Assembly: GCF_030373265.1 (NCBI RefSeq)
Contig: NZ_JAUCZC010000018.1
Coordinates: forward strand, 1-64,000
Reading direction: 5' to 3'
Origin: Blastomonas sp.
GTDB lineage: Bacteria; Pseudomonadota; Alphaproteobacteria; Sphingomonadales; Sphingomonadaceae
DNA: 64,000 bases
Made by a program: the position numbers and the translations under genes. The notes beneath the pieces were generated by a model. That model saw only the letters and a program-made list of their open reading frames with translations. It did no database searches and had not been told where the DNA came from. Below, one piece after another: positions 1 through 64,000 of this stretch (positions within the stretch are counted from its first letter, which is position 1; each line of letters opens with the position of its first letter).

Positions 1-1473
1 GAACGTTTCCGATGCCCGGCAATCTGCGAGCGTGGTGCCTGGACCGCGTGCCTGGATGCACAAGTTGTAGTTTGCCCCTGTCGCCGGGTTGATGGCGTTG
101 GGTGCAAGTTCGACGACACTTCGCTTTTCGATGTCGTAGCGCCCTGCCAGATTGAGATGCAGCTCTGGCGTGATGTCGAACTGGAGGCTCGCAAAAGGTG
201 CGAAGCTCTCGGTTTCGTAGCGTTGGCGAGCATACGAGACCGTGGCGCCGATGATTGCATTGCCCAATGGATCAATACCATCCGAAGGTGGCACCACTCC
301 CACCAAGTCCTGATTCAGTTCGCTGATCTGGCCGCGCGTGAACTTGAGATAGTATAAGCCCACCTGCCAGCGAAACCGCTGATCATCAGGAGAAGTCAGG
401 CGGACTTCCTGCGAAAAATTGCGGTCGCGGTACTTGTAGCCTTGGACGGTCGAACCCGGCCCACCGGAGTCTGCCAGATAAGGTGGCGAGTCACCTCCAA
501 AAAACTGATATAGCTTGTCTGCAGCGGTTACTGACGTGATTGATGCCCACCCCATATCGTAGTCGATCTTGAGCGACCCAGAGACGAGCCATTCATCAAG
601 TTCCCCCCTCACGTTCGTCACGAAGGGGAGGTCAGTGCGATTGGCATCCAGCTCATTGACTGGAATGCCACCGATCGGTAGCCCCACAAACTGCGACTGC
701 AGGGCAGTCGATCCATCCTGGGTATCGTGGCCGCTCAGCTTGAGGTCCACGGTCAGGTCAGCACTCGGCTCCCAATAAAGGCGGGCCTGCCCCAGTGCAG
801 TGCGCAGCCGATACGGTTTTTCGCCGGTTGTGATGTTGGTGAACGGTCCTTGTGTATCGCGAAACGAGCCTGCGACGCTAAAGCCAAGGGTGTCGCTGAG
901 CGGGCCACTTACATCGACCTGAGCTCTCGCGGTATTCCAGCTGCCATAGCTGGCGAGCACAGAGCCGCCAAGCTCGCTACGCGGCAGTTTTGTCCTCACC
1001 ACGATTGCGCCGGCAGCGGCGTTGCGGCCAAAGATTGCACTTTGCGGACCTTTGAGAACCTCGATCTGCTCGATGTTAAACAGATCCTGGTTGAACTGCT
1101 TGAGACTGGAAAGCTGCACGCCGTCGATCACGACAGCTACATTCGGATCCGAGTTACGCACCGAGGTCTGTCCTCGGATATTGGTGAAGCTGTCGCCGGT
1201 CGCCTCGTCGATGAAGGTAACATTTGGCGTAGAAATGAGATAATCCTGTGGCCGGACGATCCCTTTTGCGGCGATATCGCCATCGGTCACAACCGAAACT
1301 GCAATCGGGACCTGGCTCAGGTTCTCATCTCGCTTGGTGCCCGTCACAACGATCTCACCATTGCTGGCAGGAATGTCGGAGGGCTCGGTCTGCGCGATGG
1401 CTGGCGAGCTGCAGAGAGCCAGACCTATGACCGACGCCAACGACGCATGAAATTTTGTACCCCTTGAGTGCAT
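1..1473 (-). CDS. TonB-dependent outer-membrane receptor, N-terminal part (runs off left edge)
   Basis: Reading the minus strand from ATG at 1473 gives 491 codons with no stop to the window edge. The ORF track misses it because it has no stop inside the window. It begins with a signal peptide (SLASVIGLALCSSPAIA) and a TonB-box-like stretch (EIVVTGTKR). The plug domain follows, with NIRGQ, VAVVIDGVQ and the typical IEVLKGPQSAIFGRNAAAGA segment, then the first barrel strands with the frequent FSQEVRLTS motif near residue 350. There is no STN domain, so this is a plain transporter rather than a FecA-type transducer. About 250-350 C-terminal residues are missing off the window. It is divergent from the AraC gene, which may regulate it together with the nearby oxidative genes. 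The substrate cannot be told from sequence. Confidence 0.9.
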   Translation of the reverse strand, partial: MHSRGTKFHASLASVIGLALCSSPAIAQTEPSDIPASNGEIVVTGTKRDENLSQVPIAVSVVTDGDIAAKGIVRPQDYLISTPNVTFIDEATGDSFTNIRGQTSVRNSDPNVAVVIDGVQLSSLKQFNQDLFNIEQIEVLKGPQSAIFGRNAAAGAIVVRTKLPRSELGGSVLASYGSWNTARAQVDVSGPLSDTLGFSVAGSFRDTQGPFTNITTGEKPYRLRTALGQARLYWEPSADLTVDLKLSGHDTQDGSTALQSQFVGLPIGGIPVNELDANRTDLPFVTNVRGELDEWLVSGSLKIDYDMGWASITSVTAADKLYQFFGGDSPPYLADSGGPGSTVQGYKYRDRNFSQEVRLTSPDDQRFRWQVGLYYLKFTRGQISELNQDLVGVVPPSDGIDPLGNAIIGATVSYARQRYETESFAPFASLQFDITPELHLNLAGRYDIEKRSVVELAPNAINPATGANYNLCIQARGPGTTLADCRASETF

Positions 1474-1719
1474 CCTGTCTCTCCTTGCTCGACATCGTCG
1501 GCCTAAACGGCTCGCTTCTTGTCAATTTGCAGGATCCACATTGGCCAAAGTTTCAGCAAACGACAGGGCATGGCGTGCCAAGGCAAAGCTGTTCGGGACA
1601 AACCACACATTGTCTGGTTGCTCCGGAAACGATGCCAGCCAAGATGAATGCGAAAAGGCTTATCGTGACAAAACGTCCTCAATAGCCTAGTCGCACGCAG
1701 GAGGGATGGGACGCGGAAA

Positions 1720-2769
1720 ATGCAGGTCGAGGATGAAACAAAATCTGGCTTAACTGGGTGGGTGCTGGCAATTGTCCGCGCCATGCGCACTAGCGGAATC
1801 GATCCGGACCAGGTGTTGCGTGACATCGGCATGGACCCTTCACGCCTGGCAGGAGGCTACAGCCGATATTCGCAACACCAGATCAGCTTGCTATGGCAAA
1901 AAGCCGTCGTGTTGAGCGATGCAGACTTTGCCTTACGCGTTGCTGCTGAAGTGCGTCCTTCCACCTTTCATGTCGTCGGCTATGCGATGAGCTGCTCCGC
2001 GACGCTATCACGCGCATTGCACCGGTTCGCCTTTTATTGTCGCCTCATCTCGGACTCGGCGACCGCGACATTGACGGAGTCAGGCGAAGAGGCGACCCTT
2101 GCAATTCATTTCGATACCGGAGGCCCGCCACCCATCTATCAGACGGTCGATACCGTGCTAGCGTCCGTTTTGGGCTTTTTGCGGTGGATTGCCGGGGAAG
2201 AAATCAATCCTGTTGCCGTTAACTTCGTTCATCCAAAGCCACTCATGGGGGGCGGGCTCGAAGCCTATTTCGGATGTCCTGTCGCTTATGGCCAACCCGA
2301 CGACAGCATCGTTTTCAGACGGGTCGATCTTGAAGCACCGATCATGGTGGCCGATGAAGAGTTGGCGTCGCTGCTGGACGGTGTCGCCAACCGCTACCTT
2401 GAAAAGCGCATGGCAGGCCGCTTCGCGTTGCGGGTACGTGATGCCCTGAAAGCACGTTTGGGCGATGGCATGGTCCGCAAGGGAGATATTGCTAAGCGGC
2501 TGCACATGACCGAACGCACTCTGCTCCGTCGGCTCAAGGAAGAGGGCACGACATTCTCCGATGTACTCGATCAGGTCAGGCTGCAACAGGCGTTCCAATA
2601 TTTGCGGCGGGATGATCTGACCATCCGTGATATAGCGTATATGCTCGGATTCTCCGACGAAGGCACCTTTTCCCGCGCATTCAAACGTTGGACTGGCAGG
2701 CGACCCAGCACCATTGCGCAGATGAATGCCGAAGAATTGCGCGGCGTCACCAGCAAAATCGATAGTTAG
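1720..2769 (+). CDS. AraC family transcriptional regulator (arabinose-binding-like N-domain)
   Basis: This is a 349-residue protein. The N-terminal two thirds match the AraC-type ligand-binding/dimerisation domain seen in OruR/ArgR-like regulators (region around YFGCPVAYGQPDDSIVFRR near residue 190). The C-terminal about 100 residues are a double helix-turn-helix (DIAKRLHMTERTLLRRLKEEG, then IRDIAYMLGFSDEGTFSRAFKRWTG). The ATG at 1720 follows a purine-rich GGAGGG by roughly 15 bases, so the start is likely but not certain. It is divergent from the TonB receptor across about 245 bp and points towards the oppositely oriented P450/dehydrogenase pair. It probably activates one or both units in response to a small lipophilic molecule; that role is inferred from position. 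Confidence 0.88.
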   Translation: MQVEDETKSGLTGWVLAIVRAMRTSGIDPDQVLRDIGMDPSRLAGGYSRYSQHQISLLWQKAVVLSDADFALRVAAEVRPSTFHVVGYAMSCSATLSRALHRFAFYCRLISDSATATLTESGEEATLAIHFDTGGPPPIYQTVDTVLASVLGFLRWIAGEEINPVAVNFVHPKPLMGGGLEAYFGCPVAYGQPDDSIVFRRVDLEAPIMVADEELASLLDGVANRYLEKRMAGRFALRVRDALKARLGDGMVRKGDIAKRLHMTERTLLRRLKEEGTTFSDVLDQVRLQQAFQYLRRDDLTIRDIAYMLGFSDEGTFSRAFKRWTGRRPSTIAQMNAEELRGVTSKIDS

Positions 2770-2778
2770 TCCACCAGT

Positions 2779-4005
2779 CTATTTCCGCGCAACCAGCAAG
2801 GGGGCGGAGTTGTTTTGTCCGTGTGGCACTCCTGCTTGCATTCGCAGAAATTCAGGCAATGCGTCAGCCGCGCGCAGATGATCGCGGCCAAGAAGCTGCA
2901 AATCGGGACAGCCAAGCAATGCAAGCGTGCGTTCGGTTTCTTCCCGCATCAATTTCAGCCATCGCACGACACCCGGTGCTCCAAACGCAGAGAGGGCATA
3001 GAGATAAGGTCGACCGGTCATGCAAGCGCGCGCACCCATAGCCAAGGCCTTCGTGATATGGGTTCCTCGCCGGATCCCACCATCCAGGATGATTTCGATC
3101 TGGTCTCCCATGCTGTCCGCAATGTCGGCGACGATGTCGATTGTTGCAGCCGACCCGTCAAGCTGACGCCCGCCATGGTTGGAGATGATTACCGCACTGG
3201 CACCTGCATCGGCGGCACGCCGAACATCGCTGACACTTTGCAGTCCCTTCACAGCGATCGGGCCGCCCCAGTAGCTGGCAAGCCTGCCAATCTGGTCCCA
3301 ACTGATGTGGCGCTCCATCTTCTCCGCAAAAAACGCCGCCAGGGTCGAGATATCGGCATTTCTGTCGCTTGACACATTGGGTAGCGTGAAGGCGCCGCCA
3401 CTCAAATAGCCCATGCACCAAGCGGGTCGACTGACGAATGCGGCCAATGAACCGGCGGACAGACGAGGAGGCACGGTAAGGCCTGAACGCACATCACGCT
3501 CGCGGTTCCCGGCCACGACGGTATCGACTGTGATGCACACGGCATTAAATCCGGACGCCCGGCACCGATCAATGCTCTCGCGGTTTAGCGCATCATCGGC
3601 CAACAAATAAAGTTGATAGATCTTGGGTCCATTTGTTGCTTTGCCAATATCTTCTATTGAGGCCGTGGCCATGGTTGATAGCGCATAGCCTACCCCAGAT
3701 TCAGCCGCGGCCTTTGCAACGCCGATCTCCCCATCGGGATGGAACATCCTGCTCATGCCGGTTGGAGCAAGGATCAATGGCCACTGCAGATCGCAGCCAA
3801 GTACTTTGCGTTGCATATTGATTTTCGTGACATCAGTTAGATACCGCGGCACAAAATCATAGCGGTCGAAAGACGCCACGTTGGCCACGCAGGTTTTTTC
3901 GTCGTCAGACCCACCGCAGATGTAGTCGAACAACGGACGCGGCAGGCGCCGCTGCGCGGCGGCCATAAAGTCCGCAGTCCCCAGGCAGTTCTTCAGCTTG
4001 GCCAT
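2779..4005 (-). CDS. FMN-dependent alpha-hydroxy-acid dehydrogenase/oxidase
   Basis: This 408-residue protein belongs to the lactate/mandelate dehydrogenase and glycolate oxidase family, whose members oxidise 2-hydroxy acids to 2-oxo acids with FMN. Visible signatures are the N-terminal FDYICGGSDDE segment, the FMN-binding LILAPTGMSRMFHPDGE, the active-site ISNHGGRQLDGS (catalytic His and substrate Arg), and the phosphate-binding ILDGGIRRGTHITKALAMGA followed by GRPYLYAL. Length is normal for soluble or peripherally bound members. The ATG at 4005 has a GGGGGCGAG stretch about 6-13 bases upstream. It lies 24 bp downstream of the P450 gene on the same strand, so the two are very likely cotranscribed and may act in sequence on one carbon source. 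The substrate is unknown. Confidence 0.9.
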   Translation of the reverse strand: MAKLKNCLGTADFMAAAQRRLPRPLFDYICGGSDDEKTCVANVASFDRYDFVPRYLTDVTKINMQRKVLGCDLQWPLILAPTGMSRMFHPDGEIGVAKAAAESGVGYALSTMATASIEDIGKATNGPKIYQLYLLADDALNRESIDRCRASGFNAVCITVDTVVAGNRERDVRSGLTVPPRLSAGSLAAFVSRPAWCMGYLSGGAFTLPNVSSDRNADISTLAAFFAEKMERHISWDQIGRLASYWGGPIAVKGLQSVSDVRRAADAGASAVIISNHGGRQLDGSAATIDIVADIADSMGDQIEIILDGGIRRGTHITKALAMGARACMTGRPYLYALSAFGAPGVVRWLKLMREETERTLALLGCPDLQLLGRDHLRAADALPEFLRMQAGVPHGQNNSAPLLVARK

Positions 4006-4029
4006 GTCGGCTCGCCCCCTTCTCAGTTG

Positions 4030-5280
4030 CTAGGAGCGAACGCGGTAGCGCACTTTGAGATGGTGAGGCCCTCGTGCAAAATAGGAATCAAGCCAATCGA
4101 CCTCATCGGAAATTGGTTCGAGCAGTTCGAAGCGTGAAAACACGGTCTCAAGCGCTGAACGTGCTTCCATACGCGAAAGATAATTACCCAGACAGAAATG
4201 CGGGCCTTGGCCAAAAGACATCAACGGAACCTCGATCTTTCGATCAATGTCAAATGCCTCCGGGTCCGCAAACTTGCTTTCATCGCGATTTGCAGAGGCC
4301 AGCAGTGGCATCACTGTCGAGCCCTTCGGGATGGTAACACCGTTCAGTATTGTGTCTTCCATGGTGTGCCGGAATATGATCTGCACCGGGGGATTGTATC
4401 GCAACACTTCCTCGATCAGTGCGGGCACCAGAGTTTGATCTGCACGCACTCTGGCATATACGTCCGGGTGCCGGTTGAGCTCAATCAACGTGGTGCCCAA
4501 CAGATTGGTGGTCGTTTCAACGCCCCCTATCAAAAGCAGTATCGACATCTGGATCACTTCAATGCGCGACATTTTCTCGCCATCAATCTCGGCCTGGATG
4601 AAGTCGGAGATCAGATCGTTCTGCAAACAGGCAGCGCGTTCGTCGTATAGCTCTTCAAAAAAGGCACGGATTTTGTCCGAACTTTCCTGAATCTCGGCAA
4701 GCCTTTCCGGACCGTAGGCCGCGCGGTTTGCGGCGGCGAGGACATTGTCCACCCATATCTTGAATTCGGCGCGGCGTGCCGTGGGAACACCCAGCACCTG
4801 TGCAATCACCGTCACTGGATACAGCGCGCAAAAATCAACGGCGAAGTCGAACTCCCCCTCTGGACCATGTTTTTCGACAATATCGTCGATCAACTCGTTT
4901 GCGACCTCGTATGTACGATCCACTAGCGCTTTAATTTTTGACGGCACAAAAGCCTTGTTTGCAAGCTTGCGTAGGTGAACGTGCCCAGGAGGGTCCATCG
5001 AGATCATCGGCGGCACTTCGGGCACCGGATCAAACTCGCCGAGCAGCGCGGGCCAGAACATGGACGAGCTGTAAAGTTTGCCGTTTTTCAACAGCATGTC
5101 GACATCGTCATAACGCGCCACGGCGAAAGCCTGCATTGAAGGAAGCCATGTGACCGGGTCGTCGCGCCGGAGTTTGGCGTAAAACGGATAGGGTTCGTGC
5201 TTTACGACTGGATCGAGAGGATCGTACACGCGCACTTCGCTTTTATGCGATTCAAGAACGGTCAACGTAGGATCAGACAT
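4030..5280 (-). CDS. Cytochrome P450
   Basis: This 416-residue soluble bacterial P450 shows the I-helix oxygen-activation motif (LLLIGGVETTTNLL, about residue 250), the K-helix ExxR (EEVLRY, about 288) and the haem loop SFGQGPHFCLGNYLSR with the thiolate Cys near 357. The ORF track extends to 5397, but the ATG at 5280 (MSDPTLTV) is preferred: it has GGAGAG at ideal spacing, and the extra N-terminal residues are not P450-like. No ferredoxin or reductase is encoded nearby, so electrons must come from elsewhere. It leads an apparent two-gene operon with the FMN dehydrogenase. It is divergent from the SnoaL-like/aldo-keto reductase pair across a 255-bp promoter region. Likely role: hydroxylation of a hydrophobic catabolic substrate; specificity cannot be assigned. 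Confidence 0.93.
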   Translation of the reverse strand: MSDPTLTVLESHKSEVRVYDPLDPVVKHEPYPFYAKLRRDDPVTWLPSMQAFAVARYDDVDMLLKNGKLYSSSMFWPALLGEFDPVPEVPPMISMDPPGHVHLRKLANKAFVPSKIKALVDRTYEVANELIDDIVEKHGPEGEFDFAVDFCALYPVTVIAQVLGVPTARRAEFKIWVDNVLAAANRAAYGPERLAEIQESSDKIRAFFEELYDERAACLQNDLISDFIQAEIDGEKMSRIEVIQMSILLLIGGVETTTNLLGTTLIELNRHPDVYARVRADQTLVPALIEEVLRYNPPVQIIFRHTMEDTILNGVTIPKGSTVMPLLASANRDESKFADPEAFDIDRKIEVPLMSFGQGPHFCLGNYLSRMEARSALETVFSRFELLEPISDEVDWLDSYFARGPHHLKVRYRVRS

Positions 5281-5535
5281 TTTTCTCTCCATGCAGGCCA
5301 ATGGCAAGGTGGCATGCTTATTGTTGCACGCCAGCTTATGACTCGCAGCGCTTCCACCCAAGAGCCTGCCGTGCCAGGAACAGGCAATGGGTGCCAAAGA
5401 TTTGCAGGAAATGTCACGATCGGCTTTAAGCTGGCTCCTTGTGCCGTGGCAAACGGCGCCTTTCCCCTTAACAATTGCCTTCTAGCCGAACGGGCAAAAT
5501 GTCCGTGTTGTCACCTTTGAGGAGAGGAATGTACC

Positions 5536-6243
5536 ATGCATTTTTTATATGCCGCTCATGTCACCGAAGATCATCTCAACCCTGATCAACAGCGGATTTT
5601 GCGTGCACTCCAGTCACCTACGATCACGTCGGAGATGCCGACCGCTTCGCACAATGCGCGACCGAAAGATTTCAATAGCGCCCAAGACTGGGTAACGGCG
5701 TTTTTTGACAAGGGCGCAGAAGAGGTGCTGGCATACTATGCAGACGATTTTGTCTGGGAAGATATCGAATTCATGCAGACGATCACAACGAAGGAAGATC
5801 TCTACAAAGCCTTTGTCGTATTTAACAACTCAGGACCAGAATCTCCGTTTGGCGTGCACAAGTTTGAAGTACTCAGTTATGATGGGGATCGCTGCCCCCC
5901 TCAGCATGCACAGACTCGTAAGGGCAGCACCCCTGCAGATTTCGGTGACGAAATTTATCGTCGATATGCAGATAATATCATGCTTGGGTCGGATTTTGAG
6001 TATGATGAATGGGGCTATATGCAGTGGATTTGGAAAGCCACGCATAATGAAGATTTTTTCGGTATCCCCGCCGCCGGGCGCACAACATATACGCGCGGCA
6101 CGACAACTCAATTTTATCGGGATGGCAAAATAGTTCGCTGCCGGACGCATTGGAACTTCCGCGAATTTGCCATGCAGCTTGGCGTTATTCCCTTCCCTGA
6201 TGAGGCATGGCGCGACAACCCCGGTCTTTCCGAGGGCCGGTGA
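5536..6243 (+). CDS. SnoaL/NTF2-like family protein
   Basis: This 235-residue protein has a cone-shaped NTF2-like fold signature: VTAFFDKGAEEVLAYYADDFVWED near residue 55, and a C-terminal TTQFYRDGKIVRCRTHWNFREFA typical of SnoaL-like polyketide-cyclase/ketosteroid-isomerase relatives. At 235 residues it is longer than a minimal 130-150 residue SnoaL domain; the extra length sits at the N-terminus and in an insert around residues 120-150. The ATG at 5536 has a strong GGAGAGGAA upstream. Its stop overlaps the start of the aldo/keto reductase (TGATG), indicating translational coupling. Such proteins often act as isomerases, cyclases or hydratases; the actual reaction is not visible from sequence. 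Confidence 0.82.
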   Translation: MHFLYAAHVTEDHLNPDQQRILRALQSPTITSEMPTASHNARPKDFNSAQDWVTAFFDKGAEEVLAYYADDFVWEDIEFMQTITTKEDLYKAFVVFNNSGPESPFGVHKFEVLSYDGDRCPPQHAQTRKGSTPADFGDEIYRRYADNIMLGSDFEYDEWGYMQWIWKATHNEDFFGIPAAGRTTYTRGTTTQFYRDGKIVRCRTHWNFREFAMQLGVIPFPDEAWRDNPGLSEGR

Positions 6244-7289
6244 TGCGCTACCAGCTGTTGGGGCGAAGCGGTTTACGGGTCTCGCAAGTCGCTTTGGGCA
6301 CCATGACGTTCGGCCCTGGCGCTGAATGGTCACGGCCTGAAGAGGAATGCCGGGCGATTTTCGACACCTATGCCGAAGCCGGAGGGAATTTCATTGATAC
6401 CGCCAATATGTATACCGGCGGCGAAAGCGAGAGAATTATCGGTCGTCTGATTGCTGGCGATCGCGATCGATTTGTTGTTGCCACGAAATATGCCAACGCT
6501 GTCCCAGGCGCGGGCGATCCAAACGCTGCCGGTATGCATCGGAAAAGCCTTATGCGCTCACTTGATGCCAGCCTTCAGCGGCTGGGCGTCGACTACATCG
6601 ACTTGTACTATGTCCATTGGTGGGATTTCACGACACCGGTGGAAGAGGTTCAGCGCGCGCTCGACGATGCGGTCAGCGCAGGCAAGATTCTTCATGTCGG
6701 ATTGTCGGATGTCCCGGCGTGGGTGACGTCCCGCGCCCAAACCTTTGCAGATTTGAGAGGGATGGTGCCAATAGCAGCGATGCAGCTCGAATATAGCCTC
6801 GTCCAGCGCTCGATCGAACGTGAGCATTTGCCCTTGGCACGGACTCACAATATTGGTGTAACGGCTTGGTCGCCGCTCGCCGGAGGCATTCTTACTGGCA
6901 AATATACCCGCAGCGGGTCTGAAAGCAGCCGCCGTCGGATGGATTCGATGCAGCTCCAGCCGCTGGATGACCGCAATCGCGCAATCGCCAAAGCTCTCGA
7001 TGCTATCGCCGACCGGATTGGGATCACCTCTGGGCAAGTTGCATTGGCTTGGGTAATGTCTCGCGATGTAATTCCAGTCGTGGGAGCAACTCGCGCTTAT
7101 CAACTGACCGAAAGCCTGACGGCCGCACGGATAACGCTGGATACCGAAACTCTAGCGGAGCTCGATCGTGCCAGTGCTTACGATGTCGGCCACCCCTACA
7201 ACATGCTCGATTGGGACATGCCAATGGCGCTGGGTTACGGCGGTATGTTCGATGAGATCGACATCCCCCGTTTCCCGGGTCAACGTTAA
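6243..7289 (+). CDS. Aldo/keto reductase
   Basis: This 348-residue NADPH-dependent oxidoreductase has the (beta/alpha)8 AKR fold. The expected catalytic tetrad is visible: Asp and Tyr in FIDTANMYTGGESERIIG, Lys in VVATKYANAVPG and His in LYYVHWWDFTTP. The C-terminal cofactor region (IPVVGATRAYQLTESL) is also present. I chose ATG 6243, not the track start at 6207, because MRYQLLGRSGLRVSQVALGTMTFG is the canonical family N-terminus and the start overlaps the upstream stop. It forms a two-gene unit with the SnoaL-like gene, divergent from P450 and the FMN dehydrogenase. A carbonyl produced by the oxidative half could be its substrate; this is inference. Confidence 0.92.
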   Translation: MRYQLLGRSGLRVSQVALGTMTFGPGAEWSRPEEECRAIFDTYAEAGGNFIDTANMYTGGESERIIGRLIAGDRDRFVVATKYANAVPGAGDPNAAGMHRKSLMRSLDASLQRLGVDYIDLYYVHWWDFTTPVEEVQRALDDAVSAGKILHVGLSDVPAWVTSRAQTFADLRGMVPIAAMQLEYSLVQRSIEREHLPLARTHNIGVTAWSPLAGGILTGKYTRSGSESSRRRMDSMQLQPLDDRNRAIAKALDAIADRIGITSGQVALAWVMSRDVIPVVGATRAYQLTESLTAARITLDTETLAELDRASAYDVGHPYNMLDWDMPMALGYGGMFDEIDIPRFPGQR

Positions 7290-7943
7290 ACATTTTTTGC
7301 GCTCACCTTTTTATACTGCGCGGTGGACCGTTCGGGATACCGCTTTCGGCCTTCAGCGCTGCTTGAGCTTGCAAGCTCCAAAGTCTTGTGACTTGGCCGC
7401 ATAGCGGATGATGCGGTCAATATAGGTAACCGGGCATGTAGGTTCAGGTACTGTCGCCGTGCATGACGAGTCGGGTAAACGCAGAGTGTCGGGCATCGGA
7501 GCCATGCAACGGCGGATCGATCTGCTACCCAATACCACGGGCATCCGTCGCGAAACCTTCAAACATGTATTCAGCATGCTCAAATCCTGGATGGGCAGTA
7601 TCGCTCTCCTGACCAAGACGCGCCAAAACATCAGAATAGAGGCGAGTTAGTGCGTGTTGGCGTACGATATGACGCGGATGATCTAGATCATCGGCATTCA
7701 CCGTAATATCAAGGGGCGCTGAGGCTAGCTCACGGGAGGGATTCTCAGGCGGCCTTTCGCAAGCATGATAGCTGCCAGGCACAGAGACCCCCTAGCTTCT
7801 GCCTGAGCGCACCTTCCGGCCCGCACGCAAACGCCAACTCTCAGTTGTTCAACTCTGTAGGGCTGCATCGCTGGGCCGGGGGCGCCTCGATTAGTCTTTC
7901 CACTCCCAATCAGCTTGCCTAGACGTGCGAATGTGTCGTGTCC
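7290..7943. other. 654-bp convergent intergenic stretch, no convincing gene
   Basis: This stretch lies between the ends of the aldo/keto reductase (+) and the efflux outer-membrane factor (-). Two short minus-strand ORFs (7525-7782 with a GTG start and 7353-7631) lie in different frames and could be halves of a decayed gene. Neither shows a recognisable motif or a good ribosome binding site, so no gene is called. No clear terminator with a T-run was identified by eye. Confidence 0.4.
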
Positions 7944-9383
7944 TCAGTTGCCTCCGACAGGCTGCTCTGAAAGGCCGCCGCCCAGCGCAACGTAGAGCGA
8001 AACGCCATTTTGTAGCTCAGCTGACCGCAGCGCTAGCAATTGTTGCTGCGCGGCAAACAGATTGCGTTCAGCATCGAGCACTTCAAGATAGATCGAAATG
8101 CCGTTATCATACCGCATACGCGCTACGCGAGCCAGACGTTGCTGCGCTGCGACAGCTCGTTCCTGGGCTGCAATCTGCTGGGCATAGCGCTGCCTGCCGA
8201 CCAGAGCGTCAGACACTTCGCGAAACGCTTCCTGCACAGCGCGTTGATAGGCTGCGGTCAATTCATCAGCGGTCGCGCGGCTGATGGTCAATTGCGCTTC
8301 CCGGCGGCCCCAGTCAAAAATCGGCAGGCCAAGCGCTCCGCCGAACGACCAATTTTGTGCATCACTGTTGATCAAGCTGCCCAAAGCGGGCGATGCAAAA
8401 CCAAGGCTACCTGTGAGCGAGATGCTCGGGAAGAAGGCCGCACGAGCTGCGCCGATATCGGCGTTGGCTGCTCTCAACTGCAGTTCAGCCCCAAGAATAT
8501 CAGGCCGATTGGCCAGCAGTTGTGATGGGAGGCCAGCATCCAGTCCGCGAAACTGAGCTGGATCGGAGAGCGGTTGGCCTTCGGGAAGTGGGCCTGCAAC
8601 TGGACCACCGACCAGCACGTCGAGCAGATTTCGCGACTGATCGGTTGTCCGCTGCAGATCCGCTAGCTCGGTTTCGGCCTGGGTGAGCAGCACCGTTGCC
8701 TGATCCAGATCGACGACCGAGGTTACCCCCGCATCGGCGCGCAATGTGGCGATCCGCAGCCCCTCGGTCCGCGCGGTCACCGTCTGCTGCGCAAGAGCAA
8801 TACGCTCTTCGCCTGACCGGATTGCCAGATAGGTCGCCGCTACCTGGCTAATCAGCGACAGACGAAAGGCCTGCTCTGCCTCGATGGTCGACAGGAACCG
8901 AGCGCGCGCTGCATCGCGCAGATTGCGCACCCGGCCCCAGAAATCGATCTCGAACGATGAGACGGCCACGCCAAGATTATACTGGGTTATGTCGATCGAG
9001 GTCGGCTGTTCGCCGCCCGCGGCCCCGGGCAGCGTATTGCCAAAGCCCAAAGCATTGATCGGCGAGCGCGATCGCGTAACCGACCCGTTCAGATCGACCT
9101 GCGGCAGGCGGTCGGCTTCGGTGATCCGGTATTGGCCACGGGCCTGTTCGATCCGTGCGACCGACTGGGCCAGCTCTCGGTTGTTAGCCAGGGCAGCAGC
9201 GAGATAGGCCTGCAACCGCGCATCGCCGAAAAACTCGCGCCAACCAATATCGCTGGCCAGGCGACTGCCATCGGATGGTTGCGTATAGGTGGGTGCAACG
9301 GGCGCAGCAGGCTGGCGGAATTCTGGTGCCAGATTGCAAGAGGCCAGCGCGGTTGCGCTGATGGCGACGATCAGCTTACGCAT
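7944..9383 (-). CDS. RND efflux outer-membrane factor (NodT/OprM family lipoprotein)
   Basis: This 479-residue protein begins MRKLIVAISATALASCNLAPEF, a lipoprotein signal with lipobox LAS-C and the family's usual Cys-xLAP start; this supports ATG 9383 over the track start at 9410. Two OEP repeats follow, with the characteristic NRELAQSVARIEQARGQYRI in the first half and NADIGAARAAFFPSISLTGSLGFASPALGSL in the second. It forms the TolC-like trimeric exit channel of the pump encoded just upstream. The start overlaps the end of the RND gene by 8 bases, so the adaptor-pump-channel genes are one operon. Length is normal for the family. Confidence 0.94.
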   Translation of the reverse strand: MRKLIVAISATALASCNLAPEFRQPAAPVAPTYTQPSDGSRLASDIGWREFFGDARLQAYLAAALANNRELAQSVARIEQARGQYRITEADRLPQVDLNGSVTRSRSPINALGFGNTLPGAAGGEQPTSIDITQYNLGVAVSSFEIDFWGRVRNLRDAARARFLSTIEAEQAFRLSLISQVAATYLAIRSGEERIALAQQTVTARTEGLRIATLRADAGVTSVVDLDQATVLLTQAETELADLQRTTDQSRNLLDVLVGGPVAGPLPEGQPLSDPAQFRGLDAGLPSQLLANRPDILGAELQLRAANADIGAARAAFFPSISLTGSLGFASPALGSLINSDAQNWSFGGALGLPIFDWGRREAQLTISRATADELTAAYQRAVQEAFREVSDALVGRQRYAQQIAAQERAVAAQQRLARVARMRYDNGISIYLEVLDAERNLFAAQQQLLALRSAELQNGVSLYVALGGGLSEQPVGGN

Positions 9384-12300
9384 GCGCAGTCTCCGTTGAG
9401 CGGGATCCATTGTCGGCAGCTTCTTCGGCGACGTCCTCCGCCATATGATCGCGCTTGCGGCTCAGCCACTTGCGGGCCGCGACATAGAACACGGGTGTGA
9501 AGAATATGCCCAGTACAGTTGCAACGATCATGCCGCCCATCACCCCGGTGCCGACTGCGTTGCGGCTGGCGGCACCTGCACCGCTCGCGATCACCAGCGG
9601 CACCATGCCAAGAATGAAGGCAAGGCTGGTCATCAAGATGGGCCGCAGGCGCTGGCGCGCCGCCTCTATCGTCGCCTCGATAAAGCCCTTGTCGGCCTGT
9701 TCATCGGCAATGGCGAACTCGACAATCAGGATGGCATTTTTCGCCGCCAGACCGATGATAGTAATCAGCCCGACATTGAAATAGACGTCGGCCGAAAAGC
9801 CCCGCAGCGTCGTGAAGACAACCGCCCCCAGAACACCGAATGGCACGACCAGCAGCACTGCCAGCGGGATCGGCCAACTTTCATAGAGCGCTGCGAGCAG
9901 CAGGAACACGACGACCATCGACAGACCTAGCAACAGGCCGATCTGCCCCCCTGCCTGCTTTTCCTCAAAGGCGATGCCGGTCCATTCATGCGCCATGTTG
10001 CCTGTCAGAACCTCATCGGCGATGCGTTCCATCTCGATCAGCGCTGCACCGCTTGACTCGCCGGGCGCTGCCTGCCCCGCAATGGTCAGCGCTGCATAGC
10101 CGTTGTAGCGTTCCAGCGCCTGCGGTCCCGATGTCCAGCGCGTCGTGGTGAAGGCCGAGAACGGCACCATCGCGCCGTCTGTGTTGCGAACGCGCAGATT
10201 GCCGACATCGTCATCGGTCATCCGGTTCGCAGCTTCGGACTGCAAATAGACACGCAGGACATTCCCATCACGCACGAAGTCGTTGGCGTATGCCGACCCA
10301 AAGCTGATCGACAGCGTCGCATTGACGTCGGCTATCGACAGGCCAAGCGCACGCGCCTGAATGCGATCAATGTCTACATATAACTGCGGGCCATCGCCTT
10401 GTCCTTCGAGCCTGACGCCTACCAGCAGAGGGCTTTTCGCCGCCCTGGCCAGAATCTCGTTACGGGCCGCTAGCAGGGCTTCGCGATCACCTGAACGGTG
10501 CTCCAGCTTCATCGAAAAGCCAGTGGCATTGCCAAGCGATTGAATGGGCGGCGGGTTGAGTGCAAAAATCGTTGCTTCCGGAATATCCTGCGCAAAGCCG
10601 ATGACCTTGCCGACCAGAGTTTCAGAGCTGTTTTCGGTACCGGCGCGATCTTCCCACGGGGTCAGGTTAACGAAGGACAAGCCGGCCGTCTGGCCTTGTC
10701 CGAAGAAATTGAAGCCACGGATCGATACGACGTCCTTCACCTGCGGCTGCTGGCGCAGGAACGCCTCCGTCTTTTCGATGGCAGCGCCCGTCGTCTGCAA
10801 CGTGCTGCCGGGGGCGGCATCATAGTTCACGAACATATAGCCCTGGTCTTCTGACGGCAGGAAGCCGCCAGGTAACCGCGTAAACAGCAATGCGGTGACG
10901 ACGCAGACAACCGCAAAAACTGCCAGCCAGCGCACCGGCCGCGCGACCATTTTGCCAACGCCGCCGGCATAGCTGTGCGTTGTGCGACTGAAGCGGTCGT
11001 TGAACCAGTTGAAGAACCGCTGCAGATATCCACGCGCACCGGGCTGAGGTGCCGGCATGGCGCCTCCATGATCCCGATCATGGGGCTTGAGCAATGTGGC
11101 GCAGAGCGCAGGCGTGAGAGTTAATGCGAGGACAGCGGAAAAGAAGATCGATACTGCCAACGTCACTGAAAACTGGCGATAGATTCCGCCTGTCGATCCG
11201 GGGAAGAACGCCATCGGAACGAAAACCGCAACCAGCACCAGAGTGATGCCGATGATAGCGCCCGTGATCTGACCCATTGCCTTGACGGTGGCGCGCCTGG
11301 GATTGAGCCCCTCTTCGGCCATGATGCGCTCGACATTCTCGACCACGACAATCGCATCATCCACAAGAATGCCGATGGCCACCACCATGCCGAATAATGA
11401 CAGGGTGTTAATGGAAAAGCCGAATAGCCACAGCCCAAGGCATGCTCCCAGCAGCGCAATAGGCACGACCAAGGCAGGGATGAGCGTTGCGCGCCAGTTT
11501 TGCAGGAACAGGAACATCACCAGGAACACCAGCACCATCGCTTCGATCAGTGTCATGATAACGCTGTCGATGGATGCGTTGATGAAGGGCGTCGTATCAA
11601 AAGGAACCTGCCAGACAATATCCGGGGGGAATGACCGCTCAAGGTCCGCAAGCCGAGCACGCACCGCATCGGCGGTTGCCACCGCATTGGCGCCATTGCC
11701 CAGCTGGATCGCCATGCCGGCGATGTCCTTGCCGTTCAGCGTGGCGTTAAACTGGTAACTGTCGGCGCCCAACTCGACCCGCGCGACATCGCCCAGCCGC
11801 ACGGTAGATCCGTCAGGGTTGGAGCGCAGGATGATCTCGCGAAACTGCTCGGCGCTGGAAAACCGGTTCTGCGTCACGATCTTGGCGCTGAATGCGGTTG
11901 CTTCTGCCAGTGGCTGATCACCGAGCGATCCGCCTGCGGTTTGGCTGTTCTGTTCCTGCACCGCTGCCAGCGCCTCGCTCGATGATAGGCTGTACCCGGC
12001 CAGCTTTTCGGGATCGAGCCATATCCGCATCGCGTATTGCGACCCAAATAACTGGACATCGCCGACCCCCTCGATCCGCCGCAGTTCTTCGACGATATTG
12101 TTCGAAGCGTAATCTCCCAGTTCCAGCGGTGTTGTTTCGCCAGATTTGGAGGTCATGGCCACCAGCATCAGAAAGCCGGCTGATCCCTCCTGTATCTGCA
12201 CGCCCTGGCGGCGCACTTCTTCGGGTAGTCGCGGCTCCACCCGGCTGAGGCGATCTTGAACCTGGGTTCGTGCAACATCCATATCGGTGCCGCTTTCAAA

Positions 12301-12579
12301 CGTGACCGTAATCGCTGCGGTCCCACTGGAGCGACTGGTCGAAGCCATATAAAGAAAATTGTCGACCCCGTTCATTTCCTTCTCGATCACCGCGGTTACC
12401 GTGCGATCCATGGTTTCTGCATCGGCCCCTGGATAGCTGACGTTCAGCGACAATGCAGGCGGGGCTACTGCTGGATACTGCTCAATCGGCAGGTTGGTCA
12501 GGCCGATCACACCGGCGAGTGCGATAAATGCGGCAATGACCCAGGCAAAGACCGGATGATAAACGAAAAAGCGGTTCAT
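9376..12579 (-). CDS. RND multidrug efflux transporter, HAE1 family (AcrB/MexB-like)
   Basis: This protein of about 1,067 residues is an inner-membrane proton-driven pump. It starts MNRFFVYHPVFAWVIAAFIALAGVIGL at ATG 12579, the standard HAE1 N-terminus; the track start at 12666 adds junk overlapping the adaptor gene. Motif A-like GMVVAIGILVDDAIVVVENVERIMAEEG in TM4 carries the paired proton-relay Asp residues. The family segments ERYNGYAALTIAGQAAPG and GLAAKNAILIVEFA are also present, with 12 predicted membrane spans and two large periplasmic loops. It lies 13 bp downstream of the adaptor and overlaps the outer-membrane factor. Likely substrates are hydrophobic drugs, solvents or natural products; they cannot be specified from sequence. 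Confidence 0.96.
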   Translation of the reverse strand: MNRFFVYHPVFAWVIAAFIALAGVIGLTNLPIEQYPAVAPPALSLNVSYPGADAETMDRTVTAVIEKEMNGVDNFLYMASTSRSSGTAAITVTFESGTDMDVARTQVQDRLSRVEPRLPEEVRRQGVQIQEGSAGFLMLVAMTSKSGETTPLELGDYASNNIVEELRRIEGVGDVQLFGSQYAMRIWLDPEKLAGYSLSSSEALAAVQEQNSQTAGGSLGDQPLAEATAFSAKIVTQNRFSSAEQFREIILRSNPDGSTVRLGDVARVELGADSYQFNATLNGKDIAGMAIQLGNGANAVATADAVRARLADLERSFPPDIVWQVPFDTTPFINASIDSVIMTLIEAMVLVFLVMFLFLQNWRATLIPALVVPIALLGACLGLWLFGFSINTLSLFGMVVAIGILVDDAIVVVENVERIMAEEGLNPRRATVKAMGQITGAIIGITLVLVAVFVPMAFFPGSTGGIYRQFSVTLAVSIFFSAVLALTLTPALCATLLKPHDRDHGGAMPAPQPGARGYLQRFFNWFNDRFSRTTHSYAGGVGKMVARPVRWLAVFAVVCVVTALLFTRLPGGFLPSEDQGYMFVNYDAAPGSTLQTTGAAIEKTEAFLRQQPQVKDVVSIRGFNFFGQGQTAGLSFVNLTPWEDRAGTENSSETLVGKVIGFAQDIPEATIFALNPPPIQSLGNATGFSMKLEHRSGDREALLAARNEILARAAKSPLLVGVRLEGQGDGPQLYVDIDRIQARALGLSIADVNATLSISFGSAYANDFVRDGNVLRVYLQSEAANRMTDDDVGNLRVRNTDGAMVPFSAFTTTRWTSGPQALERYNGYAALTIAGQAAPGESSGAALIEMERIADEVLTGNMAHEWTGIAFEEKQAGGQIGLLLGLSMVVVFLLLAALYESWPIPLAVLLVVPFGVLGAVVFTTLRGFSADVYFNVGLITIIGLAAKNAILIVEFAIADEQADKGFIEATIEAARQRLRPILMTSLAFILGMVPLVIASGAGAASRNAVGTGVMGGMIVATVLGIFFTPVFYVAARKWLSRKRDHMAEDVAEEAADNGSRSTETAHA

Positions 12580-12592
12580 GCTGCCGGGCCCC

Positions 12593-13789
12593 TCAACGTG
12601 TCTGGGTAGATTGCGCAGGGAGCGCAGGCGCAGTGGCGGGGCGGCCGCTCCTGGCGGGCTGGACACGCACCTTCTGACCTGGCTGCGCCTTTTGCCAGCC
12701 CGTTACAATGACACGCTCGCCGGATTTCAGGCCCGAACGGATCACCCATTTGCCACCCGCCAGTCCGCCGAGCACAACTGGGCGCCGCTGCGCCGTGCCG
12801 TCGGCTGCGACGATTGTGACCGATGCTTCCTCGTTAGCAATCTGTACGGCTGCCTGAGGCACCGCGATGCCATTGGTCGTCGTACCGGCAAAAATACGGC
12901 CACGTACAAAGGTGCCAGGCAGCAATGTACGCTCAATATTCGGGAAATCAGCGCGCAGCACCTGGCTTCCTGTAGACGGGTCAACCGTCAGATCGGCAAA
13001 ATTCAGATGACCAACCGGGCCGTACTCCGTTCCATTTTCGAGGATCAAGCGCACCTCGACACGCGATAGATCGGGCAACACGAGTTCACCGCCGCGAACG
13101 CGCTGCGCGATATCCTGTATACGCGCACTCGACTGCGTGAAGACAGCATAGACAGGGTTCAGCTGTTCGACAGTGGTCAGCAGCGTAGCCTCAGTTGCGC
13201 TGACCAGCGCCCCTTCGGTGACCTGCGCCCGACCGATCCGTCCGGCAATGGGCGCGCGCACCGTCGTATAGCTTAGTTCCAGCTCCGAACGCGAAAGGGT
13301 GGCGCGGGCATCGGCAACCGATGCTTCGGCTTGCGCCAGGTCGGACTGTGCCTGATCGTATTCCTGCGCACTGACCGCGCGCTCAGCCACTAGCGGCTTG
13401 TAGCGGTTCACGATTTGCCCAGCGTTGCGCCGGGCCGCAATGGCGCGTTGCAGCGCGGCGCGGCCCTGCTGAACCTGCGCCTGCAGGTCGCGCGGATCGA
13501 TGCGGAACAACGGCGCGCCTTCGCGCACATCGGTGCCTTCTGTGTACAATCGTTGTTCGATGATGCCGTTTGTGCGAGCGCGCACTTCTGCCCGGCGGAC
13601 TGCTTCGATGCGTCCAGGTAGTTCGATGATGTTGGGCACCGGCTGGGCGGTCAGCGTGATCGCGGTGACCGCAACCGGCGGCGGCGCTGGCGGCGTCTGG
13701 TCATCGGCACTGCACGCGGTCGTGATCAGCATCGCAGCGGCCAGCGTAATGCGCGCAACGAAGGGTTGGGTGCAGGGCGATTTGAACAC
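12593..13789 (-). CDS. RND efflux periplasmic adaptor (AcrA/MexA-like membrane fusion protein)
   Basis: This 398-residue adaptor has a lipoprotein signal (LAAAMLITTACSADD, lipobox TTA-C). The biotinyl-lipoyl half motif is EVRARTNGIIEQRLYTEGTDVREGAPLFRIDP. A helical hairpin (about residues 95-165, QVQQGRAALQRA and QSDLAQAEASVADARATLSRSELEL) contacts the outer-membrane factor, followed by YTTVRAPIAGRIGRAQVTEGALV and the beta-barrel/membrane-proximal domains. It is the first gene of the pump operon, divergent from the TetR gene across about 105-120 bp that contains a palindromic candidate operator. The first ATG (13789) gives a complete signal peptide. Confidence 0.95.
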   Translation of the reverse strand: MFKSPCTQPFVARITLAAAMLITTACSADDQTPPAPPPVAVTAITLTAQPVPNIIELPGRIEAVRRAEVRARTNGIIEQRLYTEGTDVREGAPLFRIDPRDLQAQVQQGRAALQRAIAARRNAGQIVNRYKPLVAERAVSAQEYDQAQSDLAQAEASVADARATLSRSELELSYTTVRAPIAGRIGRAQVTEGALVSATEATLLTTVEQLNPVYAVFTQSSARIQDIAQRVRGGELVLPDLSRVEVRLILENGTEYGPVGHLNFADLTVDPSTGSQVLRADFPNIERTLLPGTFVRGRIFAGTTTNGIAVPQAAVQIANEEASVTIVAADGTAQRRPVVLGGLAGGKWVIRSGLKSGERVIVTGWQKAQPGQKVRVQPARSGRPATAPALPAQSTQTR

Positions 13790-13819
13790 GGAAAGCAGGC
13801 CTCCACTGGCAAGATTATC

Positions 13820-13835
13820 GATACTCGCGAGTTTC
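13820..13835. promoter_or_regulatory. Candidate TetR operator between efflux operon and its repressor
   Basis: GATACTCGCGAGTTTC contains the perfect 10-bp palindrome ACTCGCGAGT, extended by two further pairs around one mismatch. It lies in the only intergenic gap between the divergent pump operon and TetR gene, where an autoregulating TetR-family repressor would be expected to bind. Binding is inferred. Confidence 0.45.
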
Positions 13836-13909
13836 TTTACAAGCTCATCTCACAAAAGCAACTGGTGGGTTCTTTTTATTTCTGCGTGTGCTACATGGAC
13901 TGCGGAGAG

Positions 13910-14545
13910 ATGCAAAAAACGCAAACAGATGACCGGGGCCCAGGACGCCCCACCCGTGAGCAAGCAGCCGCAATCGCAGACGCGGTGCTGGCTGGCGCCC
14001 ATGAGATGTTTTTAGCGAAGGGGTATGCTGCTGCCGGAATGGACGAGATAGCTGCTCATGTGGGCGTCTCGAAGCTGACCATCTACCGCCGCTTTCCCAG
14101 CAAGGAGGCGCTGCTAATAGCGGTCGTTGACCGAGTCATTGCCGAGCTGACTGCTGCGGTAGAACTCAACGTATTGGCATCGACATCACCACTCGATGCG
14201 TTGGAAGAAACCATAAAGACCGTGTTCAAAGCGTCGGTGGAGCCTGATGCGGTTAGTTTCGGCCGGTTACTCAGCTGTGAATCGGCCCATAATGCCATGT
14301 TGCGCCAGCGATTCAGCGCTTGGCAGGGAAAAATACGCGGTCCTGTGCTGCGCCAGATCAGTGCCGCGCAGCAGCAAGGAAAGATTGATGATGGCGACCC
14401 CGCAATATTGTGCGCCATACTATGCGATCTGATGGATGGGCTGCCCAAGGCGCTACGTGATCAAATCGTTGATCCGGTGGCTATCGATCCTGAGGCATTT
14501 TTTCAGGAACGGTGGAGCTTCTTCCTGCGCGCTGTAAGCGTCTGA
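13910..14545 (+). CDS. TetR/AcrR family repressor, probably of the adjacent RND pump
   Basis: This 211-residue protein has an N-terminal TetR helix-turn-helix at about residues 15-65 (EMFLAKGYAAAGMDEIAAHVGVSKLTIYRRFPSKEALL). A C-terminal ligand-binding domain of AcrR/TetR_C type follows. In-frame starts at 13895 (MDCGEMQK) and 13910 (MQKTQT) are both possible; 13910 has GGAGAG immediately upstream, though close. The track start at 13766 overlaps the adaptor gene and is unlikely. The divergent arrangement with the efflux adaptor is the classic local-repressor layout; the repressed target and inducer are inferred. Confidence 0.9.
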   Translation: MQKTQTDDRGPGRPTREQAAAIADAVLAGAHEMFLAKGYAAAGMDEIAAHVGVSKLTIYRRFPSKEALLIAVVDRVIAELTAAVELNVLASTSPLDALEETIKTVFKASVEPDAVSFGRLLSCESAHNAMLRQRFSAWQGKIRGPVLRQISAAQQQGKIDDGDPAILCAILCDLMDGLPKALRDQIVDPVAIDPEAFFQERWSFFLRAVSV

Positions 14546-14863
14546 TCGCGAATTGGTCTGGCATACCGCAGGGATTTGCGAAGCTGATAAAGCCTCAAAT
14601 GATGTTTTGAATGACTGTCATGTTGAAGCTCGGCACTATCCCTTTGCCTTCCTTCCGTGGCAGCTTTCTCGACGTCGGAAGTCGGTTCCCGACCAACTTA
14701 CGTCGTTCAGCGTAAAGGTTGCTGGCGACGGCCTTTCCCGACAGCAGACGTTCCCAGTACGTGCGATCGGCCTAGACCAAATTTGGATCATGGCATGTTT
14801 GCGATGCCGATGCGGTCAAACGTAATGGCTGGCGTACCATGATCCTGGACGACCTGCCTTGCC
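14546..14863. other. 318-bp convergent intergenic stretch
   Basis: This stretch lies between the TetR gene and the end of the LOV-GGDEF-EAL gene. I see no ORF with family features, no RNA gene and no clear terminator. Confidence 0.5.
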
Positions 14864-16759
14864 CTATGCACAATTGTCACCGAGCACACCCAGAAGGCGA
14901 CCCCGTAGAGATTTTTCATGCGACACTGCGTGATCTCCAAGGAAATCGTCAAAAGCGCTGCCATCCAGCGGTCGCGAAAAGAAATAGCCTTGTCCTACCG
15001 AACAGCCGAGCGATCGCATGATGCCGAGCTCGGCTTCTGTTTCGATTCCTTCTGCAACAACGCGGATATCCAGCGCCTCGCCTAGCTTGATGATGCTCTC
15101 GACGATCACTTGCTTGGCCGGGCTGTCCACGACATCGCGCACGAAACTGCGGTCGATCTTGATCTCGGTCAGCGGAAATCGTTCCAGATACCGCAGATTC
15201 GAGTATCCGGTACCGAAGTCGTCGATAGAGATTTCAACGCCCAAGCCGCGCAGGTCGCGAAATAGGCGCAGGACTTCCGCAGGCTCGGGCATCATGAGAC
15301 TTTCGGTGAGCTCAAGGGTCAGCCATTCAGGACGACAGCCGGTCTCGGCGAGCACCTGGTCGACAAACGCTACCATGTCCCTGCGGGTGAACTCCAGCAC
15401 CGACACATTGCACGAGAAACGTATCGGTGTGCGTCGTCCGTCATTGATGCGCACTGCCTGCCTTGCAACCGTTCGCATGGCCCATGCCCCGATGTCCAGG
15501 ATCGCGCCGGTCTCCTCGGCAACGCCGATGAACCGACTTGGGGACTGCAGCCCGAACACGCCGTGGTTCCATCGCAGCAAGGCCTCGGCACCCACGATGT
15601 TTCCAGAATGCAGATCCACTTGAGGCTGATAATGCAACAGCAGTTCCTCGTTCGGAATTGCCGCCTGCAGATCATTTGCCAACCGGATGCGATTGGATGC
15701 GTCGCGTTCGTCCGCCGCGGCAAAGCGATGCGGTGGGTGTGAGGCCATCGCCTTGGATCGCTGCAAGGCTGCGGCGGCCTGGCGGACGAGCTGGAGCGGA
15801 TCCGACCCGATCGACCCGACGGTGTAGCCCGTAGCGAACTGGGCCGTCAGTGCTGCGCCGGGCAGGATGAAGCGGGGCTGCAAAAGGTTAAGAACATCGT
15901 CGACCAAGTCCGCGGCGCGTTCGGCTTCGCCAAGCTCGAAGGCAAGCGTGAAGCTGTTTGTGCCCACGCGCGCCAAGGCGACCGATGACAGCGTCGCGAG
16001 GCGCCCGGCGACCGATCGCAATAGCGCATCACCGATATCATAGCCGAAGCCATTGTTGACATCGTGAAACCGCATGATGTCGAGCTTGACCAGTAGTACG
16101 GCGGATCCTGCGGGCACGCTTATCGACGCCAGCCGATCAAGCAGGCCGTAGCGATCAAGCAGACCGGTCAGGCGATCAACGCCTGATGCGTAGGTAACAT
16201 CGCGGATCAGGCCGACGCAGTGTGTGATCTGTCCGGATGCATCGCGATGCGGCACCATCCGAAGCGCGTTACGGAACATCGTGCCGTCGCGCTTGTAGTT
16301 GCGAAGGGTGACCGAACAGGTGCGACCTTCGGTCAGCGCAGCGCGGATTTCGGCGATTTCGGGCTGCAGGCGGTCGCTGCCTTGAAGATAGCGGCAATTC
16401 TTGCCGACGGCCTCCGCTGCAGCATATCCGGTAATCGCCTCGAACGCGGCGTTGACCTTGACGATAGGGTGCCCACGCTGACGCATGTCCGCGACCACCA
16501 CGCCATCACCGACGTGGTCTAGGGCCAGCCCATATGCAGCCAAAATGGAATCGGAATCGTCCGATGGCCGATCCAGGCAGTCCCATTGCTTGGGCCTGAA
16601 TCCAAAATCGCCTTGCGGTGGGCCCTTGCCGACGTCTCGGTCATGCGCCATGGCGCGTCCAGGGATCGCCGCCGATAACCTTGAGAACTTTGGTCTGGTT
16701 GGTTTTTGCGCAAAAAACAGCGCGGTCATTTCGCATTGTCTGGCCTCCAGGTTCGACAA
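14864..16759 (-). CDS. LOV/PAS-GGDEF(degenerate)-EAL c-di-GMP protein, likely phosphodiesterase
   Basis: This protein has up to 631 residues in three domains. The PAS domain (about 75-190) has the LOV hallmark GKNCRYLQG with the flavin-adduct Cys, followed by NYKRDGTMFRNAL. At the end of the domain, where LOV proteins usually have FVGVQ, this one has CVGLI, so the conserved flavin-contacting Gln appears to be replaced. The GGDEF domain (about 195-345) reads RVGTNSFTLAF, so the GGDEF signature is lost and cyclase activity is unlikely. The EAL domain (about 370-610) keeps AEALLRW, ELTESLMM, IDDFGTGYSNL, EIKIDRSFV and VAEGIETE, all expected catalytic elements. A blue-light-modulated c-di-GMP phosphodiesterase is the best reading. 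The track start is TTG; ATGs at 16729 or 16651 are alternatives without a strong ribosome site. Confidence 0.88.
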   Translation of the reverse strand: MSNLEARQCEMTALFFAQKPTRPKFSRLSAAIPGRAMAHDRDVGKGPPQGDFGFRPKQWDCLDRPSDDSDSILAAYGLALDHVGDGVVVADMRQRGHPIVKVNAAFEAITGYAAAEAVGKNCRYLQGSDRLQPEIAEIRAALTEGRTCSVTLRNYKRDGTMFRNALRMVPHRDASGQITHCVGLIRDVTYASGVDRLTGLLDRYGLLDRLASISVPAGSAVLLVKLDIMRFHDVNNGFGYDIGDALLRSVAGRLATLSSVALARVGTNSFTLAFELGEAERAADLVDDVLNLLQPRFILPGAALTAQFATGYTVGSIGSDPLQLVRQAAAALQRSKAMASHPPHRFAAADERDASNRIRLANDLQAAIPNEELLLHYQPQVDLHSGNIVGAEALLRWNHGVFGLQSPSRFIGVAEETGAILDIGAWAMRTVARQAVRINDGRRTPIRFSCNVSVLEFTRRDMVAFVDQVLAETGCRPEWLTLELTESLMMPEPAEVLRLFRDLRGLGVEISIDDFGTGYSNLRYLERFPLTEIKIDRSFVRDVVDSPAKQVIVESIIKLGEALDIRVVAEGIETEAELGIMRSLGCSVGQGYFFSRPLDGSAFDDFLGDHAVSHEKSLRGRLLGVLGDNCA

Positions 16760-16802
16760 TGCGAACCCCCGGCCAAACCTTCAATGACCGCAGAGCGACG
16801 CT

Positions 16803-17873
16803 TCAGGACAAATCGGCGGCACTTTCGTCTTTGCCTGCAGCGCCAGACCCGGCGGTCTGAAATCGCTGGCGATATTCTGTCGGGGTGACACCGATCCGGC
16901 GCATAAAGGCGCGCCTAAGGGTTGTCGTCGAGCCAAATCCAGCGGCATATGCGATCGTCTTGAGCGGCGCGCTGCTGTCTTCCAGCAAACGCCGGGCAAT
17001 ATCGATCCTCGTCAGTTCGACATAGGTAGCTGCACTCGAGCCCAGCTCGGCGTGGAAAAGCCGCGACAGCTGGCGCGGTCCCACCCTTGCAACCTCGGCG
17101 AGTGCTTCGAGGGCCAGTTCCCCGCGGGGATATTCGAGGATGTGCAGCTTGATCCGGTCGATCGGACTGCTCGTGGCAGATTGAGCGGTCAGAGCATCGC
17201 TGAACTGCGACTGACCCCCCGGGCGCTTGAGAAACACGACGAGGCGGCGTGCCACCCAGAGCGCGAGCGCCCGGCCATGGTCCTCTTCGATCAGGGCAAA
17301 CGTCAGATCGATGGCGGCGGTCACCCCGGCTGAACTGAACACAGGTCCGTCGCGGACGAAAATCTGGTCGGGCTCCACTTCGATGTCGGGAAAGTCGGCC
17401 GCCAGACGATCCGCATATTCCCAATGCGTCGTCGCACGGCGCCCTGCCAACAATCCGGCGTGCGCGAGCAGGAAAGCGCCGGTACACGTCGATCCATAGC
17501 GCCGGGAATGCCGAGCCTGATCCTGCAGCCATCGCATTGCGGGGCCACTCGGGCGCGCCGGCAACCCATAAGGCCCGGTGACTATCAGCGTGTCGCAGTT
17601 CGGCGCCGCAGTGTCGATGCTGGCATCAGCCACATATTTTACGCCAGAAGCGGTGTCTGCAACGCCGCCGCGCTCGGTGACGAGCTCAACAGTGTAATGC
17701 GGTCGTGACCTGATCTTGCAATTGGCTTCGAACAGCGCATCTCGAATACCGGCGATTTCGAGCAGGTGCACCTTTGAGGGTGCAAAGATGGTGATATGGA
17801 TGGCCTGTACTCCGCTCAGCGACAGCACAAGGCCATGGCCCAAGTCGTATACGCCCATGCTCGCCGAACACAA
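16803..17873 (-). CDS. GlxA family transcriptional regulator (DJ-1/PfpI domain plus AraC HTH)
   Basis: This protein of about 356 residues has an N-terminal class-I glutamine-amidotransferase-like (DJ-1/PfpI) domain with the typical GSTCTGAFLLAHAGLLAGRRATTHW segment near residue 130. The C-terminal AraC-type double HTH reads ALAEVARVGPRQLSRLFHAELG, then IAYAAGFGSTTTLRRAFMRRIGVTPTEYR. The N-terminal domain usually senses a ligand rather than acting as an enzyme. The start may be residue 1 (17873) or Met6 (17858). It sits 43 bp upstream of the LOV-GGDEF-EAL gene on the same strand. No metabolic partner gene is adjacent, so the regulon is unknown. Confidence 0.9.
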   Translation of the reverse strand: MCSASMGVYDLGHGLVLSLSGVQAIHITIFAPSKVHLLEIAGIRDALFEANCKIRSRPHYTVELVTERGGVADTASGVKYVADASIDTAAPNCDTLIVTGPYGLPARPSGPAMRWLQDQARHSRRYGSTCTGAFLLAHAGLLAGRRATTHWEYADRLAADFPDIEVEPDQIFVRDGPVFSSAGVTAAIDLTFALIEEDHGRALALWVARRLVVFLKRPGGQSQFSDALTAQSATSSPIDRIKLHILEYPRGELALEALAEVARVGPRQLSRLFHAELGSSAATYVELTRIDIARRLLEDSSAPLKTIAYAAGFGSTTTLRRAFMRRIGVTPTEYRQRFQTAGSGAAGKDESAADLS

Positions 17874-18130
17874 AGCGCGTCGCGGATGCGGTCGTCACTC
17901 GCGTGCGACACTGCCGACCGAGCCATTGCCAGGCGGCAGGATGATCACCACATACGCTGTGAGGTTGGCAGCCTGTGAGATGCCCTTGGGTGTCTGGCGG
18001 TGATAGCATTCCAAGGGGTGGCGAAGACGCGGCCATTTTGTTTCGCAAGGTCAGATGGAGAGCCGCGGCCCGAAACAATATGGGACTCGGTGGACGGTCA
18101 GCGCCCAATTCACAACGAGGAGACGTTACA

Positions 18131-18394
18131 ATGGCGAACGGCTGGGCGCGCGACGGTGCGATCCAAGATCAGATCGACGACACGGTGACAGACGCGGTGC
18201 TCAGCGCACGGGCGCGATTGCCGATTGGCGAGGGCACCGAATATTGTGACGACTGCGGCGAGGAGATTCCAAAGCCGCGGCGCGCGGCGCTGGCTGGTAT
18301 TCGTACATGCATCACCTGCCAGTCGATACGAGACCGGCAGATGCGCACCGCAGGAATCAACCGGAGAGGCAGTAAGGACAGTCAGTTGCGCTGA
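18131..18394 (+). CDS. DksA/TraR C4-type zinc-finger family protein
   Basis: This 87-residue protein has four zinc-binding cysteines in the DksA/TraR arrangement, CDDCGEEIPKPRR followed by CITCQ. A short helical N-terminus (IQDQIDDTVTDAVLSARARL) precedes them, as in small TraR/YbiI-like members. The ATG at 18131 has AGGAG at good spacing; the track start at 17975 is too far upstream. Such proteins bind the RNA polymerase secondary channel and alter promoter selection. The short form lacks the long coiled-coil of true DksA, so it may modulate only weakly or act in a phage- or plasmid-like context. Confidence 0.85.
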   Translation: MANGWARDGAIQDQIDDTVTDAVLSARARLPIGEGTEYCDDCGEEIPKPRRAALAGIRTCITCQSIRDRQMRTAGINRRGSKDSQLR

Positions 18395-18619
18395 TCGAGA
18401 AACGTGAACTGACCAAGCAGACCTGGGAGGCGCCGGAAGCAACCGACCCAGGCCCAATCGGTCAGGGTTCCAAATTGAATTTGTGCCTGCGCCTGAAGCC
18501 CCCACGCCCGTCTCCCGATATCACATCGGCGGCACTTTTGACCACTTATGGCTCGACGTGGACCGGCCCTACGAAACGCCCAATCGCTCGGTGGGCAGGT
18601 CGAGAGAGGGGTAAAAAAT

Positions 18620-19015
18620 CTATCCGGGTATGTAGATCCCGCAAAGCTTGTTGCCGTCGGGATCGCGCACGTAAGTCAGGTGGATAGTTCCCATCGCGGA
18701 CTCCCGCGGGCCAGGAGCGTCTTCGATTGACGTCCCGCCGTTGGCGACGGCTACATCATGAAATTGCTGAACTTGCTTGGGCGAATTGCACGAGAAAGCA
18801 ACGGTGCTCCCGTTCGCCACGGTGGCAGGTTCATCGTTGATCGGCTGGGTGACGATGAAGTTGGTTCCGCCCTGGTTCGGGTAGAAGAGGCGCGTATGTC
18901 CGCTTCCAGCGATGTTGATCATCGGCTCTGGCACACCCAGAACACCCAAAACCGCGTTGTAGAACCGCCGCGATCGCTCGATGTCATTAGAGCCTACCAT
19001 CGTGTGGAATAGCAA
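18620..19015 (-). CDS. VOC family (glyoxalase/bleomycin-resistance-like) protein
   Basis: This protein of about 131 residues starts LFHTMVGSNDIERSRRFYNAVLGVLG, the usual opening of single-domain VOC proteins, and ends IHLTYVRDPDGNKLCGIYIPG with the conserved DPDGN turn. I chose the TTG at 19015 because GGGAGAG lies at correct spacing and no in-frame ATG gives a full domain; the track start at 19096 has no supporting features. These proteins bind a metal with paired beta-alpha-beta-beta-beta modules and may be lyases, dioxygenases or binding proteins. The substrate is unknown. Confidence 0.82.
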   Translation of the reverse strand: MLFHTMVGSNDIERSRRFYNAVLGVLGVPEPMINIAGSGHTRLFYPNQGGTNFIVTQPINDEPATVANGSTVAFSCNSPKQVQQFHDVAVANGGTSIEDAPGPRESAMGTIHLTYVRDPDGNKLCGIYIPG

Positions 19016-19269
19016 TTTCTCTCTCCCTATCGTTACGAGGACGCTTGTGGAGGCAGTGCGGGATCGGAGCAAGCGACGAGTTGCGTTCTCAGCCATTTTA
19101 GAAGGCCTATCCGGTCGCGCTTAGTTGGCCAGTCGGGGAAGCACCGGACGTCAGGTATTGGCGAGCTCTGCCGTTTGACACCTTACGTCGTAACGGCAGG
19201 AAAGTCCCAATTTCAGACGTTCTTCAAACAGCATTTCGATGTTGACTGGATGTTCAAATTGCAATGCTA

Positions 19270-20202
19270 TCAAGCAATACCGATTTGAGATTGCAGATTG
19301 CCAATTCGTTCAGCGCAGATTGCATGGACAGCCCGCCCAAGCTCTTCGACACAAGCGCCAAGCCAGTTCAACTCCTCCTCGGTGATGCGATAGTGCTTTG
19401 AGTACCGGGCCTTTACATAAGCCTCCTTGAGCTTCTCGAACCGAGCGCGATCAACCCGCGTATCGCGGGGCCATGCGTCAACCAGCCGCATGTCGATCCG
19501 CTCCGCCTGGGTGCGAAGAAAACCCAAATTGTGGACGTGCGGAGTGTAGAACGTGCAGACCAGGAGAACACCGTGGTATAATGCCTCGGCAGTCTGATGA
19601 AATTCAAACGCGGCGTGTTTGAATAGCCCTTCCTGCACCGCGTACCTAGCAAGCTTGTCGCGGCCCATTGCGCTCGGAAACCACTCGTCAAAATACTCTC
19701 GTGCCATGGCCAGCGCCTGCTCAGGCGTCTTGGGCTTGGGCGTGTGCAGCTCCCGATCATCAGCTTCATGCAGCGCGATGCCGTCCTTTGCGACGTCCAT
19801 GAAAAAATAGCGCCCATGCGCCAGCCCGTCGTTCACCTCCTGAAGGGTATGCACAATAAAGTTCACTGGCGTGTGCAGCGTCCGATCGATGGTAAGCTCG
19901 CGGATCAACCGGTCTTCCAACTTCAGCCAGTAATCGACCCGCTCGGTGAGGCGCTTGTCATTGACGATGATCAGCAGATCGAAGTCCGAGCGATAGCCCT
20001 TGGCCGTGTGCGGCTCATCGACCCAGCCGCCGCGCGCATAGCTGCCATAGAGGATCAGCTTCTCGATCCGGCCCTTCTTCTTCCACTGGTGCGTGGCAAG
20101 CGCCAGGGCGTCTTCGAACTCTTCGAAGATGATCTGCTTCACGCGCTCAAGCTCGCGCTGCTTGTTGGCCGGAAGATGGTCGAGATCGGTTCGCATGGTC
20201 AT
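19270..20202 (-). CDS. Nucleotidyltransferase-HEPN fusion protein
   Basis: This protein of about 310 residues has an N-terminal minimal nucleotidyltransferase domain (KLILYGSYARGGWVDEP then SDFDLLIIVND, the GSxARG...DxD metal site). A C-terminal HEPN domain follows (EYFDEWF, FHQTAEALYHGVLLVCTFY, and ARYSKHYRI as the candidate catalytic R...H motif). In MntA/HepT-type systems these are separate toxin and antitoxin proteins, with the nucleotidyltransferase AMPylating the HEPN RNase; here both are in one chain. The start is placed at ATG 20202 (MTMRTDLDH), with 20196 as an alternative. It is the leftmost gene of the plasmid-like block. A defence or stability role is inferred. Confidence 0.82.
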   Translation of the reverse strand: MTMRTDLDHLPANKQRELERVKQIIFEEFEDALALATHQWKKKGRIEKLILYGSYARGGWVDEPHTAKGYRSDFDLLIIVNDKRLTERVDYWLKLEDRLIRELTIDRTLHTPVNFIVHTLQEVNDGLAHGRYFFMDVAKDGIALHEADDRELHTPKPKTPEQALAMAREYFDEWFPSAMGRDKLARYAVQEGLFKHAAFEFHQTAEALYHGVLLVCTFYTPHVHNLGFLRTQAERIDMRLVDAWPRDTRVDRARFEKLKEAYVKARYSKHYRITEEELNWLGACVEELGRAVHAICAERIGNLQSQIGIA

Positions 20203-20259
20203 CTCACTGTGTAAGTCTGATGGCATAATGGCAAGCAAAGTCAGGAGGAAAGCCGACCA

Positions 20260-21198
20260 TCACGGCGGCGGCGGCACCCGGAAATCCCAGACGGGAATGT
20301 TGAACGCGCGGGCCTTGTCAACGAGATTGTCCTGGATGCCGGTCCCAGAGAACACGACCAGTCCGACGGGCATTGCCTCGATCATGCGGTCGTTGCGCTT
20401 GAACGGTGCTGCCTTCTTGTGGCGGTTCCAGTCGGGCCGGAATGCGACCTGCGGCACTCCGCGGGTCTCGGCCCAGCAGGCAGCGGCGCGCTCGGCGCCG
20501 GTCGGGGTTGCGCCGTGAAGCAGAACCATGTCGGGATGGCGTGCATGGATGCGATCCAATGCTGCCCAGATATGCTGGTGATCGTTGCACGAAGGCCCGC
20601 CGCTGAACGCGACCCGGGTGCCCTGGGGAAGAAGAGCATTCGCCTTGTCGCGCAGGCGTTTGTCCATGAAGTCGCGGCTGTCGATCATCGATGCGGTGAG
20701 AGTGCGGTGGTTGATGCGTGAGCCAGTGCGCGGGGTCCAGGCCTTGCGCATATGGGTGCGGAACTGTTCGGCAGCGGTGTCGCGGAAGAATTCCATGGTG
20801 TCGCGGCGCTCGATCATCGAGATGCCTTCGGCGATCGTGCGCTCCAGTTCGACCGAACGAACCTCGCTGCCGTCCTGCTCGCGCTGAAGGCTGCGCTGAT
20901 CCTGTTCGTTGCGATCAAGTTCGATCTCGACCCGCTCGGCGGCGCGATGGAAGATGTTGACGAGGTTCCACAGCAGATTTTCAAGATCAGGCTCGATCCG
21001 CGTGTCGATCAGGCTGGCGATGAGGCCATCGAACATGTCGGCGACGGCTCCGCTGGCGAGACGTTCGTCGGGCAAGGGCCTGGGATCAGGTTCATCCTCG
21101 AACGGGCGATAGCCGTAAAGCTGCATTTCCTGGAGAAGCTGGGCACTTGCCCCGGTCTGTGGCTCATCTTGCGCGCCAAGGTCAGGATCGTGTGTCAT
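20260..21198 (-). CDS. DUF2493 / YspA cpYpsA-related SLOG domain protein
   Basis: This 312-residue protein starts at ATG 21198 (MTHDPDLGAQDEP) with AGGA upstream. The first 190 residues are mainly helical and acidic. The C-terminal about 110 residues form a Rossmann-like SLOG (DprA/LOG-related) fold: TRVAFSGGPSCNDHQHIWAALDRI, MVLLHGATPTGAERAAACWAETRGVP, then VGLVVFSGTGIQDNLVDKAR. SLOG proteins bind nucleotides or nucleic acid and are frequent on plasmids and ICEs, often in conflict systems. It is part of the island's accessory block and has a purine-rich leader similar to those before parB-like and ardC. Its precise role is unknown. Confidence 0.85.
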   Translation of the reverse strand: MTHDPDLGAQDEPQTGASAQLLQEMQLYGYRPFEDEPDPRPLPDERLASGAVADMFDGLIASLIDTRIEPDLENLLWNLVNIFHRAAERVEIELDRNEQDQRSLQREQDGSEVRSVELERTIAEGISMIERRDTMEFFRDTAAEQFRTHMRKAWTPRTGSRINHRTLTASMIDSRDFMDKRLRDKANALLPQGTRVAFSGGPSCNDHQHIWAALDRIHARHPDMVLLHGATPTGAERAAACWAETRGVPQVAFRPDWNRHKKAAPFKRNDRMIEAMPVGLVVFSGTGIQDNLVDKARAFNIPVWDFRVPPPP

Positions 21199-21528
21199 GT
21201 CGAATGGTCCTGTATGTTCCAAGCCGCGCCTCTCGCGGCCTTCGCAGCGACAAACAGCGACATCGGGGTGCAGACATGCACCGGCGCGCACCGCGCGCGG
21301 GCCGGAGCGCAGCGGAGGATGGCAAGGGACAGGCTATTTTGCCTCGCGATGCAAAGGGGCGCATGCCCCGGCGGAAAATAGCCTGGCCATGCCATTGCGT
21401 GTCTGCTCCCTGTGGCGCAGTCGCCACGAGCGAAGGCCAAAGGCGCAGCGTCCCTGCATGCGGGTCTGTGTCATCAGACCGATTCTCGACACTGGCGCAG
21501 GCACCCCGCCCGGTTTCGCAGCCGCCAT

Positions 21529-22575
21529 TCAACGGGGTTGCAGATACTCCGCCACATCGCAGCCCTTGAGCATCGATCCCAGTCTTGCCGCCAATGCGTC
21601 CACACCAGCTGCCATGAGATCGCTGTTGAAATCATCGCGCTCGGGTAACAACGCAATCGCCTCGATGTCTCTTTCTGCTGCGCGATCGGCCAGCTTCACA
21701 AAGGCCCCCTCGCCTGCGGGATCGTTGTCGCAGGCAACATACAGCCGTTTGAGCCCGGCGGGAAATTCGAGGGCAGCAAGGTGCGCGGCGGAAAGCGCCG
21801 CGATCATAGGCATGTTGGGCATCGCCTGCCGGAGCGAGAGCATGGTCTCGATCCCCTCGCCCGCTGCCATGACCGGACCTGCATTGCCGAAACGGACGCC
21901 ATGCCCCAGCAGATGGCCCATGGCACGCCGCGGCGTGGCGACCGATGCTTTGCCTGTCATGTCTGGATGCAACCAGGTGCGATGGACACCGGTAACCGCG
22001 CCGTCATCATAGGTGACGGCAGCAATCAGCGCGGGCCAGGCCGTGCAGACGTCTGAAGCGTCGTCCGCACCGGGCCGGTAGAAGCAACGGGGATGAAAAC
22101 GCAGCCATCTGCAATCGGAGATGTCGGCGATGCCGCGCCCTGCCAGATAAGCCGCAGCCGGGCTTCCACCGACGGGCAGAGATCTGGCCCAAAGCCGCCG
22201 CGCCGCCTCAGGCGTACCGGCATTCGTTCTGGTGCGCCTGGTCCTGCCCGATGGATGTCCAAGTTCCAGCGGCAGGCTCAGAAATCGCCGCGCTTCCATA
22301 AGCGTATCGCTGAATGCCGAATGTCCGCATGAAGCAGCGATGATATCGAGCAGGTCGCCATGCTCGCCGCTCGCGGCATCGGACCATTTGCCGACCGACC
22401 CGCGACCTTCACGCGGACCTGTAAGCCGGACATAGAGACTGCGACCGGGTGAGTTGCGGACGTCACCGACCATCCAGTAATGCCCCTCACGGCGACCGCT
22501 GGAGAGATAGTGGCGGCACACCGCCTCGGCATTTTCACCGAGGCGGCGTGCGATATCGGAGGGGGAATCGATCAT
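21529..22575 (-). CDS. Toprim domain protein, DNA-primase-like
   Basis: This 348-residue protein starts at ATG 22575 (MIDSPSDIARRLGENAEAVC) with AAGGAG eight bases upstream; the track start at 23001 runs through the upstream helicase gene. The N-terminal half resembles the primase-associated domain of plasmid/phage proteins (DLLDIIAASCGHSAFSDTLMEARRFLSLP). The C-terminal Toprim fold has VMAAGEGIETMLSLRQAMP carrying the catalytic Glu and KRLYVACDNDPAGEGAF carrying the DxD pair. It follows the strawberry-notch gene by 11 bp and is probably cotranscribed. Members occur on plasmids and ICEs and may prime element replication; no replicative helicase is adjacent. Confidence 0.86.
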   Translation of the reverse strand: MIDSPSDIARRLGENAEAVCRHYLSSGRREGHYWMVGDVRNSPGRSLYVRLTGPREGRGSVGKWSDAASGEHGDLLDIIAASCGHSAFSDTLMEARRFLSLPLELGHPSGRTRRTRTNAGTPEAARRLWARSLPVGGSPAAAYLAGRGIADISDCRWLRFHPRCFYRPGADDASDVCTAWPALIAAVTYDDGAVTGVHRTWLHPDMTGKASVATPRRAMGHLLGHGVRFGNAGPVMAAGEGIETMLSLRQAMPNMPMIAALSAAHLAALEFPAGLKRLYVACDNDPAGEGAFVKLADRAAERDIEAIALLPERDDFNSDLMAAGVDALAARLGSMLKGCDVAEYLQPR

Positions 22576-22586
22576 GCGGGGCTCCT

Positions 22587-25500
22587 TCAGGCGGCCTTGC
22601 GATCCTGCACCCGCACAATCGGAAACCGATCGACGAGCGCAGCGAACACATCGGCGCCAGCAGCCCCTGCCGGCACGTAGAACTTCAGTTTCCACGAGAC
22701 GATCTCCGAGATCAAGCCCATCGCTTTCAGCCGCTCGACGCCCAGATCGTTGAAACCGGACAGCTCGATCCGCCAGTCGTTCATCGCGCGCACCCGGCGC
22801 AATGTCTGGCCCTCGGCGATCTCCAGCGCGATGGTGCCTGCACCCAGCATCCGCCATGCCTCGGAAACATCCAGCCGCACAGGGCCCTTGCCTGTCACAC
22901 TCGCAGCCCAGGCAGGCGACACCTTGCGCCCGATGATCCGTTCGCCTGCATCGCTTTGCAGCCGGTAAACGCGCGTCGATTCCTTGGGCAGCCGCTTCCA
23001 AATCGGCAGCAACAGCCCGGCAACAATGTGAAGGGTGGATGTTTCGAATTCGGGAAGTTCGCCCAGCTCCGCATTCCAGGCCGCCTCAAACGCCTGCACG
23101 GTGGCTGGCTGCCAGTGCGAATGCTCAAAATCCTCGGCGAGCACCCGCATCTTCTCGAGCGGCCGCTGGAGGGCAAAGCGCCGATGGACGCTGCCATCGT
23201 CATCGATGAGGCTGCGCATGCGGAGCTTCACCGCCGCGCGCCCGGAGCGCGCGTTGACAAACAGGTCGCCGCCGCGCGCCTGAACCAGGTCCAGCGCGTC
23301 GGCGAGCAGAAGCGGCGCAATCCGGTCTTTCCGCTCGATGGTCAGGAGCTGGGTCTGCGCGGCTGTTCCCGGATGCACATAGATCGTCTGACGCCCCGCC
23401 ACCGTAAAGCTCTCGGCCCTCAGGGTTTCCAGACCCATCTCGAACGTGCCCGATGCTACTGCGCCCTCGATGCGGCTGGCAAGCAGGCCTTCGAACGTCT
23501 CGAACAGGATGTTCTGCAAATCGATCGTCAGCGCGAGCATCCGGTTGAGAAAGGTGGTGATCGGCGGCAGTTCGTCCTTGAGTCCGCCTTCGTCCATGAT
23601 CGTCAGGCCGGTCGCCGCCTCGAATGCGAGCAGCGAGCAGCCCTCGGTTTTGCCATCGACAAGCAGCCGGTAGAGCTGACGAAGCGCATCACGCGCATAA
23701 GCCGATTCCAGATTATCTTCTGGCCGGAACATGTTCTGGCCGCCCGTCTGGCGTTGGCCGCGGGTGATCGCGCCCAGGGTGTCGAGCCTGCGGGCAATGG
23801 TCGAGATGAAGCGCTTCTGCGCCATCACGTCTGTCGTCACCGGACGGAACAGCGGCGGCTGCTTTTGATTGGTGCGGTTGGTGCGACCGAACCCCTGGAT
23901 CGCGCTGTCTGCTTTCCAGCCCGGTTCCAGCAGATAATGGATGCGTCGGCGCTGATTCCTGACGCCCAGATCAGCGTGATAGGACCGGCCTGTCCCGCCG
24001 GCTTCCGAAAAGACCAGAATGCGTTTCTCATCGTCCATGAATGCCCGTGTTTCGGCAAGGTTGGCACTGGCGGGCCGGTTCTGGACCGCAAAGCGCAATG
24101 ATCCGTCCTCGCTCCTGACCGGCACGATCCGCCGCGAGCGCCCGGTGACCTCGGCAACCGCATCGGCACCAAAATGCTGGACGATCTGGTCGAGCGCGCC
24201 AGGCACGGGTTCCAGCGAAGCAAGCTTTTCGATCATCGCATCGCGGCGGCGGCAGGACTCGCGGTTGAAAACCGGATTGCCGTCAGCGTCGAACACTGCG
24301 CGCGATGCGAGATTGTCCTCACTGTCGGTGAACGGTTCGTGGAGCTGGACCGGAAAGCTGTGCGCGAGATAGTCGAGCACATATTCGCGCGGCGTGATGT
24401 CGACCGACACATCGCCCCATTCCTGCGTGGGGATGTCGGCAAGGCGGCGCTCCTGCAACGCCTCGCCTGTCGAGACGATCTGCACCACGGCGGCATTGCC
24501 TGCCTCGAGGTCGCGCGCGATGCTCGCGATCATGGCAGGCGTCTGCATGGCGGTGATCAGATGGTTGAAGAAGCGCTGCTTGGTGCTCTCGAACGCCGAA
24601 CGCGCCGCCGACTTTGCCTGCGGGTTGAGCGTGCCGTGCAGACTGCTCGTTACCCCTGCGGCCTCCATCGCCGCATCCAGATTGTTGTGGATGATCTGGA
24701 ATGCACCGGCATAGCTGTCATAGATGCGCCGCTGCTCGTCGGTCAGTTGATGCTCGAGCAGCTCATATTCGACCCCGTCGAACGAGAGCGAACGGGCAGC
24801 GTAGAGGCCCAGTGCCTTGAGGTCGCGTGCCAGAACCTCCATCGCCGCGACACCGCCCTCCTCGATCGCAGCGACGAACTCGCTGCGCGACGCGAACGGA
24901 AAATCGGTGCCGCCCCACAGGCCCAGACGCTGCGCATAAGCCAGGTTCTGGACGGTCGTCGCGCCGGTCGCCGACACATAGACGATGCGCGCATCGGGTA
25001 GCGCGTGCTGGAGGCGAAGACCGGCTTGGCCCTGTTGCGATGGCTTCTGCTCGCCGCGCGCTCCCTTGCCTCCGGCGGCATTGGCCATGGCATGGGCTTC
25101 GTCGAAGATGATCACGCCGTTAAAATCCCGGCCGAGCCATTCGACGATCTGCTCGACCCGGCTGGCCTTTCCGCCGCGCGCCTGGCTGCGCAGCGTGGCA
25201 TAGGTGGCGAATAGAATGCCTTCGGCCAGCCTTATTGGCGTGCCCTGCCTGAAGCGCGAAAGCGGCGTCACCTGAAGCCGCTCCTGACCAAGCGCCGCCC
25301 AATCTCGCTGCGCATCTTCGAGCAGGCGATCGGAGACTGACAGCCAAACCGCACGACGGCGCCCCTTAAGCCAGTTATCAAGAATGATCCCCGCGACCTG
25401 CCGCCCCTTGCCCGCACCGGTGCCGTCGCCCAGGAACCAGCCCCGCCGGAACCGGATGACGCCTTCGATGTCGTCGCTCGCCGCCGAAACCGTATCCCAT

Positions 25501-26929
25501 GGTCGTCGACAGCCCACGCGCCCGAGAGATGTTCGGAATGGGCCTCGCCTGCATAAATCACGGATTCGAGCTGGGCGTCGGACAATGTTCCATCCTCCAC
25601 CAGGCGCATCGACAGATTAGGGCGATAGAAGGGCCTGGGAGGCGCAACCGAGGCCATCGCTGCGGACTGGACCAGAGCGGTCGGATGCGGGCGCGCGCCG
25701 TCGATGCAAAGCGATTGCAATGAATAGGGCTCGTAGATCGTATCGCCGAGCCTGCCTTCGGGCGACTGCCATTCGCGCGTCGAATAGACCAGTTCGCCTT
25801 GGTCGTCGCCGACCGGGCCGCCAGCTTCGGACGACCCAACCGGCAACCTTGCCGGGCCGCGCGAATGGCTGGAGATAGCGATCGGAATTGGCGATGCAAC
25901 TGCTGACCGCGGCGGGGACGGGTCTGGCCGCTCCGGCAGGTCGGTCTCGACCCATTGCAGCAAAGTAGCAAGGTCGGATGCCTCACCGCGACGTTCCAGC
26001 AGCGCAGTTCCGCCTGCATGCGGCACCTTGTCGAACACCAGGAGCCGCGTGGGCATGGTTGTTCCATGTTTGGCATAGACCCGCCCTGAGATCGCCGCCG
26101 AGAAGCGAAGCGCGGCTGTCTGCTGAAGTGCACCGAATGCATCGCGCCAAGCGGCCGCTTCGGGCGAACAGTTCGCCCCGACGATCGCGACAAGTCGTCC
26201 GCCATCGCGAAGACGTGCCAGCGCTGAGGCGAGATGCCGCAATGCTGCATCGCGCATGGGACGCTCGACGCCGGCCACCGCCGAAAACGGCGGGTTCATG
26301 AGCACGACATCGGGCCGGATCGCACCGTCCAGCCGGTCGTCGATCGAGGCGGCATCATGCCGGGTCACGGACAGGCCCGGAAACAGATGGGCAAGAAACT
26401 CGGCCCTGCCGCAATCGAGCTCGTTGAGCACGACCGTTGCACCTGCAAGCTCGGCGTGGATCGCGAGCATGCCTGTACCGGCCGATGGCTCCAGGACCCT
26501 ATCGTCCGCGCGCATGCACGCTGCCTGCGCAGCAACATAGGCCAGCGGCAATGGGGTCGAGAATTGCTGGAGAGACTGGCCGGACTGCGAACGGCGTGTG
26601 TGCGTCGGGATGCGCCGCGCAATGCGCTCCCACATCGCGAGGCACTGCTGCGAGGAACCCGCTCGCGTCATAAGCGCGCGGCCGTACGCGCGGAGCAACA
26701 GGACCTGCGATCCCTCGCAGGCGTCATAGGCCGCTTTCCAGTCCCAGGCACCCTCGGCATCGCTCGCCCCAAAAGCCGCCGCCATGGCGGTGCGCAACTG
26801 GCCCGTGTCGAAAAGCTGACCTGCCTCGAGCAGCGGCAGGATGTTTTGAGCGGCAGCATAAAGGCACGCAGCGGTTTCGGGGTGTCGCAGCGCGGCGCCC
26901 TGCGCCGCGTGGGAAGGAATGAATGTCAT
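22587..26929 (-). pseudogene. Strawberry-notch family methyltransferase-helicase protein, frameshifted
   Basis: Two long overlapping ORFs in different frames (25268-26929 and 22587-25517) together make one protein of about 1,440 residues. The first half has a Rossmann methylase-like domain (DRVLEPSAGTGMLAIHAELAG and DVVLMNPPFSA, an NPPF motif) and ends in ESVIYAGEAHSEHLSGAWAVDD. The second half continues with WDTVSAASDDIEGVIRFRRGWFLGDGTGAGKGRQVAG (Walker A), VIIFDEAHAMAN (Walker B/DEAH), YVSATGATT and a helicase C-domain (FSEAGGTGRSYHADLG, QGFGRTNRTNQ). The frames join near 25,498, where one base appears missing between the Asp-Asp and Trp-Asp codons. ATG 26929 has AGGA upstream. Both halves are otherwise clean, so the lesion is recent or a sequencing error. 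The family is common on alphaproteobacterial plasmids and ICEs. Confidence 0.85.
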
Positions 26930-27020
26930 GGCTGGATCCTCAGGAGAGCGGGAAAGAGCGAGCCGCGCGGCGCTCTCTCCCGGCCCCGCGGCCCGCCCGT
27001 TCCGGTCCCGTCTCTCCCTC

Positions 27021-27827
27021 TCAATCCAGCGGCTTGTGCCTGGCGGTATGGATCACGAACCCGTGCCTGCCAGTGGCATATTCGCTGCCTGGGATCAGGA
27101 AGCTGCGGGTATGAGCATTTTCCTGATGTCCCCCGATCGTGGCCGTGCCGACGACATCGCCCGGATATGCCGGAGACCGTGCCGCAGAAATCACGATCCA
27201 GTCAGCTGCATGATCCCGTGCAAAACCCTCGCGGTCGCGCGTGAAGGATTCCGACCGACCAAGTTGCCGACCATGCACAGCCTCCCATGCATCCGGCATC
27301 CAGTCGCGCAGGATCTTCTCCGCAGAGCGCTTCTCCTTGTCGGTAAAAATGTCGGGATAGGCTGTTGCGACCCGGGCCCAGTCACCGTCTTCCTCGTACC
27401 ACCCGTTGGGCAGCCGCAGCACCGGGTGCATGGCGCCATTGCGTTTGGCGTCGAGATGGAACCCGCCGTGGCTGGCGGTCTCGTGGCAGACAATGCTTTC
27501 GGCATAGCGCGTTGCACACTGCGATGGTCCCCAGGGCGTGGATACGGGCTGATGGATCGTCGTCCGGCCCAAAGCACTGCGTTGACGCAAATGCAGCAGG
27601 CATTCTCCGACATGGGCACGAAAGCCGGCTTCGTCTGCAACCTGCCCATCGGAACTCAAGCCATCAGACGCCGACCAATCGCAAATTGGTTTCGAGCCGG
27701 GCAATGCGGTCGCCACACGATTTCCCTGACCATCTCGGGCCGGGATTGCGATCAGCGCGAGATAGTCGATTCGCGCTGCCATCAGGCCATCGGTTGTTGT
27801 GCGGTATTCGGCTTTGATGCTGGTCAT
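27021..27827 (-). CDS. DUF7007-type conserved island protein
   Basis: This 268-residue protein contains the recognisable segment TPWGPSQCATRYAESIVCHETASHGGFHL (about residues 97-125), typical of the DUF7007 family on alphaproteobacterial mobile elements. Conserved PNGWYEEDGDWARVATAYPDIF follows. No transmembrane segment or signal is visible. The ATG overlaps the stop of the preceding 158-residue gene (ATGA), so they are coupled. It is upstream of, and 91 bp from, the strawberry-notch start. The biochemical function is unknown; recurrent pairing with ParB-like and antirestriction genes suggests element maintenance. Confidence 0.75.
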   Translation of the reverse strand: MTSIKAEYRTTTDGLMAARIDYLALIAIPARDGQGNRVATALPGSKPICDWSASDGLSSDGQVADEAGFRAHVGECLLHLRQRSALGRTTIHQPVSTPWGPSQCATRYAESIVCHETASHGGFHLDAKRNGAMHPVLRLPNGWYEEDGDWARVATAYPDIFTDKEKRSAEKILRDWMPDAWEAVHGRQLGRSESFTRDREGFARDHAADWIVISAARSPAYPGDVVGTATIGGHQENAHTRSFLIPGSEYATGRHGFVIHTARHKPLD

Positions 27828-28300
27828 GCCGCCATCCCCCGCAAGAGGGGACGATTGGCAACGTCAGGATCGACGATCATGTCGATGCGCGCGCCATGGT
27901 AACGATGCCGGGTCAACCACGATTGTGCCGCCGCCTCATCTTCCGCAAGATGCTGAAGTTCATCGCCCTCGCCAATAGCCGTGAGGATACGTGCCATGCC
28001 GAAGCGCGGTCGTTCGATGATCTCGAACTGAAGCTGGCTTGTCGTGGAATAAATACGGCGCAGGACGATGACTGGCACTCCTGAACTTGCATACGTCGCG
28101 ATGTGAAGGCCAAACGTCGGAGGTGAGGACCAGGTCCCGTTTTTGCTTCCGGGGCTCCATTGAACGAGCGTCCCGGTCCCGTTGTCTTCTTCCCACGCTC
28201 GAACCTTGCGCGTGAAGCGATCGGGCGGCCGCGGTTCGCCGTTACAGACGCGGATTTTGGCGCCCAGCGGGGCATGGCGGTAGATGTCTAAGGCTGACAT
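27824..28300 (-). CDS. Conserved hypothetical island protein
   Basis: This 158-residue protein has no recognised motif. It is basic at the N-terminus (RPPDRFTRKVRAWEEDNGTGTLVQW) and contains a possible compact beta-domain (FGLHIATYASSGVPVIVLRRIYSTTSQLQFEI). No signal peptide or membrane span is seen. The ATG at 28300 follows an AGGAG-like stretch (CAGGAGAATTCCAA). It is translationally coupled to the DUF7007 gene by a 4-base overlap, so the two likely work together. A strong terminator-like hairpin separates it from the ParB-like gene upstream, making it the first gene of a new unit. Confidence 0.65.
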   Translation of the reverse strand: MSALDIYRHAPLGAKIRVCNGEPRPPDRFTRKVRAWEEDNGTGTLVQWSPGSKNGTWSSPPTFGLHIATYASSGVPVIVLRRIYSTTSQLQFEIIERPRFGMARILTAIGEGDELQHLAEDEAAAQSWLTRHRYHGARIDMIVDPDVANRPLLRGMAA

Positions 28301-28322
28301 TTGGAATTCTCCTGAAAAAGGG

Positions 28323-28348
28323 AAAGCCCGGCGCGGTGGCCGGGCTTT
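28323..28348 (-). terminator. Rho-independent terminator after the ParB-like gene
   Basis: A perfect 10-bp inverted repeat (AAAGCCCGGC / GCCGGGCTTT) with a 6-base loop is followed on the minus strand by CCCTTTTTC. It sits 44 bp beyond the ParB-like stop codon and before the next minus-strand gene. Confidence 0.8.
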
Positions 28349-28391
28349 CGGGAGGTGAAGGGATTGATCAGCCGCTCAGCGCGGCCCGGTA

Positions 28392-30548
28392 TCATTCGGC
28401 AGCAATGGCATCGGCACCCCCGTGACCCTCGCAGGTGTCTTCCACCTCGCCATCAAAATCATTGGCGAGCCCTGCGGGCAGAGCGCCGGTGCCATCGTCG
28501 TTCGCAGCGCCATGCGACGGCGGTTCCGCCTCGCCCGGAGTACGCATCGGCTCGGGCAGCCAGTTCGTCTCCTCAAGCAGCCGCTCGGCTTCGTGTGCCA
28601 TATCGGCCTTTTTCAGATGGTCGATCATGCCAGCAAACTGCTCGCCGCGCGCTTCGGTCACATCGGCCAGGATGCGCGGCTTTGTCACACCGCGAAAATA
28701 GCCTTCGACCGTCGGGCGCCAGCCTGCTGCGATAACATCGAGCTCCACCGCCCGGGCGATGACATGCGCGTGCGCGATGCGGCGCTCGATGCTGCGCCGG
28801 GATATCCGGCCATTGTCATATTTGGGCACGATCTCTGCCTGGGCGTTGAGTCCGAGCGATGCGCAATGCGCAAACAGGCTGGCCTGATCATCTGCTTCGA
28901 GTGCCAGCAGCGCTTCCCACAGTTCGGTGTCGTCCTGGGGCAGACGCCCGGTCCAGTCTGCATGGCGCTCCGCGATCGCACGCGCGGGCGCACTGTCGCG
29001 CAAGCCGTCGGGCGGATTGCTGAAGTGCACTGGGTGAAGCGTCAGCTGCAGGCAACTTTCATGGCTGAAGCTGTAGAAAGCCGACAGCACCATCGCGTGC
29101 AGGACTGCTGCAAAGGCGGTCGCGGGGTCTTGCGCAAAGGCATCCTGCAAGGCCAGCGTGCGCCAGGCCGTCAGGTCGGAGACCAGCCTGTCGGGAAGCG
29201 GCTTGAGGCCGCCTTCTTCTTCGACATCGCCGTTGGGGTCATCACCTCCGGGAAGCGAAGTCCGTTCGGTCCCACCACGCCCGAGGTCTGTACTCCGTAC
29301 CGCAGCGCTGCCAGACCCGGAAGACCCCAGCACTTCCGCATCATCGGCAGATGGGTCCGCAGCTTCATCTTCGGGCCGCACCAGCCCGCGTTCGACCCGC
29401 AGGGACCCATCGGCATCGATGGACACAAATGCGCCAGCCCATGCCATATCGTCAGGATCGAAGATCGTCGGCCGATCGACCAGCGCGCCGATCTCGGCTT
29501 CAACGGCATCAATGCTGGCATCGACCTCCTGCGGAATCTCGGCAGCATCCGACCATACCGCCGACAACTCGTCCGCCTGCGCTTCAAGCGCTGCAAGCCG
29601 TGCAGCTTCCTCAGGCGTTATCGGGGTTTCCATTCCGGAAATCCTTCGCATCCCGGATGTGGCATTCCAAGGCAGGTCGATGGCGGTGGCAACCCATTTC
29701 CAGCCCTCCGCTGAAATGCGTTCCGCATCCTTGGCCAACTTTTCATCGACCAGCCGATCAAGCAGCGCGACATCGGTCAGCCAGCCGCCATCATCGGGCT
29801 CGAACAGGTCACGCACGACGCTGCCGCCCGCAGCAACATAGGCCGCTTCCGTGACATAGCGCACGCGCTTGTCGGCGACGCGCACCGTGTTTTCGGTCAG
29901 CTTGTGACGGATATAGCCAGCCGAGCGGTTGTAGCCGTGCGCGAGCAGTTCCCAGACCTGCTCCTGCCGCTCGTGATCGTCGCTGACGGTGAACGCCATC
30001 AGTTGGTCGAGGGTCATGCCGTCCTCGGCATAGATCTCGTGCAGTTTAGGCGAAACCGCAGCGAGCTTCAGACGCTGCCGAACGACTGCAGGCGTGGTCA
30101 TGAAATGGGCTGCGATCGCCTCGACCTGCTGCCCGCTGTCGACAAGGCTGAGCATTGCACGAAATTGGTCGAGCGGGTGCAGCGGCTCGCGCATGGCGTT
30201 TTCTGCAAGGCTGTCTTCTTCAGCGAGGATATCGGCGGACGCCTGCTGGACAATGCAGGGAACAGGAGCGGTCTTGGCGAGCCGCTTATGCTTCACCAGC
30301 AGCTCGAGCGCGCGATAGCGCCGCCCGCCCGCCGGGATTTCGAACATGCCGGTCTCGGCGCCGTCCGCGTCAGGCACTGGCCGCACATTGAGGCTCTGCA
30401 ACAGGCCGCGCCGCGCGATGTCTTCGGCAAGTTCGGCAATCGACAGTCCGCATTTTATCTGGCGGACATTGGACTGGGACAACACAAGCCGGTCGAATGG
30501 GATATCGCGCGAAGGGCTGAGGGTGATTGTGGCTTTTGATCTGGCCAT
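28392..30548 (-). CDS. ParB/RepB/Spo0J family partition-like protein
   Basis: This 718-residue protein has an N-terminal ParB/sulfiredoxin-like nuclease fold (DIPFDRLVLSQSNVRQIKCGLSIAELAEDIARRGLLQSLNVRP, then the GGRRYRALELL and ENAMREPLHPLDQFRAM motifs). A central HTH (IAAHFMTTPAVVRQRLKLAAVSPKLHEIYAEDGMTLDQLMAF) and a long, partly acidic C-terminal region follow. ATG 30548 (MARSKATITL) has GGAG at 8-base spacing; an ATG two codons earlier is too close to it. The protein is much larger than chromosomal ParB (about 300 residues) and has no ParA partner here. It matches the big ParB-like proteins of plasmids/ICEs that travel with ArdC and strawberry-notch genes, so it may be a DNA-binding regulator rather than a segregation protein. 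Confidence 0.88.
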   Translation of the reverse strand: MARSKATITLSPSRDIPFDRLVLSQSNVRQIKCGLSIAELAEDIARRGLLQSLNVRPVPDADGAETGMFEIPAGGRRYRALELLVKHKRLAKTAPVPCIVQQASADILAEEDSLAENAMREPLHPLDQFRAMLSLVDSGQQVEAIAAHFMTTPAVVRQRLKLAAVSPKLHEIYAEDGMTLDQLMAFTVSDDHERQEQVWELLAHGYNRSAGYIRHKLTENTVRVADKRVRYVTEAAYVAAGGSVVRDLFEPDDGGWLTDVALLDRLVDEKLAKDAERISAEGWKWVATAIDLPWNATSGMRRISGMETPITPEEAARLAALEAQADELSAVWSDAAEIPQEVDASIDAVEAEIGALVDRPTIFDPDDMAWAGAFVSIDADGSLRVERGLVRPEDEAADPSADDAEVLGSSGSGSAAVRSTDLGRGGTERTSLPGGDDPNGDVEEEGGLKPLPDRLVSDLTAWRTLALQDAFAQDPATAFAAVLHAMVLSAFYSFSHESCLQLTLHPVHFSNPPDGLRDSAPARAIAERHADWTGRLPQDDTELWEALLALEADDQASLFAHCASLGLNAQAEIVPKYDNGRISRRSIERRIAHAHVIARAVELDVIAAGWRPTVEGYFRGVTKPRILADVTEARGEQFAGMIDHLKKADMAHEAERLLEETNWLPEPMRTPGEAEPPSHGAANDDGTGALPAGLANDFDGEVEDTCEGHGGADAIAAE

Positions 30549-30640
30549 GGCCATTCTCCATGACGGGCCGCCGAGAGACTCCCTCCCGGCTTTCAAACCC
30601 GTCACATGACCCTGTCCACCCTCTTCCTCTCTTGGCTGAA
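30549..30640 (-). promoter_or_regulatory. Conserved 5' leader of the ParB-like gene
   Basis: The 90 bases before the ATG are related to the ardC leader: a GTGACGG block, a GAA(A/G)GC(C)GG purine-rich block, then CCGTC(N)xGGAGA just before the start. Read in frame, both give similar pseudo-peptides, confirming base-level similarity. A structured leader RNA shared by element genes is possible; the comparison was made by eye. Confidence 0.45.
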
Positions 30641-30733
30641 GCCTGCGCCAGCGACCACCGGCTTGTGCAACGCTGGCGGCGCCTGCTGGTACAGGCGCGC
30701 TTGCCAGGGCAACCGCAACGCATTCCCATCCCG

Positions 30734-31144
30734 TCAGCGGTCTTGCTGCCGAGCGCGCAGCGCACTGGCAGCCATGGCCAGCTTGCCTCGCGCTGTCACG
30801 ATGGCTCCGCATTGGCGAGCGGCATACGTGTAAACCGAGAGGGGAAGGACGGGTTCGAAGACAATATCGCGCTCGATACCCAGTTCCAGTGGCAGCCGGA
30901 TCGCCTCCAGCTCGAACAAGGCGAACCTGCCGAGTTCGGGGCAGCCGAACCCGAGGTCGGCAAGCCCGAACAATATGCCATCCTCATCCAGTTCGGTGGC
31001 GAGCCAGCTGACTGATCCTAAAGGATTGAAGAACCGCACCACAGGTAGCGGATCGGGTTCGGGTATGCATTGTGCCAAGGCAGCAGCCCTTTGCCGGGCG
31101 TTGCGCTGCAGCCGTGCTGCGAGCTTCTTTGTCAGCAGTTTCAT
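30734..31144 (-). CDS. DUF2958 family protein
   Basis: This 136-residue protein matches the DUF2958 pattern: VVRFFNPLGSVSWLATELDEDGILFGLADLGFGCPELGRFALFELE. Members are small soluble proteins found almost exclusively beside ArdC-type antirestriction genes on plasmids and integrative elements. The start ATG (31144) overlaps the stop of ardC by 4 bases, so the two are translationally coupled. The function is unknown; a role in anti-defence or early element establishment fits the context. Confidence 0.88.
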   Translation of the reverse strand: MKLLTKKLAARLQRNARQRAAALAQCIPEPDPLPVVRFFNPLGSVSWLATELDEDGILFGLADLGFGCPELGRFALFELEAIRLPLELGIERDIVFEPVLPLSVYTYAARQCGAIVTARGKLAMAASALRARQQDR

Positions 31145-32130
31145 GCCGCTGCCCTCCTTATCGCAACAGACGAGCTGTCCAGCGGACAGACAGGCGCATC
31201 AGCCGTGGCTGAGGTGAGCGGCAGGTCACGCTGAAAGGCGAGCAGATAATCCGCCGCTTTGGATGCGGCGCTGGCTGCGCGCAGGATGGCGCGATGGTCC
31301 TCGCGAAGGATCGCAAGCCATGATCCGATGTAATCGGCGTGCCGCACCGTGGGGGCAATGCCAAGCGCGGCGCAGACGAAAGCTCCCGCCATTTCTGCGA
31401 CGAGCTCTTCGCGCCCGTAAGTCACTGAACCGAAAGCACCGCTCTGGTCGCGGTTCAGCCGCGAGCTGTGGCCGGCCCAATGAGCCAGTTCATGAAAGGC
31501 TGTGCGATACCAGTTAATGGGTTCGTGAAAGGCCTCCGGCCGTGGCACTGCAACAAAGTCATGGGTCGGACTGTAATAGGCCTCAGGACCGCTGATCCGG
31601 AAATCTGCACCGGTCGCATCGATCAGCGCCTGCGCAGTTGGCAGGATGAACCCATCGGGAACGGGCTCTGGACTCGCCTGGATGGCGTCGGGCAGGCCCT
31701 CGCACTGATCGACGGAAAACACGGTGAAGAACTTCAGAAAGGAAAAGCCCTTATCTGACGATGCCTCGCGATCATCGGATCGCTCTCGCCGATCGTCCGG
31801 AGCAATGCGGCGGGTATAGACGATCGGAGTGCCGCGCTCGCCGCGCCGCACCGTCCCGCCAAGGGCTGTTGCTTGCCGAAAGGTCAGGAATCCATGGCCG
31901 GTGAAGCCGCGTGAGGTAACTGCGTGCCATAATGTAAGAATGTTGACGCCGCTGTAGCGCCGCTGGCTTGCGGCATTGAAAGGCAGGCCGATCCCGGCAT
32001 GGCTGTTATCCCATGGCTGGACCCAGGGCACCCGGCCCGCCTCAAGCTCAGCCAGGATCTGGTCGGTCACCTTGCGGTAGACATCCGGGCGCGGTGTCGC
32101 ACCGGAGGTGGATCGATAGGTTTTACGCAT
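31141..32130 (-). CDS. ardC: ArdC family antirestriction protein (ssDNA-binding, zincin-like)
   Basis: This 329-residue protein has an N-terminal ssDNA-binding ArdC domain (DVYRKVTDQILAELEAGRVPWVQPWDNS and FNAASQRRYSGVNILTLW, then GFLTFRQATALGGTVRRGERGTPIVY). A C-terminal zinc-metallopeptidase-like domain carries the HExxH motif in TAFHELAHWAGHSSRLNRD and a downstream Glu in YGREELVAEMAGAF. ATG 32130 has GGAG seven bases upstream; the track start at 32250 is in the leader. ArdC proteins protect entering single-stranded plasmid DNA from host restriction, consistent with a conjugative origin of the island. It is coupled to the DUF2958 gene. Confidence 0.93.
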   Translation of the reverse strand: MRKTYRSTSGATPRPDVYRKVTDQILAELEAGRVPWVQPWDNSHAGIGLPFNAASQRRYSGVNILTLWHAVTSRGFTGHGFLTFRQATALGGTVRRGERGTPIVYTRRIAPDDRRERSDDREASSDKGFSFLKFFTVFSVDQCEGLPDAIQASPEPVPDGFILPTAQALIDATGADFRISGPEAYYSPTHDFVAVPRPEAFHEPINWYRTAFHELAHWAGHSSRLNRDQSGAFGSVTYGREELVAEMAGAFVCAALGIAPTVRHADYIGSWLAILREDHRAILRAASAASKAADYLLAFQRDLPLTSATADAPVCPLDSSSVAIRRAAA

Positions 32131-32215
32131 GGCAGGTCTCCGCGACGGATGGCCAGCGAACCTCTCGCCTGCCTTCACTCCGTCACGGGACCCCGGCCCT
32201 TCTCTTCCTCCCTGC
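32131..32215 (-). promoter_or_regulatory. Conserved 5' leader of ardC
   Basis: The leader contains GTGACGGAGTGAAGGCAGG, GAGAGG and CCGTCGCGGAGA before the ATG. It is clearly related to the leader of the ParB-like gene and more distantly to those of the DUF2493 and strawberry-notch genes. It resembles in position the described radC RNA motif, which precedes antirestriction and DNA-repair genes; that link is a hypothesis. Confidence 0.45.
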
Positions 32216-32638
32216 CGAAAGGCAGCTGTCCTGCCTGGCACCAGCGGCACCTGGCAGGATCAGCGAGCGGCTCGCGGCAATTCGCAGCGCAAACCAGCAG
32301 CCTGCAAGGTCAGCGCCTTGCGGCGACCGAAGTGGGTCAGACACGTCGATCCCGTTCGTTGCCGCTATCCGGACTGGCGCAGCAGAATAGAACCGGATCC
32401 GGAGCCGATTCTTCGGCACGAGGACTTTATCATGCAGAATCAGGGTGCTAGGTTACACACGTGGTCGCCATCGTTCGAAATCGAGCCGCAGCCAGAGCCC
32501 GCATACCGATGGCCTGCAAAGGACATAAGTGCATCCAGCCGTTCGGCGATTCCGGAAAGGAACCGGAAATCGGCGATCTGAAGGAGTGGCCAGCAGGGTC
32601 GACGGGTCGGAAACGCGCCTGCTGCCGGGCTTTAGAAC
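32216..32638. other. Intergenic stretch between ardC and luxR
   Basis: About 420 bp between divergent genes, marking the boundary between the plasmid-like block (minus) and the quorum-sensing/lasso cargo (plus). It holds the first copy of the cargo-flanking direct repeat (32381-32403) and presumably the luxR promoter. No ORF with family features was seen. Confidence 0.5.
32381..32403. repeat. Direct repeat copy 1 flanking the quorum-sensing/lasso cargo
   Basis: The 23 bases begin AGCAGAATAG and contain AGAACCGGATCCGGA. They recur at 45590-45613 in the same orientation, differing only by one extra T. The core CCGGATCCGG is palindromic. The two copies bracket luxR through the lasso precursor gene. 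Confidence 0.65.
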
Positions 32639-33391
32639 GTGAACCAATGGCATCTGACACAAGACCTGTCGCTCGAGATATCCAGCGCGACGGATGAGTT
32701 GCATCTTTTTGGTGCGCTTGAAAAAGCGGCGGCGCGAATGAATTTCGATCATTTCGCGCTAGCCTATGACCGCAGGGGGCTTTCGGAACCCGGCAATTTG
32801 CTTGTGCACAATTATCCGGAAAGCTGGGCGACGGTCTACAAGGGGTTTGATCTTAGCAAGGCGGACCCTGTTCGCCGGGCCGGGGAGCGCGCGCTGACGG
32901 GCTTCAGCTGGCAGCAGATCGAGCATTATGTTCCGCTGACGGCCGCAGACCGGCAAATGCTATCCGTTGGCCGTGAAAACGGTCTGGCCGACGGCTATAC
33001 TGTGCCAAGACATCTGGTCGGCGAGGCCAGCGGCAGCTGTACGTTCGTCATCAGCCAGGATCGCGATCTGCCGCAGCATTTCCTCCATACTGCCGAGATC
33101 GTCGGCGCAACGGCGCTTGCCACCGCCCGCCGCATCAGCGGTGCCAAGCAGGTAGAGCCCAGGCCGGTGCTGAGCGAACGACAGCGCGAATGCGTATTGT
33201 GGTCGGCGCGGGGCAAGACAGCCGGCGAAATCGCCGCGATCCTGGGGATCAGCGAGGAAACGGTAGTCCAGCACCTCAAGAATGCGCGCGAGCGGTACGA
33301 TGTCCATGGCCGGCAGATGCTGATCCTGTGCGCGCTGTTCGACGGGCTCATCGGGTTCTCGGATATCTTCGACTGGTGGAATCCAAACTGA
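32639..33391 (+). CDS. LuxR family acyl-homoserine-lactone-responsive regulator
   Basis: This 250-residue protein has an N-terminal autoinducer-binding domain (about 20-165) with the conserved ligand-pocket residues in order: Trp and Tyr in SWATVYKGFDLSKADPV, the Asp-Pro pair, and Trp in GFSWQQIEHY. The C-terminal LuxR HTH (about 180-240) reads LSERQRECVLWSARGKTAGEIAAILGISEETVVQHLKNARERYDVHGRQ. The start is GTG at 32639; no in-frame ATG gives a full domain. It lies 549 bp upstream of and codirectional with luxI, so it is the cognate receptor of the AHL made next door. Neighbouring lasso genes are candidate targets, by inference only. Confidence 0.93.
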   Translation: MNQWHLTQDLSLEISSATDELHLFGALEKAAARMNFDHFALAYDRRGLSEPGNLLVHNYPESWATVYKGFDLSKADPVRRAGERALTGFSWQQIEHYVPLTAADRQMLSVGRENGLADGYTVPRHLVGEASGSCTFVISQDRDLPQHFLHTAEIVGATALATARRISGAKQVEPRPVLSERQRECVLWSARGKTAGEIAAILGISEETVVQHLKNARERYDVHGRQMLILCALFDGLIGFSDIFDWWNPN

Positions 33392-33940
33392 AGGATTTGA
33401 GACATGAGACGCTCTGCAAGGTTTGTTCATCCTATCAGGCGCTCAATTCTGTGCAAAAGCTTGAGGCGAAGGGTCGCGGGGCGGGGAACCCGGCGAAGGC
33501 AATCGCTGCTTACGGAGCGACCCAGAAGATTGAAACTGGGTCGTCACCGGACACGGTCGCAGCCTTGACCTGCTTACCCTCCTTCGGACACCTCCAGGAA
33601 CATCCGGACAAGCTCGATGTCGATGTAGTAGGTCGGCGCTAACATGACACTTTCAACGTGTTAATGAACCTCCGATCATTTTAACACGATAGGGCGCCCA
33701 TTTCAGCGCAATGCCGGTCGCGCGTACGCGAAAATTTGGTTTGATGGGCGTCGCACGACGGAAGCGCCCAAGATAGCACCCACCAGAGCAAGGCCTTTCG
33801 GGCGCGCGTGATCACTCATCCCCAGAGCATCTATAACGGTGACGATATGGGGGCGGCTTAACCCATCCCCTGATCTTGGTATACCGCCCAAATACCGATC
33901 GTGGTCTGGTTTGCAGAACAACAGTTCTGGGAAAACAACC
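33392..33940. other. 549-bp region between luxR and luxI with several dyad symmetries
   Basis: No convincing gene is present. It holds an 8-bp dyad CGACCCAG/CTGGGTCG (33518-33543), an 8-bp dyad CGTGTTAA/TTAACACG with a 16-base spacer (33657-33688), and a lux-box-sized dyad just before luxI. Very short minus-strand ORFs of 23 and 37 codons exist here without recognisable features. The length suggests a separate luxI promoter. Confidence 0.5.
33914..33929. promoter_or_regulatory. Candidate lux-box-like dyad before luxI
   Basis: CAGAACAACAGTTCTG has perfect 6-bp arms and a 4-base centre. It ends 11 bases before the luxI ATG. The position overlaps the expected ribosome site, so it may act as an RNA element or repressor site rather than a classical activating lux box. 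Confidence 0.35.
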
Positions 33941-34564
33941 ATGATCAACGCCATAGCCCGTCTGGAAATTGCGGAAAGCAACTTGGCCATGCGCGCCATG
34001 TTCGCGGCCCGCAAGCAGGTCTTTGTAGACCTTCTGAAATGGGACTTGCCGGTCCTCGAGGGTCAGTTCGAGATCGACCAGTTCGATACCCCCGACGCCC
34101 GCTACCTGATCCTGCTTGGCGCAGACAGGCAGCATCGCGCCTCGGCCCGCCTCCTTCCCACCGCAGGGCCGCATATCCTGGGCGATCTGTATCCCCATTT
34201 GTGCGAGGGCGACGTCCCGCGAGGTCCTCGCATTCTCGAAATCTCGCGCTTCTGCCTCGACCGGAACCAGGATGCTGCGTCGCGTCTGTCGGCCCGCAAT
34301 CAGCTCGTGACCGCGCTGGTTGATCACGCGATCCATGAGCGCATCGACTGTTATACCGGTGTTGCCGAGCTCGGCTGGCTCGCACAGATCCTCCGCTTCG
34401 GCTGGCAGTGCGAGCCGCTCGGGGAGCCGCACGGCAATACAGGGTCGAAAATCGGGGCCCTGCGCATCCAGATCGATGACCAGACACGGGCCAGGCTCGA
34501 GCGCACTGGCATCTATACCCCGTTATCGCTGCAGCTTGTCGAAAGCCGGGAGTCGGTCGCATGA
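33941..34564 (+). CDS. LuxI family acyl-homoserine-lactone synthase
   Basis: This 207-residue protein has the family's conserved residues: Arg and Phe-rich start ARKQVFVDLLKWDLP, Asp residues in GQFEIDQFDTPDARYLILL, and the Arg/Glu site in SARLLPT and GPRILEISRFCLD. It makes an acyl-HSL from SAM and an acyl donor in the cytoplasm. ATG 33941 is chosen over the track start at 33839, since MINAIARLEIAESN precedes the conserved core by the usual distance. It overlaps phyH by 4 bases (ATGA). Acyl-chain length cannot be predicted from this sequence. Confidence 0.94.
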   Translation: MINAIARLEIAESNLAMRAMFAARKQVFVDLLKWDLPVLEGQFEIDQFDTPDARYLILLGADRQHRASARLLPTAGPHILGDLYPHLCEGDVPRGPRILEISRFCLDRNQDAASRLSARNQLVTALVDHAIHERIDCYTGVAELGWLAQILRFGWQCEPLGEPHGNTGSKIGALRIQIDDQTRARLERTGIYTPLSLQLVESRESVA

Positions 34565-35424
34565 ACGCGATGTCGTCCGAAAAGCTAGCCAGTGCGCTGC
34601 TCGATAGAGGCTTTTGCATCGTGCCTGATGTCGTGCCGCGCGCCACCATCGAGGCACTTGCCAGCGATCTCGACCCGGTGTTTGCGGCGACGCCCTTTGG
34701 CCAGGGCAGCTTTTATGGCTACCGAACCAAACGCTTTGGCGGCCTGCTCAAGCTATCGATGCATTCGCATGCACTGGTGCTGGAAAACACCATATTGGCG
34801 GCAGTAAATTCCATCCTTGGCGATGCCTGCGATCGCATCCAGGTCAATGTCGCCCAAGCCATCGAGATCCACCCCGGAGAACGGCGTCAGTTCCCTCACC
34901 GAGACCATGATATGTGGAACGGCGCAAAGGGAGCGCACGAATATCTCGTCAACGTAATCTGGCCACTTACCCCTTTCACTGCAGCCAATGGTGCCACGCA
35001 CATCTATCCCGATAGCCACGGTGCAGACGGCATGGCCCGGCAGGATCTGAGCGAACCGGCTATCGCAGAGTGCGACCCCGGAGCCGCAATCTGTTTCCTG
35101 GGCTCGACCGCGCACGGAGCAGGCGCAAATGTCACCAGCGAGGTCAGGCGCGGGATCGTCATCGGGTACAGCCTGGGCTGGCTGAAGCCCTATGAGAATC
35201 TCTGGCTTGCCTATCCCCCATCGGTAGCCCGGACTTTTCCTCCAGACCTTGCGGCACTGGCAGGCTATGTCCAGCACCGTCCCAACCTGGGCAATTACGA
35301 GGGCCAATGCCCATCCGTTCTTCTCGACGATGTCGTGCCGGAGCATCTCGGTGCCGTCGACGCCCTGCGTCCCGATCAGGAAACGATGCTGGCTGCGTTC
35401 GCCGAGCAGGAGCGGATAAGCTAG
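34561..35424 (+). CDS. Phytanoyl-CoA dioxygenase (PhyH) family protein coupled to luxI
   Basis: This 287-residue protein has a non-haem Fe(II)/2-oxoglutarate oxygenase fold with the iron triad HxD (FPHRDHDMW, about residue 115) and a distal His (FLGSTAHGAGANVTSEVRRGIVIGY), with the 2-oxoglutarate-binding Arg just after. A phyH gene directly downstream of luxI is a recurring arrangement in sphingomonads, suggesting it modifies the acyl-HSL, for example by hydroxylating the chain. That function has been proposed from context and is not proven by sequence. The start overlaps the luxI stop, and the stop overlaps the next GTG start, giving a tight luxI-phyH-gntR operon. Confidence 0.9.
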   Translation: MNAMSSEKLASALLDRGFCIVPDVVPRATIEALASDLDPVFAATPFGQGSFYGYRTKRFGGLLKLSMHSHALVLENTILAAVNSILGDACDRIQVNVAQAIEIHPGERRQFPHRDHDMWNGAKGAHEYLVNVIWPLTPFTAANGATHIYPDSHGADGMARQDLSEPAIAECDPGAAICFLGSTAHGAGANVTSEVRRGIVIGYSLGWLKPYENLWLAYPPSVARTFPPDLAALAGYVQHRPNLGNYEGQCPSVLLDDVVPEHLGAVDALRPDQETMLAAFAEQERIS

Positions 35425-36017
35425 TGAGCCCGGCGCATGTCATCGAACCGACCTATGAAGCGATCAAGCGCCGATTGATGCATGGCCACTGGCCGCAGGG
35501 AACGCGGCTGGAGGCTGCAAGGATTGCAGACCTGCTGCATGTCAGCATCACACCTGTGCGCGACAGCCTGTACCGGCTGACGGGCGAACGGATGGTCGAC
35601 TTTACGCATGGCGTGGGATTTCATGCTCCGCGGATGACCGAAGGCGATTTGCGCAGCATGCTGGAGCTGCATCTTGTGCTGATGCTGGCAGCGCTGGCGA
35701 CGCAAGTGCGCGGTTCAATCACGCCAGTGGGCCGGTTGGACGAAGGATCGGACGGATTTGGTACGCTGTTCCTTTCGATCGCCCGGCGCTCGGGCAATGG
35801 GGAGCTTGCAAGCTGCATTGCTGGCCTCGGTGCCCGGCTCCATATCGCCCGTCTCGCCGACGCCGAGATACTCGGCGACACGACTGACGAACTCAGCGAT
35901 CTTGAAGCGGCCTATGCCAACGACCCAGCCCACCCCGAAGTCCGAGCGCTGTTGCTGCGTTACCATGAACGGCGCGCGCAAGACGCTGCTGCCTATATCC
36001 GGCATATCACTGCCTGA
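35424..36017 (+). CDS. GntR family transcriptional regulator
   Basis: This 197-residue protein has an N-terminal winged HTH of GntR type (PTYEAIKRRLMHGHWPQGTRLEAARIADLLHVSITPVRDSLYRLTGERMVDFTHGVGFHAPRMTEGDLRSMLELH). A short helical C-terminal domain resembling FCD follows, but without an obvious full metal-binding His set. The GTG start at 35424 shares a base with the phyH stop (TAGTG), so it is the third gene of the luxI operon. The track start at 35307 lies inside phyH. It may tune this operon or the adjacent lasso genes; no operator was identified. Confidence 0.85.
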   Translation: MSPAHVIEPTYEAIKRRLMHGHWPQGTRLEAARIADLLHVSITPVRDSLYRLTGERMVDFTHGVGFHAPRMTEGDLRSMLELHLVLMLAALATQVRGSITPVGRLDEGSDGFGTLFLSIARRSGNGELASCIAGLGARLHIARLADAEILGDTTDELSDLEAAYANDPAHPEVRALLLRYHERRAQDAAAYIRHITA

Positions 36018-36273
36018 ACACCGCGCACGCCCGCCAAAACGTGAGTACAACTGTGCGGAGGACTTTTCCTTGTCATTGCAATGTCATCCTGACATCATTG
36101 GCATGCACGGGGCAGATCTGGCAGCCCGGTGCGGGATATTCCGCCAGGCATTATGAGCGCCTGTCCATTCAGGGACGGGCGGCCGGTACGGACCACGTGA
36201 CCTTCTACAAGTCACCGAACGTCGGCGCAGCACTGGATGATGGACAGACTGGCTTTGCCCGGCCTGTTGATCT

Positions 36274-36903
36274 GTGCCGTGCGGGTACTGCTGCGTGTCT
36301 TCGCCAAAATGGAAAAGCCTTTCTTCTGAACGTCACCCGTTCTCGGTGTCATCGGCATGCCACGCCCATCCGGACGACCGTCCGGTTCAAAGCGAACCAG
36401 CATCGCGCGAGACAAGTGATCTAGACGCAGCGTTTCGGGAACATGCCGCAGCGCTGCTCCAGTTTCTGCGTCGCAAGGCGAGCCCGCAGGAAGCGCCCGA
36501 TCTGGTGCAGGAGGTGTTCGCAAGGGCAGCAGGCAGCGCCCAGAGGCACAGCTTGGTCAACCCCGGCGGCTTTCTCCGTCGCATCGCCCAGAACCTGCTG
36601 ATCGACCGATCGCGCAAGGTTCATCGGCATGGGGCGCCTGAGGTGTCGTTCTGCGAAGAACGGGATTTTGCCGCGCCCCCACAGCAGGAATGGAGCATGG
36701 AAGCGGCTGATCTGATGAGTTTGTACGAAGCAGCCGTGGATTCGATGTCACCCAGAACGCGCGAGGTTTTTCTGATGCACCGGGTCGACGAACTGACCTA
36801 TCGGGAGATACACGAGCATCTGGGAATCAGCGTTGCAACGGTGGAATATCACATGATGAAGGCGCTCGCGCATATCGCGCAGGCCGTGGACTATACACGA
36901 TGA
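36274..36903 (+). CDS. FecI-like ECF sigma factor for the lasso uptake genes
   Basis: Core residues match ECF sigma factors: region 2 (AFREHAAALLQFLRRKASPQEAPDLVQEVFARAAG, then NPGGFLRRIAQNLLIDRSRK) and region 4 (MSPRTREVFLMHRVDELTYREIHEHLGISVATVEYHMMKALAHIA). No ATG lies in frame upstream of the domain; the start could be GTG at 36274, 36295 or 36346, none with a good ribosome site, so the first about 50 residues are uncertain. The stop overlaps fecR by 4 bases. In FecIRA systems the sigma factor is released when the outer-membrane receptor binds its ligand; here the receptor, isopeptidase and possibly the lasso operon are likely targets. Confidence 0.88.
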   Translation: MPCGYCCVSSPKWKSLSSERHPFSVSSACHAHPDDRPVQSEPASRETSDLDAAFREHAAALLQFLRRKASPQEAPDLVQEVFARAAGSAQRHSLVNPGGFLRRIAQNLLIDRSRKVHRHGAPEVSFCEERDFAAPPQQEWSMEAADLMSLYEAAVDSMSPRTREVFLMHRVDELTYREIHEHLGISVATVEYHMMKALAHIAQAVDYTR

Positions 36904-37910
36904 CGCACGATCACCGCGATGATGCAATCGATGACGCTGCGCGCGCCTGGCTGATCAAGATGCGGGGTCCGGACGCCCACCAGCTGCGTCACGAGTTCGA
37001 GACTTGGCATAATGCCGACTCTGCGCACAAGGCAGCCTATGAGCGGGCCGAAGCTATCATGGCGCAGTCCGCTATCCTGAAGGGCTCTATGCGACATGGC
37101 CGGGCGCGCAAGTCTCGGCCTGCCGCTCAACGACCTGTCATGCAGCGATGGCTGACCGCCGGTGCGCTGGCAGCCGCAGCGGCCATGCTATTTCTGGCGA
37201 TCAGTGCCGGAGGTGCTTCCCTTTCCGGTGCCAATGGCCAAAATCCGATAGCCGCCTGGGCTGCCGAGCCTCTGATGACAAGGCACGGCGAAATCAGGAG
37301 CTTTCGGCTTGATGACGGATCCGTTGTCACGCTCGATACCGACAGCCGCCTCGACGTGGCGTTGAGCGATAATGCAAGGGTCGTGAAGCTTGGCAGAGGC
37401 CGGGCACGCCTGCAGATCGCCACTGACGCGCGGCCATTCCGCATTCTGGCAGGGGCTGGCGAGGTCACCACCACGCAAGCCTTACTCGATATCGGTTATG
37501 ACTACGACGGCATGATCGGCGTCACTCTGTCCAATGGCGCGGCGGTAATTGCACCGACTGGTCGGAACACCTCCAAATCCGTAATCCGCCAGCTTCCTGC
37601 AGCAACGCCCCTGGCATATCGCGCCGATGATGCCGGGCTGAGGCTTCGGGCACGGTCGCCAATCTATGGCGACAGTGAATGGCCGTCTGGCTGGGCAGAA
37701 TATCGCACGGTCAGGCTCGACCAGCTGGTGGCCGCAGCCAATCGATATGCGGCGGTTCCGATCAAAATCGAGGACCCTGCCATCGCCCGCCTCGAAGCGT
37801 CCGGCCGTTTCAGGATAAGCCAGACGGATACCTTCGTCAGGCGCCTTGCACAGCTGTTCGATCTTGCCATCGAGCGCAGGGCCAACGGAATATATCTGCA
37901 ACGGCGATAA
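36900..37910 (+). CDS. FecR-like anti-sigma factor / signal transducer
   Basis: This 336-residue protein has an N-terminal cytoplasmic DUF4880-like segment (DDAARAWLIKMRGPDAHQLRHEFETWHNADSAHKAAYERAE). One transmembrane helix follows (WLTAGALAAAAAMLFLAISAGG, about 80-105). The periplasmic FecR domain reads TRHGEIRSFRLDDGSVVTLDTDSRLDVALSDNARVVKLGRGRARL, and the C-terminal region with LDQLVAAANRYAAVPIKIED and FRISQTDTFVRRLAQLFDLAIERR contacts the receptor's STN domain. The order FecI-FecR-TonB receptor with STN is the standard cell-surface signalling layout, here tied to a lasso peptide. Confidence 0.93.
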   Translation: MTHDHRDDAIDDAARAWLIKMRGPDAHQLRHEFETWHNADSAHKAAYERAEAIMAQSAILKGSMRHGRARKSRPAAQRPVMQRWLTAGALAAAAAMLFLAISAGGASLSGANGQNPIAAWAAEPLMTRHGEIRSFRLDDGSVVTLDTDSRLDVALSDNARVVKLGRGRARLQIATDARPFRILAGAGEVTTTQALLDIGYDYDGMIGVTLSNGAAVIAPTGRNTSKSVIRQLPAATPLAYRADDAGLRLRARSPIYGDSEWPSGWAEYRTVRLDQLVAAANRYAAVPIKIEDPAIARLEASGRFRISQTDTFVRRLAQLFDLAIERRANGIYLQRR

Positions 37911-37953
37911 TTTTTCCATTGCCTGACTAAGGTGCCCAAACAACCAGCGTCAT

Positions 37954-38008
37954 TCCCCCTTCAAAGGCCGTGTGTCTCCTCGACAAGCGGCCCCAAACCG
38001 AAGGGGGA
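37954..38008 (+). promoter_or_regulatory. Inverted repeat that could sequester the receptor's ribosome site
   Basis: TCCCCCTTC (37954-37962) and GAAGGGGGA (38000-38008) are perfect 9-base complements 37 bases apart. The right arm is the purine-rich ribosome-binding region just before the ATG at 38014. A leader hairpin could limit receptor translation; this is inference. Confidence 0.35.
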
Positions 38009-38013
38009 TCAGG

Positions 38014-40557
38014 ATGATGTCAGGAAAATCACAGGTGATGCGCGCGCTGATGGCCAGCGTGGCGCTGGGGCTTATGCCAGGTGCTGCACATGCCCAGCAG
38101 CAGGAAAAGATGGTCTACGACCAGCCAGCGCAGGATCTTGGCGACGCGCTGCGCAATGTGGCCACGCGAGCCGGAATCGAACTCTACGCTTCGGCGGATG
38201 ATCTTGAAGGTCTTCAGGCGCCTGCCCTGAAGGGTGATCTGACAACACGGGAAGCCATTGAGGCCCTGTTGCGTGGCACCCGCCTCGTTGCGCGGTTTGA
38301 ACGGGGGTCGGTGACGATCGGACGCGCTGAAGGCAGGCGCGCCGATGAAGCCGGCTCGCAATCCGATCCCATCATCGTGACGGGATCACGCATCAAGGGT
38401 GCGCCTTCGGCCGTTCCGGTGACGACGGTGACAAGCGAGGACATCCGCAATGCCGGTCAGAATGATCTTGGCGAAGTGGCACGCAGCCTTCCCCAGAACT
38501 TCGGTGGGGGTCAAAACCCGGGCATCGGCAACACTCAAGGCGCTGCCAACGAGAACGTCAACGTCAATGGTGCATCGACATTCAATCTTCGCGGCATTGG
38601 GCCCAATGCGACGTTGACACTGATCAATGGCAACCGTTTTGCCTTCAGCGGGGTCAATTCGGTCATCGATGTGAGCGCAATTCCCGTGGCTGCGGTCGAG
38701 CGTGTCGAGGTGATCGCCGACGGGGCCTCGGCGATTTACGGCGCAGATGCGGTGGCGGGCGTCGTCAACATCATCCTGCGGCGAAGCTATGATGGCGTAT
38801 CAACCAGCGCGCGCGTTGGCGGATCGACCGATGGCGGCAATTTCCAGCAGCAATTCAGCGTTCTGGCCGGCAAGAGCTGGTCGACCGGCGGGGTGCTGGC
38901 TGCTTATGATGTCAGCAGCAATTCTTCGATCCAGGCCGGGTCGCGCAGCTATGCAGTCTCGAATAATCCGGATGCCACCCTATTTCCCGACCTGCGTCGG
39001 CACGCCGTTCTTATCAGCGCCCACCAGGCTTTTGGTGATCGCGTCGAACTGAGCGCCGACGCCATTTTCAAGACGGGCAGACAGATCGCGGCCTCGGGCT
39101 TCTCGGCCACAGTGCCGATCACCACCTCTGGTAACCAGGTTCGCACCGATTTCGAGACATTCGGAATTGCTCCGAAAATCGTCGTTGATCTGTCGGACGA
39201 CTGGACCTTCGAGATCCTCGGCTTTTATGGCACCGACACAACCGATGGTCTTACCCGGATTTTTTCCGGAGGCATTCAGACGAGCACCGCCCCACGATAT
39301 TTCTTCAACCGGAATTTCTCGGTTGAGGCGGGGCTTCAGGGCGCGCTGTTCGAGCTGCCTGGAGGGCCCGCCCGGATTGCAGCGGGCGCTGGTTACCGTT
39401 CCAGCTTTTTCGAGGCGAGGCTTGGCGGCAGGGCGTTCGACCAGCTTCGTAAAAACTATTTTGCCTATGGGGAGCTGTATGTGCCGCTCACCAGCCCGGA
39501 ACAGGGCGTCGCGCTTGCGCACCGGGCATCGCTCACCGGCGCGCTGCGCTATGAGGACAACTCGGATTCGGGCGATATCGTCACTCCCAAGGTCGGCATG
39601 ATCTACGAGCCGGTAGCCGGGCTGACCTTTGGCATCTCATGGGGCAAATCGTTCAAGCTGCCGACGCTCTTTCAGCAATATACGGGCTATTCAGCAGTTC
39701 TGGTGCCGGTTGGCGGCTTCGGACAGGGTTTTCCGGCGAGCTCGACGCTCGCGGTTGCCCAGGGGGCCAGCGAGATGCTGGGGCCTGAGCGCTCGGAGAA
39801 CTGGACCTTCAGCGCGACGGTGAAACCGGCAGGCGGTCTGGAGCTGTCCGCTGCCTATTTTCATATCGACTATACGGACCGGGTAACACCTCCGCTGCCC
39901 TCAGGCGCTGGCGCGCTCAATAACCCGATCTTCGCAGATCTCATCACATTCAATCCGTCAGCAGCCTTGCTCGATGCACTGTTCAGCGGCGCAAATGGCG
40001 GGCTACAGAATGGGACTGGCGCTCCCTATGACCCGCAGCGGGTGATTGCGCTTCTCGATGCACGCACCCGCAATATTGCCCAACAGACCTACAGCGGCGT
40101 CGATGTGTCGGCACGATACGACCTTGAGACTGGCCCGGGTCAGCGGCTCTCGCTGAGCGGCGGCGGTACATGGATGGAAAGCAGCCAGCGTCTTCTTCCC
40201 GGCCTGCCCGTGACCGAACTGGCCGGAAACATATTCTTTCCGCCGCATATTCGCGCGCGGGCCGGGGCGACGTACAGCACAAAGCGGCTTTCGCTTTCCA
40301 CCTTCGTCAACCATAGCGGCAGCGTGACCGATAATCGCAGACCGGTTCAGACCAAGCTGTCTTCATTCACCACCCTGGATCTGACGGCGCGTCTGACGCT
40401 GGGGACAGGGACCGAGATCGCGGTCAACGCCCTCAACATTCTCAACGAGAAGCCCGATCGCATCTTCACGGCGGCCGCGTTCGACGCAGCATTTGATTCA
40501 ACCAATTACTCGGCGGTCGGACGCTTCCTCGGCCTGACGATACGTCATGACTGGTAA
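38014..40557 (+). CDS. TonB-dependent receptor with STN domain, predicted lasso peptide uptake/signalling
   Basis: This 847-residue protein has a signal peptide (LMASVALGLMPGAAHA). An STN/secretin-TonB N-terminal domain (about 30-105: VYDQPAQDLGDALRNVATRAGIELYASADDLEG) signals to FecR. The TonB box region (DPIIVTGSRI), plug (STFNLRGIGPNATLTLINGNRF and VERVEVIADGASAIYGADAVAGVVNIILR) and a 22-strand barrel ending in the aromatic-terminal VGRFLGLTIRHDW follow. ATG 38014 follows AAGGGGGATCAGG. It is located between fecR and the isopeptidase, an arrangement found in isopeptidase-type lasso clusters, where it is thought to import the lasso peptide for cleavage. The stop overlaps the isopeptidase start region. 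Confidence 0.93.
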   Translation: MMSGKSQVMRALMASVALGLMPGAAHAQQQEKMVYDQPAQDLGDALRNVATRAGIELYASADDLEGLQAPALKGDLTTREAIEALLRGTRLVARFERGSVTIGRAEGRRADEAGSQSDPIIVTGSRIKGAPSAVPVTTVTSEDIRNAGQNDLGEVARSLPQNFGGGQNPGIGNTQGAANENVNVNGASTFNLRGIGPNATLTLINGNRFAFSGVNSVIDVSAIPVAAVERVEVIADGASAIYGADAVAGVVNIILRRSYDGVSTSARVGGSTDGGNFQQQFSVLAGKSWSTGGVLAAYDVSSNSSIQAGSRSYAVSNNPDATLFPDLRRHAVLISAHQAFGDRVELSADAIFKTGRQIAASGFSATVPITTSGNQVRTDFETFGIAPKIVVDLSDDWTFEILGFYGTDTTDGLTRIFSGGIQTSTAPRYFFNRNFSVEAGLQGALFELPGGPARIAAGAGYRSSFFEARLGGRAFDQLRKNYFAYGELYVPLTSPEQGVALAHRASLTGALRYEDNSDSGDIVTPKVGMIYEPVAGLTFGISWGKSFKLPTLFQQYTGYSAVLVPVGGFGQGFPASSTLAVAQGASEMLGPERSENWTFSATVKPAGGLELSAAYFHIDYTDRVTPPLPSGAGALNNPIFADLITFNPSAALLDALFSGANGGLQNGTGAPYDPQRVIALLDARTRNIAQQTYSGVDVSARYDLETGPGQRLSLSGGGTWMESSQRLLPGLPVTELAGNIFFPPHIRARAGATYSTKRLSLSTFVNHSGSVTDNRRPVQTKLSSFTTLDLTARLTLGTGTEIAVNALNILNEKPDRIFTAAAFDAAFDSTNYSAVGRFLGLTIRHDW

Positions 40558-42775
40558 GCCGCGCATGATCCGTACAGGGACAACAGTCTGGTCACTGTTT
40601 GCTGGCATGTCGTTGATCGCCCTGCCGAGTGCAGCGGGGGGTATGGAACCCAATCGCTATTGGTCGGCGGAAGATATTGTTACGGTTCCAAAAGTCATCT
40701 CGCTTGCGCTGTCATCCGATGGAAAGGATCTGGCCTATATCGAAAAGGTGGCCGATCTCCGGGAGAACCGAACGCTTTACATCGTGTACCATCTGGATTT
40801 GGCTACCCGGGTGCGAAAAGAGATCGTGCGTGCCGCTTCCGCTGACCATCTCAAGGCGATCGCGGGCGCCAGAGAGTGGAATGTGCTGCTTGACCTTGGT
40901 CAAGGGCAGCAGCTTTATCGGATTGACGCGAGATTGAATGTCGGACTCGTCGTCGCGAATGAGGACAATGTTCAGGTCGGACAGACAGAAGGTGGTTTGT
41001 TTGCGGTTACGAATAACGCGCCGCACAGGGTCGGCGTGTTAGGATATGACTGGTCCCCGGATCGCAAATGGTTGTGGTATACTGCACTTAAGCCGACAAT
41101 CGACCGCCCTCAGCTGAAGCGGGACGACGATGTCATAGCTCAAAAGCACAGGCGCCGTGCACCGGTCAGTGCGATGGTCGAACTGCGCCTGCGGTCGCCA
41201 ACGGGTGAAGACATACTTGTTGCAACACGTCCTACGAAAGACCGTCTTGCCTTCTATTTCGCCGGCACCGTGAAATGGACCAAAGATGGCTTACGCTATT
41301 ACGTCGAAACCACATCCGGCACACAAAGCGATGAATCTGAAGCCTTTGAACTGAAGTTCGGATCAACGGCCAGCATGTCAGTTGGAAAACAGCAAGGTCT
41401 ACCTTCGGTTGATTTTGTCCGAGGGCCTCGCGGGGGCCTCCTCGCCAGCAGCGGATTGGGAACGGCGTTCGAATTGGTCGAGACCCAGGCCAGCGCTCCG
41501 CAACACAGTTACGGCAAGTATCCTTTCTATGTGGGGGATCCACGGGCCGCGGCAAGCTGGCGCTCTACCGATGGTCAGAGAACAGTTCTTGGAATGCGGA
41601 CGACCAAGCATCCGCGCTACGGATTGGCGCTTGTGACCTTACGCGGCGTGCGACCGATCTTGACCAATGGAAGTCTGACCCGGTGCGATTTTCGTGCGGA
41701 CGTGGACTGGGGCGTCTGTGTCGAAGAGTCGATGACACAATCACCTAGGCTGGTCAGGGTTAAGCCCGGCACCGGCACGGTCGACAACATCATCGAACTT
41801 TCCGCGCGACACCAAGCTGTAACACCCTTGCGCACAACGGCACATACATGGACCAATCGACATGGGCTCAATACAACAGGGTTCATCGTCTGGCCCCGCG
41901 GGTTTGAAAGGGGTCAGAAATATCCTGCCATTGTCGTTACGCACGGAAGCGATGCCGACGAGCGTTTTGCCGAACAGGACTTCCAATGGGATTATCCCGT
42001 TCAGCTTTGGGCAGAGCGTGGATACATGGTCGTTCTCGTAAATGAACCGTCCCCGAGGCAGGATCCGGCCTTGATGGCGGCCTATGCCCAGTGGCGGGCT
42101 GGGCGTGGCGAACTGACACCTGAAGAACTTCAGCGCCATGTCTGGCTGAACGTTATTGATACCCTGGAAGATGTTGTTGGCCAGATGGCAAAAGAAGGCG
42201 CGTTGGATGTCACACGCGTTGGCATCGCAGGATATAGCCGCGGTTCTCAGATTGCGAATGTTGCAGTGACGCAATCTGGTCTGTTCAAAGCCGCGTCCAG
42301 TGGCGATGGCAGTTTCCTCGAGCCTGCAGCCTATCATGAAGCGATCCGCTCCTATACCGCCATCTTCGGGGGGCCGCCTGTAGGTGAAAATCTGCCAAAC
42401 TACCGGCGCCTTTCGCCATCGCTACGCGCAGATCGTGTGTGCGCGCCGGTGCTCCACCAAATGGCGGCCCCGTTCGCAGGGGCAATAGATTTCCATTTGG
42501 CGCTGCGATCTGCGCGCGTTCCGGCCCAGATCGGCCTTTATCCCGGCGAGACTGCTGCAACGGATGAAACGCATCTGTTTCACATTCCCTCCAACCGCCT
42601 TCAGGCTATGCGCGAAAACCTTGCCTGGTTCGATTTCTGGCTACGCGGCGAGCGTGACCGCGATTTTGAATTCCCGGATGATTTTGACCGATGGGCGCGA
42701 ATGGCGGAGGATCTGCCGGAAAGGTGCCGACTCCAGCCTCTAAGCAACGCGGCGGATGCGTCGGTCATCAAATAG
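40547..42775 (+). CDS. Lasso peptide isopeptidase (Atxe2/SpI-IsoP-like S9 prolyl-oligopeptidase relative)
   Basis: This protein of about 742 residues has a signal-like N-terminus (TTVWSLFAGMSLIALPSAAGG). A beta-propeller (about 30-450) is followed by an alpha/beta-hydrolase domain with the nucleophile elbow IAGYSRGSQIANVAV (Ser near 561) and a late His (ETHLFHIPS). The family hydrolyses the isopeptide bond of lasso peptides and opens them to linear form, which distinguishes it from ordinary S9 peptidases by context: FecIR-TonB receptor on one side and lasso genes C-B-A facing it. The acidic triad residue is not obvious in the stretch PVLHQMAAPFAGAIDFH. Start ATG 40547 overlaps the receptor stop; Met7 (40565) is an alternative. 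The 3' end overlaps lasso gene C by 8 bases. Confidence 0.9.
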   Translation: MTGKPRMIRTGTTVWSLFAGMSLIALPSAAGGMEPNRYWSAEDIVTVPKVISLALSSDGKDLAYIEKVADLRENRTLYIVYHLDLATRVRKEIVRAASADHLKAIAGAREWNVLLDLGQGQQLYRIDARLNVGLVVANEDNVQVGQTEGGLFAVTNNAPHRVGVLGYDWSPDRKWLWYTALKPTIDRPQLKRDDDVIAQKHRRRAPVSAMVELRLRSPTGEDILVATRPTKDRLAFYFAGTVKWTKDGLRYYVETTSGTQSDESEAFELKFGSTASMSVGKQQGLPSVDFVRGPRGGLLASSGLGTAFELVETQASAPQHSYGKYPFYVGDPRAAASWRSTDGQRTVLGMRTTKHPRYGLALVTLRGVRPILTNGSLTRCDFRADVDWGVCVEESMTQSPRLVRVKPGTGTVDNIIELSARHQAVTPLRTTAHTWTNRHGLNTTGFIVWPRGFERGQKYPAIVVTHGSDADERFAEQDFQWDYPVQLWAERGYMVVLVNEPSPRQDPALMAAYAQWRAGRGELTPEELQRHVWLNVIDTLEDVVGQMAKEGALDVTRVGIAGYSRGSQIANVAVTQSGLFKAASSGDGSFLEPAAYHEAIRSYTAIFGGPPVGENLPNYRRLSPSLRADRVCAPVLHQMAAPFAGAIDFHLALRSARVPAQIGLYPGETAATDETHLFHIPSNRLQAMRENLAWFDFWLRGERDRDFEFPDDFDRWARMAEDLPERCRLQPLSNAADASVIK

Positions 42776-44489
42776 CATTGCTCCACCATCGTGCCCACGT
42801 CTCGGCAGCGCATAATGTGAGTATTCGTCTCGCCCTGTTTGATCCATCTGGGGTTGGTTGTCCGGCTCCATCAAAGATAGAAAGGTCCAGCATCCCGGCT
42901 TTTGCAAGCATGCCGCCACGCAGCATGTCCTCTGCTTTACGGCCTTGCGATTGGTATATCTTCCGCATGAACCCGGACGGTCCACCCTTTGAAGTTCGCT
43001 GCAGCAGTTCTTGTGGAACGATACCTTCAAAGGCTGCTCGGGCAACTGCCCTGTTTTTGCCCTCATTAACCCATAGCCATGTTGGGATTGCGAGGCACAG
43101 CTCGATAATCGGCTGAGACAGCAATGGAGCAATGTGGATCGGGTGAGTCTTGCGCGGATAAAGCTCAATGCTGCGTTGTGCGCGGATGAGCTGCTTTACA
43201 TGCCCAATTTTGCCCGGAAGCGCATTTTTCGGAACGTCGAGCCAGGGATGGAGCGACCGATCAGGCACAAGTGTTTCGCTCATTGATTTTGACAGGCCAG
43301 ATGTGTCGCTGGCGATACGCGGTGCATGGCCGGCCCGCCTGTAAATGTCCCACGCATGGCGCAGAATTGTCATACCGTCGGCACCCGTCAGGACACTGAG
43401 ATCCCGCAAGGTAGTCATGACGCCGGAGCGGGATCCTTGAGACAGGAACCGGTCCACGAACGGTGCAGCTGTGCGCAAGCTGCAGAACACATTATCACCG
43501 CCATTGCCTGAGAAATGTGCCTCGATGTGATGGTTGGCACGAAATTGCGAATGTATGGCTGCGATGGACTGCATGAAATAGGGCGCAACCGGCCATGGAT
43601 GGTGCCGAGCGACCGGCTCTTCGACATCCACTGATGACAAGGCGTAATGTCGTTCATGCAACGGACGATCCAGCACTGTTGCCAGCCTGGCAGCGTAGCT
43701 TCGTTCATCCCCGTGCGGATCATTGCTGACCAGATTGAGGCAGTGCAGCATGGTGTGGGGCTGCACTGTGCAAGCGACGATCGAAGAATCGAGCCCGCCG
43801 GAGACGCCGAGCAGGATCGACTCGAAGCACCCTCCCCAGGAACGAACACAATTGGTTGTGACGCGGCGAAGCTTTGCGGCAGCAGCATCAAAATGTATCT
43901 GTTGGCCTGGATCTGTCCAACGCCATGGTGTCCACCACACGCTCAGGGAAGTTCCTGCAGTCGACCTCGTGATGCATTCTCCAGCCAGAAGTTCCGAAAT
44001 GCCAGTAAGGCAGGTGTCGCGCCCGATTGCATCGAGGCTGATCAGAAGCCGTCCGACCTGTTCGAAGTTGACAGCTCCCGGCCCGCGAGTTGCAAGGTCC
44101 TCGACATCGCTGCCAAGGATCAGACTGCCGGATTTGGAGCGATAATAGCATGGCAGTTGCCCGGACGGATCGCGCAGCACGGACACTGTGCCGCCATCTC
44201 CAACAATAACGGCAACATAAGCCCCCCAAAAATCTGTGAGTAGCGATCGGCCTTCGCTCGCCAGAATTGCCTGTACAGTTACGTCATCAAGTTCCGTTAT
44301 GCGGCGGCTTAGCTGGACGCCTTCAAACAGGTGACCGATGATGCAGCCGTGATCACCGATCCGGATCACGGGAGTATCGCTCCAGACGCGCACTGCAGGA
44401 TCAACAAATGCGGGGCAACCCTTGGTTGGAGCAGCTCCGGCTCCAGCTTCGCTGCCCGATGACAATTCAATACGAAAATGTCCGGCCAT
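42768..44489 (-). CDS. Lasso peptide macrolactam synthetase (asparagine synthetase-like, gene C)
   Basis: This 573-residue protein has an N-terminal amidotransferase-like domain lacking the Cys2 of true asparagine synthetases (starts MAGHFRIEL). The C-terminal AsnB-like domain has the PP-loop LLGVSGGLDSSIVACTVQ (about residue 225), which adenylates the Asp/Glu side chain of the core so that the free N-terminal amine closes the ring. Further AsnB-type motifs are YAARLATVLDRPLHERHYAL and EAHFSGNGGDNVFCSL. The ATG at 44489 shares a base with the stop of gene B (TAATG), so B and C are coupled. It is convergent with the isopeptidase gene. Confidence 0.92.
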   Translation of the reverse strand: MAGHFRIELSSGSEAGAGAAPTKGCPAFVDPAVRVWSDTPVIRIGDHGCIIGHLFEGVQLSRRITELDDVTVQAILASEGRSLLTDFWGAYVAVIVGDGGTVSVLRDPSGQLPCYYRSKSGSLILGSDVEDLATRGPGAVNFEQVGRLLISLDAIGRDTCLTGISELLAGECITRSTAGTSLSVWWTPWRWTDPGQQIHFDAAAAKLRRVTTNCVRSWGGCFESILLGVSGGLDSSIVACTVQPHTMLHCLNLVSNDPHGDERSYAARLATVLDRPLHERHYALSSVDVEEPVARHHPWPVAPYFMQSIAAIHSQFRANHHIEAHFSGNGGDNVFCSLRTAAPFVDRFLSQGSRSGVMTTLRDLSVLTGADGMTILRHAWDIYRRAGHAPRIASDTSGLSKSMSETLVPDRSLHPWLDVPKNALPGKIGHVKQLIRAQRSIELYPRKTHPIHIAPLLSQPIIELCLAIPTWLWVNEGKNRAVARAAFEGIVPQELLQRTSKGGPSGFMRKIYQSQGRKAEDMLRGGMLAKAGMLDLSIFDGAGQPTPDGSNRARRILTLCAAETWARWWSNAI

Positions 44490-45133
44490 TACACGACCAG
44501 AATGGGTTTGTAGGTGGTGACGAGGTCAAGCGGGTCTGTCAGGACTGTGGAACCGAACTGGACCCAGCAATGGGCTGAGAATGGCAATGCTACCCCGATT
44601 ATGAGGTCAACATGGCAACCCTGACGGGCGAGCATGCATTTCATTGCGATCCCCCGAACCAGACACTTGTCGATACCAGAGGTAAAGCGGCCTGCCCGCT
44701 GGAAAGCTGCTGCCGCGCGAGCGGCAACCAGAAGTTCTTCCGGCCTGGCGGGCAAGCTGGTTGATGCAATTCGGCTGAAAACCTGTGCGAGAGGGCGTCG
44801 CTTGAGCATCAGTTCCGCACAGGCCTGATATAAGATGGCCTTCGCTGTGAGCCTGAGAGGCGCGGGCTGGATATCATTCTCGATGACACTGAAGAGAGGC
44901 GTTTCAACCTGGAGCTTTCGCTCTGCCGAGTCTGCCGGGCCGGCTTGTATGATGCTTCGCGACTGCAGCCAGGCAAGGTCCGAGACATCTGCGCAACCGG
45001 ACACGAAGCGCTGGAACCGAGCGTCGGCATCCTTGTGCAACAGAAAGTAGCGATCAGAATCGAGGTCGAGAAACACCGAGCATGATCCCAATGTGCAGAA
45101 GTGCAGGTGCGGAGAGAGCCGATATCCCATCAT
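44489..45133 (-). CDS. Lasso peptide leader peptidase with fused RRE (gene B, B1-B2 fusion)
   Basis: This 214-residue protein has an N-terminal about 80 residues that form a RiPP recognition element/PqqD-like domain (GYRLSPHLHFCTLGSCSVFLDLDSDRYFLL), which binds the leader peptide. The C-terminal transglutaminase-like cysteine protease (B2) shows Cys in GIDKCLVRGIAMKCML, His in FSAHCWVQFG and Asp in TDPLDLVTTYKPILVV, which cleave the leader. Proteobacterial lasso clusters usually have the fused form seen here. The track start at 45163 is TTG; ATG 45133 fits family N-termini better, though no strong ribosome site is seen. It lies 56 bp after the precursor gene on the same strand. Confidence 0.92.
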   Translation of the reverse strand: MMGYRLSPHLHFCTLGSCSVFLDLDSDRYFLLHKDADARFQRFVSGCADVSDLAWLQSRSIIQAGPADSAERKLQVETPLFSVIENDIQPAPLRLTAKAILYQACAELMLKRRPLAQVFSRIASTSLPARPEELLVAARAAAAFQRAGRFTSGIDKCLVRGIAMKCMLARQGCHVDLIIGVALPFSAHCWVQFGSTVLTDPLDLVTTYKPILVV

Positions 45134-45189
45134 GACAGGCTTGCGATCAGCAATGGCGTGCAACCATCAGGCTGCACGCCACTGGCTGT

Positions 45190-45333
45190 TCAGTCGTCGG
45201 ACTCGATACCGCCAACGAAGATACGCTGCCCCGTCTGGACATCGTCGTTGCCGAGGATCGAGGCACCGCGGGTTTCGTCCTGGACAGCGCCCAGATCGAT
45301 GACGTCGTCATGCTGAGGTTCAAACGAGTTCAT
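45190..45333 (-). CDS. Lasso peptide precursor (gene A), 47 residues, missed by the ORF track
   Basis: ATG 45333 has AAAGGA at good spacing and encodes 47 residues. The leader MNSFEPQHDDVIDLGAVQDE ends with Thr-Arg, placing the conserved Thr at position -2 before a Gly, the rule for lasso precursors. The predicted core is 25 residues. It begins GASILGNDD, so the Gly1 amine can close on Asp8 or Asp9 (8- or 9-membered ring). It ends FVGGIESDD, closely resembling the GGI...DD tails of sphingonodin- and sphingopyxin-type lasso peptides from sphingomonads. Candidate steric plugs are Ile16, Phe17 and Arg15. Genes B and C follow directly. No exporter (D) gene is present, as is usual in isopeptidase-type clusters. 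Confidence 0.9.
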   Translation of the reverse strand: MNSFEPQHDDVIDLGAVQDETRGASILGNDDVQTGQRIFVGGIESDD

Positions 45334-45409
45334 GCTCAGTTCCTTTCCGTAATATGCGACCAGGATAGTCGCAGAGAAAGGCTATGCCCGGTTGAACGTC
45401 ATCTCCATT

Positions 45410-45426
45410 TTATAATCCGATTATAA
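45410..45426. promoter_or_regulatory. AT-rich palindrome upstream of the lasso precursor gene
   Basis: TTATAATCCGATTATAA has perfect 8-bp arms around one base and lies 77 bp upstream of the precursor ATG. It contains TATAAT on both strands and could be a promoter -10 region, an operator, or both. Confidence 0.4.
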
Positions 45427-45532
45427 TTGAGACTGGCTGATCTAAAACGTGACCGAGCAATAGGAAACGCACGTCGGATGCACGTACTGACACCTTTAGC
45501 GGTACGCCTGGACATGCGTGTCAGAACCCGGT

Positions 45533-45559
45533 CACACGCTGATATTACATCAGCGTGTG
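45533..45559. repeat. Strong 11-bp inverted repeat near the lasso/integrase boundary
   Basis: CACACGCTGAT and ATCAGCGTGTG are perfect complements separated by ATTAC. No T-run follows on either strand, so it is not a typical terminator; it may be a protein-binding or recombination-related site. Confidence 0.45.
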
Positions 45560-45589
45560 TCGATACTGACTCATTCGGTTGCGGTCGCA

Positions 45590-45613
45590 AGCAGAATTAG
45601 AACCGGATCCGGA
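45590..45613. repeat. Direct repeat copy 2 flanking the quorum-sensing/lasso cargo
   Basis: The 24 bases begin AGCAGAATTAG and contain AGAACCGGATCCGGA. They are identical to 32381-32403 except for one extra T, and in the same orientation. They lie between the lasso precursor and the integrase. Confidence 0.65.
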
Positions 45614-45865
45614 TGCATCAATTCAATCTTGGTGGGTTGAGCCTTTTCACTAGCAGCACCCACTGCCGCTCGAAAAACTGCTAAGCGCGCATCACGGCAC
45701 TAAAATCATCTTTCTGGGAACATCACTTTTTCCAATAACCGGGTGGATTTATCGCGCATCCCAGAGGCGAAAAATGCAGCCCAATTAGTGCGGCAGGTTC
45801 GCCTACCGTTTTGCTGGCGCGAGGATAACAAGTGATATCATCGACCGATGCGTCCAAAGAAGCTT

Positions 45866-45897
45866 CGCGGTCAAGCCGAGCAAGCAGCTTGACCGCG
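45866..45897 (-). terminator. Possible terminator hairpin after the integrase gene
   Basis: Perfect 11-bp arms CGCGGTCAAGC / GCTTGACCGCG with a 10-base loop lie 36 bp past the integrase stop. They are followed on the minus strand only by a weak AAGCTTCTTTGG, so termination efficiency is uncertain. Confidence 0.45.
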
Positions 45898-45933
45898 ATT
45901 ACGAACCTGCAGATCAGCGTGATGCAAGTTCCT

Positions 45934-47097
45934 TCAGCTTTCCTTATCGCAGTAGGCGGCCCATCCCGCCATCATGACGCGCCTCTTCTCCAGCAGGTTG
46001 CCGCGCCGGTAAGCTGCCTCAGTCTTATTTGCCACCACGTGCGCCAACGCCGCTTCGGCAACATCACTGGGATGATCCGTTTCCTCGCTCACCCAATCGC
46101 GAAACGACGAGCGAAACCCGTGCGGTGTGTACGGCTGGCCCATCTCCTTCATCAGCTTGGACAGGGTCATGTCGGACAGTGGCTGCATATTTTTGAAGCC
46201 CGGAAATACATACGGCGACTCCCGAAGGCGCAGTTGCTTGCAGCGGCGCAGAATACGCATTGGCCGGGAGGCCAGAGGGACAACATGCTCACGAAATGCC
46301 TTCATCCGTTCCTTGGGGAGGGTCCAGAGGCCGTCTTCGAGTTCGACCTCATCCCAGGTCATGCCGCGCACTTCGCCCGACCGGGCAGCCGTGAAGATGG
46401 CAAACTCCAGCGCCAGACGGCTGAACGATTCTCGTGAACGCAACTTCTGGACGAATTTGGGCACCTTCTCATAGGGCATGGCAGGAAAGTGGCCATCACG
46501 GCGAGGCTGGCGCGGCAAGCCTTTGGTGATAGCCCGCATCGGCGCCTCGGTATCGCGATAACCGGATGCATAGGCCCAATCGAGCACCACGCCGACCCGC
46601 TGCCGGACCCTGCGTGCCGTTTCTGGCTTGGTCAGCCAGATCTCGGCCAGAAGGTCACGGATCATGGGCCCCGTGATCCGGTCAACCTTCATTTTCCCGA
46701 TGAAAGGAAAGGCATAGGCTTCCAGAGTTCGCATCCATTGGCCGTGGTGCTTGCCATTGCGCCAGGTCTTCGAGTGAACCTCATAGACCCGCTGCGCAGC
46801 GTCCTTGAAGGTGGGCACGGCATCGACCTTTCGCCGCTCGAACTGCGGGTCGAGGCCCATCTCGATCTGGCTTCGCACCTCGCGCGCCCGTTCGCGAGCA
46901 TCAACCAGGCTCACCTTGCTGCAGCTACCCAGGCCGAAATCTCTCCGGTCGCCCTTGTGCTGCACCCGGCAAACCCAGCTGCTGCTCCCTCCCGGCCTCT
47001 CGTAGCGATAAAGGCCATCACCAAACCCTACTCGGCGGGTGGTCTGGCTCTTGGTTTCAGAGCCTGTCTTCGAAGTGGTTTTCATGGAGGTGATCAT
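45934..47097 (-). CDS. Tyrosine-type site-specific integrase (P4-like)
   Basis: This protein of about 387 residues has an N-terminal arm-binding DUF4102-like domain (GFGDGLYRYERPGGSSSWVCRVQHKGDRRDFGLGSCSKVSLVDARERARE), a core-binding SAM-like domain, and a catalytic domain with Arg in FTAARSGEVRGMTW, HxxR in TPHGFRSSFRDWVSE, His in AALAHVVANKTEAAY and the nucleophile Tyr in EAAYRRGNLLEKRR. The track start at 47148 is GTG; ATG 47097 (MITSMKTT) or 47085 is more likely. It lies next to the 3' end of tRNA-Ser(CGA), the usual target of this class, and should catalyse integration and excision of the island. No excisionase was recognised. Confidence 0.93.
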   Translation of the reverse strand: MITSMKTTSKTGSETKSQTTRRVGFGDGLYRYERPGGSSSWVCRVQHKGDRRDFGLGSCSKVSLVDARERAREVRSQIEMGLDPQFERRKVDAVPTFKDAAQRVYEVHSKTWRNGKHHGQWMRTLEAYAFPFIGKMKVDRITGPMIRDLLAEIWLTKPETARRVRQRVGVVLDWAYASGYRDTEAPMRAITKGLPRQPRRDGHFPAMPYEKVPKFVQKLRSRESFSRLALEFAIFTAARSGEVRGMTWDEVELEDGLWTLPKERMKAFREHVVPLASRPMRILRRCKQLRLRESPYVFPGFKNMQPLSDMTLSKLMKEMGQPYTPHGFRSSFRDWVSEETDHPSDVAEAALAHVVANKTEAAYRRGNLLEKRRVMMAGWAAYCDKES

Positions 47098-47227
47098 AAA
47101 ATTTGTTCCCACATTTGCAAAAATGTCGGTCTGGACGACGTGGGACACATTTGGATCCGAATCACCAGCGTAACCCGCAGGAAAGCTGGACGTCTGGAGC
47201 CAGTCAGGGATTTTGTGGGATTAGTAC

Positions 47228-47318
<91 letters not shown>

Positions 47319-47571
47319 AGCCGGGCTGTGCCAAGGTCATGCCCTGGCGCCTGAACGGGTCCCCGCAGTGCAGAAAGCGATGTGGTCGATCTGCGGGAAG
47401 GCGGGCCATTAGCGCAGGCTTTCACCCTTGCCAAGTGGAAACCTGCCCTCGTTGGGCGGAAAGCTTGTATGCTGCGACGCAACACCCTAGATTGATGCTA
47501 TGAGCAACAATCCCTTCCGGTCCGGCAACGACGATGCATCGGGAACGACCCAGTCTTCAGGCGGGGTAATC

Positions 47572-47898
47572 ATGCCGCGCATCTCCAAGGCGCGCTATGC
47601 CATCGGCGACATTGTACGCCACCGCATCTTCGATTTCCGCGGCGTGGTGTTCGATATCGATCCTGTCTTCGCCAACAGCGACGACTGGTATGAATCGATC
47701 CCCGAGGAACTGCGCCCGGCCAAGGACCAGCCCTTCTATCACCTGTTCGCCGAAAACGCCGAGAACAGCTACATCGCCTATGTCAGCCAGCAGAATCTGG
47801 TGACCGACGACACCGGCGAACCTGTCGATCACCCTGCGGTGCCGCAATTGTTCGGGCCGTTCAGCGATGGACGCTATCGTCTGCGCACCATGCACTGA
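47572..47898 (+). CDS. hspQ: Heat shock protein HspQ (hemimethylated-DNA-binding YccV-like)
   Basis: This protein of about 108 residues contains YAIGDIVRHRIFDFRGVVFDIDPVFANSDDWYESIPEELRPAKDQPFYHLFAENAENSYIAYVSQQNLV, the standard YccV/HspQ domain. In enterobacteria HspQ acts as a proteolysis specificity factor and binds hemimethylated oriC DNA. I prefer ATG 47572 (MPRISKARY) with GGCGGGG upstream; an in-frame ATG at 47500 would add 24 low-complexity residues. It marks resumption of conserved chromosome right of the tRNA. Confidence 0.88.
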   Translation: MPRISKARYAIGDIVRHRIFDFRGVVFDIDPVFANSDDWYESIPEELRPAKDQPFYHLFAENAENSYIAYVSQQNLVTDDTGEPVDHPAVPQLFGPFSDGRYRLRTMH

Positions 47899-47942
47899 CT
47901 GTGCGGCTGAGACTGTACGGCTGATCGCGTGCGAAACGCAGA

Positions 47943-48821
47943 TCAGGAGCGCAGCTTCCACCCCGAGCGCAGCAGCATATAGCAGCCCAGCGCCAGCGCG
48001 GCGTTGATCGCCAGCAGCAGGCCTGCGCCAAACAGCAAGGGCGAATCGGTCGAGCCAATAAAGCCGTAGCGGAAGCCCGAGATCACATAGAAAAACGGAT
48101 TGGCGTGGCTGAGCGCGCGGAAGGTCGGCGCCATCGCATCGACCGAATAGAAGGTGCCCGACAGCAGCGCCAGCGGCGCCACCACGAAGTTGGTGATCGC
48201 GGCGGCATGATCGAACTTTTCCGCCCAAATCGATGTCAGTACGCCCATGAACGCCAGCATCATCGCGCCCATCACGCCAAACCAGATGATCGCCAGCGGA
48301 TGGCGCGGCATCACGTCGATCCCGGGCCACAGCAGCATCGCCAGCCAGACCGCGCCGCCGACGAACACCGCGCGGGTGACCGCCGCGATGACCAGCGAAA
48401 CGAGAACCTCAAGCTCGGACAGCGGCGGCATCAGATAATCGATGATCGTCCCCTGGATCTTGCCGACCAGCAGCGAGAAGCTCGAATTGGCAAAGCTGTT
48501 CTGCATCATCGCCATCACGATCAGCCCGGGGGCAAGGAAATCGGCGAACGGAACGTCGAGAACGGTGCGGCCACTGCGCCCCAAAGCGACGGTAAAAATC
48601 ACCAGATACAGCATCGTGGTGATCGCCGGTGCCCAGATGGTTTGCAACTGGACCTTGAAGAACCGGCGCACCTCTTTCATATAGAGGGCTTTCAACCCTC
48701 CCCAGTTGATCGTGCCGATCCGGACGGTGCCGGGCTCTGCAAAGGCAGCGCCGGTTCCGATTTCAGGTCGATTGCCCGGCGCAGCGACGGCGACGGGGGG
48801 ATTTGGTGCTTGATCGTTCAT
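47943..48821 (-). CDS. ABC-2 type transporter permease
   Basis: This 292-residue membrane protein of the ABC-2 family has about six spans. The cytoplasmic N-terminus (GGLKALYMKEVRRFFKVQLQTIWAPAITTMLYLVIFTVALG) leads into the first helix. The signature FLAPGLIVMAMMQNSFANSSFSLLVGKIQGTIIDYLMPPLSELE is typical of the YadH-like branch. No ATPase gene is adjacent within the window on either side, so its partner must be encoded elsewhere. It is divergent from gcrA across about 68 bp. It is outside the island and therefore not assigned to lasso export. Confidence 0.88.
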   Translation of the reverse strand: MNDQAPNPPVAVAAPGNRPEIGTGAAFAEPGTVRIGTINWGGLKALYMKEVRRFFKVQLQTIWAPAITTMLYLVIFTVALGRSGRTVLDVPFADFLAPGLIVMAMMQNSFANSSFSLLVGKIQGTIIDYLMPPLSELEVLVSLVIAAVTRAVFVGGAVWLAMLLWPGIDVMPRHPLAIIWFGVMGAMMLAFMGVLTSIWAEKFDHAAAITNFVVAPLALLSGTFYSVDAMAPTFRALSHANPFFYVISGFRYGFIGSTDSPLLFGAGLLLAINAALALGCYMLLRSGWKLRS

Positions 48822-48889
48822 GGTGGTTGCGCCTATCGGCGGACACCAGACCGGGCAAGTCCCAATTGGTCAAGAAGGAATTGCTGTTC

Positions 48890-49639
48890 ATGTCATGGAC
48901 CGACGAGCGGATCGATCAGCTCAAAACCATGTGGGAAAAAGGCCTCACCGCCAGCCAGATCGCTGAAGAACTGGGCGGGGTGAGCCGCAACGCGGTGATC
49001 GGCAAGGCGCATCGCCTTGGCCTGAAGTCGCGCCCCTCGCCGGTCAAGGCTGGCGAAGCCAAGCCCAAGCCTGCCAAGAAGGCCGACGCGCCCAAACCTG
49101 CGAAAAAGGCAGAGGCGGAACCGGAAAGCGATGCCCCGCCGTTCAAGACGGATTCGGCTGCGCAGCCGGTGCGCGCTGCGCCTGCCCCCGCCCCTGCCCC
49201 GACACCTGCACCGCGTCCGGTTGAACCCGTCGATGCGGCAGACGATGACGAGGAAACCGGCCTGGATGCAGGTGCAGAACCCGCCGTGCCGCCAAAGCCG
49301 CAGCCGCGCATCGTATCGGTCGGTCCCGGCGGATTCCTGCGTCAGGGCCCCGGCGACCAGCAGGCACCGATTCCGCCTGCACCGCCGCGCCGTCTGGTCC
49401 CCGCCCGCCCGAGCGCCGAGATTGCCGGCAAGACCAGCCTGCTCGACCTGAGCGACCGCATCTGCCGCTGGCCGATGGGGCACCCGGGCGAACCTGATTT
49501 CCACTTCTGCGGACAGCAGGTCAATCCGGGCTTTCCCTATTGCGTGGAACATTGCGGCCGCGCCTATCAGGCACAGCTGCCGCGCGGCACGCGTCGCCCG
49601 CCGCCGCCGATGCCGTTCGGCGGACCGCGCGTCCGCTGA
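48890..49639 (+). CDS. gcrA: GcrA family cell-cycle regulator
   Basis: This 249-residue protein has an N-terminal GcrA domain (MSWTDERIDQLKTMWEKGLTASQIAEELGGVSRNAVIGKAHRLGLKSRPSPVK). A long Ala/Pro/Lys-rich linker follows, then the C-terminal sigma70-binding region with CRWPMGHPGEPDFHFCGQQVNPGFPYCVEHCGRAYQ. GcrA is an alphaproteobacterial sigma-70 cofactor that activates methylation-responsive cell-cycle promoters. The protein is longer than the roughly 170-residue Caulobacter form because of the linker, a feature common in sphingomonads. ATG 48890 is chosen; the track start at 48803 overlaps the divergent ABC gene. Confidence 0.95.
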   Translation: MSWTDERIDQLKTMWEKGLTASQIAEELGGVSRNAVIGKAHRLGLKSRPSPVKAGEAKPKPAKKADAPKPAKKAEAEPESDAPPFKTDSAAQPVRAAPAPAPAPTPAPRPVEPVDAADDDEETGLDAGAEPAVPPKPQPRIVSVGPGGFLRQGPGDQQAPIPPAPPRRLVPARPSAEIAGKTSLLDLSDRICRWPMGHPGEPDFHFCGQQVNPGFPYCVEHCGRAYQAQLPRGTRRPPPPMPFGGPRVR

Positions 49640-49714
49640 TCACCACTCAATAGCAGCGGATAAGTCCGGCAGCGTGCTTGCCGGACGCCGTCTTTGCGCC
49701 CTATAGCAGGTCGC

Positions 49715-51706
49715 ATGTCCGACGATCTGTTCGCCAAATCGCAAGCTCCCGTTGAAACTTACGACGCTTCGGCGATCGAGGTGCTGGAGGGGCTCGAGCC
49801 GGTGCGGCGCAGGCCGGGGATGTACATCGGCGGCACCGACGAGCGTGCGCTGCATCATCTGGCGGCCGAGGTGCTCGACAACTCCATGGACGAGGCGGTC
49901 GCCGGCCATGCCAGCCGGATCGAGGTGACCCTGCGCCCCGGAAATCATCTGGCAATCAGCGACAACGGCCGCGGCATTCCGGTCGATCCGCACCCCAAAT
50001 TCCCCGGCAAGTCGGCGCTCGAAGTAATCCTCACCACGCTGCATTCGGGCGGCAAGTTCTCCGACAAGGCCTATGCCACCAGCGGCGGCCTGCACGGCGT
50101 CGGCGTGTCGGTGGTCAACGCGCTGTCGAGCGAATTGCTGGTCGAAGTGGCGCGCAACAAGGAATTGTACGCGCAGCATTATTCGCGCGGGGCGCCGCTG
50201 GGTCCGCTCGAGAAAGTCGGCGCTGCCCCCAACCGCCGCGGCACCACGATCAGCTTCGTGCCCGACGAGGAAATCTTCGGCGCAGGCGCGAAGTTCAAGC
50301 CCGCGCGGCTGTTCGCGCTCGCCCGCTCCAAGGCGTATCTCTATGCCGGGGTCGAGATCCGCTGGAAATGTGATGCCGAGCTGTCCGACGACAAGGTGCC
50401 GCAGGAAGCGGTGTTCCAGTTCCCCGGCGGGCTTGCCGATCACCTGCGCGAGCAGCTTGGCGGGCGCGAGTGCGCGACATCCGATTTCTTCGCCGGGCGG
50501 CAGGACTTCCCCGATGGCAAGGGCCGGGTCGAATGGGCGGTCGCGTGGCCGCTGTGGAGTGATGGCAGCTATAGCTATTACTGCAACACCATTCCCACCC
50601 CCGATGGCGGCACGCACGAGGCGGGACTGCGCGCCGCGATCCTCAAAGGATTGCGCGGCTTTGGCGAGCTGATCGGCAACAAGAAGGCAGCGGGGCTCAC
50701 CGCCGAGGACGTGATGACCGGCAGCGAGCTGATGCTCTCGGTGTTCATCCGCGATCCGCAGTTCCAGAGCCAGACCAAGGACCGGCTGACCTCGCCTGAG
50801 GCAGCGCGCCTGGTCGAAAACGCGGTGCGCGATCATGTCGACCATTTCCTCACCGACAATATGGAGCGCGGCAAGGCGTTGCTGGGCCTCGTGTTCGAGC
50901 GGATGGACGAACGGCTCAAGCGCAAGGCCGAGCGCGAGGTCAAGCGCAAGACCGCGACCAGCGCGCGCAAGCTGCGGCTGCCGGGCAAGCTGACCGACTG
51001 CAGCAACGACGGCACCGGGGTCGAGGGCGCGGAGACCGAGATCTTCATCGTCGAGGGCGACAGCGCGGGCGGCTCGGCCAAACAGGCGCGAGATCGCAAG
51101 ACGCAGGCGATCCTGCCGATCCGCGGCAAGATCCTCAACGTCGCCTCGGCCAACAGCGCCAAGATCGGCGCCAACCAGGAAATCGCCGACCTCGCGCTCG
51201 CACTGGGCTGCGGCACCGGCAAGCACTGCGATCCGGGCCAGCTGCGCTATGACCGCATCATCATCATGACCGATGCCGATGTCGACGGCGCGCACATCGC
51301 GACATTGCTGATGACCTTCTTCTTCCAGGAGATGCCCGATATCGTGAAGGCGGGGCACCTGTACCTCGCGCAGCCGCCGCTCTACCGGCTCGTGGTCGGT
51401 GCCAAGAGCTGGTACGCGCGCGACGATGCGCACCGCGCCGAGCTCGAGCGGACGATCCTCAAGGGCAAGAAGGTCGAGGTCAGCCGCTTCAAGGGGCTGG
51501 GCGAGATGAACCCAGGGCAATTGCGCGAGACGACGATGAGCCGCCAGAGCCGCTCGCTGCTGCGCGTCACGCTACCGCCCAATTACGAGCAGTTTTCCGC
51601 GGTCAAGGATCTGGTCGGCGAACTGATGGGCAAGAACCCCGAGCACCGCTTCAACTTCATCCAGAACCACGCGGCGCAGGTGGATCGTGAAGCGATCGAC
51701 GCTTAG
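49715..51706 (+). CDS. parE: DNA topoisomerase IV subunit B
   Basis: This 663-residue protein has a GHKL ATPase (VRRRPGMYIGGTDERALHHLAAEVLDNSMDEAVAGHA, SDNGRGIPVDPHPKF, GGLHGVGVSVVNALS). The transducer domain follows, then the Toprim domain (FIVEGDSAGGSAKQARDRKTQAILPIRGKILNV and IIIMTDADVDGAHIATLLMTFFF) and the C-terminal RFKGLGEMNPGQLRETTM. Length and absence of the GyrB insert indicate ParE, which decatenates daughter chromosomes with ParC. ATG 49715 (MSDDLFAKSQ) is preferred over 49694. It lies 75 bp downstream of gcrA on the same strand, an arrangement typical of core chromosome. Confidence 0.95.
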   Translation: MSDDLFAKSQAPVETYDASAIEVLEGLEPVRRRPGMYIGGTDERALHHLAAEVLDNSMDEAVAGHASRIEVTLRPGNHLAISDNGRGIPVDPHPKFPGKSALEVILTTLHSGGKFSDKAYATSGGLHGVGVSVVNALSSELLVEVARNKELYAQHYSRGAPLGPLEKVGAAPNRRGTTISFVPDEEIFGAGAKFKPARLFALARSKAYLYAGVEIRWKCDAELSDDKVPQEAVFQFPGGLADHLREQLGGRECATSDFFAGRQDFPDGKGRVEWAVAWPLWSDGSYSYYCNTIPTPDGGTHEAGLRAAILKGLRGFGELIGNKKAAGLTAEDVMTGSELMLSVFIRDPQFQSQTKDRLTSPEAARLVENAVRDHVDHFLTDNMERGKALLGLVFERMDERLKRKAEREVKRKTATSARKLRLPGKLTDCSNDGTGVEGAETEIFIVEGDSAGGSAKQARDRKTQAILPIRGKILNVASANSAKIGANQEIADLALALGCGTGKHCDPGQLRYDRIIIMTDADVDGAHIATLLMTFFFQEMPDIVKAGHLYLAQPPLYRLVVGAKSWYARDDAHRAELERTILKGKKVEVSRFKGLGEMNPGQLRETTMSRQSRSLLRVTLPPNYEQFSAVKDLVGELMGKNPEHRFNFIQNHAAQVDREAIDA

Positions 51707-51724
51707 CGCGCGAAATTCCTCCCC

Positions 51725-51806
51725 CGTCATTCCCGCGAACGCGGGAATCCCGCTTTTGCGCGGCGGATCGAGAAGCAAGCGGGACCCCCGCCTGCGCGGG
51801 GGTGAC
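51725..51806. repeat. REP-like palindromic intergenic element
   Basis: Two inverted half-units face each other: GTCATTCCCGCGAACGCGGG continuing to TCCCGCTT, and the complement of GTCACCCCCGCGCAGGCGGG continuing to TCCCGCTT. Each half is itself a hairpin. This GTCATTCCCGCG...GCGGG type is a dispersed intergenic repeat in many proteobacteria and may act on mRNA ends after parE. Confidence 0.8.
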
Positions 51807-51845
51807 AAAAAAGGCATTGGTTGGTGGACTGGCCTGGAACAGGTC

Positions 51846-53168
51846 ATGGAGCGTATTGTCTTCGCGCTGGTCTTTCTGTCGGTTGCTTTCGGAAGCCAAG
51901 CCATCGCACAGACTGATGCACCTCCCCCCGCCCCTGCAACCCAAACCACCTTCGACCAGCCCGCACGCGATGTCCTCGCGCTGCTTCAGGGCACGGCCGA
52001 GCCCGCAACCATCTTCACCCCCGCCTTCCTCACCGCCGTACCGCCTGATCAGCTCGCCACGGTGCTGGTCCAACTCAACACGCAGTTTGGTGACGCGTCG
52101 GCGGTCGATGCGATCCAGCCGATGGATGCGCGCTCGGCCAGGGTCGATATCCGATTCGACAAGGCGATCATCACCTTCACCATCGGCGTCCAGGATAGCA
52201 AGCTGTCAGGATTGTTCGTCACCGGCTCGCGGACGCAGGGCGATACGCTTGAGCAGATCACCGCGGATATCGCCGCGCTGCCCGGGCGTAGCGGCTTTGT
52301 CGTCCAGAAGCTGACCGATGCGGGAACCGAGACCATCGCCAGCCATGCGGCGGAGGAGCGCTTTGCCATCGCGTCGGTGTTCAAGCTCTATGTGCTCGCC
52401 GAGATCGATCGGGCGGTGCGCGCGGGCGAACGGCGGTGGGACGATGTGCTGCCCTTGGCGCAAAAATCCCACCCCTCTGGCATCACTCAGGCCTGGCCCG
52501 ACAAGGCGCCGATGACGCTGCAGTCGCTGGCGACATTGATGATCTCGATCAGCGACAACAGCGCCACCGACACGCTCATCGCCGCAATCGGCCAGACAAA
52601 GCTGGCGGCGATTGTGCGCGCCAGCGGCCATGCCCGTCCGTCCGACATGATCCCGCTGCTGCCCACCCAGGCGGTCACCGGCCTGAAGATGCCCGCCAAT
52701 GCAGCCCTGCGCGACCGCTTCCTGGCCGCCGATGATGCCGGGCAGACCGCGATCCTGGCACAAGCGGGCGACACGCTGAGTCTGCCGAAGCTCGACCTGT
52801 CGGTCTATACCGGCGGCCCCAACCAGATCGATACGGTGGAATGGTTCGCCAGCCCCGCCGACATCGCAAGGCTGCTGGCGATGCTGGAGCGCGAGGGCGA
52901 TCCGGTCACGCGCGCGATCCTCACGGTCAATGCGGGCATTGCGCCGGTCAATGCGGCGCGCTGGGCGTATCTCGGCTACAAGGGCGGGTCTGAGCCCGGG
53001 ATCATGGCGATGAGCTTCCTTGCCCACAGCCCGGCCGACGAGCGCTATATCGTGTCGGCGGTGGCCAACAATCCGGCGGCCGATATCGACCAGCCGGGTT
53101 TCGTCACGCTGATGACCCGGCTGCTCGATCAGCTGGTTGCGGGCGACGGTCCAGCCACTCGTCCCTGA
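51846..53168 (+). CDS. Class A beta-lactamase-like serine hydrolase
   Basis: This 440-residue protein starts at ATG 51846 with signal peptide MERIVFALVFLSVAFGSQAIAQ; the track start at 51687 runs through the REP element. An N-terminal DUF3887-like domain (FDQPARDVLALLQGTAEPATIFTPAFLTAVPPDQLATVLVQLNTQFGD) precedes a beta-lactamase2 domain. That domain has SxxK (IASVFKLYVLAEIDRA), SDN (ISISDNSATDTLI) and a KGG triad (YKGGSEPGIMAMSF). The omega-loop Glu of true class A enzymes is not evident, so it may act on peptidoglycan-like substrates rather than confer resistance. Its 3' end overlaps the convergent GNAT gene by 65 bp. Confidence 0.85.
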   Translation: MERIVFALVFLSVAFGSQAIAQTDAPPPAPATQTTFDQPARDVLALLQGTAEPATIFTPAFLTAVPPDQLATVLVQLNTQFGDASAVDAIQPMDARSARVDIRFDKAIITFTIGVQDSKLSGLFVTGSRTQGDTLEQITADIAALPGRSGFVVQKLTDAGTETIASHAAEERFAIASVFKLYVLAEIDRAVRAGERRWDDVLPLAQKSHPSGITQAWPDKAPMTLQSLATLMISISDNSATDTLIAAIGQTKLAAIVRASGHARPSDMIPLLPTQAVTGLKMPANAALRDRFLAADDAGQTAILAQAGDTLSLPKLDLSVYTGGPNQIDTVEWFASPADIARLLAMLEREGDPVTRAILTVNAGIAPVNAARWAYLGYKGGSEPGIMAMSFLAHSPADERYIVSAVANNPAADIDQPGFVTLMTRLLDQLVAGDGPATRP

Positions 53169-53673
53169 GCAGACCGAAGATCAGGCTATCGCGCACGCCG
53201 ATATGGGTTTCCCATTCGGCCCGCAGATGGCCTTCCTGCACGAAGCGCATCGCGGTCAGCAAGCCGATCGAGTGGAGGTTCTCCGGATCGGCATCGGCGA
53301 AGACCCGGCGCTGGCCTTCGGTGATCAGCAACTGGTCGAGCACCATGGTCACGGCCTCGCGCGCAATGCCCTGCCCCCAGCATGAGCGGGCGAGGATATA
53401 GCCGATTTCGCTGACGTTCTCGCGCCGGTCATGCACTGCAACCCAGCCCAGCGCGATGTCGTCGCCGGCCCGGGTGATCGCCCAGCTTCGCCATTCGCCG
53501 ACGGCTGCAGGTTCGAGATAGGCGCGGGTGTCGTCGACCGAGCTGTGCGGGCCCGACGACCACCAGGTCATCAGCTCCGCATCGGACAGAACCTCGAACA
53601 GCGCCTCGGCATCGCTGACACGCACCTGGCGAAGCACGAGCCGCTCGCTCGCCAGCACCGGCATCGTGGTCAT
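53104..53673 (-). CDS. GNAT family N-acetyltransferase (RimJ/RimL-like)
   Basis: This 189-residue protein begins with RimJ-type SERLVLRQVRVSDAEALFEVLSDAELMTWW. It has the acetyl-CoA-binding segment IGYILARSCWGQGIAREAVTMVLDQLL (motif A, with Q/R-x-x-G-x-A) and ends in motif B around PENLHSIGLLTAMRFVQEG. The target may be a protein N-terminus or a small amine; it cannot be specified. It lies 7 bp downstream of the LysR gene on the same strand and overlaps the beta-lactamase-like gene at its 3' end. Confidence 0.9.
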   Translation of the reverse strand: MTTMPVLASERLVLRQVRVSDAEALFEVLSDAELMTWWSSGPHSSVDDTRAYLEPAAVGEWRSWAITRAGDDIALGWVAVHDRRENVSEIGYILARSCWGQGIAREAVTMVLDQLLITEGQRRVFADADPENLHSIGLLTAMRFVQEGHLRAEWETHIGVRDSLIFGLLRDEWLDRRPQPADRAAGSSA

Positions 53674-53680
53674 GGGGCGG

Positions 53681-54493
53681 TCATAGCGCGGTCAGCGCCT
53701 CGACCAGAGCGCGCACTTTCTTCTGCCGCCATTGCGGGGTCGGCGCGACCACCCAATAGGCGCGGCGCGATGGCCTGGCCTCACCGACGGCGACCAGGCG
53801 CCCTTCGGTCAGATCACGCTCGGCGAGCATATACGGAACGGTCACGCTGCCGAAGCCCGCAATGGCCGCATCGAGGCCCAACCCTGCATCGGCCACCTGC
53901 ATCACCGCGCTGCCATCGGCTTCGGTCTCGCTCTGGTCGCGGCCGCAACCGGGCCATTCGATCCGACGGTCGCCCGAATTGCCCGGCGCGGCAACGGTGA
54001 TGAACTGCGCAGGGCCTATCACTGCGCCCTCGAGTTCCGCCGGGCCATCGGCCAGCCGGATCGCGCAATCGAGATTGGCTTCGGTGAAGTCGATATCGGT
54101 GTCCCCCGATACCAGGGTGTAGCGGATCTCCGGATTGGCGGCGGCATAGTTGATCAGCCGGTGATGCAGCCATTTGGCGGCAAAGTCGCGCGGCACCGCG
54201 ATGGTCAGGCGGAAGCTCGACTGGCCCTGCTGCATCGCGCGGACCGCTTCCTCGAACTGCAGGAAGCCGCCGCGCAGCGCATCGAGCCCCGCGCCCGCTT
54301 CATCGGTCAGCTCAAGTCCCTTGGGGGTCCTGCGGAACAGGACAACGCCGAGCATGTCTTCGAGTGCGCGGATCTGCTGGCCCACGGCAGCCGGTGTCAC
54401 CGCCAGCTCATCGGCCGCGCGGGTGAAGCTCAGATGGCGCGCCGCGGCGTCGAGCACGCGCAGGCCGTTGAGCGGAAGATGAGTACGCTTCAT
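53681..54493 (-). CDS. LysR family regulator (GcvA-like)
   Basis: This 270-residue protein has an N-terminal winged HTH LNGLRVLDAAARHLSFTRAADELAVTPAAVGQQIRALEDMLGVVLFRRTPKGLELTD, the GcvA-type signature (LxxLRxFExxARHLSFtrAAxEL). A periplasmic-binding-like effector domain follows (IRYTLVSGDTDIDFTEANLDCAIRLADGP and VPYMLAERDLTEGRLVAVGE). It is somewhat shorter than the usual about 300 residues. It is not divergent from any gene, so its target is unclear; the GNAT gene immediately downstream is probably cotranscribed. Confidence 0.92.
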   Translation of the reverse strand: MKRTHLPLNGLRVLDAAARHLSFTRAADELAVTPAAVGQQIRALEDMLGVVLFRRTPKGLELTDEAGAGLDALRGGFLQFEEAVRAMQQGQSSFRLTIAVPRDFAAKWLHHRLINYAAANPEIRYTLVSGDTDIDFTEANLDCAIRLADGPAELEGAVIGPAQFITVAAPGNSGDRRIEWPGCGRDQSETEADGSAVMQVADAGLGLDAAIAGFGSVTVPYMLAERDLTEGRLVAVGEARPSRRAYWVVAPTPQWRQKKVRALVEALTAL

Positions 54494-54505
54494 GGGGAAT
54501 GCCGA

Positions 54506-54931
54506 TTAATCGGCAACGGCGGGCGCGACCAGCGGAAAACGCGGAATCTCCACCGTGATCACCTGGTCGTCGTCGCGCATCATCCGATAGATGCCCTCCA
54601 TCCGCCCGGTCGGGGTGGTGAGCGGGCAGCCCGAGACATAATCGTGCGACTTGCCGGGCAGGATCACCGGCTGCTCGCCGACCACGCCTTCACCATCGAC
54701 CTGATGCACATTGCCGCGGCCATCGGTGATCACCCAATGGCGGGTGAGCAGTTGCACCGCGCTGTCCGAATGGTTTTCGATGCGGATGTGATAGGACCAG
54801 AACCAATGCGCCGAGTCCGCGCGCGAACGATCAGGCAGAAAGCTGACCGCGACCCTGACGGCCACGCCGTGCGTGGTCGCAGAATGGCCGAAAAACTTGT
54901 CCATGCTGTCTGAAAATCGGTCCATGGCCAT
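54506..54931 (-). CDS. apaG: ApaG domain protein (Co2+/Mg2+ efflux-associated)
   Basis: This protein of about 141 residues has the fibronectin-III-like ApaG fold: VAVRVAVSFLPDRSRADSAHWFWSYHIRIENHSDSAVQLLTRHWVITDGRGNVHQVDGEGVVGEQPVILPGKSHDYVSG, then PTGRMEGIYRM. ApaG was linked to cobalt resistance and magnesium efflux in enterobacteria; its biochemical role is unclear. ATG 54931 has GAGG upstream; the internal Met at codon 3 is an alternative. It lies 12 bp upstream of the LysR gene, same strand. Confidence 0.93.
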   Translation of the reverse strand: MAMDRFSDSMDKFFGHSATTHGVAVRVAVSFLPDRSRADSAHWFWSYHIRIENHSDSAVQLLTRHWVITDGRGNVHQVDGEGVVGEQPVILPGKSHDYVSGCPLTTPTGRMEGIYRMMRDDDQVITVEIPRFPLVAPAVAD

Positions 54932-55014
54932 AATATGCCTCGTTCAGCGGTCGTGGGAAAGGGGGCATCGGATAAATTCCTGTGCCGCCGCGGCGGAGTC
55001 CGGAATGCGTGCCT

Positions 55015-55437
55015 TTATTGTGCCGCGCCCTGTTTGAGATAGGCAATCACATCGGCGCGGCTCTGCGCACTGGTCAAGCGAAAGGCCATCTTGGCGCCGG
55101 GGATGAAGGCCTGCGGATTGGTGAGCCAGGCGTCGAGCCGCGCGGCATCCCAGGCGAAGCCCCCCTTTTTCAGGCCCGGCGAATAGGCAAAGCCCGGCGC
55201 GCTGCCGGCCTTGCGCCCGTATACGCCGCGATGCGCGGGTCCGACGCTGTTGGTGTCGGGCGCATGACAGCCGGTGCAATTGCTCTGATACACCTTCGCG
55301 CCGCGTGCGGCATCGCCTGCCATGGCCGGGCTTTGGGCGGCGGAGAGAACCGGGCTGGTCACCACCAGCGACGCCAAGGCCAGCGACGCTGCCGGGATAG
55401 TGAACGAAAGCGACTTCAAGGACATCGTCAACTGCAT
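55015..55437 (-). CDS. Small class I cytochrome c (c-552-like)
   Basis: This protein of about 140 residues has a cleavable signal (LKSLSFTIPAASLALASLVVTSPVLSAA). The single haem motif CTGCH lies in GAKVYQSNCTGCHAPDTNSVGPAHRGVYGRKAG, and the axial Met in FIPGAKMAFRLTSAQSRADVIAYLKQ. It is a periplasmic electron carrier. ATG 55437 (MQLTMSLKS) or 55425 starts the signal peptide; the track start at 55494 adds residues before it. It lies 70 bp downstream of the ICMT-like gene on the same strand, without an evident oxidoreductase partner. Confidence 0.93.
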   Translation of the reverse strand: MQLTMSLKSLSFTIPAASLALASLVVTSPVLSAAQSPAMAGDAARGAKVYQSNCTGCHAPDTNSVGPAHRGVYGRKAGSAPGFAYSPGLKKGGFAWDAARLDAWLTNPQAFIPGAKMAFRLTSAQSRADVIAYLKQGAAQ

Positions 55438-55507
55438 TGCTCCGCGCACCTTGAGGGAAGCGCAGGATATGGGGGCGTCGCTCCGCGGTTCCAACCCGAC
55501 CGCGCGG

Positions 55508-56812
55508 TCATTCCGCCGGGGCGGGGATCGCGTCGGGCTTTACGCGCCTGCCGGTCATCCAGCCGATCAGCCGCGGCACCGGACCGTGGCGGTCCATCCA
55601 TGCGGCATAGGCGGCGTAATCGGGATCGGCCATCAGGTGCCTCTCCTCGGTGCGCGCGCGCCAGTAATAGACCCCCGACACGCAGGCCAGCAGCGCGGCG
55701 TTGCGCACGGCATCGACCCACGACCCGTTGGTCACCAGAAACGGCATGGTGGCAAACCACCAATAGGTGTTCTTGGAGAGATACGCAGGATGCTTGGTCC
55801 AGCGATAGGGCCCGTGGGTCAGAATACCGCGATGGGTGAGGTTGGAAAAGCGGATGCCGAACACCACCGTGGCCCAGGCATAGATCGCGGTCAGCAACAC
55901 CAGCCACCCGCCCCACAGGATCAACAGCGGGGTGTTGCCTTCAAACCAGTAGGTCCAATCTGCCGTGTTGACATGATAATTGAGCGGGCCGTTGTCGCCC
56001 ATCAGGACGAACGGCGGATAGCAGATCAATGCCGCTGCCCAGCCTGCCATATAGGGGTTGGCGGTGCGGATATGCGAATCGAGCGGCTTCAGCGTCAGCG
56101 CATAGCCGACGGTGGCAAACTGCACGTCGACGAGGAACATCGCGATGATCAGCCAGCTGGCGATCCATACCGGGTTGGTCGCGATTTCGGCGACATTGGC
56201 GTTGACGATATCGGCATAGCCGCCGGGGACGATCGACAGCATGAACGCGAGGAAAAAGCCCTTCACCGCCCAGGCGCGCAGATGGTGGTAGATCGCGTCG
56301 CGCTCCCAGCCTGGCTGGCCCGAAATCAGCGCGCCGAAATGCCATGCCCCGTCGCGCTGATCCTTCAGATAGCGGTCGACCCAGATGACATAGGGGATCG
56401 ACAGGAAAAACAGGAACGGCGACGCATAGATGAACACGTTCATCGAGAACTGGTAGCTGCCCGTCCAGTACCAGCGCGTGGTCGCGTAGATCGCCGCGAT
56501 CCCGGCCCAGGTCATCCACAGCCCGGTCAGCTTGATCAGGCTGGTGTCGATGACATCCTTCACGGGGCGCGGATTGGCCCAGTCCAGTCCGGTGCTGGGT
56601 CGCCTGTGCACCTTGTCGACCAGCACCGACCACAACACCATCGGAAGGCCAGTGGCGATGCAGCACACCAGAGCGGCGTTGGGGCCGCTCCATGCATAGT
56701 GCCGCGCCAGCAGCACCCAGCCGATCAGCCCGACAAGCCCGATCAGTCCCGCGCCATGGCTGACGGCGCTGGGTGGACAGGGATCATGAGCGGCAAGGAC
56801 GGCGCTGGACAT
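55508..56812 (-). CDS. Multi-spanning isoprenylcysteine carboxyl methyltransferase (ICMT)-like protein
   Basis: This 434-residue protein has about 9-10 predicted membrane helices. The C-terminal part carries the ICMT/PEMT SAM-binding pattern THGPYRWTKHPAYLSKNTYWW (about residue 345) and RTEERHLMADPDYAAYAAWMDRHGPVPR, with the E-E pair and DPxY typical of the family. The N-terminal two thirds form an additional membrane domain with long conserved loops (NRYLKDQRDGAWHFG-like WVDRYLKDQRDGAWH). The methyl acceptor is unknown; bacterial homologues act on lipids or small molecules. It probably heads a unit with the cytochrome c. Confidence 0.8.
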   Translation of the reverse strand: MSSAVLAAHDPCPPSAVSHGAGLIGLVGLIGWVLLARHYAWSGPNAALVCCIATGLPMVLWSVLVDKVHRRPSTGLDWANPRPVKDVIDTSLIKLTGLWMTWAGIAAIYATTRWYWTGSYQFSMNVFIYASPFLFFLSIPYVIWVDRYLKDQRDGAWHFGALISGQPGWERDAIYHHLRAWAVKGFFLAFMLSIVPGGYADIVNANVAEIATNPVWIASWLIIAMFLVDVQFATVGYALTLKPLDSHIRTANPYMAGWAAALICYPPFVLMGDNGPLNYHVNTADWTYWFEGNTPLLILWGGWLVLLTAIYAWATVVFGIRFSNLTHRGILTHGPYRWTKHPAYLSKNTYWWFATMPFLVTNGSWVDAVRNAALLACVSGVYYWRARTEERHLMADPDYAAYAAWMDRHGPVPRLIGWMTGRRVKPDAIPAPAE

Positions 56813-57031
56813 CGTTCCGCTTCCTTAACCCAGATTGGTAAGGATTGGATGAAAGAATATGCGCGCAGCCAAGCCCCTGCATTTTGTCGCAAATTGAGGC
56901 GGGAACTGGAAAGCCGCTCGACACGGGAACACGATCGTGCGCTAATCGTAGCTCCGGTATAGGGTCTGGGCTCTCGTAGGAGACAGGCTCAAGTGGGAGA
57001 TACCGGGACAAGGGTTGCAAAGGGTTTGAAT

Positions 57032-57466
57032 ATGTATCTGGGGCTGGTGCGGGTGACGGGACTCGCTTGGGCGGGGCTTGGCTTCGCCATCGCAGGCATG
57101 GGAGCAGCGACGGCCGGGGTGCCGGCCGGTGCCGAAGCGATTCACGGCACATGGGAAAACCCCACCGGCGACGTGCGTGTCGTCACCCAGTCTTGCGGCA
57201 CAGAACTGTGCGGCAAGGTGAGCTGGGCCAGTGACCTTGCCAAGAAGGACGCCGCTTCCGGAGGAACGCCGCAGCTCATCGGCACCAGTCTGTTGCGCAA
57301 TTACCGCCAGACCAAACCTGGCCATTGGCGCGGCAATGTCTTCGTGCCCGATCTTGGCGACACCTACTATTCCACCATCAAGCAGCTCGACGCCAACCGC
57401 ATAAAGATCAGTGGTTGCATACTGGGCGGGCTGCTGTGCAAGTCGCAGATCTGGCGCAAACTCTGA
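57032..57466 (+). CDS. DUF2147 domain secreted protein
   Basis: This 144-residue protein starts at ATG 57032 with a signal peptide (LGLVRVTGLAWAGLGFAIAGMGAATAG). The mature part has the DUF2147 pattern IHGTWENPTGDVRVVTQSCGTELCGKVSWASDLAKKDAASGGTPQLIGTSLLRNYRQTKPGHWRGNVFVPDLGDTYYSTIKQLDANRIKISGCILGGLLCKSQIWRKL. Four Cys residues probably form disulfides in the periplasm. These proteins have a lipocalin-like beta fold, and the function is not known. It is convergent with the DUF983 gene, with only 3 bp between stops. Confidence 0.9.
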   Translation: MYLGLVRVTGLAWAGLGFAIAGMGAATAGVPAGAEAIHGTWENPTGDVRVVTQSCGTELCGKVSWASDLAKKDAASGGTPQLIGTSLLRNYRQTKPGHWRGNVFVPDLGDTYYSTIKQLDANRIKISGCILGGLLCKSQIWRKL

Positions 57467-57469
57467 GCG

Positions 57470-57892
57470 TCAGTCGGGCTTGCCCGGCGCGGCCGCTTCC
57501 TTTTCGCCGAACCCGTGCATGCGCCAATGATATTGCAGCGCGATCACCGCGCCCTTGGCGGGTTGCAGCAGCGCAATGGTCAGCAGCAGCGCGCCAATGA
57601 TCGCGACCAGCGCCAGCACCCCCATCGGCAGCAGTTCGCGACTTCCGGCGGCGATCAGCACCGGTGCCAGCAGATGCCCGCTGATGAAGATGGCGATGTA
57701 GGCGGGAAAATCATCCGCCTGGTGCAGCGTCCAGTCCTGCCCGCAGCACGCGCACCGCTCGACCGGCTTGAGATACCGGGCGAACAGCGGCTTGTGGTCG
57801 CAGCGCGGGCAATGGTTACGCACCCCCCGCAAGGCGATCTGCACGGCACTGAGGCCGGTGCTATCGTGAGCGGGCGTGGCGGAATGGGGCAT
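57470..57892 (-). CDS. DUF983 family membrane protein with zinc-ribbon-like cysteines
   Basis: This 140-residue protein starts at ATG 57892 (MPHSATPAHD); the longer track ORF from 58120 crosses the divergent photolyase region. The N-terminal CPRCDHKPLF...CACCGQDW is a rubredoxin-like four-Cys knuckle, followed by PADDFPAYIAIF-like QADDFPAYIAIFISGH and two membrane helices. The family is conserved in alphaproteobacteria, often near cytochrome oxidase assembly genes, but its function is not established. Confidence 0.88.
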   Translation of the reverse strand: MPHSATPAHDSTGLSAVQIALRGVRNHCPRCDHKPLFARYLKPVERCACCGQDWTLHQADDFPAYIAIFISGHLLAPVLIAAGSRELLPMGVLALVAIIGALLLTIALLQPAKGAVIALQYHWRMHGFGEKEAAAPGKPD

Positions 57893-58043
57893 AAAAGGTC
57901 TCTCGAAGACGCTGGCAGGTGCACCGACGCCGCACCCAAGATAGGGATTGCGTCTGTGAACATCAAAGCCAATCGCCGTCCTTGATCGCGCGCCATTGCG
58001 CCCCATCATTAAGACTTGCATCGTCGAGGATACCAGCACCCGC

Positions 58044-59576
58044 ATGAAGACCCTCATTCCGATCCTGGGCGACCAGCTCAGCCATGATCTGTCCGCGCTC
58101 GACGGTGCCGATCCCGACACCAGTGTGCTGCTGATGATGGAGGTGGATGAGGAGACGACCTACGTCCGCCACCATAAGGCCAAGATCGCCTTCATCCTCT
58201 CCGCCATGCGCCATCACGCCGATGATCTGCGCGCAAAAGGCTGGACGGTCGATTATGTGCGGCTCGATGATCCCGACAACAGTGGGTCGTTCACCGGAGA
58301 ACTCGCGCGTGCGATCGAGCGTCACGCACCTGGACGGACCGTCGCAACCGAGCCGGGCGAATGGCGGGTGCTTGCCGCGATGCAGGAATGGGCCGACAGG
58401 TTCGATGTCCCGGTCGATCTGCGCGAGGACAGCCGCTTTGTCTGCACCCATGCCGAGTTCGACACCTGGGCCGCCGCGCGCAAGCAGTTGCGGATGGAGT
58501 TCTTCTACCGCGACATGCGCCGCAAGACGGGACTGCTGATCGACGAGCATGGCAAGCCCGAGGGCGGTGAATGGAATTTCGACAGTGAAAATCGCAAGCC
58601 TCCGCCGAACGAACCGCTGCTGATCCCGCAGCCGCTGCGGTTCAAGCCTGACGCGATCACCCGCGAGGTGCTCGCTCTGGTTGCCCGCCGGTTTGCCGAC
58701 CATCCCGGCAGCCTGGAGGACTTCGCCTTTGCCACCACCCGCGCCGACGCGCTCGCCCAGCAGGCGCATTTCATCGACCACGCCCTCGCCCGCTTCGGCG
58801 ATTACCAAGATGCGATGCTGACCGACCAGCCGTTCCTGTGGCACTCGATCCTTTCGCCCTATCTCAACTGCGGTCTGCTCGATCCGCTGGCGCTCTGCCA
58901 GGCGGTGGAGGTCGAATACCAGCGCGGCCGAGTGCCGATCAACGCGGCCGAGGGCTTCATCCGCCAGATCATCGGCTGGCGCGAATATGTCCGCGGCATC
59001 TACTGGCGCGAGGGACCCGATTATGCGCAGCGCAACGTGCTCGACGCCCGGCGCCCCCTCCCCGCCTTCTATTATGACGGCAAGACCGACATGCACTGCA
59101 TGGCGCAGACGATCGACCAGACCATGCGCCATGCGTATGCGCATCATATCCAGCGGTTGATGATTACAGGCAATTTCGCGCTGATCGCAGGGATCGATCC
59201 GCACGCGGTGCACGAATGGTATCTGGAGGTGTATGCCGACGCCTATGAGTGGGTCGAGCTCCCCAACACTTTGGGGATGAGCCAGTTTGCCGATGGCGGG
59301 CTGCTCGCCAGCAAGCCCTACGCCTCGAGCGGCAACTACATCAACACGATGTCCGACTATTGCGGCCATTGCCGTTATGACGTGAAGGCCAAGACCGGCC
59401 CCAAGGCCTGCCCGTTCAATCTGCTCTACTGGGATTTTCTCGATCGCAACGAAGCGGTCCTGGGCAAGAACCAGCGGCTCGCCATGCCCTATCGCAACTG
59501 GTCGAAACGCAATGCCGAGGACAAGGCGGCGATTCGCAAGGATGCCGCCCGCTTCCTCGATACGCTCACCAGATAA
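58044..59576 (+). CDS. Iron-sulfur bacterial photolyase/cryptochrome (FeS-BCP, PhrB-like)
   Basis: This 510-residue protein starts at ATG 58044 (MKTLIPILGDQLSHDLSAL), the characteristic N-terminus of the deoxyribodipyrimidine photolyase-related family. The FAD-binding region includes FIRQIIGWREYVRGIYW and ITGNFALIAGIDPHAVHEWYLEVYADAYEWVELPNTLGMSQFADGG. Four cysteines suited for a 4Fe-4S cluster are present: one in TDMHCMAQ, two in DYCGHCRYD and one in GPKACPFN. Members repair (6-4) photoproducts with blue light. It overlaps the 3' end of the small membrane-protein ORF on the other strand by 11 bp. Confidence 0.93.
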   Translation: MKTLIPILGDQLSHDLSALDGADPDTSVLLMMEVDEETTYVRHHKAKIAFILSAMRHHADDLRAKGWTVDYVRLDDPDNSGSFTGELARAIERHAPGRTVATEPGEWRVLAAMQEWADRFDVPVDLREDSRFVCTHAEFDTWAAARKQLRMEFFYRDMRRKTGLLIDEHGKPEGGEWNFDSENRKPPPNEPLLIPQPLRFKPDAITREVLALVARRFADHPGSLEDFAFATTRADALAQQAHFIDHALARFGDYQDAMLTDQPFLWHSILSPYLNCGLLDPLALCQAVEVEYQRGRVPINAAEGFIRQIIGWREYVRGIYWREGPDYAQRNVLDARRPLPAFYYDGKTDMHCMAQTIDQTMRHAYAHHIQRLMITGNFALIAGIDPHAVHEWYLEVYADAYEWVELPNTLGMSQFADGGLLASKPYASSGNYINTMSDYCGHCRYDVKAKTGPKACPFNLLYWDFLDRNEAVLGKNQRLAMPYRNWSKRNAEDKAAIRKDAARFLDTLTR

Positions 59577-59769
59577 ACGAGGTGATTGCCACGAAGAAGG
59601 CCGAAAAGCTCAGCAGAAAAAGCCGGACTTCCTCGTTGCGCTGCGCTTTCTTGCGACTGGCCAGCACCTCGGGTTCGTCGACCGGCGTCGGTGCCAAAAC
59701 ATGCGCCGCAAGGCTCCCGCGAAAGCGGTGAGGCTGCGTCAGGGTGGACGAGAGGATCAATCGCTGCAT
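59566..59769 (-). CDS. Small hypothetical protein with C-terminal membrane helix
   Basis: This 67-residue protein from ATG 59769 (MQRLILSSTL) has a charged middle (PVDEPEVLASRKKAQRNEEV) and a C-terminal transmembrane helix (RLFLLSFSAFFVAITSFIW). Its amphipathic, tail-anchored look, and its position in an otherwise empty gap, make it more likely real than a shadow ORF; only its last codons overlap the photolyase gene. The function is unknown. Confidence 0.6.
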   Translation of the reverse strand: MQRLILSSTLTQPHRFRGSLAAHVLAPTPVDEPEVLASRKKAQRNEEVRLFLLSFSAFFVAITSFIW

Positions 59770-59936
59770 GCTCAAGGTGTTAACGGCTTTTTAACCATTG
59801 CCCAACGCAAATGATGGTTAAGATTGCCCTGTGCCAGAACCGGACACGCGCGCCTCCCAGGCGCCTCGCATAGGCGTCGAATGCCGACCCGAAATTGAGG
59901 TTTTATCGCACAGGAAGCTGCGCTAGACCCTCGGCC

Positions 59937-61145
59937 ATGAAACACGACAGCATCCGCAAGGCCGAGACCATCCCCTTCACCTGGGACGACCCCTTCCTGA
60001 TCGACGAGCAGTTGACCGAAGAGGAACGGCTGATCCAGGCAAGCGCGCGCGGGTTCGCGCAGGATGTGCTGCAGCCCCGCGTGATCGATGCCTTTCGCGA
60101 GGAGATCGACGCGCCCGAGCTGTTCCCGATGATGGGCGAAGCCGGGCTGCTCGGCGCGACCCTGCCCGAGGATTTCGGCGGCGCGGAAGCGAGCTATGTC
60201 GCTTATGGCCTGATCGCGCGCGAGGTCGAGCGCGTCGACAGCGGCTATCGCTCGATGATGTCGGTGCAAAGCTCGCTCGTGATCCATCCGATCAACGCCT
60301 ATGGCAGCGACGAACAGCGCCGCAAGTATCTGCCCGGATTGTGCGCCGGCACGCTGATCGGCTGTTTCGGCCTCACCGAACCCGATGCGGGATCCGACCC
60401 CGCAGGCATGAAGACTCGCGCCAAAAAGGTCGATGGCGGCTATGTCATCTCGGGCGCCAAGACCTGGATTTCGAACAGCCCGTTTGCCGATGTCTTCGTC
60501 ATCTGGGCCAAGTCCGAGGCGCATAATGGCCAGATCCGCGGCTTCATCCTGGAAAAGGGCATGAAGGGCCTCGACGCGCCCAAGATCAAGGGCAAGCTGA
60601 GCTTGCGCGCATCGACCACCGGCATGATCCAGATGGACGAGGTCGATGTTCCCGAAGAGAATCTGCTGCCGCATGTCGAGGGCCTGAAGGGGCCGTTCGG
60701 CTGCCTCAACCGTGCGCGTTATGGCATTTCCTGGGGCGCGATGGGCGCGGCCGAATTCTGCTGGCACGCCGCGCGGCAATATGGCCTCGACCGGGTGCAG
60801 TTCGGCAAGCCGCTCGCAGCCACGCAATTGTTCCAGAAGAAACTCGCCGACATGCAGACCGAAATTGCGTTGGGATTGCAGGCGTCTTTGCGCGTCGGGC
60901 GGCTGATGGACGAGGGCCGGTTTGCGCCCGAGATGATCTCGATCGTCAAGCGCAACAACTGCGGCAAGGCGCTCGATATCGCGCGGCAAGCGCGTGACAT
61001 GCATGGCGGCAACGGCATCAGCGAGGAGTATCAGGTGATGCGCCACATGGTGAACTTGGAGACTGTCAACACCTATGAAGGGGCGCACGATGTGCACGCG
61101 CTGATCCTCGGCCGGGCGCAGACCGGGATCCAGGCATTTTTCTGA
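59937..61145 (+). CDS. gcdH: Glutaryl-CoA dehydrogenase (acyl-CoA dehydrogenase family)
   Basis: This 402-residue FAD enzyme starts at ATG 59937 ([10 protein letters not shown]). GCDH hallmarks are [18 protein letters not shown] (Arg that binds the substrate carboxylate), [39 protein letters not shown], and the catalytic Glu in [19 protein letters not shown]. It converts glutaryl-CoA to crotonyl-CoA with decarboxylation, in lysine/tryptophan and some aromatic degradation routes. It stands alone as a single gene here. Length and N-terminus match the bacterial family. Confidence 0.93.
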
Positions 61146-61241
61146 CAGCACTGCTGACAAAATAAACCCCGGCGTAACAAGCTGTTAACTACAGGACCCT
61201 AGCGTCGGCAAAAGGCGTTTCGGGGAGCTTTTCACGAGAAT

Positions 61242-62171
61242 ATGGGCGAGTCTGGGCATAATTTCAGGATGCGCAACGCAGACATCTGTGTCGGTCCGGC
61301 CCGGGTCTGTGCCGGACCGGACCCGCGGAGCATTGCCCGCAGCATCGCCCGTGCAGGTATCGGCGTCTTCGAATGTGACCTGCAGACCGAAGCCCTGTCG
61401 TGGACGCGCAATGTCTATGACATGTTCGGCGTCGACCAAAGCGTGCTGCCGGACCGGCAGGAGATCGTCGCGCTGTATGACGAGGAATCGCGCGATACGC
61501 TGCACCGGTTGCGCAGCCGCGCCATCGAGCGCCGTTCGGGGTTCACGCTCGACGCGCGGATCAACCGCCCTGATGGCACCGAACGCTGGGTGCAGATCGT
61601 CGCGCAGGTGGAGAGTGAACGCGGGCGCCCGCTGCGGCTGGTCGGCACCAAACAGGATATCACCCGCCAGCGCACCGAATTCGACGCGCTGCAGCAGTTC
61701 GCCCATCGCGACAGCCTGACCGGGCTAGCCAATCGCTCGGTCTTCCAGCACCGGTTCCTCGACGCGTCCGGATCAGCGCTGGGAATCCGCCCGCTCGGCG
61801 CCTTGCTGCTGCTTGACGTCGATGGGTTCAAGCAGATCAACGACCTGTATGGCCATGCCGCGGGCGATGCGTGCCTGGTCCAGTTCGGCCAGCGAATCTC
61901 TCAATCCTTCCCCGACGCCCTGATGGTCGCCCGCATCGGCGGGGATGAATTCGCCGTGCTGCTACCCAGCGACCGCAACCTGCAGCGGCTGAGCCACCGC
62001 ATCGCATCGACCATCGCGCTGCTGCGGATGCCTATCGCCTGGCAGGGGCATTTGCTCGAGGCCGGAGCGAGCCACGGCGTGGCGATGGCCAACAATGCCA
62101 TCTCTTATGACGCCGAGGCCATGTTCCTGCGCGCCGACCAGGCGCTGTACGCGGTCAAGCGCGCGCGCTGA
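61242..62171 (+). CDS. PAS-GGDEF diguanylate cyclase
   Basis: This 309-residue protein has a PAS fold with PAC end (about 25-145: GIGVFECDLQTEALSWTRNVYDMFGVDQS ... DGTERWVQIVAQVESERGRPLRLVGTKQDITRQ). The GGDEF domain (about 155-305) has DSLTGLANRSVFQHRF, LLLLDVDGFKQINDLYGHAAGD and an intact RIGGDEFAVLL active site. It has no transmembrane segment, so it is a soluble sensor. It should make c-di-GMP, the opposite of the LOV-EAL protein at 14,864-16,759. ATG 61242 is plausible; Met10 is an alternative. Confidence 0.9.
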   Translation: MGESGHNFRMRNADICVGPARVCAGPDPRSIARSIARAGIGVFECDLQTEALSWTRNVYDMFGVDQSVLPDRQEIVALYDEESRDTLHRLRSRAIERRSGFTLDARINRPDGTERWVQIVAQVESERGRPLRLVGTKQDITRQRTEFDALQQFAHRDSLTGLANRSVFQHRFLDASGSALGIRPLGALLLLDVDGFKQINDLYGHAAGDACLVQFGQRISQSFPDALMVARIGGDEFAVLLPSDRNLQRLSHRIASTIALLRMPIAWQGHLLEAGASHGVAMANNAISYDAEAMFLRADQALYAVKRAR

Positions 62172-62180
62172 CCGCCGCCA

Positions 62181-63116
62181 TCAGATGCGAAGGCCTGCCA
62201 GTTCGTCGAGTCCGGCCATGATGTTGAGATTCTGGACCGCAGCACCGCTCGCGCCCTTGCCCAGATTGTCGAGCATCGCGATCAGGCGCACCTGCGATCC
62301 GTCGGCGCTGGGCAGCACGTAAAGCTTCAGACAGTCGCTCGCTGCATCGCCTTCCGACACCAACAGCTCCGCAGGAGCAGTGCCCGCCGGGGCGACCGAC
62401 ACCAGCGGCTCATCGGCATAATGATCGGCCAGGGCCTCGTGCAGCGTCCGCGCATCTGCAAACCCGAGTTCGGGATCGAGAAACAGCGGTACATCGACCA
62501 GCATTCCGCGAAACGCGCGAACAACGGCAGGCGCAAACAGCGGCGACCGGCTGAGCCCGCAGCGCACCTGCATTTCGGGCAAATGCTTGTGCTCGAGGCC
62601 CAGCGCATAGGCACGATAGCCGATCTCGGGCGCATCGTTCTGCATCCGGGCGATAAGGTCCTTGCCCCCGCCCGAATAGCCGCTGACCGCATTGACGATG
62701 AAGCCATGGTCGGATGGCAGCAGCCCCTGCTCGACCAGAGGCGCGACCAATGCGATAAACCCGGTCGAGTAGCAGCCAGGATTGCTCACCCGGGCGGCGG
62801 TGCGGATCGCATCGCGCTGGCCCGCGCTGAACTCGGCAAAGCCGTAGACCCAGCCGTCAGCAACCCGGTGTGCGGTCGAACAATCGATGAACCGGGTCGG
62901 TGCGCCCTCGCCCAGCGCGACGGCTTCGCGCGCGGCATCGTCGGGCAGACACAGGATGACGAAATCAGAATCGCGGATGATCGCCGCCCGCGCGGCAACG
63001 TTCTTGCGATCGGCCTCGGACAGGCTGATCACGCGGAAATCGCTGCGACCGGCCATCCGTTCGGCAATTTCCAGGCCGGTGGTGCCGACGGCACCGTCGA
63101 TGAAGACTTTTGGCAT
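62181..63116 (-). CDS. argC: N-acetyl-gamma-glutamyl-phosphate reductase (type 2)
   Basis: This 311-residue NADPH enzyme of arginine biosynthesis reduces N-acetylglutamyl phosphate to the semialdehyde. It shows the dinucleotide-binding start MPKVFIDGAVGTTGLEIAERM and the catalytic Cys in RVSNPGCYSTGFIAL. The conserved NAVSGYSGGGKDLIARM and HKHLPEMQVRCGLSRSPLFAPAV carry the active-site His. The short form (about 310 residues) is the ArgC type 2 found in alphaproteobacteria. Its ATG shares a base with the stop of the upstream NlpC/P60 gene (TGATG), so they are coupled. Confidence 0.95.
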   Translation of the reverse strand: MPKVFIDGAVGTTGLEIAERMAGRSDFRVISLSEADRKNVAARAAIIRDSDFVILCLPDDAAREAVALGEGAPTRFIDCSTAHRVADGWVYGFAEFSAGQRDAIRTAARVSNPGCYSTGFIALVAPLVEQGLLPSDHGFIVNAVSGYSGGGKDLIARMQNDAPEIGYRAYALGLEHKHLPEMQVRCGLSRSPLFAPAVVRAFRGMLVDVPLFLDPELGFADARTLHEALADHYADEPLVSVAPAGTAPAELLVSEGDAASDCLKLYVLPSADGSQVRLIAMLDNLGKGASGAAVQNLNIMAGLDELAGLRI

Positions 63117-64000
63117 CAGATGATCCGCTTGCGCGCCAGCACCGGCTGCGGCGTCGTTTCGGGGAAGCGAGCGATAACATCGGCGAGCGGCTCTGCCACC
63201 ACCTGCATCCAGTGCGCATTGGCGTGCAGCACCGTGGAGTCATCCGTCATCAGCCCGACATGGCCGGGGAAATAGACCAGGTCGCCGCGCTGCAGCGCCT
63301 CGTCATCGGCGAGCATACGGCCCACTGCCGCCATCTGCTGGTCGCAGTCGCGCGGCGCATCGTGTCCGGCAAGCGCCAGCACCAGCTGCACCAGACCCGA
63401 GCAATCGAGCGCCTCGCCGCCGCGTCCGCCCCACAGATACGGCGCACCGACGAGCTGCAGGGCACGGTCGACCGGATCACAGGTCTGCTGTTCGATCGCG
63501 ATCGCGTGGCGTGCCGACATCCAGCCGCCCGCGACCGCAAGGAACTTGCCGCATTCGCTCGTCTCACCGGCGGTGATCTGCGCGCCCATCGGATAAGCCG
63601 CGAGCATTGGGGTCTTGATCGACGGCCCGGCGAACACCAAAGCGCGGCGGACATGGACGATATGCGTGGGGTCGGGCGTGTCCAGCGCGATCTGGTCCAG
63701 CCGAACATAGCCGCAATAGCCATCGTGCAGCCCATAGCCCCAGGCCCATTCGCCCGCTGTGTCGAGCAAGGCGAACGCCTCGCCCGGCAGCAACTGGCTC
63801 ACCGCCTCGGCATCGCCAGATCCAGCCTTGCGCATCATCGCACCTGCGCCGGTAACGCGGTGGATTTGCGGCGCGACATAATGCGGCGCGAAGAAGCGGC
63901 CAGCCAGCGCGATATCCGCAAGGTCGCCGCGGATGGGCGTGACGCGCGGATCATAGTCCGTCACCGGCCCGGTCAACACGAACTGTTGTACCGGGGCGGA
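63116..64000 (-). CDS. NlpC/P60 family cysteine peptidase, 5' end beyond right edge
   Basis: This is a partial protein of at least 294 residues. SH3-like domains occupy the first 170 (VSQLLPGEAFALLDTAGEWAWGYGLHDGYCGYVRLDQI). The C-terminal C40 peptidase has the catalytic Cys in APYLWGGRGGEALDCSGLVQLVLALAGH and His in LVYFPGHVGLMTDDSTVLHANAHWMQV. The track start is GTG 63979, but the frame stays open to 64000 with family-like sequence (APVQQFVLTGP), so the true start is off the window. It cleaves gamma-D-glutamyl-diamino acid bonds in cell-wall peptides. It is coupled to argC downstream, an arrangement seen in sphingomonads. Confidence 0.92.
   Translation of the reverse strand, partial: SAPVQQFVLTGPVTDYDPRVTPIRGDLADIALAGRFFAPHYVAPQIHRVTGAGAMMRKAGSGDAEAVSQLLPGEAFALLDTAGEWAWGYGLHDGYCGYVRLDQIALDTPDPTHIVHVRRALVFAGPSIKTPMLAAYPMGAQITAGETSECGKFLAVAGGWMSARHAIAIEQQTCDPVDRALQLVGAPYLWGGRGGEALDCSGLVQLVLALAGHDAPRDCDQQMAAVGRMLADDEALQRGDLVYFPGHVGLMTDDSTVLHANAHWMQVVAEPLADVIARFPETTPQPVLARKRII

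Follow-up and report, generated by a model that had tools for sequence, protein, structure and literature searches.

Isopeptidase-containing lasso peptides have a function that has been called enigmatic (PMC9266682). In the astexin (AtxE2), benenodin and subterisin clusters, genes for a TonB receptor and a sigma/anti-sigma pair adjoin the isopeptidase gene and there is no ABC exporter, and the sphingopyxin I cluster encodes the isopeptidase SpI-IsoP (5jrk/5jrl). According to the available part of a report on Sphingomonas BPH, the sphingocin locus combines a benenodin-family lasso operon with a divergent isopeptidase and TonB receptor, and a transposon in the sphingocin B gene abolished growth on phenanthrene; quorum-sensing genes are not described in that part (PMC11006600). 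Two further systems are related in gene content. FecIRA cell-surface signalling uses an ECF sigma factor, FecR and an STN-bearing TonB receptor, and the novR-novI-phyH loci of Sphingomonadaceae have the order luxR-luxI-phyH, one of them with a GntR gene (PMC5012321, PMC4288048). The word "lasso" has 0 matches in these two papers.

The window analyzed here is a 64,000-nucleotide stretch of Blastomonas sp. (NZ_JAUCZC010000018.1). Judged from its sequence, it contains a previously unrecorded member of the known isopeptidase-containing lasso class, nearest to sphingopyxin I. The initial annotation had described seven genes between 36274 and 45333 as a lasso locus of the isopeptidase type, complete with a FecI/FecR/TonB signalling arm of its own. 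All seven are where it placed them, with intact frames and support from family models or solved structures; the class call is right and all residue-level tests run agree with it. FecI, FecR, the STN-bearing TonB receptor and the isopeptidase (E) lie on the plus strand, opposite lasso C, B and A on the minus strand, with overlaps of 4 bp between FecI and FecR, 11 bp between receptor and isopeptidase and 8 bp between the convergent isopeptidase and C genes. This seven-gene order is repeated in relatives from Blastomonas, Sphingopyxis, Novosphingobium, Hephaestia and Sphingomonas, and chance does not account for this recurrence. As in the rest of the class, a TonB receptor, a sigma/anti-sigma pair and a GntR regulator occur without an ABC exporter, and the claim that an exporter gene is absent holds for the stretch from 32.6 to 45.4 kb. 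As candidate exporter, the RND efflux genes at 7.9-13.8 kb were set aside; they are located about 19 kb from luxR, the nearest gene of the locus, and nothing links them to it.

The interval of the annotation was nevertheless too short: at 32639-36017 it left out four conserved genes, and at 45334-45426 the cis elements. The annotation had missed a quorum-sensing module based on AHL, the GntR regulator and the cis elements, and also that the locus is mosaic and lies in a mobile-element context; these features hold most of what is new.

Lasso enzymes, precursor and signalling arm

The B gene (44489-45133, minus strand) most likely starts at ATG 45133, which is preferred because the frame of the alternative TTG 45163 is broken in a relative. 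Its reading as a fusion of RRE and leader peptidase was borne out by NF033537 (73 bits), PF13471, the predicted structure and conservation. In the transglutaminase-like peptidase with its Cys/His/Asp residues, C157 and H188 are invariant and D200 is conserved in most sequences. The predicted structure of the N-terminal domain (mean pLDDT 92.4) best matches the lasso B1 protein TbiB1 (5v1v, probability 0.99), closely followed by a second lasso B1 (6jx3, 0.96; E-values across both 0.04-0.1), and on this model the domain is an RRE. C (42768-44489, minus strand), annotated as an SGGLDSS synthetase, indeed matches Asn_synthase PF00733 (82.8 bits) and carries SGGLDSS, in agreement with the pattern SGGxDS expected of the lasso cyclase; it scores below the cut-offs of the NCBIfam cyclase models.

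The isopeptidase E (40547-42775, plus strand) aligns over nearly its full length with the SpI isopeptidase 5jrk (670 bits), with conserved Ser, His and acidic residues. S564, E674 and H676 are invariant across 38 aligned peptidases, so that E has the catalytic Ser and His of an S9-type isopeptidase, and the N-terminus looks signal-peptide-like by eye. Compared to AtxE2, E is distant (76 bits to 5txc), and it was not filed as an AtxE2 orthologue because it reaches 165 of the 400 required by the NCBIfam AtxE2 equivalog. This SpI-type isopeptidase should be able to reopen the lasso.

The precursor A (45190-45333, minus strand) is above the cut-offs of the benenodin and subterisin models, NF033522 (36.1 bits, cut-off 33) and PF24178 (37.1 bits, cut-off 27). 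Its leader is MNSFEPQHDDVIDLGAVQDETR and its predicted core is GASILGNDDVQTGQRIFVGGIESDD (core codons 45193-45267), with Thr at -2 and Gly1 at the junction ...ETR/GASILG.... The core is new relative to sphingopyxin I. The sequence supports as predicted product a 25-residue lasso of 2544.21 Da with a G1-D9 ring, since D9 is the sole acidic residue that the aligned SpI-type cores share; the linear form would weigh 2562.22 Da.

The signalling arm consists of a FecI-like ECF sigma factor (36274-36903, plus strand; Sigma70_r2, r4_2, sigma70-ECF above cut-off), a FecR-like anti-sigma factor with DUF4880 (36900-37910, plus strand; PF04773, PF16220) and an 847-residue TonB-dependent receptor with STN, plug and barrel (38014-40557, plus strand; PF07660, PF07715, PF00593). 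The receptor start at GTG 37972 was replaced by ATG 38014. These are the constituents of a FecIRA-type system, and the sequence supports that the receptor carries the STN domain required to signal via FecR to FecI. Unlike in FecIRA, the arm is linked to a lasso peptide as putative ligand in place of ferric citrate. The arm is thus present as annotated; it is not special to this locus and is standard in the class (PMC9266682).

The luxR-luxI-phyH-gntR module and cis elements

Four genes on the plus strand directly precede the FecI operon: luxR, an AHL-responsive regulator (32639-33391; Autoind_bind and GerE, 88.5 and 47.6 bits); luxI, an AHL synthase (33941-34564; ATG start, frame open from GTG 33839; PF00765, 73 bits); phyH, phytanoyl-CoA-dioxygenase-like and kept beside luxI (34561-35424; PF05721, 72.6 bits); and gntR, a GntR-family regulator (35421-36017, listed frame open from 35307; PF00392, 40.7 bits). 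An intact AHL synthase is therefore adjacent to an AHL-binding LuxR (PF00765, PF03472 and PF00196 over their cut-offs); in NCBIfam, LuxI is TraI-like, below cut-off. LuxR orthologues of 82-87% identity are located at the corresponding position in G001 and G007, and in the sister species G002 a 94% identical luxR sits about 10 kb from luxI. Conserved sequence blocks were seen upstream of luxI.

The sequence supports the module as part of the lasso unit. Among the LuxI genes listed, 30 of 150 have a lasso B (B2) gene no more than 15 kb away, in 28 genomes, where 0.66 would be expected. This co-location, about 45 times expectation, persists over three layouts and 18 genus codes. Each of the ten loci sampled first combines an isopeptidase lasso cluster with luxR-luxI-phyH-gntR, in one of three layouts, lasso clusters were also found at 9 of 25 LuxI loci that had not been scored near lasso B, and all SpI-type relatives with full flanks (8/8) carry the four genes. 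On a tree, the lasso-linked LuxI proteins are grouped (8 changes versus 14.4 in shuffles, 0/500 as low), in a sample that is non-random. The module is not universal, since LuxI was present in the fetched flank at only 4 of 15 AtxE2-type loci; G005 has an isopeptidase locus without a LuxI match, on a contig that ends within the receptor gene. It is conceivable that the four genes are chance neighbours or generic island cargo and that the lasso system functions independently of quorum sensing, in line with the usual description of the class. LuxI is indeed missing from many AtxE2-type clusters, luxR-luxI-phyH also occurs in sphingomonads without lasso genes and the locus adjoins an integrase. 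The strength and persistence of the co-location and the grouping on the tree make this unlikely. For sphingopyxin I the comparison was limited to the isopeptidase, while the novR-novI-phyH papers, in contrast to the window, do not tie the module to a lasso cluster. No mention of a link between quorum sensing and lasso peptides was found in the searchable literature of either field.

Upstream of A, at positions -93 to -77, lies a 17-bp palindrome, TTATAATCsGATTATAA (45410-45426, unstranded). It is perfect in the window, G002, L008, L013 and L023, its distance is fixed within the clade and the copy in the window is the sole perfect match in its genome. The palindrome is found where GntR is window-like and missing where GntR is distant, and this co-occurrence makes it a candidate GntR operator. 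In the 5' UTR hairpin of A (45334-45387, minus strand), the Shine-Dalgarno sequence GGAAAGG is paired with CCUUUCU and the inner stem is UGCGAC/GUCGCA; a like fold is present in the window and eight relatives (z -1.7 to -4.9) and the pairing partners covary. Between A and B (45135-45188, minus strand), a strong hairpin occurs at the same place in 17/17 loci checked, with varying sequence. An Rfam search returned tRNA as the sole match.

Comparison with the sister species

A tyrosine integrase (45934-47148, minus strand; PF00589, PF22022, PF13356; 98% identical in G002) and a tRNA-Ser(CGA) (47229-47318, minus strand), the likely attachment site of the island that bears the locus, are both present beside it. 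The tRNA 3' end has no second copy in the 64-kb window, and no attachment repeat marking the left end of the island was found by this search.

G002 uses the same tRNA-Ser site. Synonymous divergence (dS) between window and G002 is 0.27-0.49 for the flanks and the receptor (from ATG 38014) and 1.76-2.38 for E, C and B. Identity falls at the receptor stop codon and returns within the core codons, which indicates that the ligand cassette was swapped and the receptor retained. Relative to G002, the exchanged cassette comprises E, C, B and core codons 7-25 (approximately 40566-45250, unstranded). Trees of E and C reject the pairing of window and G002 (p 3e-66 and 7e-9), and that of FecR rejects G002 with G001 (p 1.6e-6). 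In the genomes searched, no relative of the window E exceeds 66% identity, and none could be picked out as the donor of the cassette. E, C and B could instead simply evolve fast, as RiPP enzymes can diverge rapidly and diversifying pressure may act on the core. This is very improbable and was rejected on the synonymous sites, where divergence is about six times higher within the block; in addition, the block edges near 40566 and 45250 are mere tens of bases wide, E has a dN/dS of about 0.12 and the same genes differ between G002 and G001 by a dS of just 0.24-0.31.

The peptide might be a density-controlled, bacteriocin-like antagonist of close relatives, with the receptor as entry port and the isopeptidase as self-immunity. 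AHL control of toxins is common, the integrase adjoins the locus and the swapping of E along with the core under a kept receptor would follow if E has to fit the weapon. This reading is rather unlikely, as the producer itself encodes the receptor in one operon with E, immunity has no need of FecI/FecR signalling from a receptor and peptides of isopeptidase clusters are generally without antimicrobial activity (PMC9266682). The annotation had preferred a signal or scavenger to an antibiotic, which fits published proposals and this reported lack of activity; the re-import that it implies is unproven by sequence. Its observation was thus confirmed and its interpretation supported in part.

Proposed mechanism and significance

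As a whole, the data are probably best explained by an isopeptidase-type lasso system whose production is most likely AHL-gated. The RRE-peptidase B would cleave A, and C would close the product into a lasso. At high density, LuxR-AHL would activate luxI-phyH-gntR together with the FecI operon downstream. GntR may act through the palindrome, 77-93 nt ahead of A, to control the A-B-C operon, and the RNA hairpin could restrain translation of A. After export, the peptide, by itself or carrying a cargo, would be taken back by the TonB receptor, which would report uptake through STN, FecR and FecI to yield more receptor and isopeptidase. The isopeptidase, probably periplasmic, would then open the lasso, thereby terminating the signal or setting the cargo free; re-import and a signal role are what we infer from the gene set. 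The locus itself may evolve by exchange of three modules, sensor (FecI-FecR-STN), importer (plug-barrel) and ligand (E-C-B-core). It counts against this explanation that the receptor was unchanged when the ligand changed, which is unexpected if the receptor reads loop or tail.

Tentatively, a large share of sphingomonad AHL synthases might exist to run lasso systems, quorum sensing gating a lasso that is exported, re-imported and opened, with diversification by swapping of isopeptidase, B, C and core while importer and sensor stay unchanged. If this is true, the receptor would recognize the shared ring start (GASILG) or a cargo rather than the loop and tail read by the isopeptidase. Through the cassette swap, a natural experiment on this recognition is already at hand, because the receptors of window and G002 are 95% identical and the adjoining peptides differ at 11 of the last 19 residues. 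A part-swapped gene set under a retained import receptor makes the role of the peptide easier to test, and the AHL link, the candidate GntR operator and the translational hairpin suggest conditions under which expression and phenotype could be sought. The link between AHL and lasso peptide may also bridge two observations so far unconnected, the promotion of PAH degradation by quorum sensing in one sphingomonad (PMC7432010) and the phenanthrene phenotype of the sphingocin mutant (PMC11006600).

Lasso genes, receptor arm and predicted product

The seven genes proposed in the initial annotation were all found with intact frames (7/7). The plus strand carries FecI (36274-36903) and FecR (36900-37910), then a TonB receptor gene that has ATG 38014 as its best start, ends at 40557 and encodes STN, plug and barrel domains, and lastly the peptidase gene E (40547-42775). 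A (45190-45333), B (44489-45133 from the likely ATG) and C (42768-44489) run towards E on the minus strand. Precursor A exceeds the NCBIfam benenodin (36.1 vs 33 bits) and Pfam subterisin (37.1 vs 27 bits) cut-offs. The peptidase, whose N-terminus is signal-peptide-like, aligns over nearly its full length with the solved sphingopyxin I isopeptidase (5jrk; 670 bits), whereas it reaches only 76 bits against AtxE2 (5txc). S564, E674 and H676 are invariant in an alignment of 38 peptidases, and C157 and H188 among 41 B proteins. The proposal that B is an RRE-peptidase fusion is supported by its structure model (30 sequences, mean pLDDT 92.4), among whose best PDB matches are the lasso B1/RRE proteins 5v1v (probability 0.99) and 6jx3 (0.96), with E-values of 0.04-0.1. 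As a lasso cluster, the locus is a new member of an already known class.

The first nine core residues, GASILGNDD in the window, align without gaps with those of related precursors (GSAIAGLDD, GASILGDED, GALPSGQQD, GSDNFGRED and GTAPLGIYD). Since D9 is the only acidic residue common to the aligned cores, the ring most likely spans G1 to D9, and the predicted masses are 2544.209 Da (lasso) and 2562.220 Da (linear).

The genome has another lasso-type cluster (L058, G000:C6:78001-96000, 637-10360). One strand of it bears a TonB receptor, an S9 peptidase scoring 43 bits against the isopeptidase model, a GntR-like gene, precursor, B and C; an integrase follows on the opposite strand. Its precursor, MKQDNRNRLIRLGSIRRDTK/AIVTAGQQEEFLPILSYQ, was picked by eye just before B; the core would start with Ala (predicted lasso mass 1988.03). 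Elsewhere, isopeptidase-C-B occurs twice in tandem within 14 kb in Brevundimonas abyssalis (L021), and the match to the cyclase gene C in L027 (12749-14346) is broken in two, perhaps by a frameshift or because the gene is split. The lasso contig also bears an RND efflux operon (OEP, AcrB, HlyD; 7944-14545) adjoining a TetR-type regulator, and a minus-strand, mobile-element-like block (19270-32250) with a Polbeta/HEPN protein, YspA-like SLOG, Toprim primase, strawberry-notch helicase, DUF7007, ParB-like protein and ArdC antirestriction protein; ArdC adjoins the lasso cluster in L039 as well.

A quorum-sensing module linked to lasso clusters

The lasso and Fec genes of the initial annotation stood, but it had overlooked an adjoining plus-strand module directly upstream of the FecI arm: luxR (32639-33391), luxI (33941-34564), phyH (34561-35424) and gntR (35421-36017). 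The four genes precede FecI in the same order in 8/8 SpI-type (sphingopyxin I-like) relatives with full flanks, four of which are near-identical Sphingopyxis-type loci; such clusters occur in Blastomonas, Sphingopyxis, Hephaestia, Novosphingobium and Sphingomonas. In the sister species G002, luxR is 94% identical to that of the window, yet lies ~10 kb from luxI (G002:C1 305233-315922), a gap absent from other Blastomonas loci.

When 401 genomes from the family were scanned for LuxI (PF00765) and lasso B2 (PF13471), at least 30 of the 150 LuxI places listed, in 28 genomes, lay within 15 kb of a listed B2, against 0.66 expected under random placement. The distances form two main groups (2.5-3.0 and 9.6-10.5 kb). 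Ten loci fetched from this near set all proved to be isopeptidase lasso clusters; each includes the luxR-luxI-phyH-gntR module, arranged in one of three ways: running into A, before FecI as in the window, or divergent from FecI. Because the B2 matches listed were not all, 25 further LuxI loci, none of them scored as near B2, were fetched (a non-random set, one picked for its known isopeptidase), and 9 of these proved to be lasso clusters too. At least 39/150 listed LuxI are thus lasso-linked, and extrapolation from this non-random sample suggests a share of up to about half. Lasso-linked LuxI cluster in the LuxI tree (8 changes vs 14.4 in shuffles, 0/500 as low). The link is not universal, as only 4/15 AtxE2-type (astexin-like) loci have LuxI in the fetched flank.

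In five loci that carry the module (L111, L118, L120, L123 and L124, the last with luxR ~8 kb away), neither lasso B nor lasso C was detected within ~10 kb; two of the loci have FecI and a TonB receptor in the vicinity. The five could represent lasso relatives too distant for detection or systems that moved.

The order novR-novI-phyH, in one case with a GntR gene, has been reported for quorum-sensing loci in papers that do not mention lasso genes (PMC5012321, PMC4288048). A lasso review names a GntR-like gene, a TonB transporter and a sigma/anti-sigma pair as constant partners (PMC9266682). Our search for lasso peptides with LuxI, phytanoyl or AHL retrieved no report making the link, which is weak evidence as subscription papers fell mostly outside its scope.

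Elements around A and cassette exchange

In every SpI-type locus the palindrome TTATAATCsGATTATAA, or a close variant of it, begins 88-94 nt ahead of the A start codon. Copies are perfect in the window (45410-45426; the sole perfect match in the Blastomonas genome), in G002 and in the fetched loci L008, L013 and L023; with up to three mismatches, 0.04 would be expected in the window. The palindrome is present where the adjacent GntR resembles that of the window (at least ~42% identity) and missing where GntR is more distant, which makes GntR the best candidate binder. The mRNA next to the A start codon can fold with its Shine-Dalgarno sequence paired in the window and eight relatives (z -1.7 to -4.9, L013 weakest), and the hairpin partners covary (e.g. 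CCUUUC/GAAAGG to CUUUUC/GAAAAG, GCGAC/GUCGC to GCGAU/AUCGC). A strong A-B intergenic hairpin of variable sequence is retained in 17/17 loci checked.

The mosaic analysis covered five genomes of one genus. G002 has the locus at the same tRNA-Ser, with an adjoining integrase 98% identical to that of the window. Synonymous divergence (dS) between the two is low in luxI (0.49), phyH (0.46), gntR (0.27), FecI (0.27), FecR (0.39), receptor (0.32) and integrase (0.33), and high in E (2.38), C (1.96) and B (1.76). Identity drops from ~0.93 to 0.45 at ~40566, just beyond the receptor stop codon, and is regained at ~45250, the GASILG codons of the core. The A leader, its upstream region and the first six core residues match the local background, while the last 19 differ at 11 positions. 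G002 shares with another relative, G001, a tract from ~38400 (STN-plug linker) through E, C and B (dS 0.24-0.31 vs 1.2-1.5 in the FecR and STN parts). A window+G002 grouping is rejected by the E and C trees (p 3e-66 and 7e-9), and a G002+G001 grouping by that of FecR (p 1.6e-6); the receptor tree groups all three.

The sequence comparisons show the cassette exchange, as they do the parts, their conservation and the linkage, and the breakpoints respect putative working units: FecI-FecR-STN (sensor), plug-barrel (importer) and E-C-B-core (ligand). Movement of E with the core is consistent with the strict self-specificity of these isopeptidases (PMC9266682). That the receptor stays put while the core is exchanged suggests that it recognises the conserved ring start, or a feature other than loop and tail.

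Proposed working and possible role

AHL would gate the lasso system, with GntR binding and translational restraint; the peptide would be exported and then re-imported via the TonB receptor, with FecI feedback, and the lasso would be opened by the isopeptidase with its signal-peptide-like N-terminus. Peptides of this class reportedly lack antimicrobial activity, and cargo release or peptide-level control have been proposed (PMC9266682). Phenanthrene use was lost in a lasso B mutant of Sphingomonas BPH (PMC11006600), and in Croceicoccus PAH degradation is promoted by quorum sensing (PMC7432010); the quorum sensing-lasso linkage could join the two. Three features of the locus seem not to have been described in the literature searched: the partnership with quorum sensing, the elements at the A leader and the exchange of a cassette that spared the receptor. 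All three are open to direct testing.

Follow-up and report, generated by a model that had tools for sequence, protein, structure and literature searches.

A short open reading frame in a Blastomonas sp. genome raises the question of whether it encodes a genuine lasso peptide precursor, which of two adjacent aspartates would close the ring of its product, and how its core and the genes around it came together. The window analysed here is the first 64,000 nucleotides of contig NZ_JAUCZC010000018.1. A sequence-only reading had placed a 47-codon frame at 45190-45333, and these limits proved exact; the strand, which it had omitted, is minus.

The precursor gene and its neighbours

Translation of the minus strand at 45190-45333 gives a product, here termed A, that consists of a leader, MNSFEPQHDDVIDLGAVQDETR, and a 25-residue core, GASILGNDDVQTGQRIFVGGIESDD. 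The leader is predicted to end in Glu-Thr-Arg, followed by Gly as core residue 1. The Thr at leader position -2 is invariant in aligned relatives and, together with Gly1, gives the pattern expected of a lasso precursor, as does an acid within core positions 7-9, which A carries as Asp at both 8 and 9. A scores above cut-off against NCBIfam NF033522, 'benenodin family lasso peptide' (36.1 bits, cut-off 33), and against Pfam PF24178, 'Subterisin' (37.1 bits, cut-off 27), and shares the leader pattern and length of this benenodin/subterisin family. Full-length relatives sit at the equivalent place both in related genomes and on one plasmid, with 68-74% identity across all 47 residues within the genus and 77% identity to WP_150126168.1 (Blastomonas sp. 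RAC04, plasmid pBSY18_2), which RefSeq names 'benenodin family lasso peptide'. Because both models score above cut-off, B and C genes lie downstream on the same strand and full-length relatives occupy the same position, A is not a chance open reading frame.

The curated-model scores and orthologues support the earlier proposal of a lasso precursor cut after Thr-Arg and before Gly, a cleavage site that is predicted. The gene had also been called unannotated, which holds for this record but not for the kind, given the annotated 77% identical relative. No identical core was found in 401 family genomes, the class sample, the plasmid collection or the literature searched, in keeping with the suggestion that the peptide may be a new member, and a PDB sequence search with the precursor returned no match. 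By these comparisons, A is a genuine and apparently undescribed member of a known lasso family. The features of the cluster are as follows.

45190..45333, minus strand: lasso precursor gene A, 47 aa (leader 45268-45333, core 45193-45267); translation, NF033522 and PF24178 above cut-off, orthologues
45144..45192, minus strand: A-B intergenic hairpin that overlaps the stop codon of A and ends before the likely B start; -34.6 kcal/mol, z -6.2
44489..45130, minus strand: B protein, 213 aa, fused RRE and Cys protease; lasso_biosyn_B2, Transglut_core3, RRE fold match to 5v1v and 6jx3
42768..44489, minus strand: C protein, macrolactam synthetase (asparagine-synthetase-like), 573 aa; PF00733, SGGLDSS at residue 230
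40547..42775, plus strand: lasso isopeptidase, S9 family, 742 aa; 5jrk match, GYSRGS and DETHLF present
37972..40557, plus strand: TonB-dependent receptor (TBDR) with STN domain; Plug, barrel and STN domains
36900..37910, plus strand: FecR-like anti-sigma regulator; PF04773
36274..36903, plus strand: FecI-like ECF sigma factor; Sigma70 regions 2 and 4
35307..36017, plus strand: GntR-family regulator, true start maybe further in; PF00392
34561..35424, plus strand: phytanoyl-CoA dioxygenase family protein (PhyH); PF05721, kept with the cluster on two plasmids
33839..34564, plus strand: acyl-homoserine-lactone synthase (LuxI); PF00765, kept with the cluster
32639..33391, plus strand: LuxR-family regulator with autoinducer-binding domain; PF03472, PF00196

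B scores 73.1 bits against the lasso_biosyn_B2 cut-off of 33, and a motif check found the expected protease Cys, His and Asp. Of its two candidate starts, the ATG at 45130 is more plausible than the TTG at 45163, because annotated relatives are 213 residues long and begin at that ATG. Fold comparison used the N-terminal domain only; the protease half modelled poorly (mean pLDDT 49). Prediction confidence was fair to high for the first 67 residues, whose best solved matches are 5v1v and 6jx3, lasso B1 proteins with bound leader (probabilities 1.00 and 0.99); with E-values of 0.03, this RRE fold match is suggestive. Modelling and motifs together point to a lasso B protein that combines a leader-binding RRE with a cysteine protease domain. 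The adjacent cyclase, C, scores 82.8 bits against the Asn_synthase PF00733 cut-off of 21, and the isopeptidase aligns with PDB 5jrk over residues 8-731 (E 3e-200, 670 bits) and with AtxE2 at E 2e-20. Both fall below their NCBIfam equivalog cut-offs (C, 54 versus 525 bits for NF033535; isopeptidase, 164.9 versus 400 bits for NF033523, the Atxe2 family), which places them on a divergent branch.

We regard 5jrk as the isopeptidase of the sphingopyxin I cluster (Fage et al. 2016), and its alignment along residues 8-731 is one point of likeness between that cluster and the window. The precursor from genome G368 shares with A the DLGA leader, Gly6, Asp9, the GGI-DD tail and the upstream RNA described below. 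It differs in that its core is only about half identical to that of A, and its B and C are approximately 35-40% identical to the window copies. We assume that its core is the sphingopyxin I core and that the sphingopyxin I ring has nine residues.

The A-B-C operon lies on one strand (minus) and faces the FecI-FecR-TonB receptor-isopeptidase genes, with a GntR gene nearby and no ABC transporter in the cluster; this is the isopeptidase-type architecture as described in PMC9266682. The hairpin between A and B spans 49 nt, and nine relatives can form a similar stem although its sequence has changed; a hairpin of this type is mentioned in connection with astexin-1 production in PMC7549694.

The LuxR, LuxI, PhyH and GntR genes (32639-36017) remain linked to the lasso cluster in several genomes as well as on two plasmids, pBSY18_2 and Sphingopyxis indica pMC4, where their order also matches. 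This linkage suggests that they belong to the regulation of the lasso cluster.

Ring size of the predicted lasso

The sequence-only reading had regarded ring size, eight or nine, as ambiguous since both Asp8 and Asp9 have suitable spacing, a view that is weakly supported by the close relatives of A. Position 9 is Asp in all 11 of the closest distinct precursors, while position 8 in the same set is D, E, E, D, D, P, Q, Q, V, R and I. An acid at position 7 or 8 is absent from six of the 11, so in those six only Asp9 could close a ring of seven to nine residues. An invariant Asp9 beside a variable position 8 favours a nine-residue ring for A, and Gly6, the invariant Asp9 and the unconserved position 8 together place A in a sphingopyxin-like clade with predicted nine-residue rings.

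Closure at Asp8, which would give the eight-residue ring that most benenodin/subterisin relatives seem to have, is improbable in our estimation. Asp8 is present in A and an acid occupies position 8 in most members of the wider family, and the nine-residue ring favoured for A sets it apart from them; the preference for nine is thus drawn from the close clade and falls short of proof. Against an Asp8 ring, however, the close clade keeps Asp9 without exception but has D, E, P, Q, V, R or I at position 8, and six of its members have no other acid at positions 7-9. The choice between Asp8 and Asp9 therefore appears largely settled in favour of a nine-residue ring.

The probable mobile island and cassette exchange

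Two features beyond A bear on how the cluster reached this genome.

45934..47148, minus strand: tyrosine integrase; PF00589, PF22022, PF13356
47229..47318, minus strand: tRNA-Ser (CGA), probable island insertion site; homology starts at 47228 in other Blastomonas-group genomes

Homology to other genomes of the genus begins at 47228 or slightly inside, that is, at the end of the tRNA-Ser gene, as expected for insertion at a tRNA. A second copy of the tRNA 3' end, which would mark the far boundary, was not found in the window. In four of nine genus-sample genomes, neither a receptor match at E<=1e-100 nor a convincing match to the precursor was obtained. The lasso cluster thus probably sits on a mobile island inserted at tRNA-Ser in a Blastomonas-group genome. 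Residence on a mobile island, and the lack of receptor and precursor matches in those four genomes by these searches, would also suit a cluster that is decaying or carried silently and yields no product. We consider this very improbable, since all cluster genes are intact open frames and the leader Thr(-2) and Asp9 are kept, as are the motifs searched for in B, C and the isopeptidase, the hairpin between A and B, and the upstream RNA.

The same genome holds a second lasso-like cluster (locus L033, contig C6), likewise next to an integrase. Its candidate precursor matched no Pfam family.

7806-7922, plus strand: candidate precursor, 38 aa, MKQDNRNRLIRLGSIRRDTK+AIVTAGQQEEFLPILSYQ; core would begin with Ala and carry Glu at positions 9 and 10
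7919-8608: B
8595-10361: C
638-3772: receptor
3822-6254: S9 peptidase
7050-7730: GntR-like ORF
10365-11639, minus strand: integrase

We compared the window with two sister islands, one in genome G340 and one on pBSY18_2 of RAC04. A block with a history of its own emerged.

40565..45249, no strand: exchanged cassette, from isopeptidase codon 7 through C and B to A core codon 7; identity steps, tree tests

DNA identity between the window and G340 is approximately 92% on either side but approximately 64% from isopeptidase codon 6 to core codon 6, and both edges are sharp and lie inside genes (isopeptidase codon 6 and core codon 6-7). Around A, identical positions number 140/150 in the 150 nt upstream, 62/66 in the leader and 18/18 in ring codons 1-6, versus 35/57 in core codons 7-25. 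Identity at four-fold silent sites is 85% for FecI, 74% for FecR and 79% for the TBDR outside the block, versus 36% for the isopeptidase, 41% for C and 36% for B inside it. No identity step crosses the block genes in the G340-RAC04 pair, nor between G340 and G159, a genome from the genus group to which the window's genome also belongs. Trees tell the same story: the grouping of window, G340 and RAC04 has 99/99 support for the TBDR and FecR, and AU tests reject it for the isopeptidase (p 1e-59), C (1e-52) and B (8e-5). The pBSY18_2 cluster agrees with the window in gene order from LuxR to A, in its receptor (95% identical) and FecI (96%), and in an identical leader and ring residues 1-6, but it carries another cassette type, differing in the core from residue 7 onwards and in B (50%), C (61%) and the isopeptidase (63%).

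The simplest account of these data is replacement of a single block by homologous recombination, in which core codon 7 onwards, B, C and the isopeptidase would be foreign; no donor was found among the genomes compared. The core of A is best read as a mosaic, its leader and ring residues 1-6 common to the sister strains and the rest derived from a different B-C-isopeptidase cassette. Such a pattern might also arise if no exchange had occurred and the core-B-C-isopeptidase block diverged fast under diversifying selection next to a constrained receptor, as these functionally coupled parts could co-evolve. We give this scenario very little credence, because silent sites fall too (from 79% in the TBDR to 36% in the isopeptidase) at sharp edges within two genes, the same genes show no such drop between G340 and G159 or RAC04, and the sister grouping is rejected for isopeptidase, C and B. 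Replacement in one block also fits PMC9266682, according to which isopeptidases cleave only their cognate lasso and read its loop: here loop, tail and isopeptidase moved together.

The upstream RNA element and the proposed mechanism

When distant clusters are compared, the DNA approximately 110-205 nt before A is conserved above most genes. Two features lie in the region upstream of A.

45447..45537, minus strand: conserved three-way-junction RNA, approximately 90 nt; covariation in 24 and in 74 sequences, no Rfam match
45410..45426, no strand: AT-rich perfect palindrome TTATAATCCGATTATAA between the RNA and A; sole copy in the window, 0.04 expected

RNAalifold on 24 copies, from which chance regular-expression matches to the motif were excluded, returned a three-way junction with compensatory change in 15 of 24 pairs. 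With this structure specified, 91.6% of cells pair (81.3% in shuffles), and the covariation score of 0.422, against 0.234, was reached by none of 500 shuffles, while slid versions gave at most 0.14. For 74 distinct covariance-model copies, pairing is 93.7% and the score 0.603 against 0.221, in an alignment that is fitted to the structure and hence biased toward it. The strand of A is favoured by G-U pairs, one of which occurs in 21 of 23 alignment rows. An Rfam search with the window copy at E<=10 gave no match to the element. We have little doubt that the RNA structure is real and lies below any Rfam threshold. The same search returned a match to the snoRNA TtnuCD24 (E 9.7), outside the element, which was rejected as chance.

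The RNA model, R1, matches 156 of 391 family genomes (E<=0.01) and 34 of 367 class-sample genomes, that of the window included (E<=0.001). Among 77 lasso precursors of the sphingomonad family, at least 25 have a copy on the same strand 199-258 nt upstream of A, measured between match starts. At least 24 other clusters carry the RNA at their far, FecI-receptor end instead, on the opposite strand and approximately 9-12 kb distant; in most inspected cases the FecI match starts approximately 110-210 nt after it. In at least two precursors the RNA is elsewhere nearby, and at most 26 have none among the matches listed. Other copies precede unrelated accessory genes, so the element need not be a lasso-specific leader. 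At L193 (5648-6064, minus strand) and L225 (1296-1730, plus strand), related proteins of approximately 140 residues with a TGNA-WQLSRRGWH-PTIRNARGSD pattern are encoded approximately 250-300 nt after an RNA copy.

Five relatives of the RNA (L198, L199, L230, L231 and L234) align over the whole sRNA-Xcc1 model RF02221, at positions 1-87 and in the same strand and register, with 29-37 bits. The lengths are similar, but all five fall below the gathering score (the best reaches 37.2 bits against a threshold of 53), and the alignments shown pass over the inner loop. Alignment across the full model at such scores makes a distant common family likely, short of establishing it, and hints that these relatives and sRNA-Xcc1 may form one wider RNA clan.

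On balance we lean towards an alphaproteobacterial RNA family outside Rfam, distantly related to sRNA-Xcc1 and with an approximately 90-nt three-way junction and a conserved ATGTCCA-GG..CTAAAG loop, that would regulate sphingomonad lasso clusters in cis; the RNA would then stand ahead of the precursor operon in some clusters and ahead of the FecI-receptor-isopeptidase operon in others. That the element is instead an independent, sRNA-Xcc1-like trans-acting sRNA carried on mobile DNA, and no lasso operon leader, is possible, and we rate it on the doubtful side. The five sub-threshold alignments, the T run after the closing stem in Blastomonas and Sphingopyxis copies and the copies before many unrelated genes speak for it, as does the nature of sRNA-Xcc1, a mapped 88-nt sRNA (PMC2996969) found upstream of symE in integron cassettes (PMC12444791). 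A trans-acting role sits less well with the fixed place and strand of the RNA in lasso clusters, either 199-258 nt before A (at least 25 cases) or before FecI, and with the absence of any Rfam match to the window copy. The palindrome TTATAATCCGATTATAA is partly conserved in relatives and is a possible operator for the GntR-like regulator, or a promoter part. No promoter was recognised upstream of A by a simple sigma-70 scan.

Taken together, we consider it quite probable that a complete isopeptidase-type cluster, a Gly1-Asp9 lasso, cassette exchange and an RNA leader jointly explain this locus. The genes, their homology, the conservation of Asp9, the mosaic structure and the RNA covariation are observed directly in the sequences, whereas we infer cleavage, ring closure, threading, uptake and RNA function as follows. 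The RRE domain of B would bind the leader and B would cut after Thr-Arg. C would then activate Asp9, giving a nine-residue Gly1-Asp9 macrolactam that would close around a threaded 16-residue tail. The isopeptidase would later open the lasso, and the opened product would presumably enter through the adjacent TonB receptor and be sensed by FecI/FecR. Homologous recombination would have brought in everything from core codon 7 through B and C to the isopeptidase as a single specificity cassette, while the RNA element, promoter region, leader, ring residues 1-6, receptor and regulators stayed where they were. The upstream RNA would most likely be a cis-regulatory leader of the lasso operon.

The biological role of the lasso class is still called enigmatic in PMC9266682. 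A adds one more predicted core to that class; what is unusual here is the mosaic origin of the core and enzymes, and the RNA. The mosaic amounts to a natural experiment on the role of lasso peptides, in which the loop, processing enzymes and isopeptidase moved while the receptor and sensor stayed, so that receptor specificity becomes directly testable against two cassette types. If the RNA controls expression, it would be a regulatory input to isopeptidase-type clusters that the available parts of the reviews do not mention, and it might explain when often silent lasso clusters switch on.
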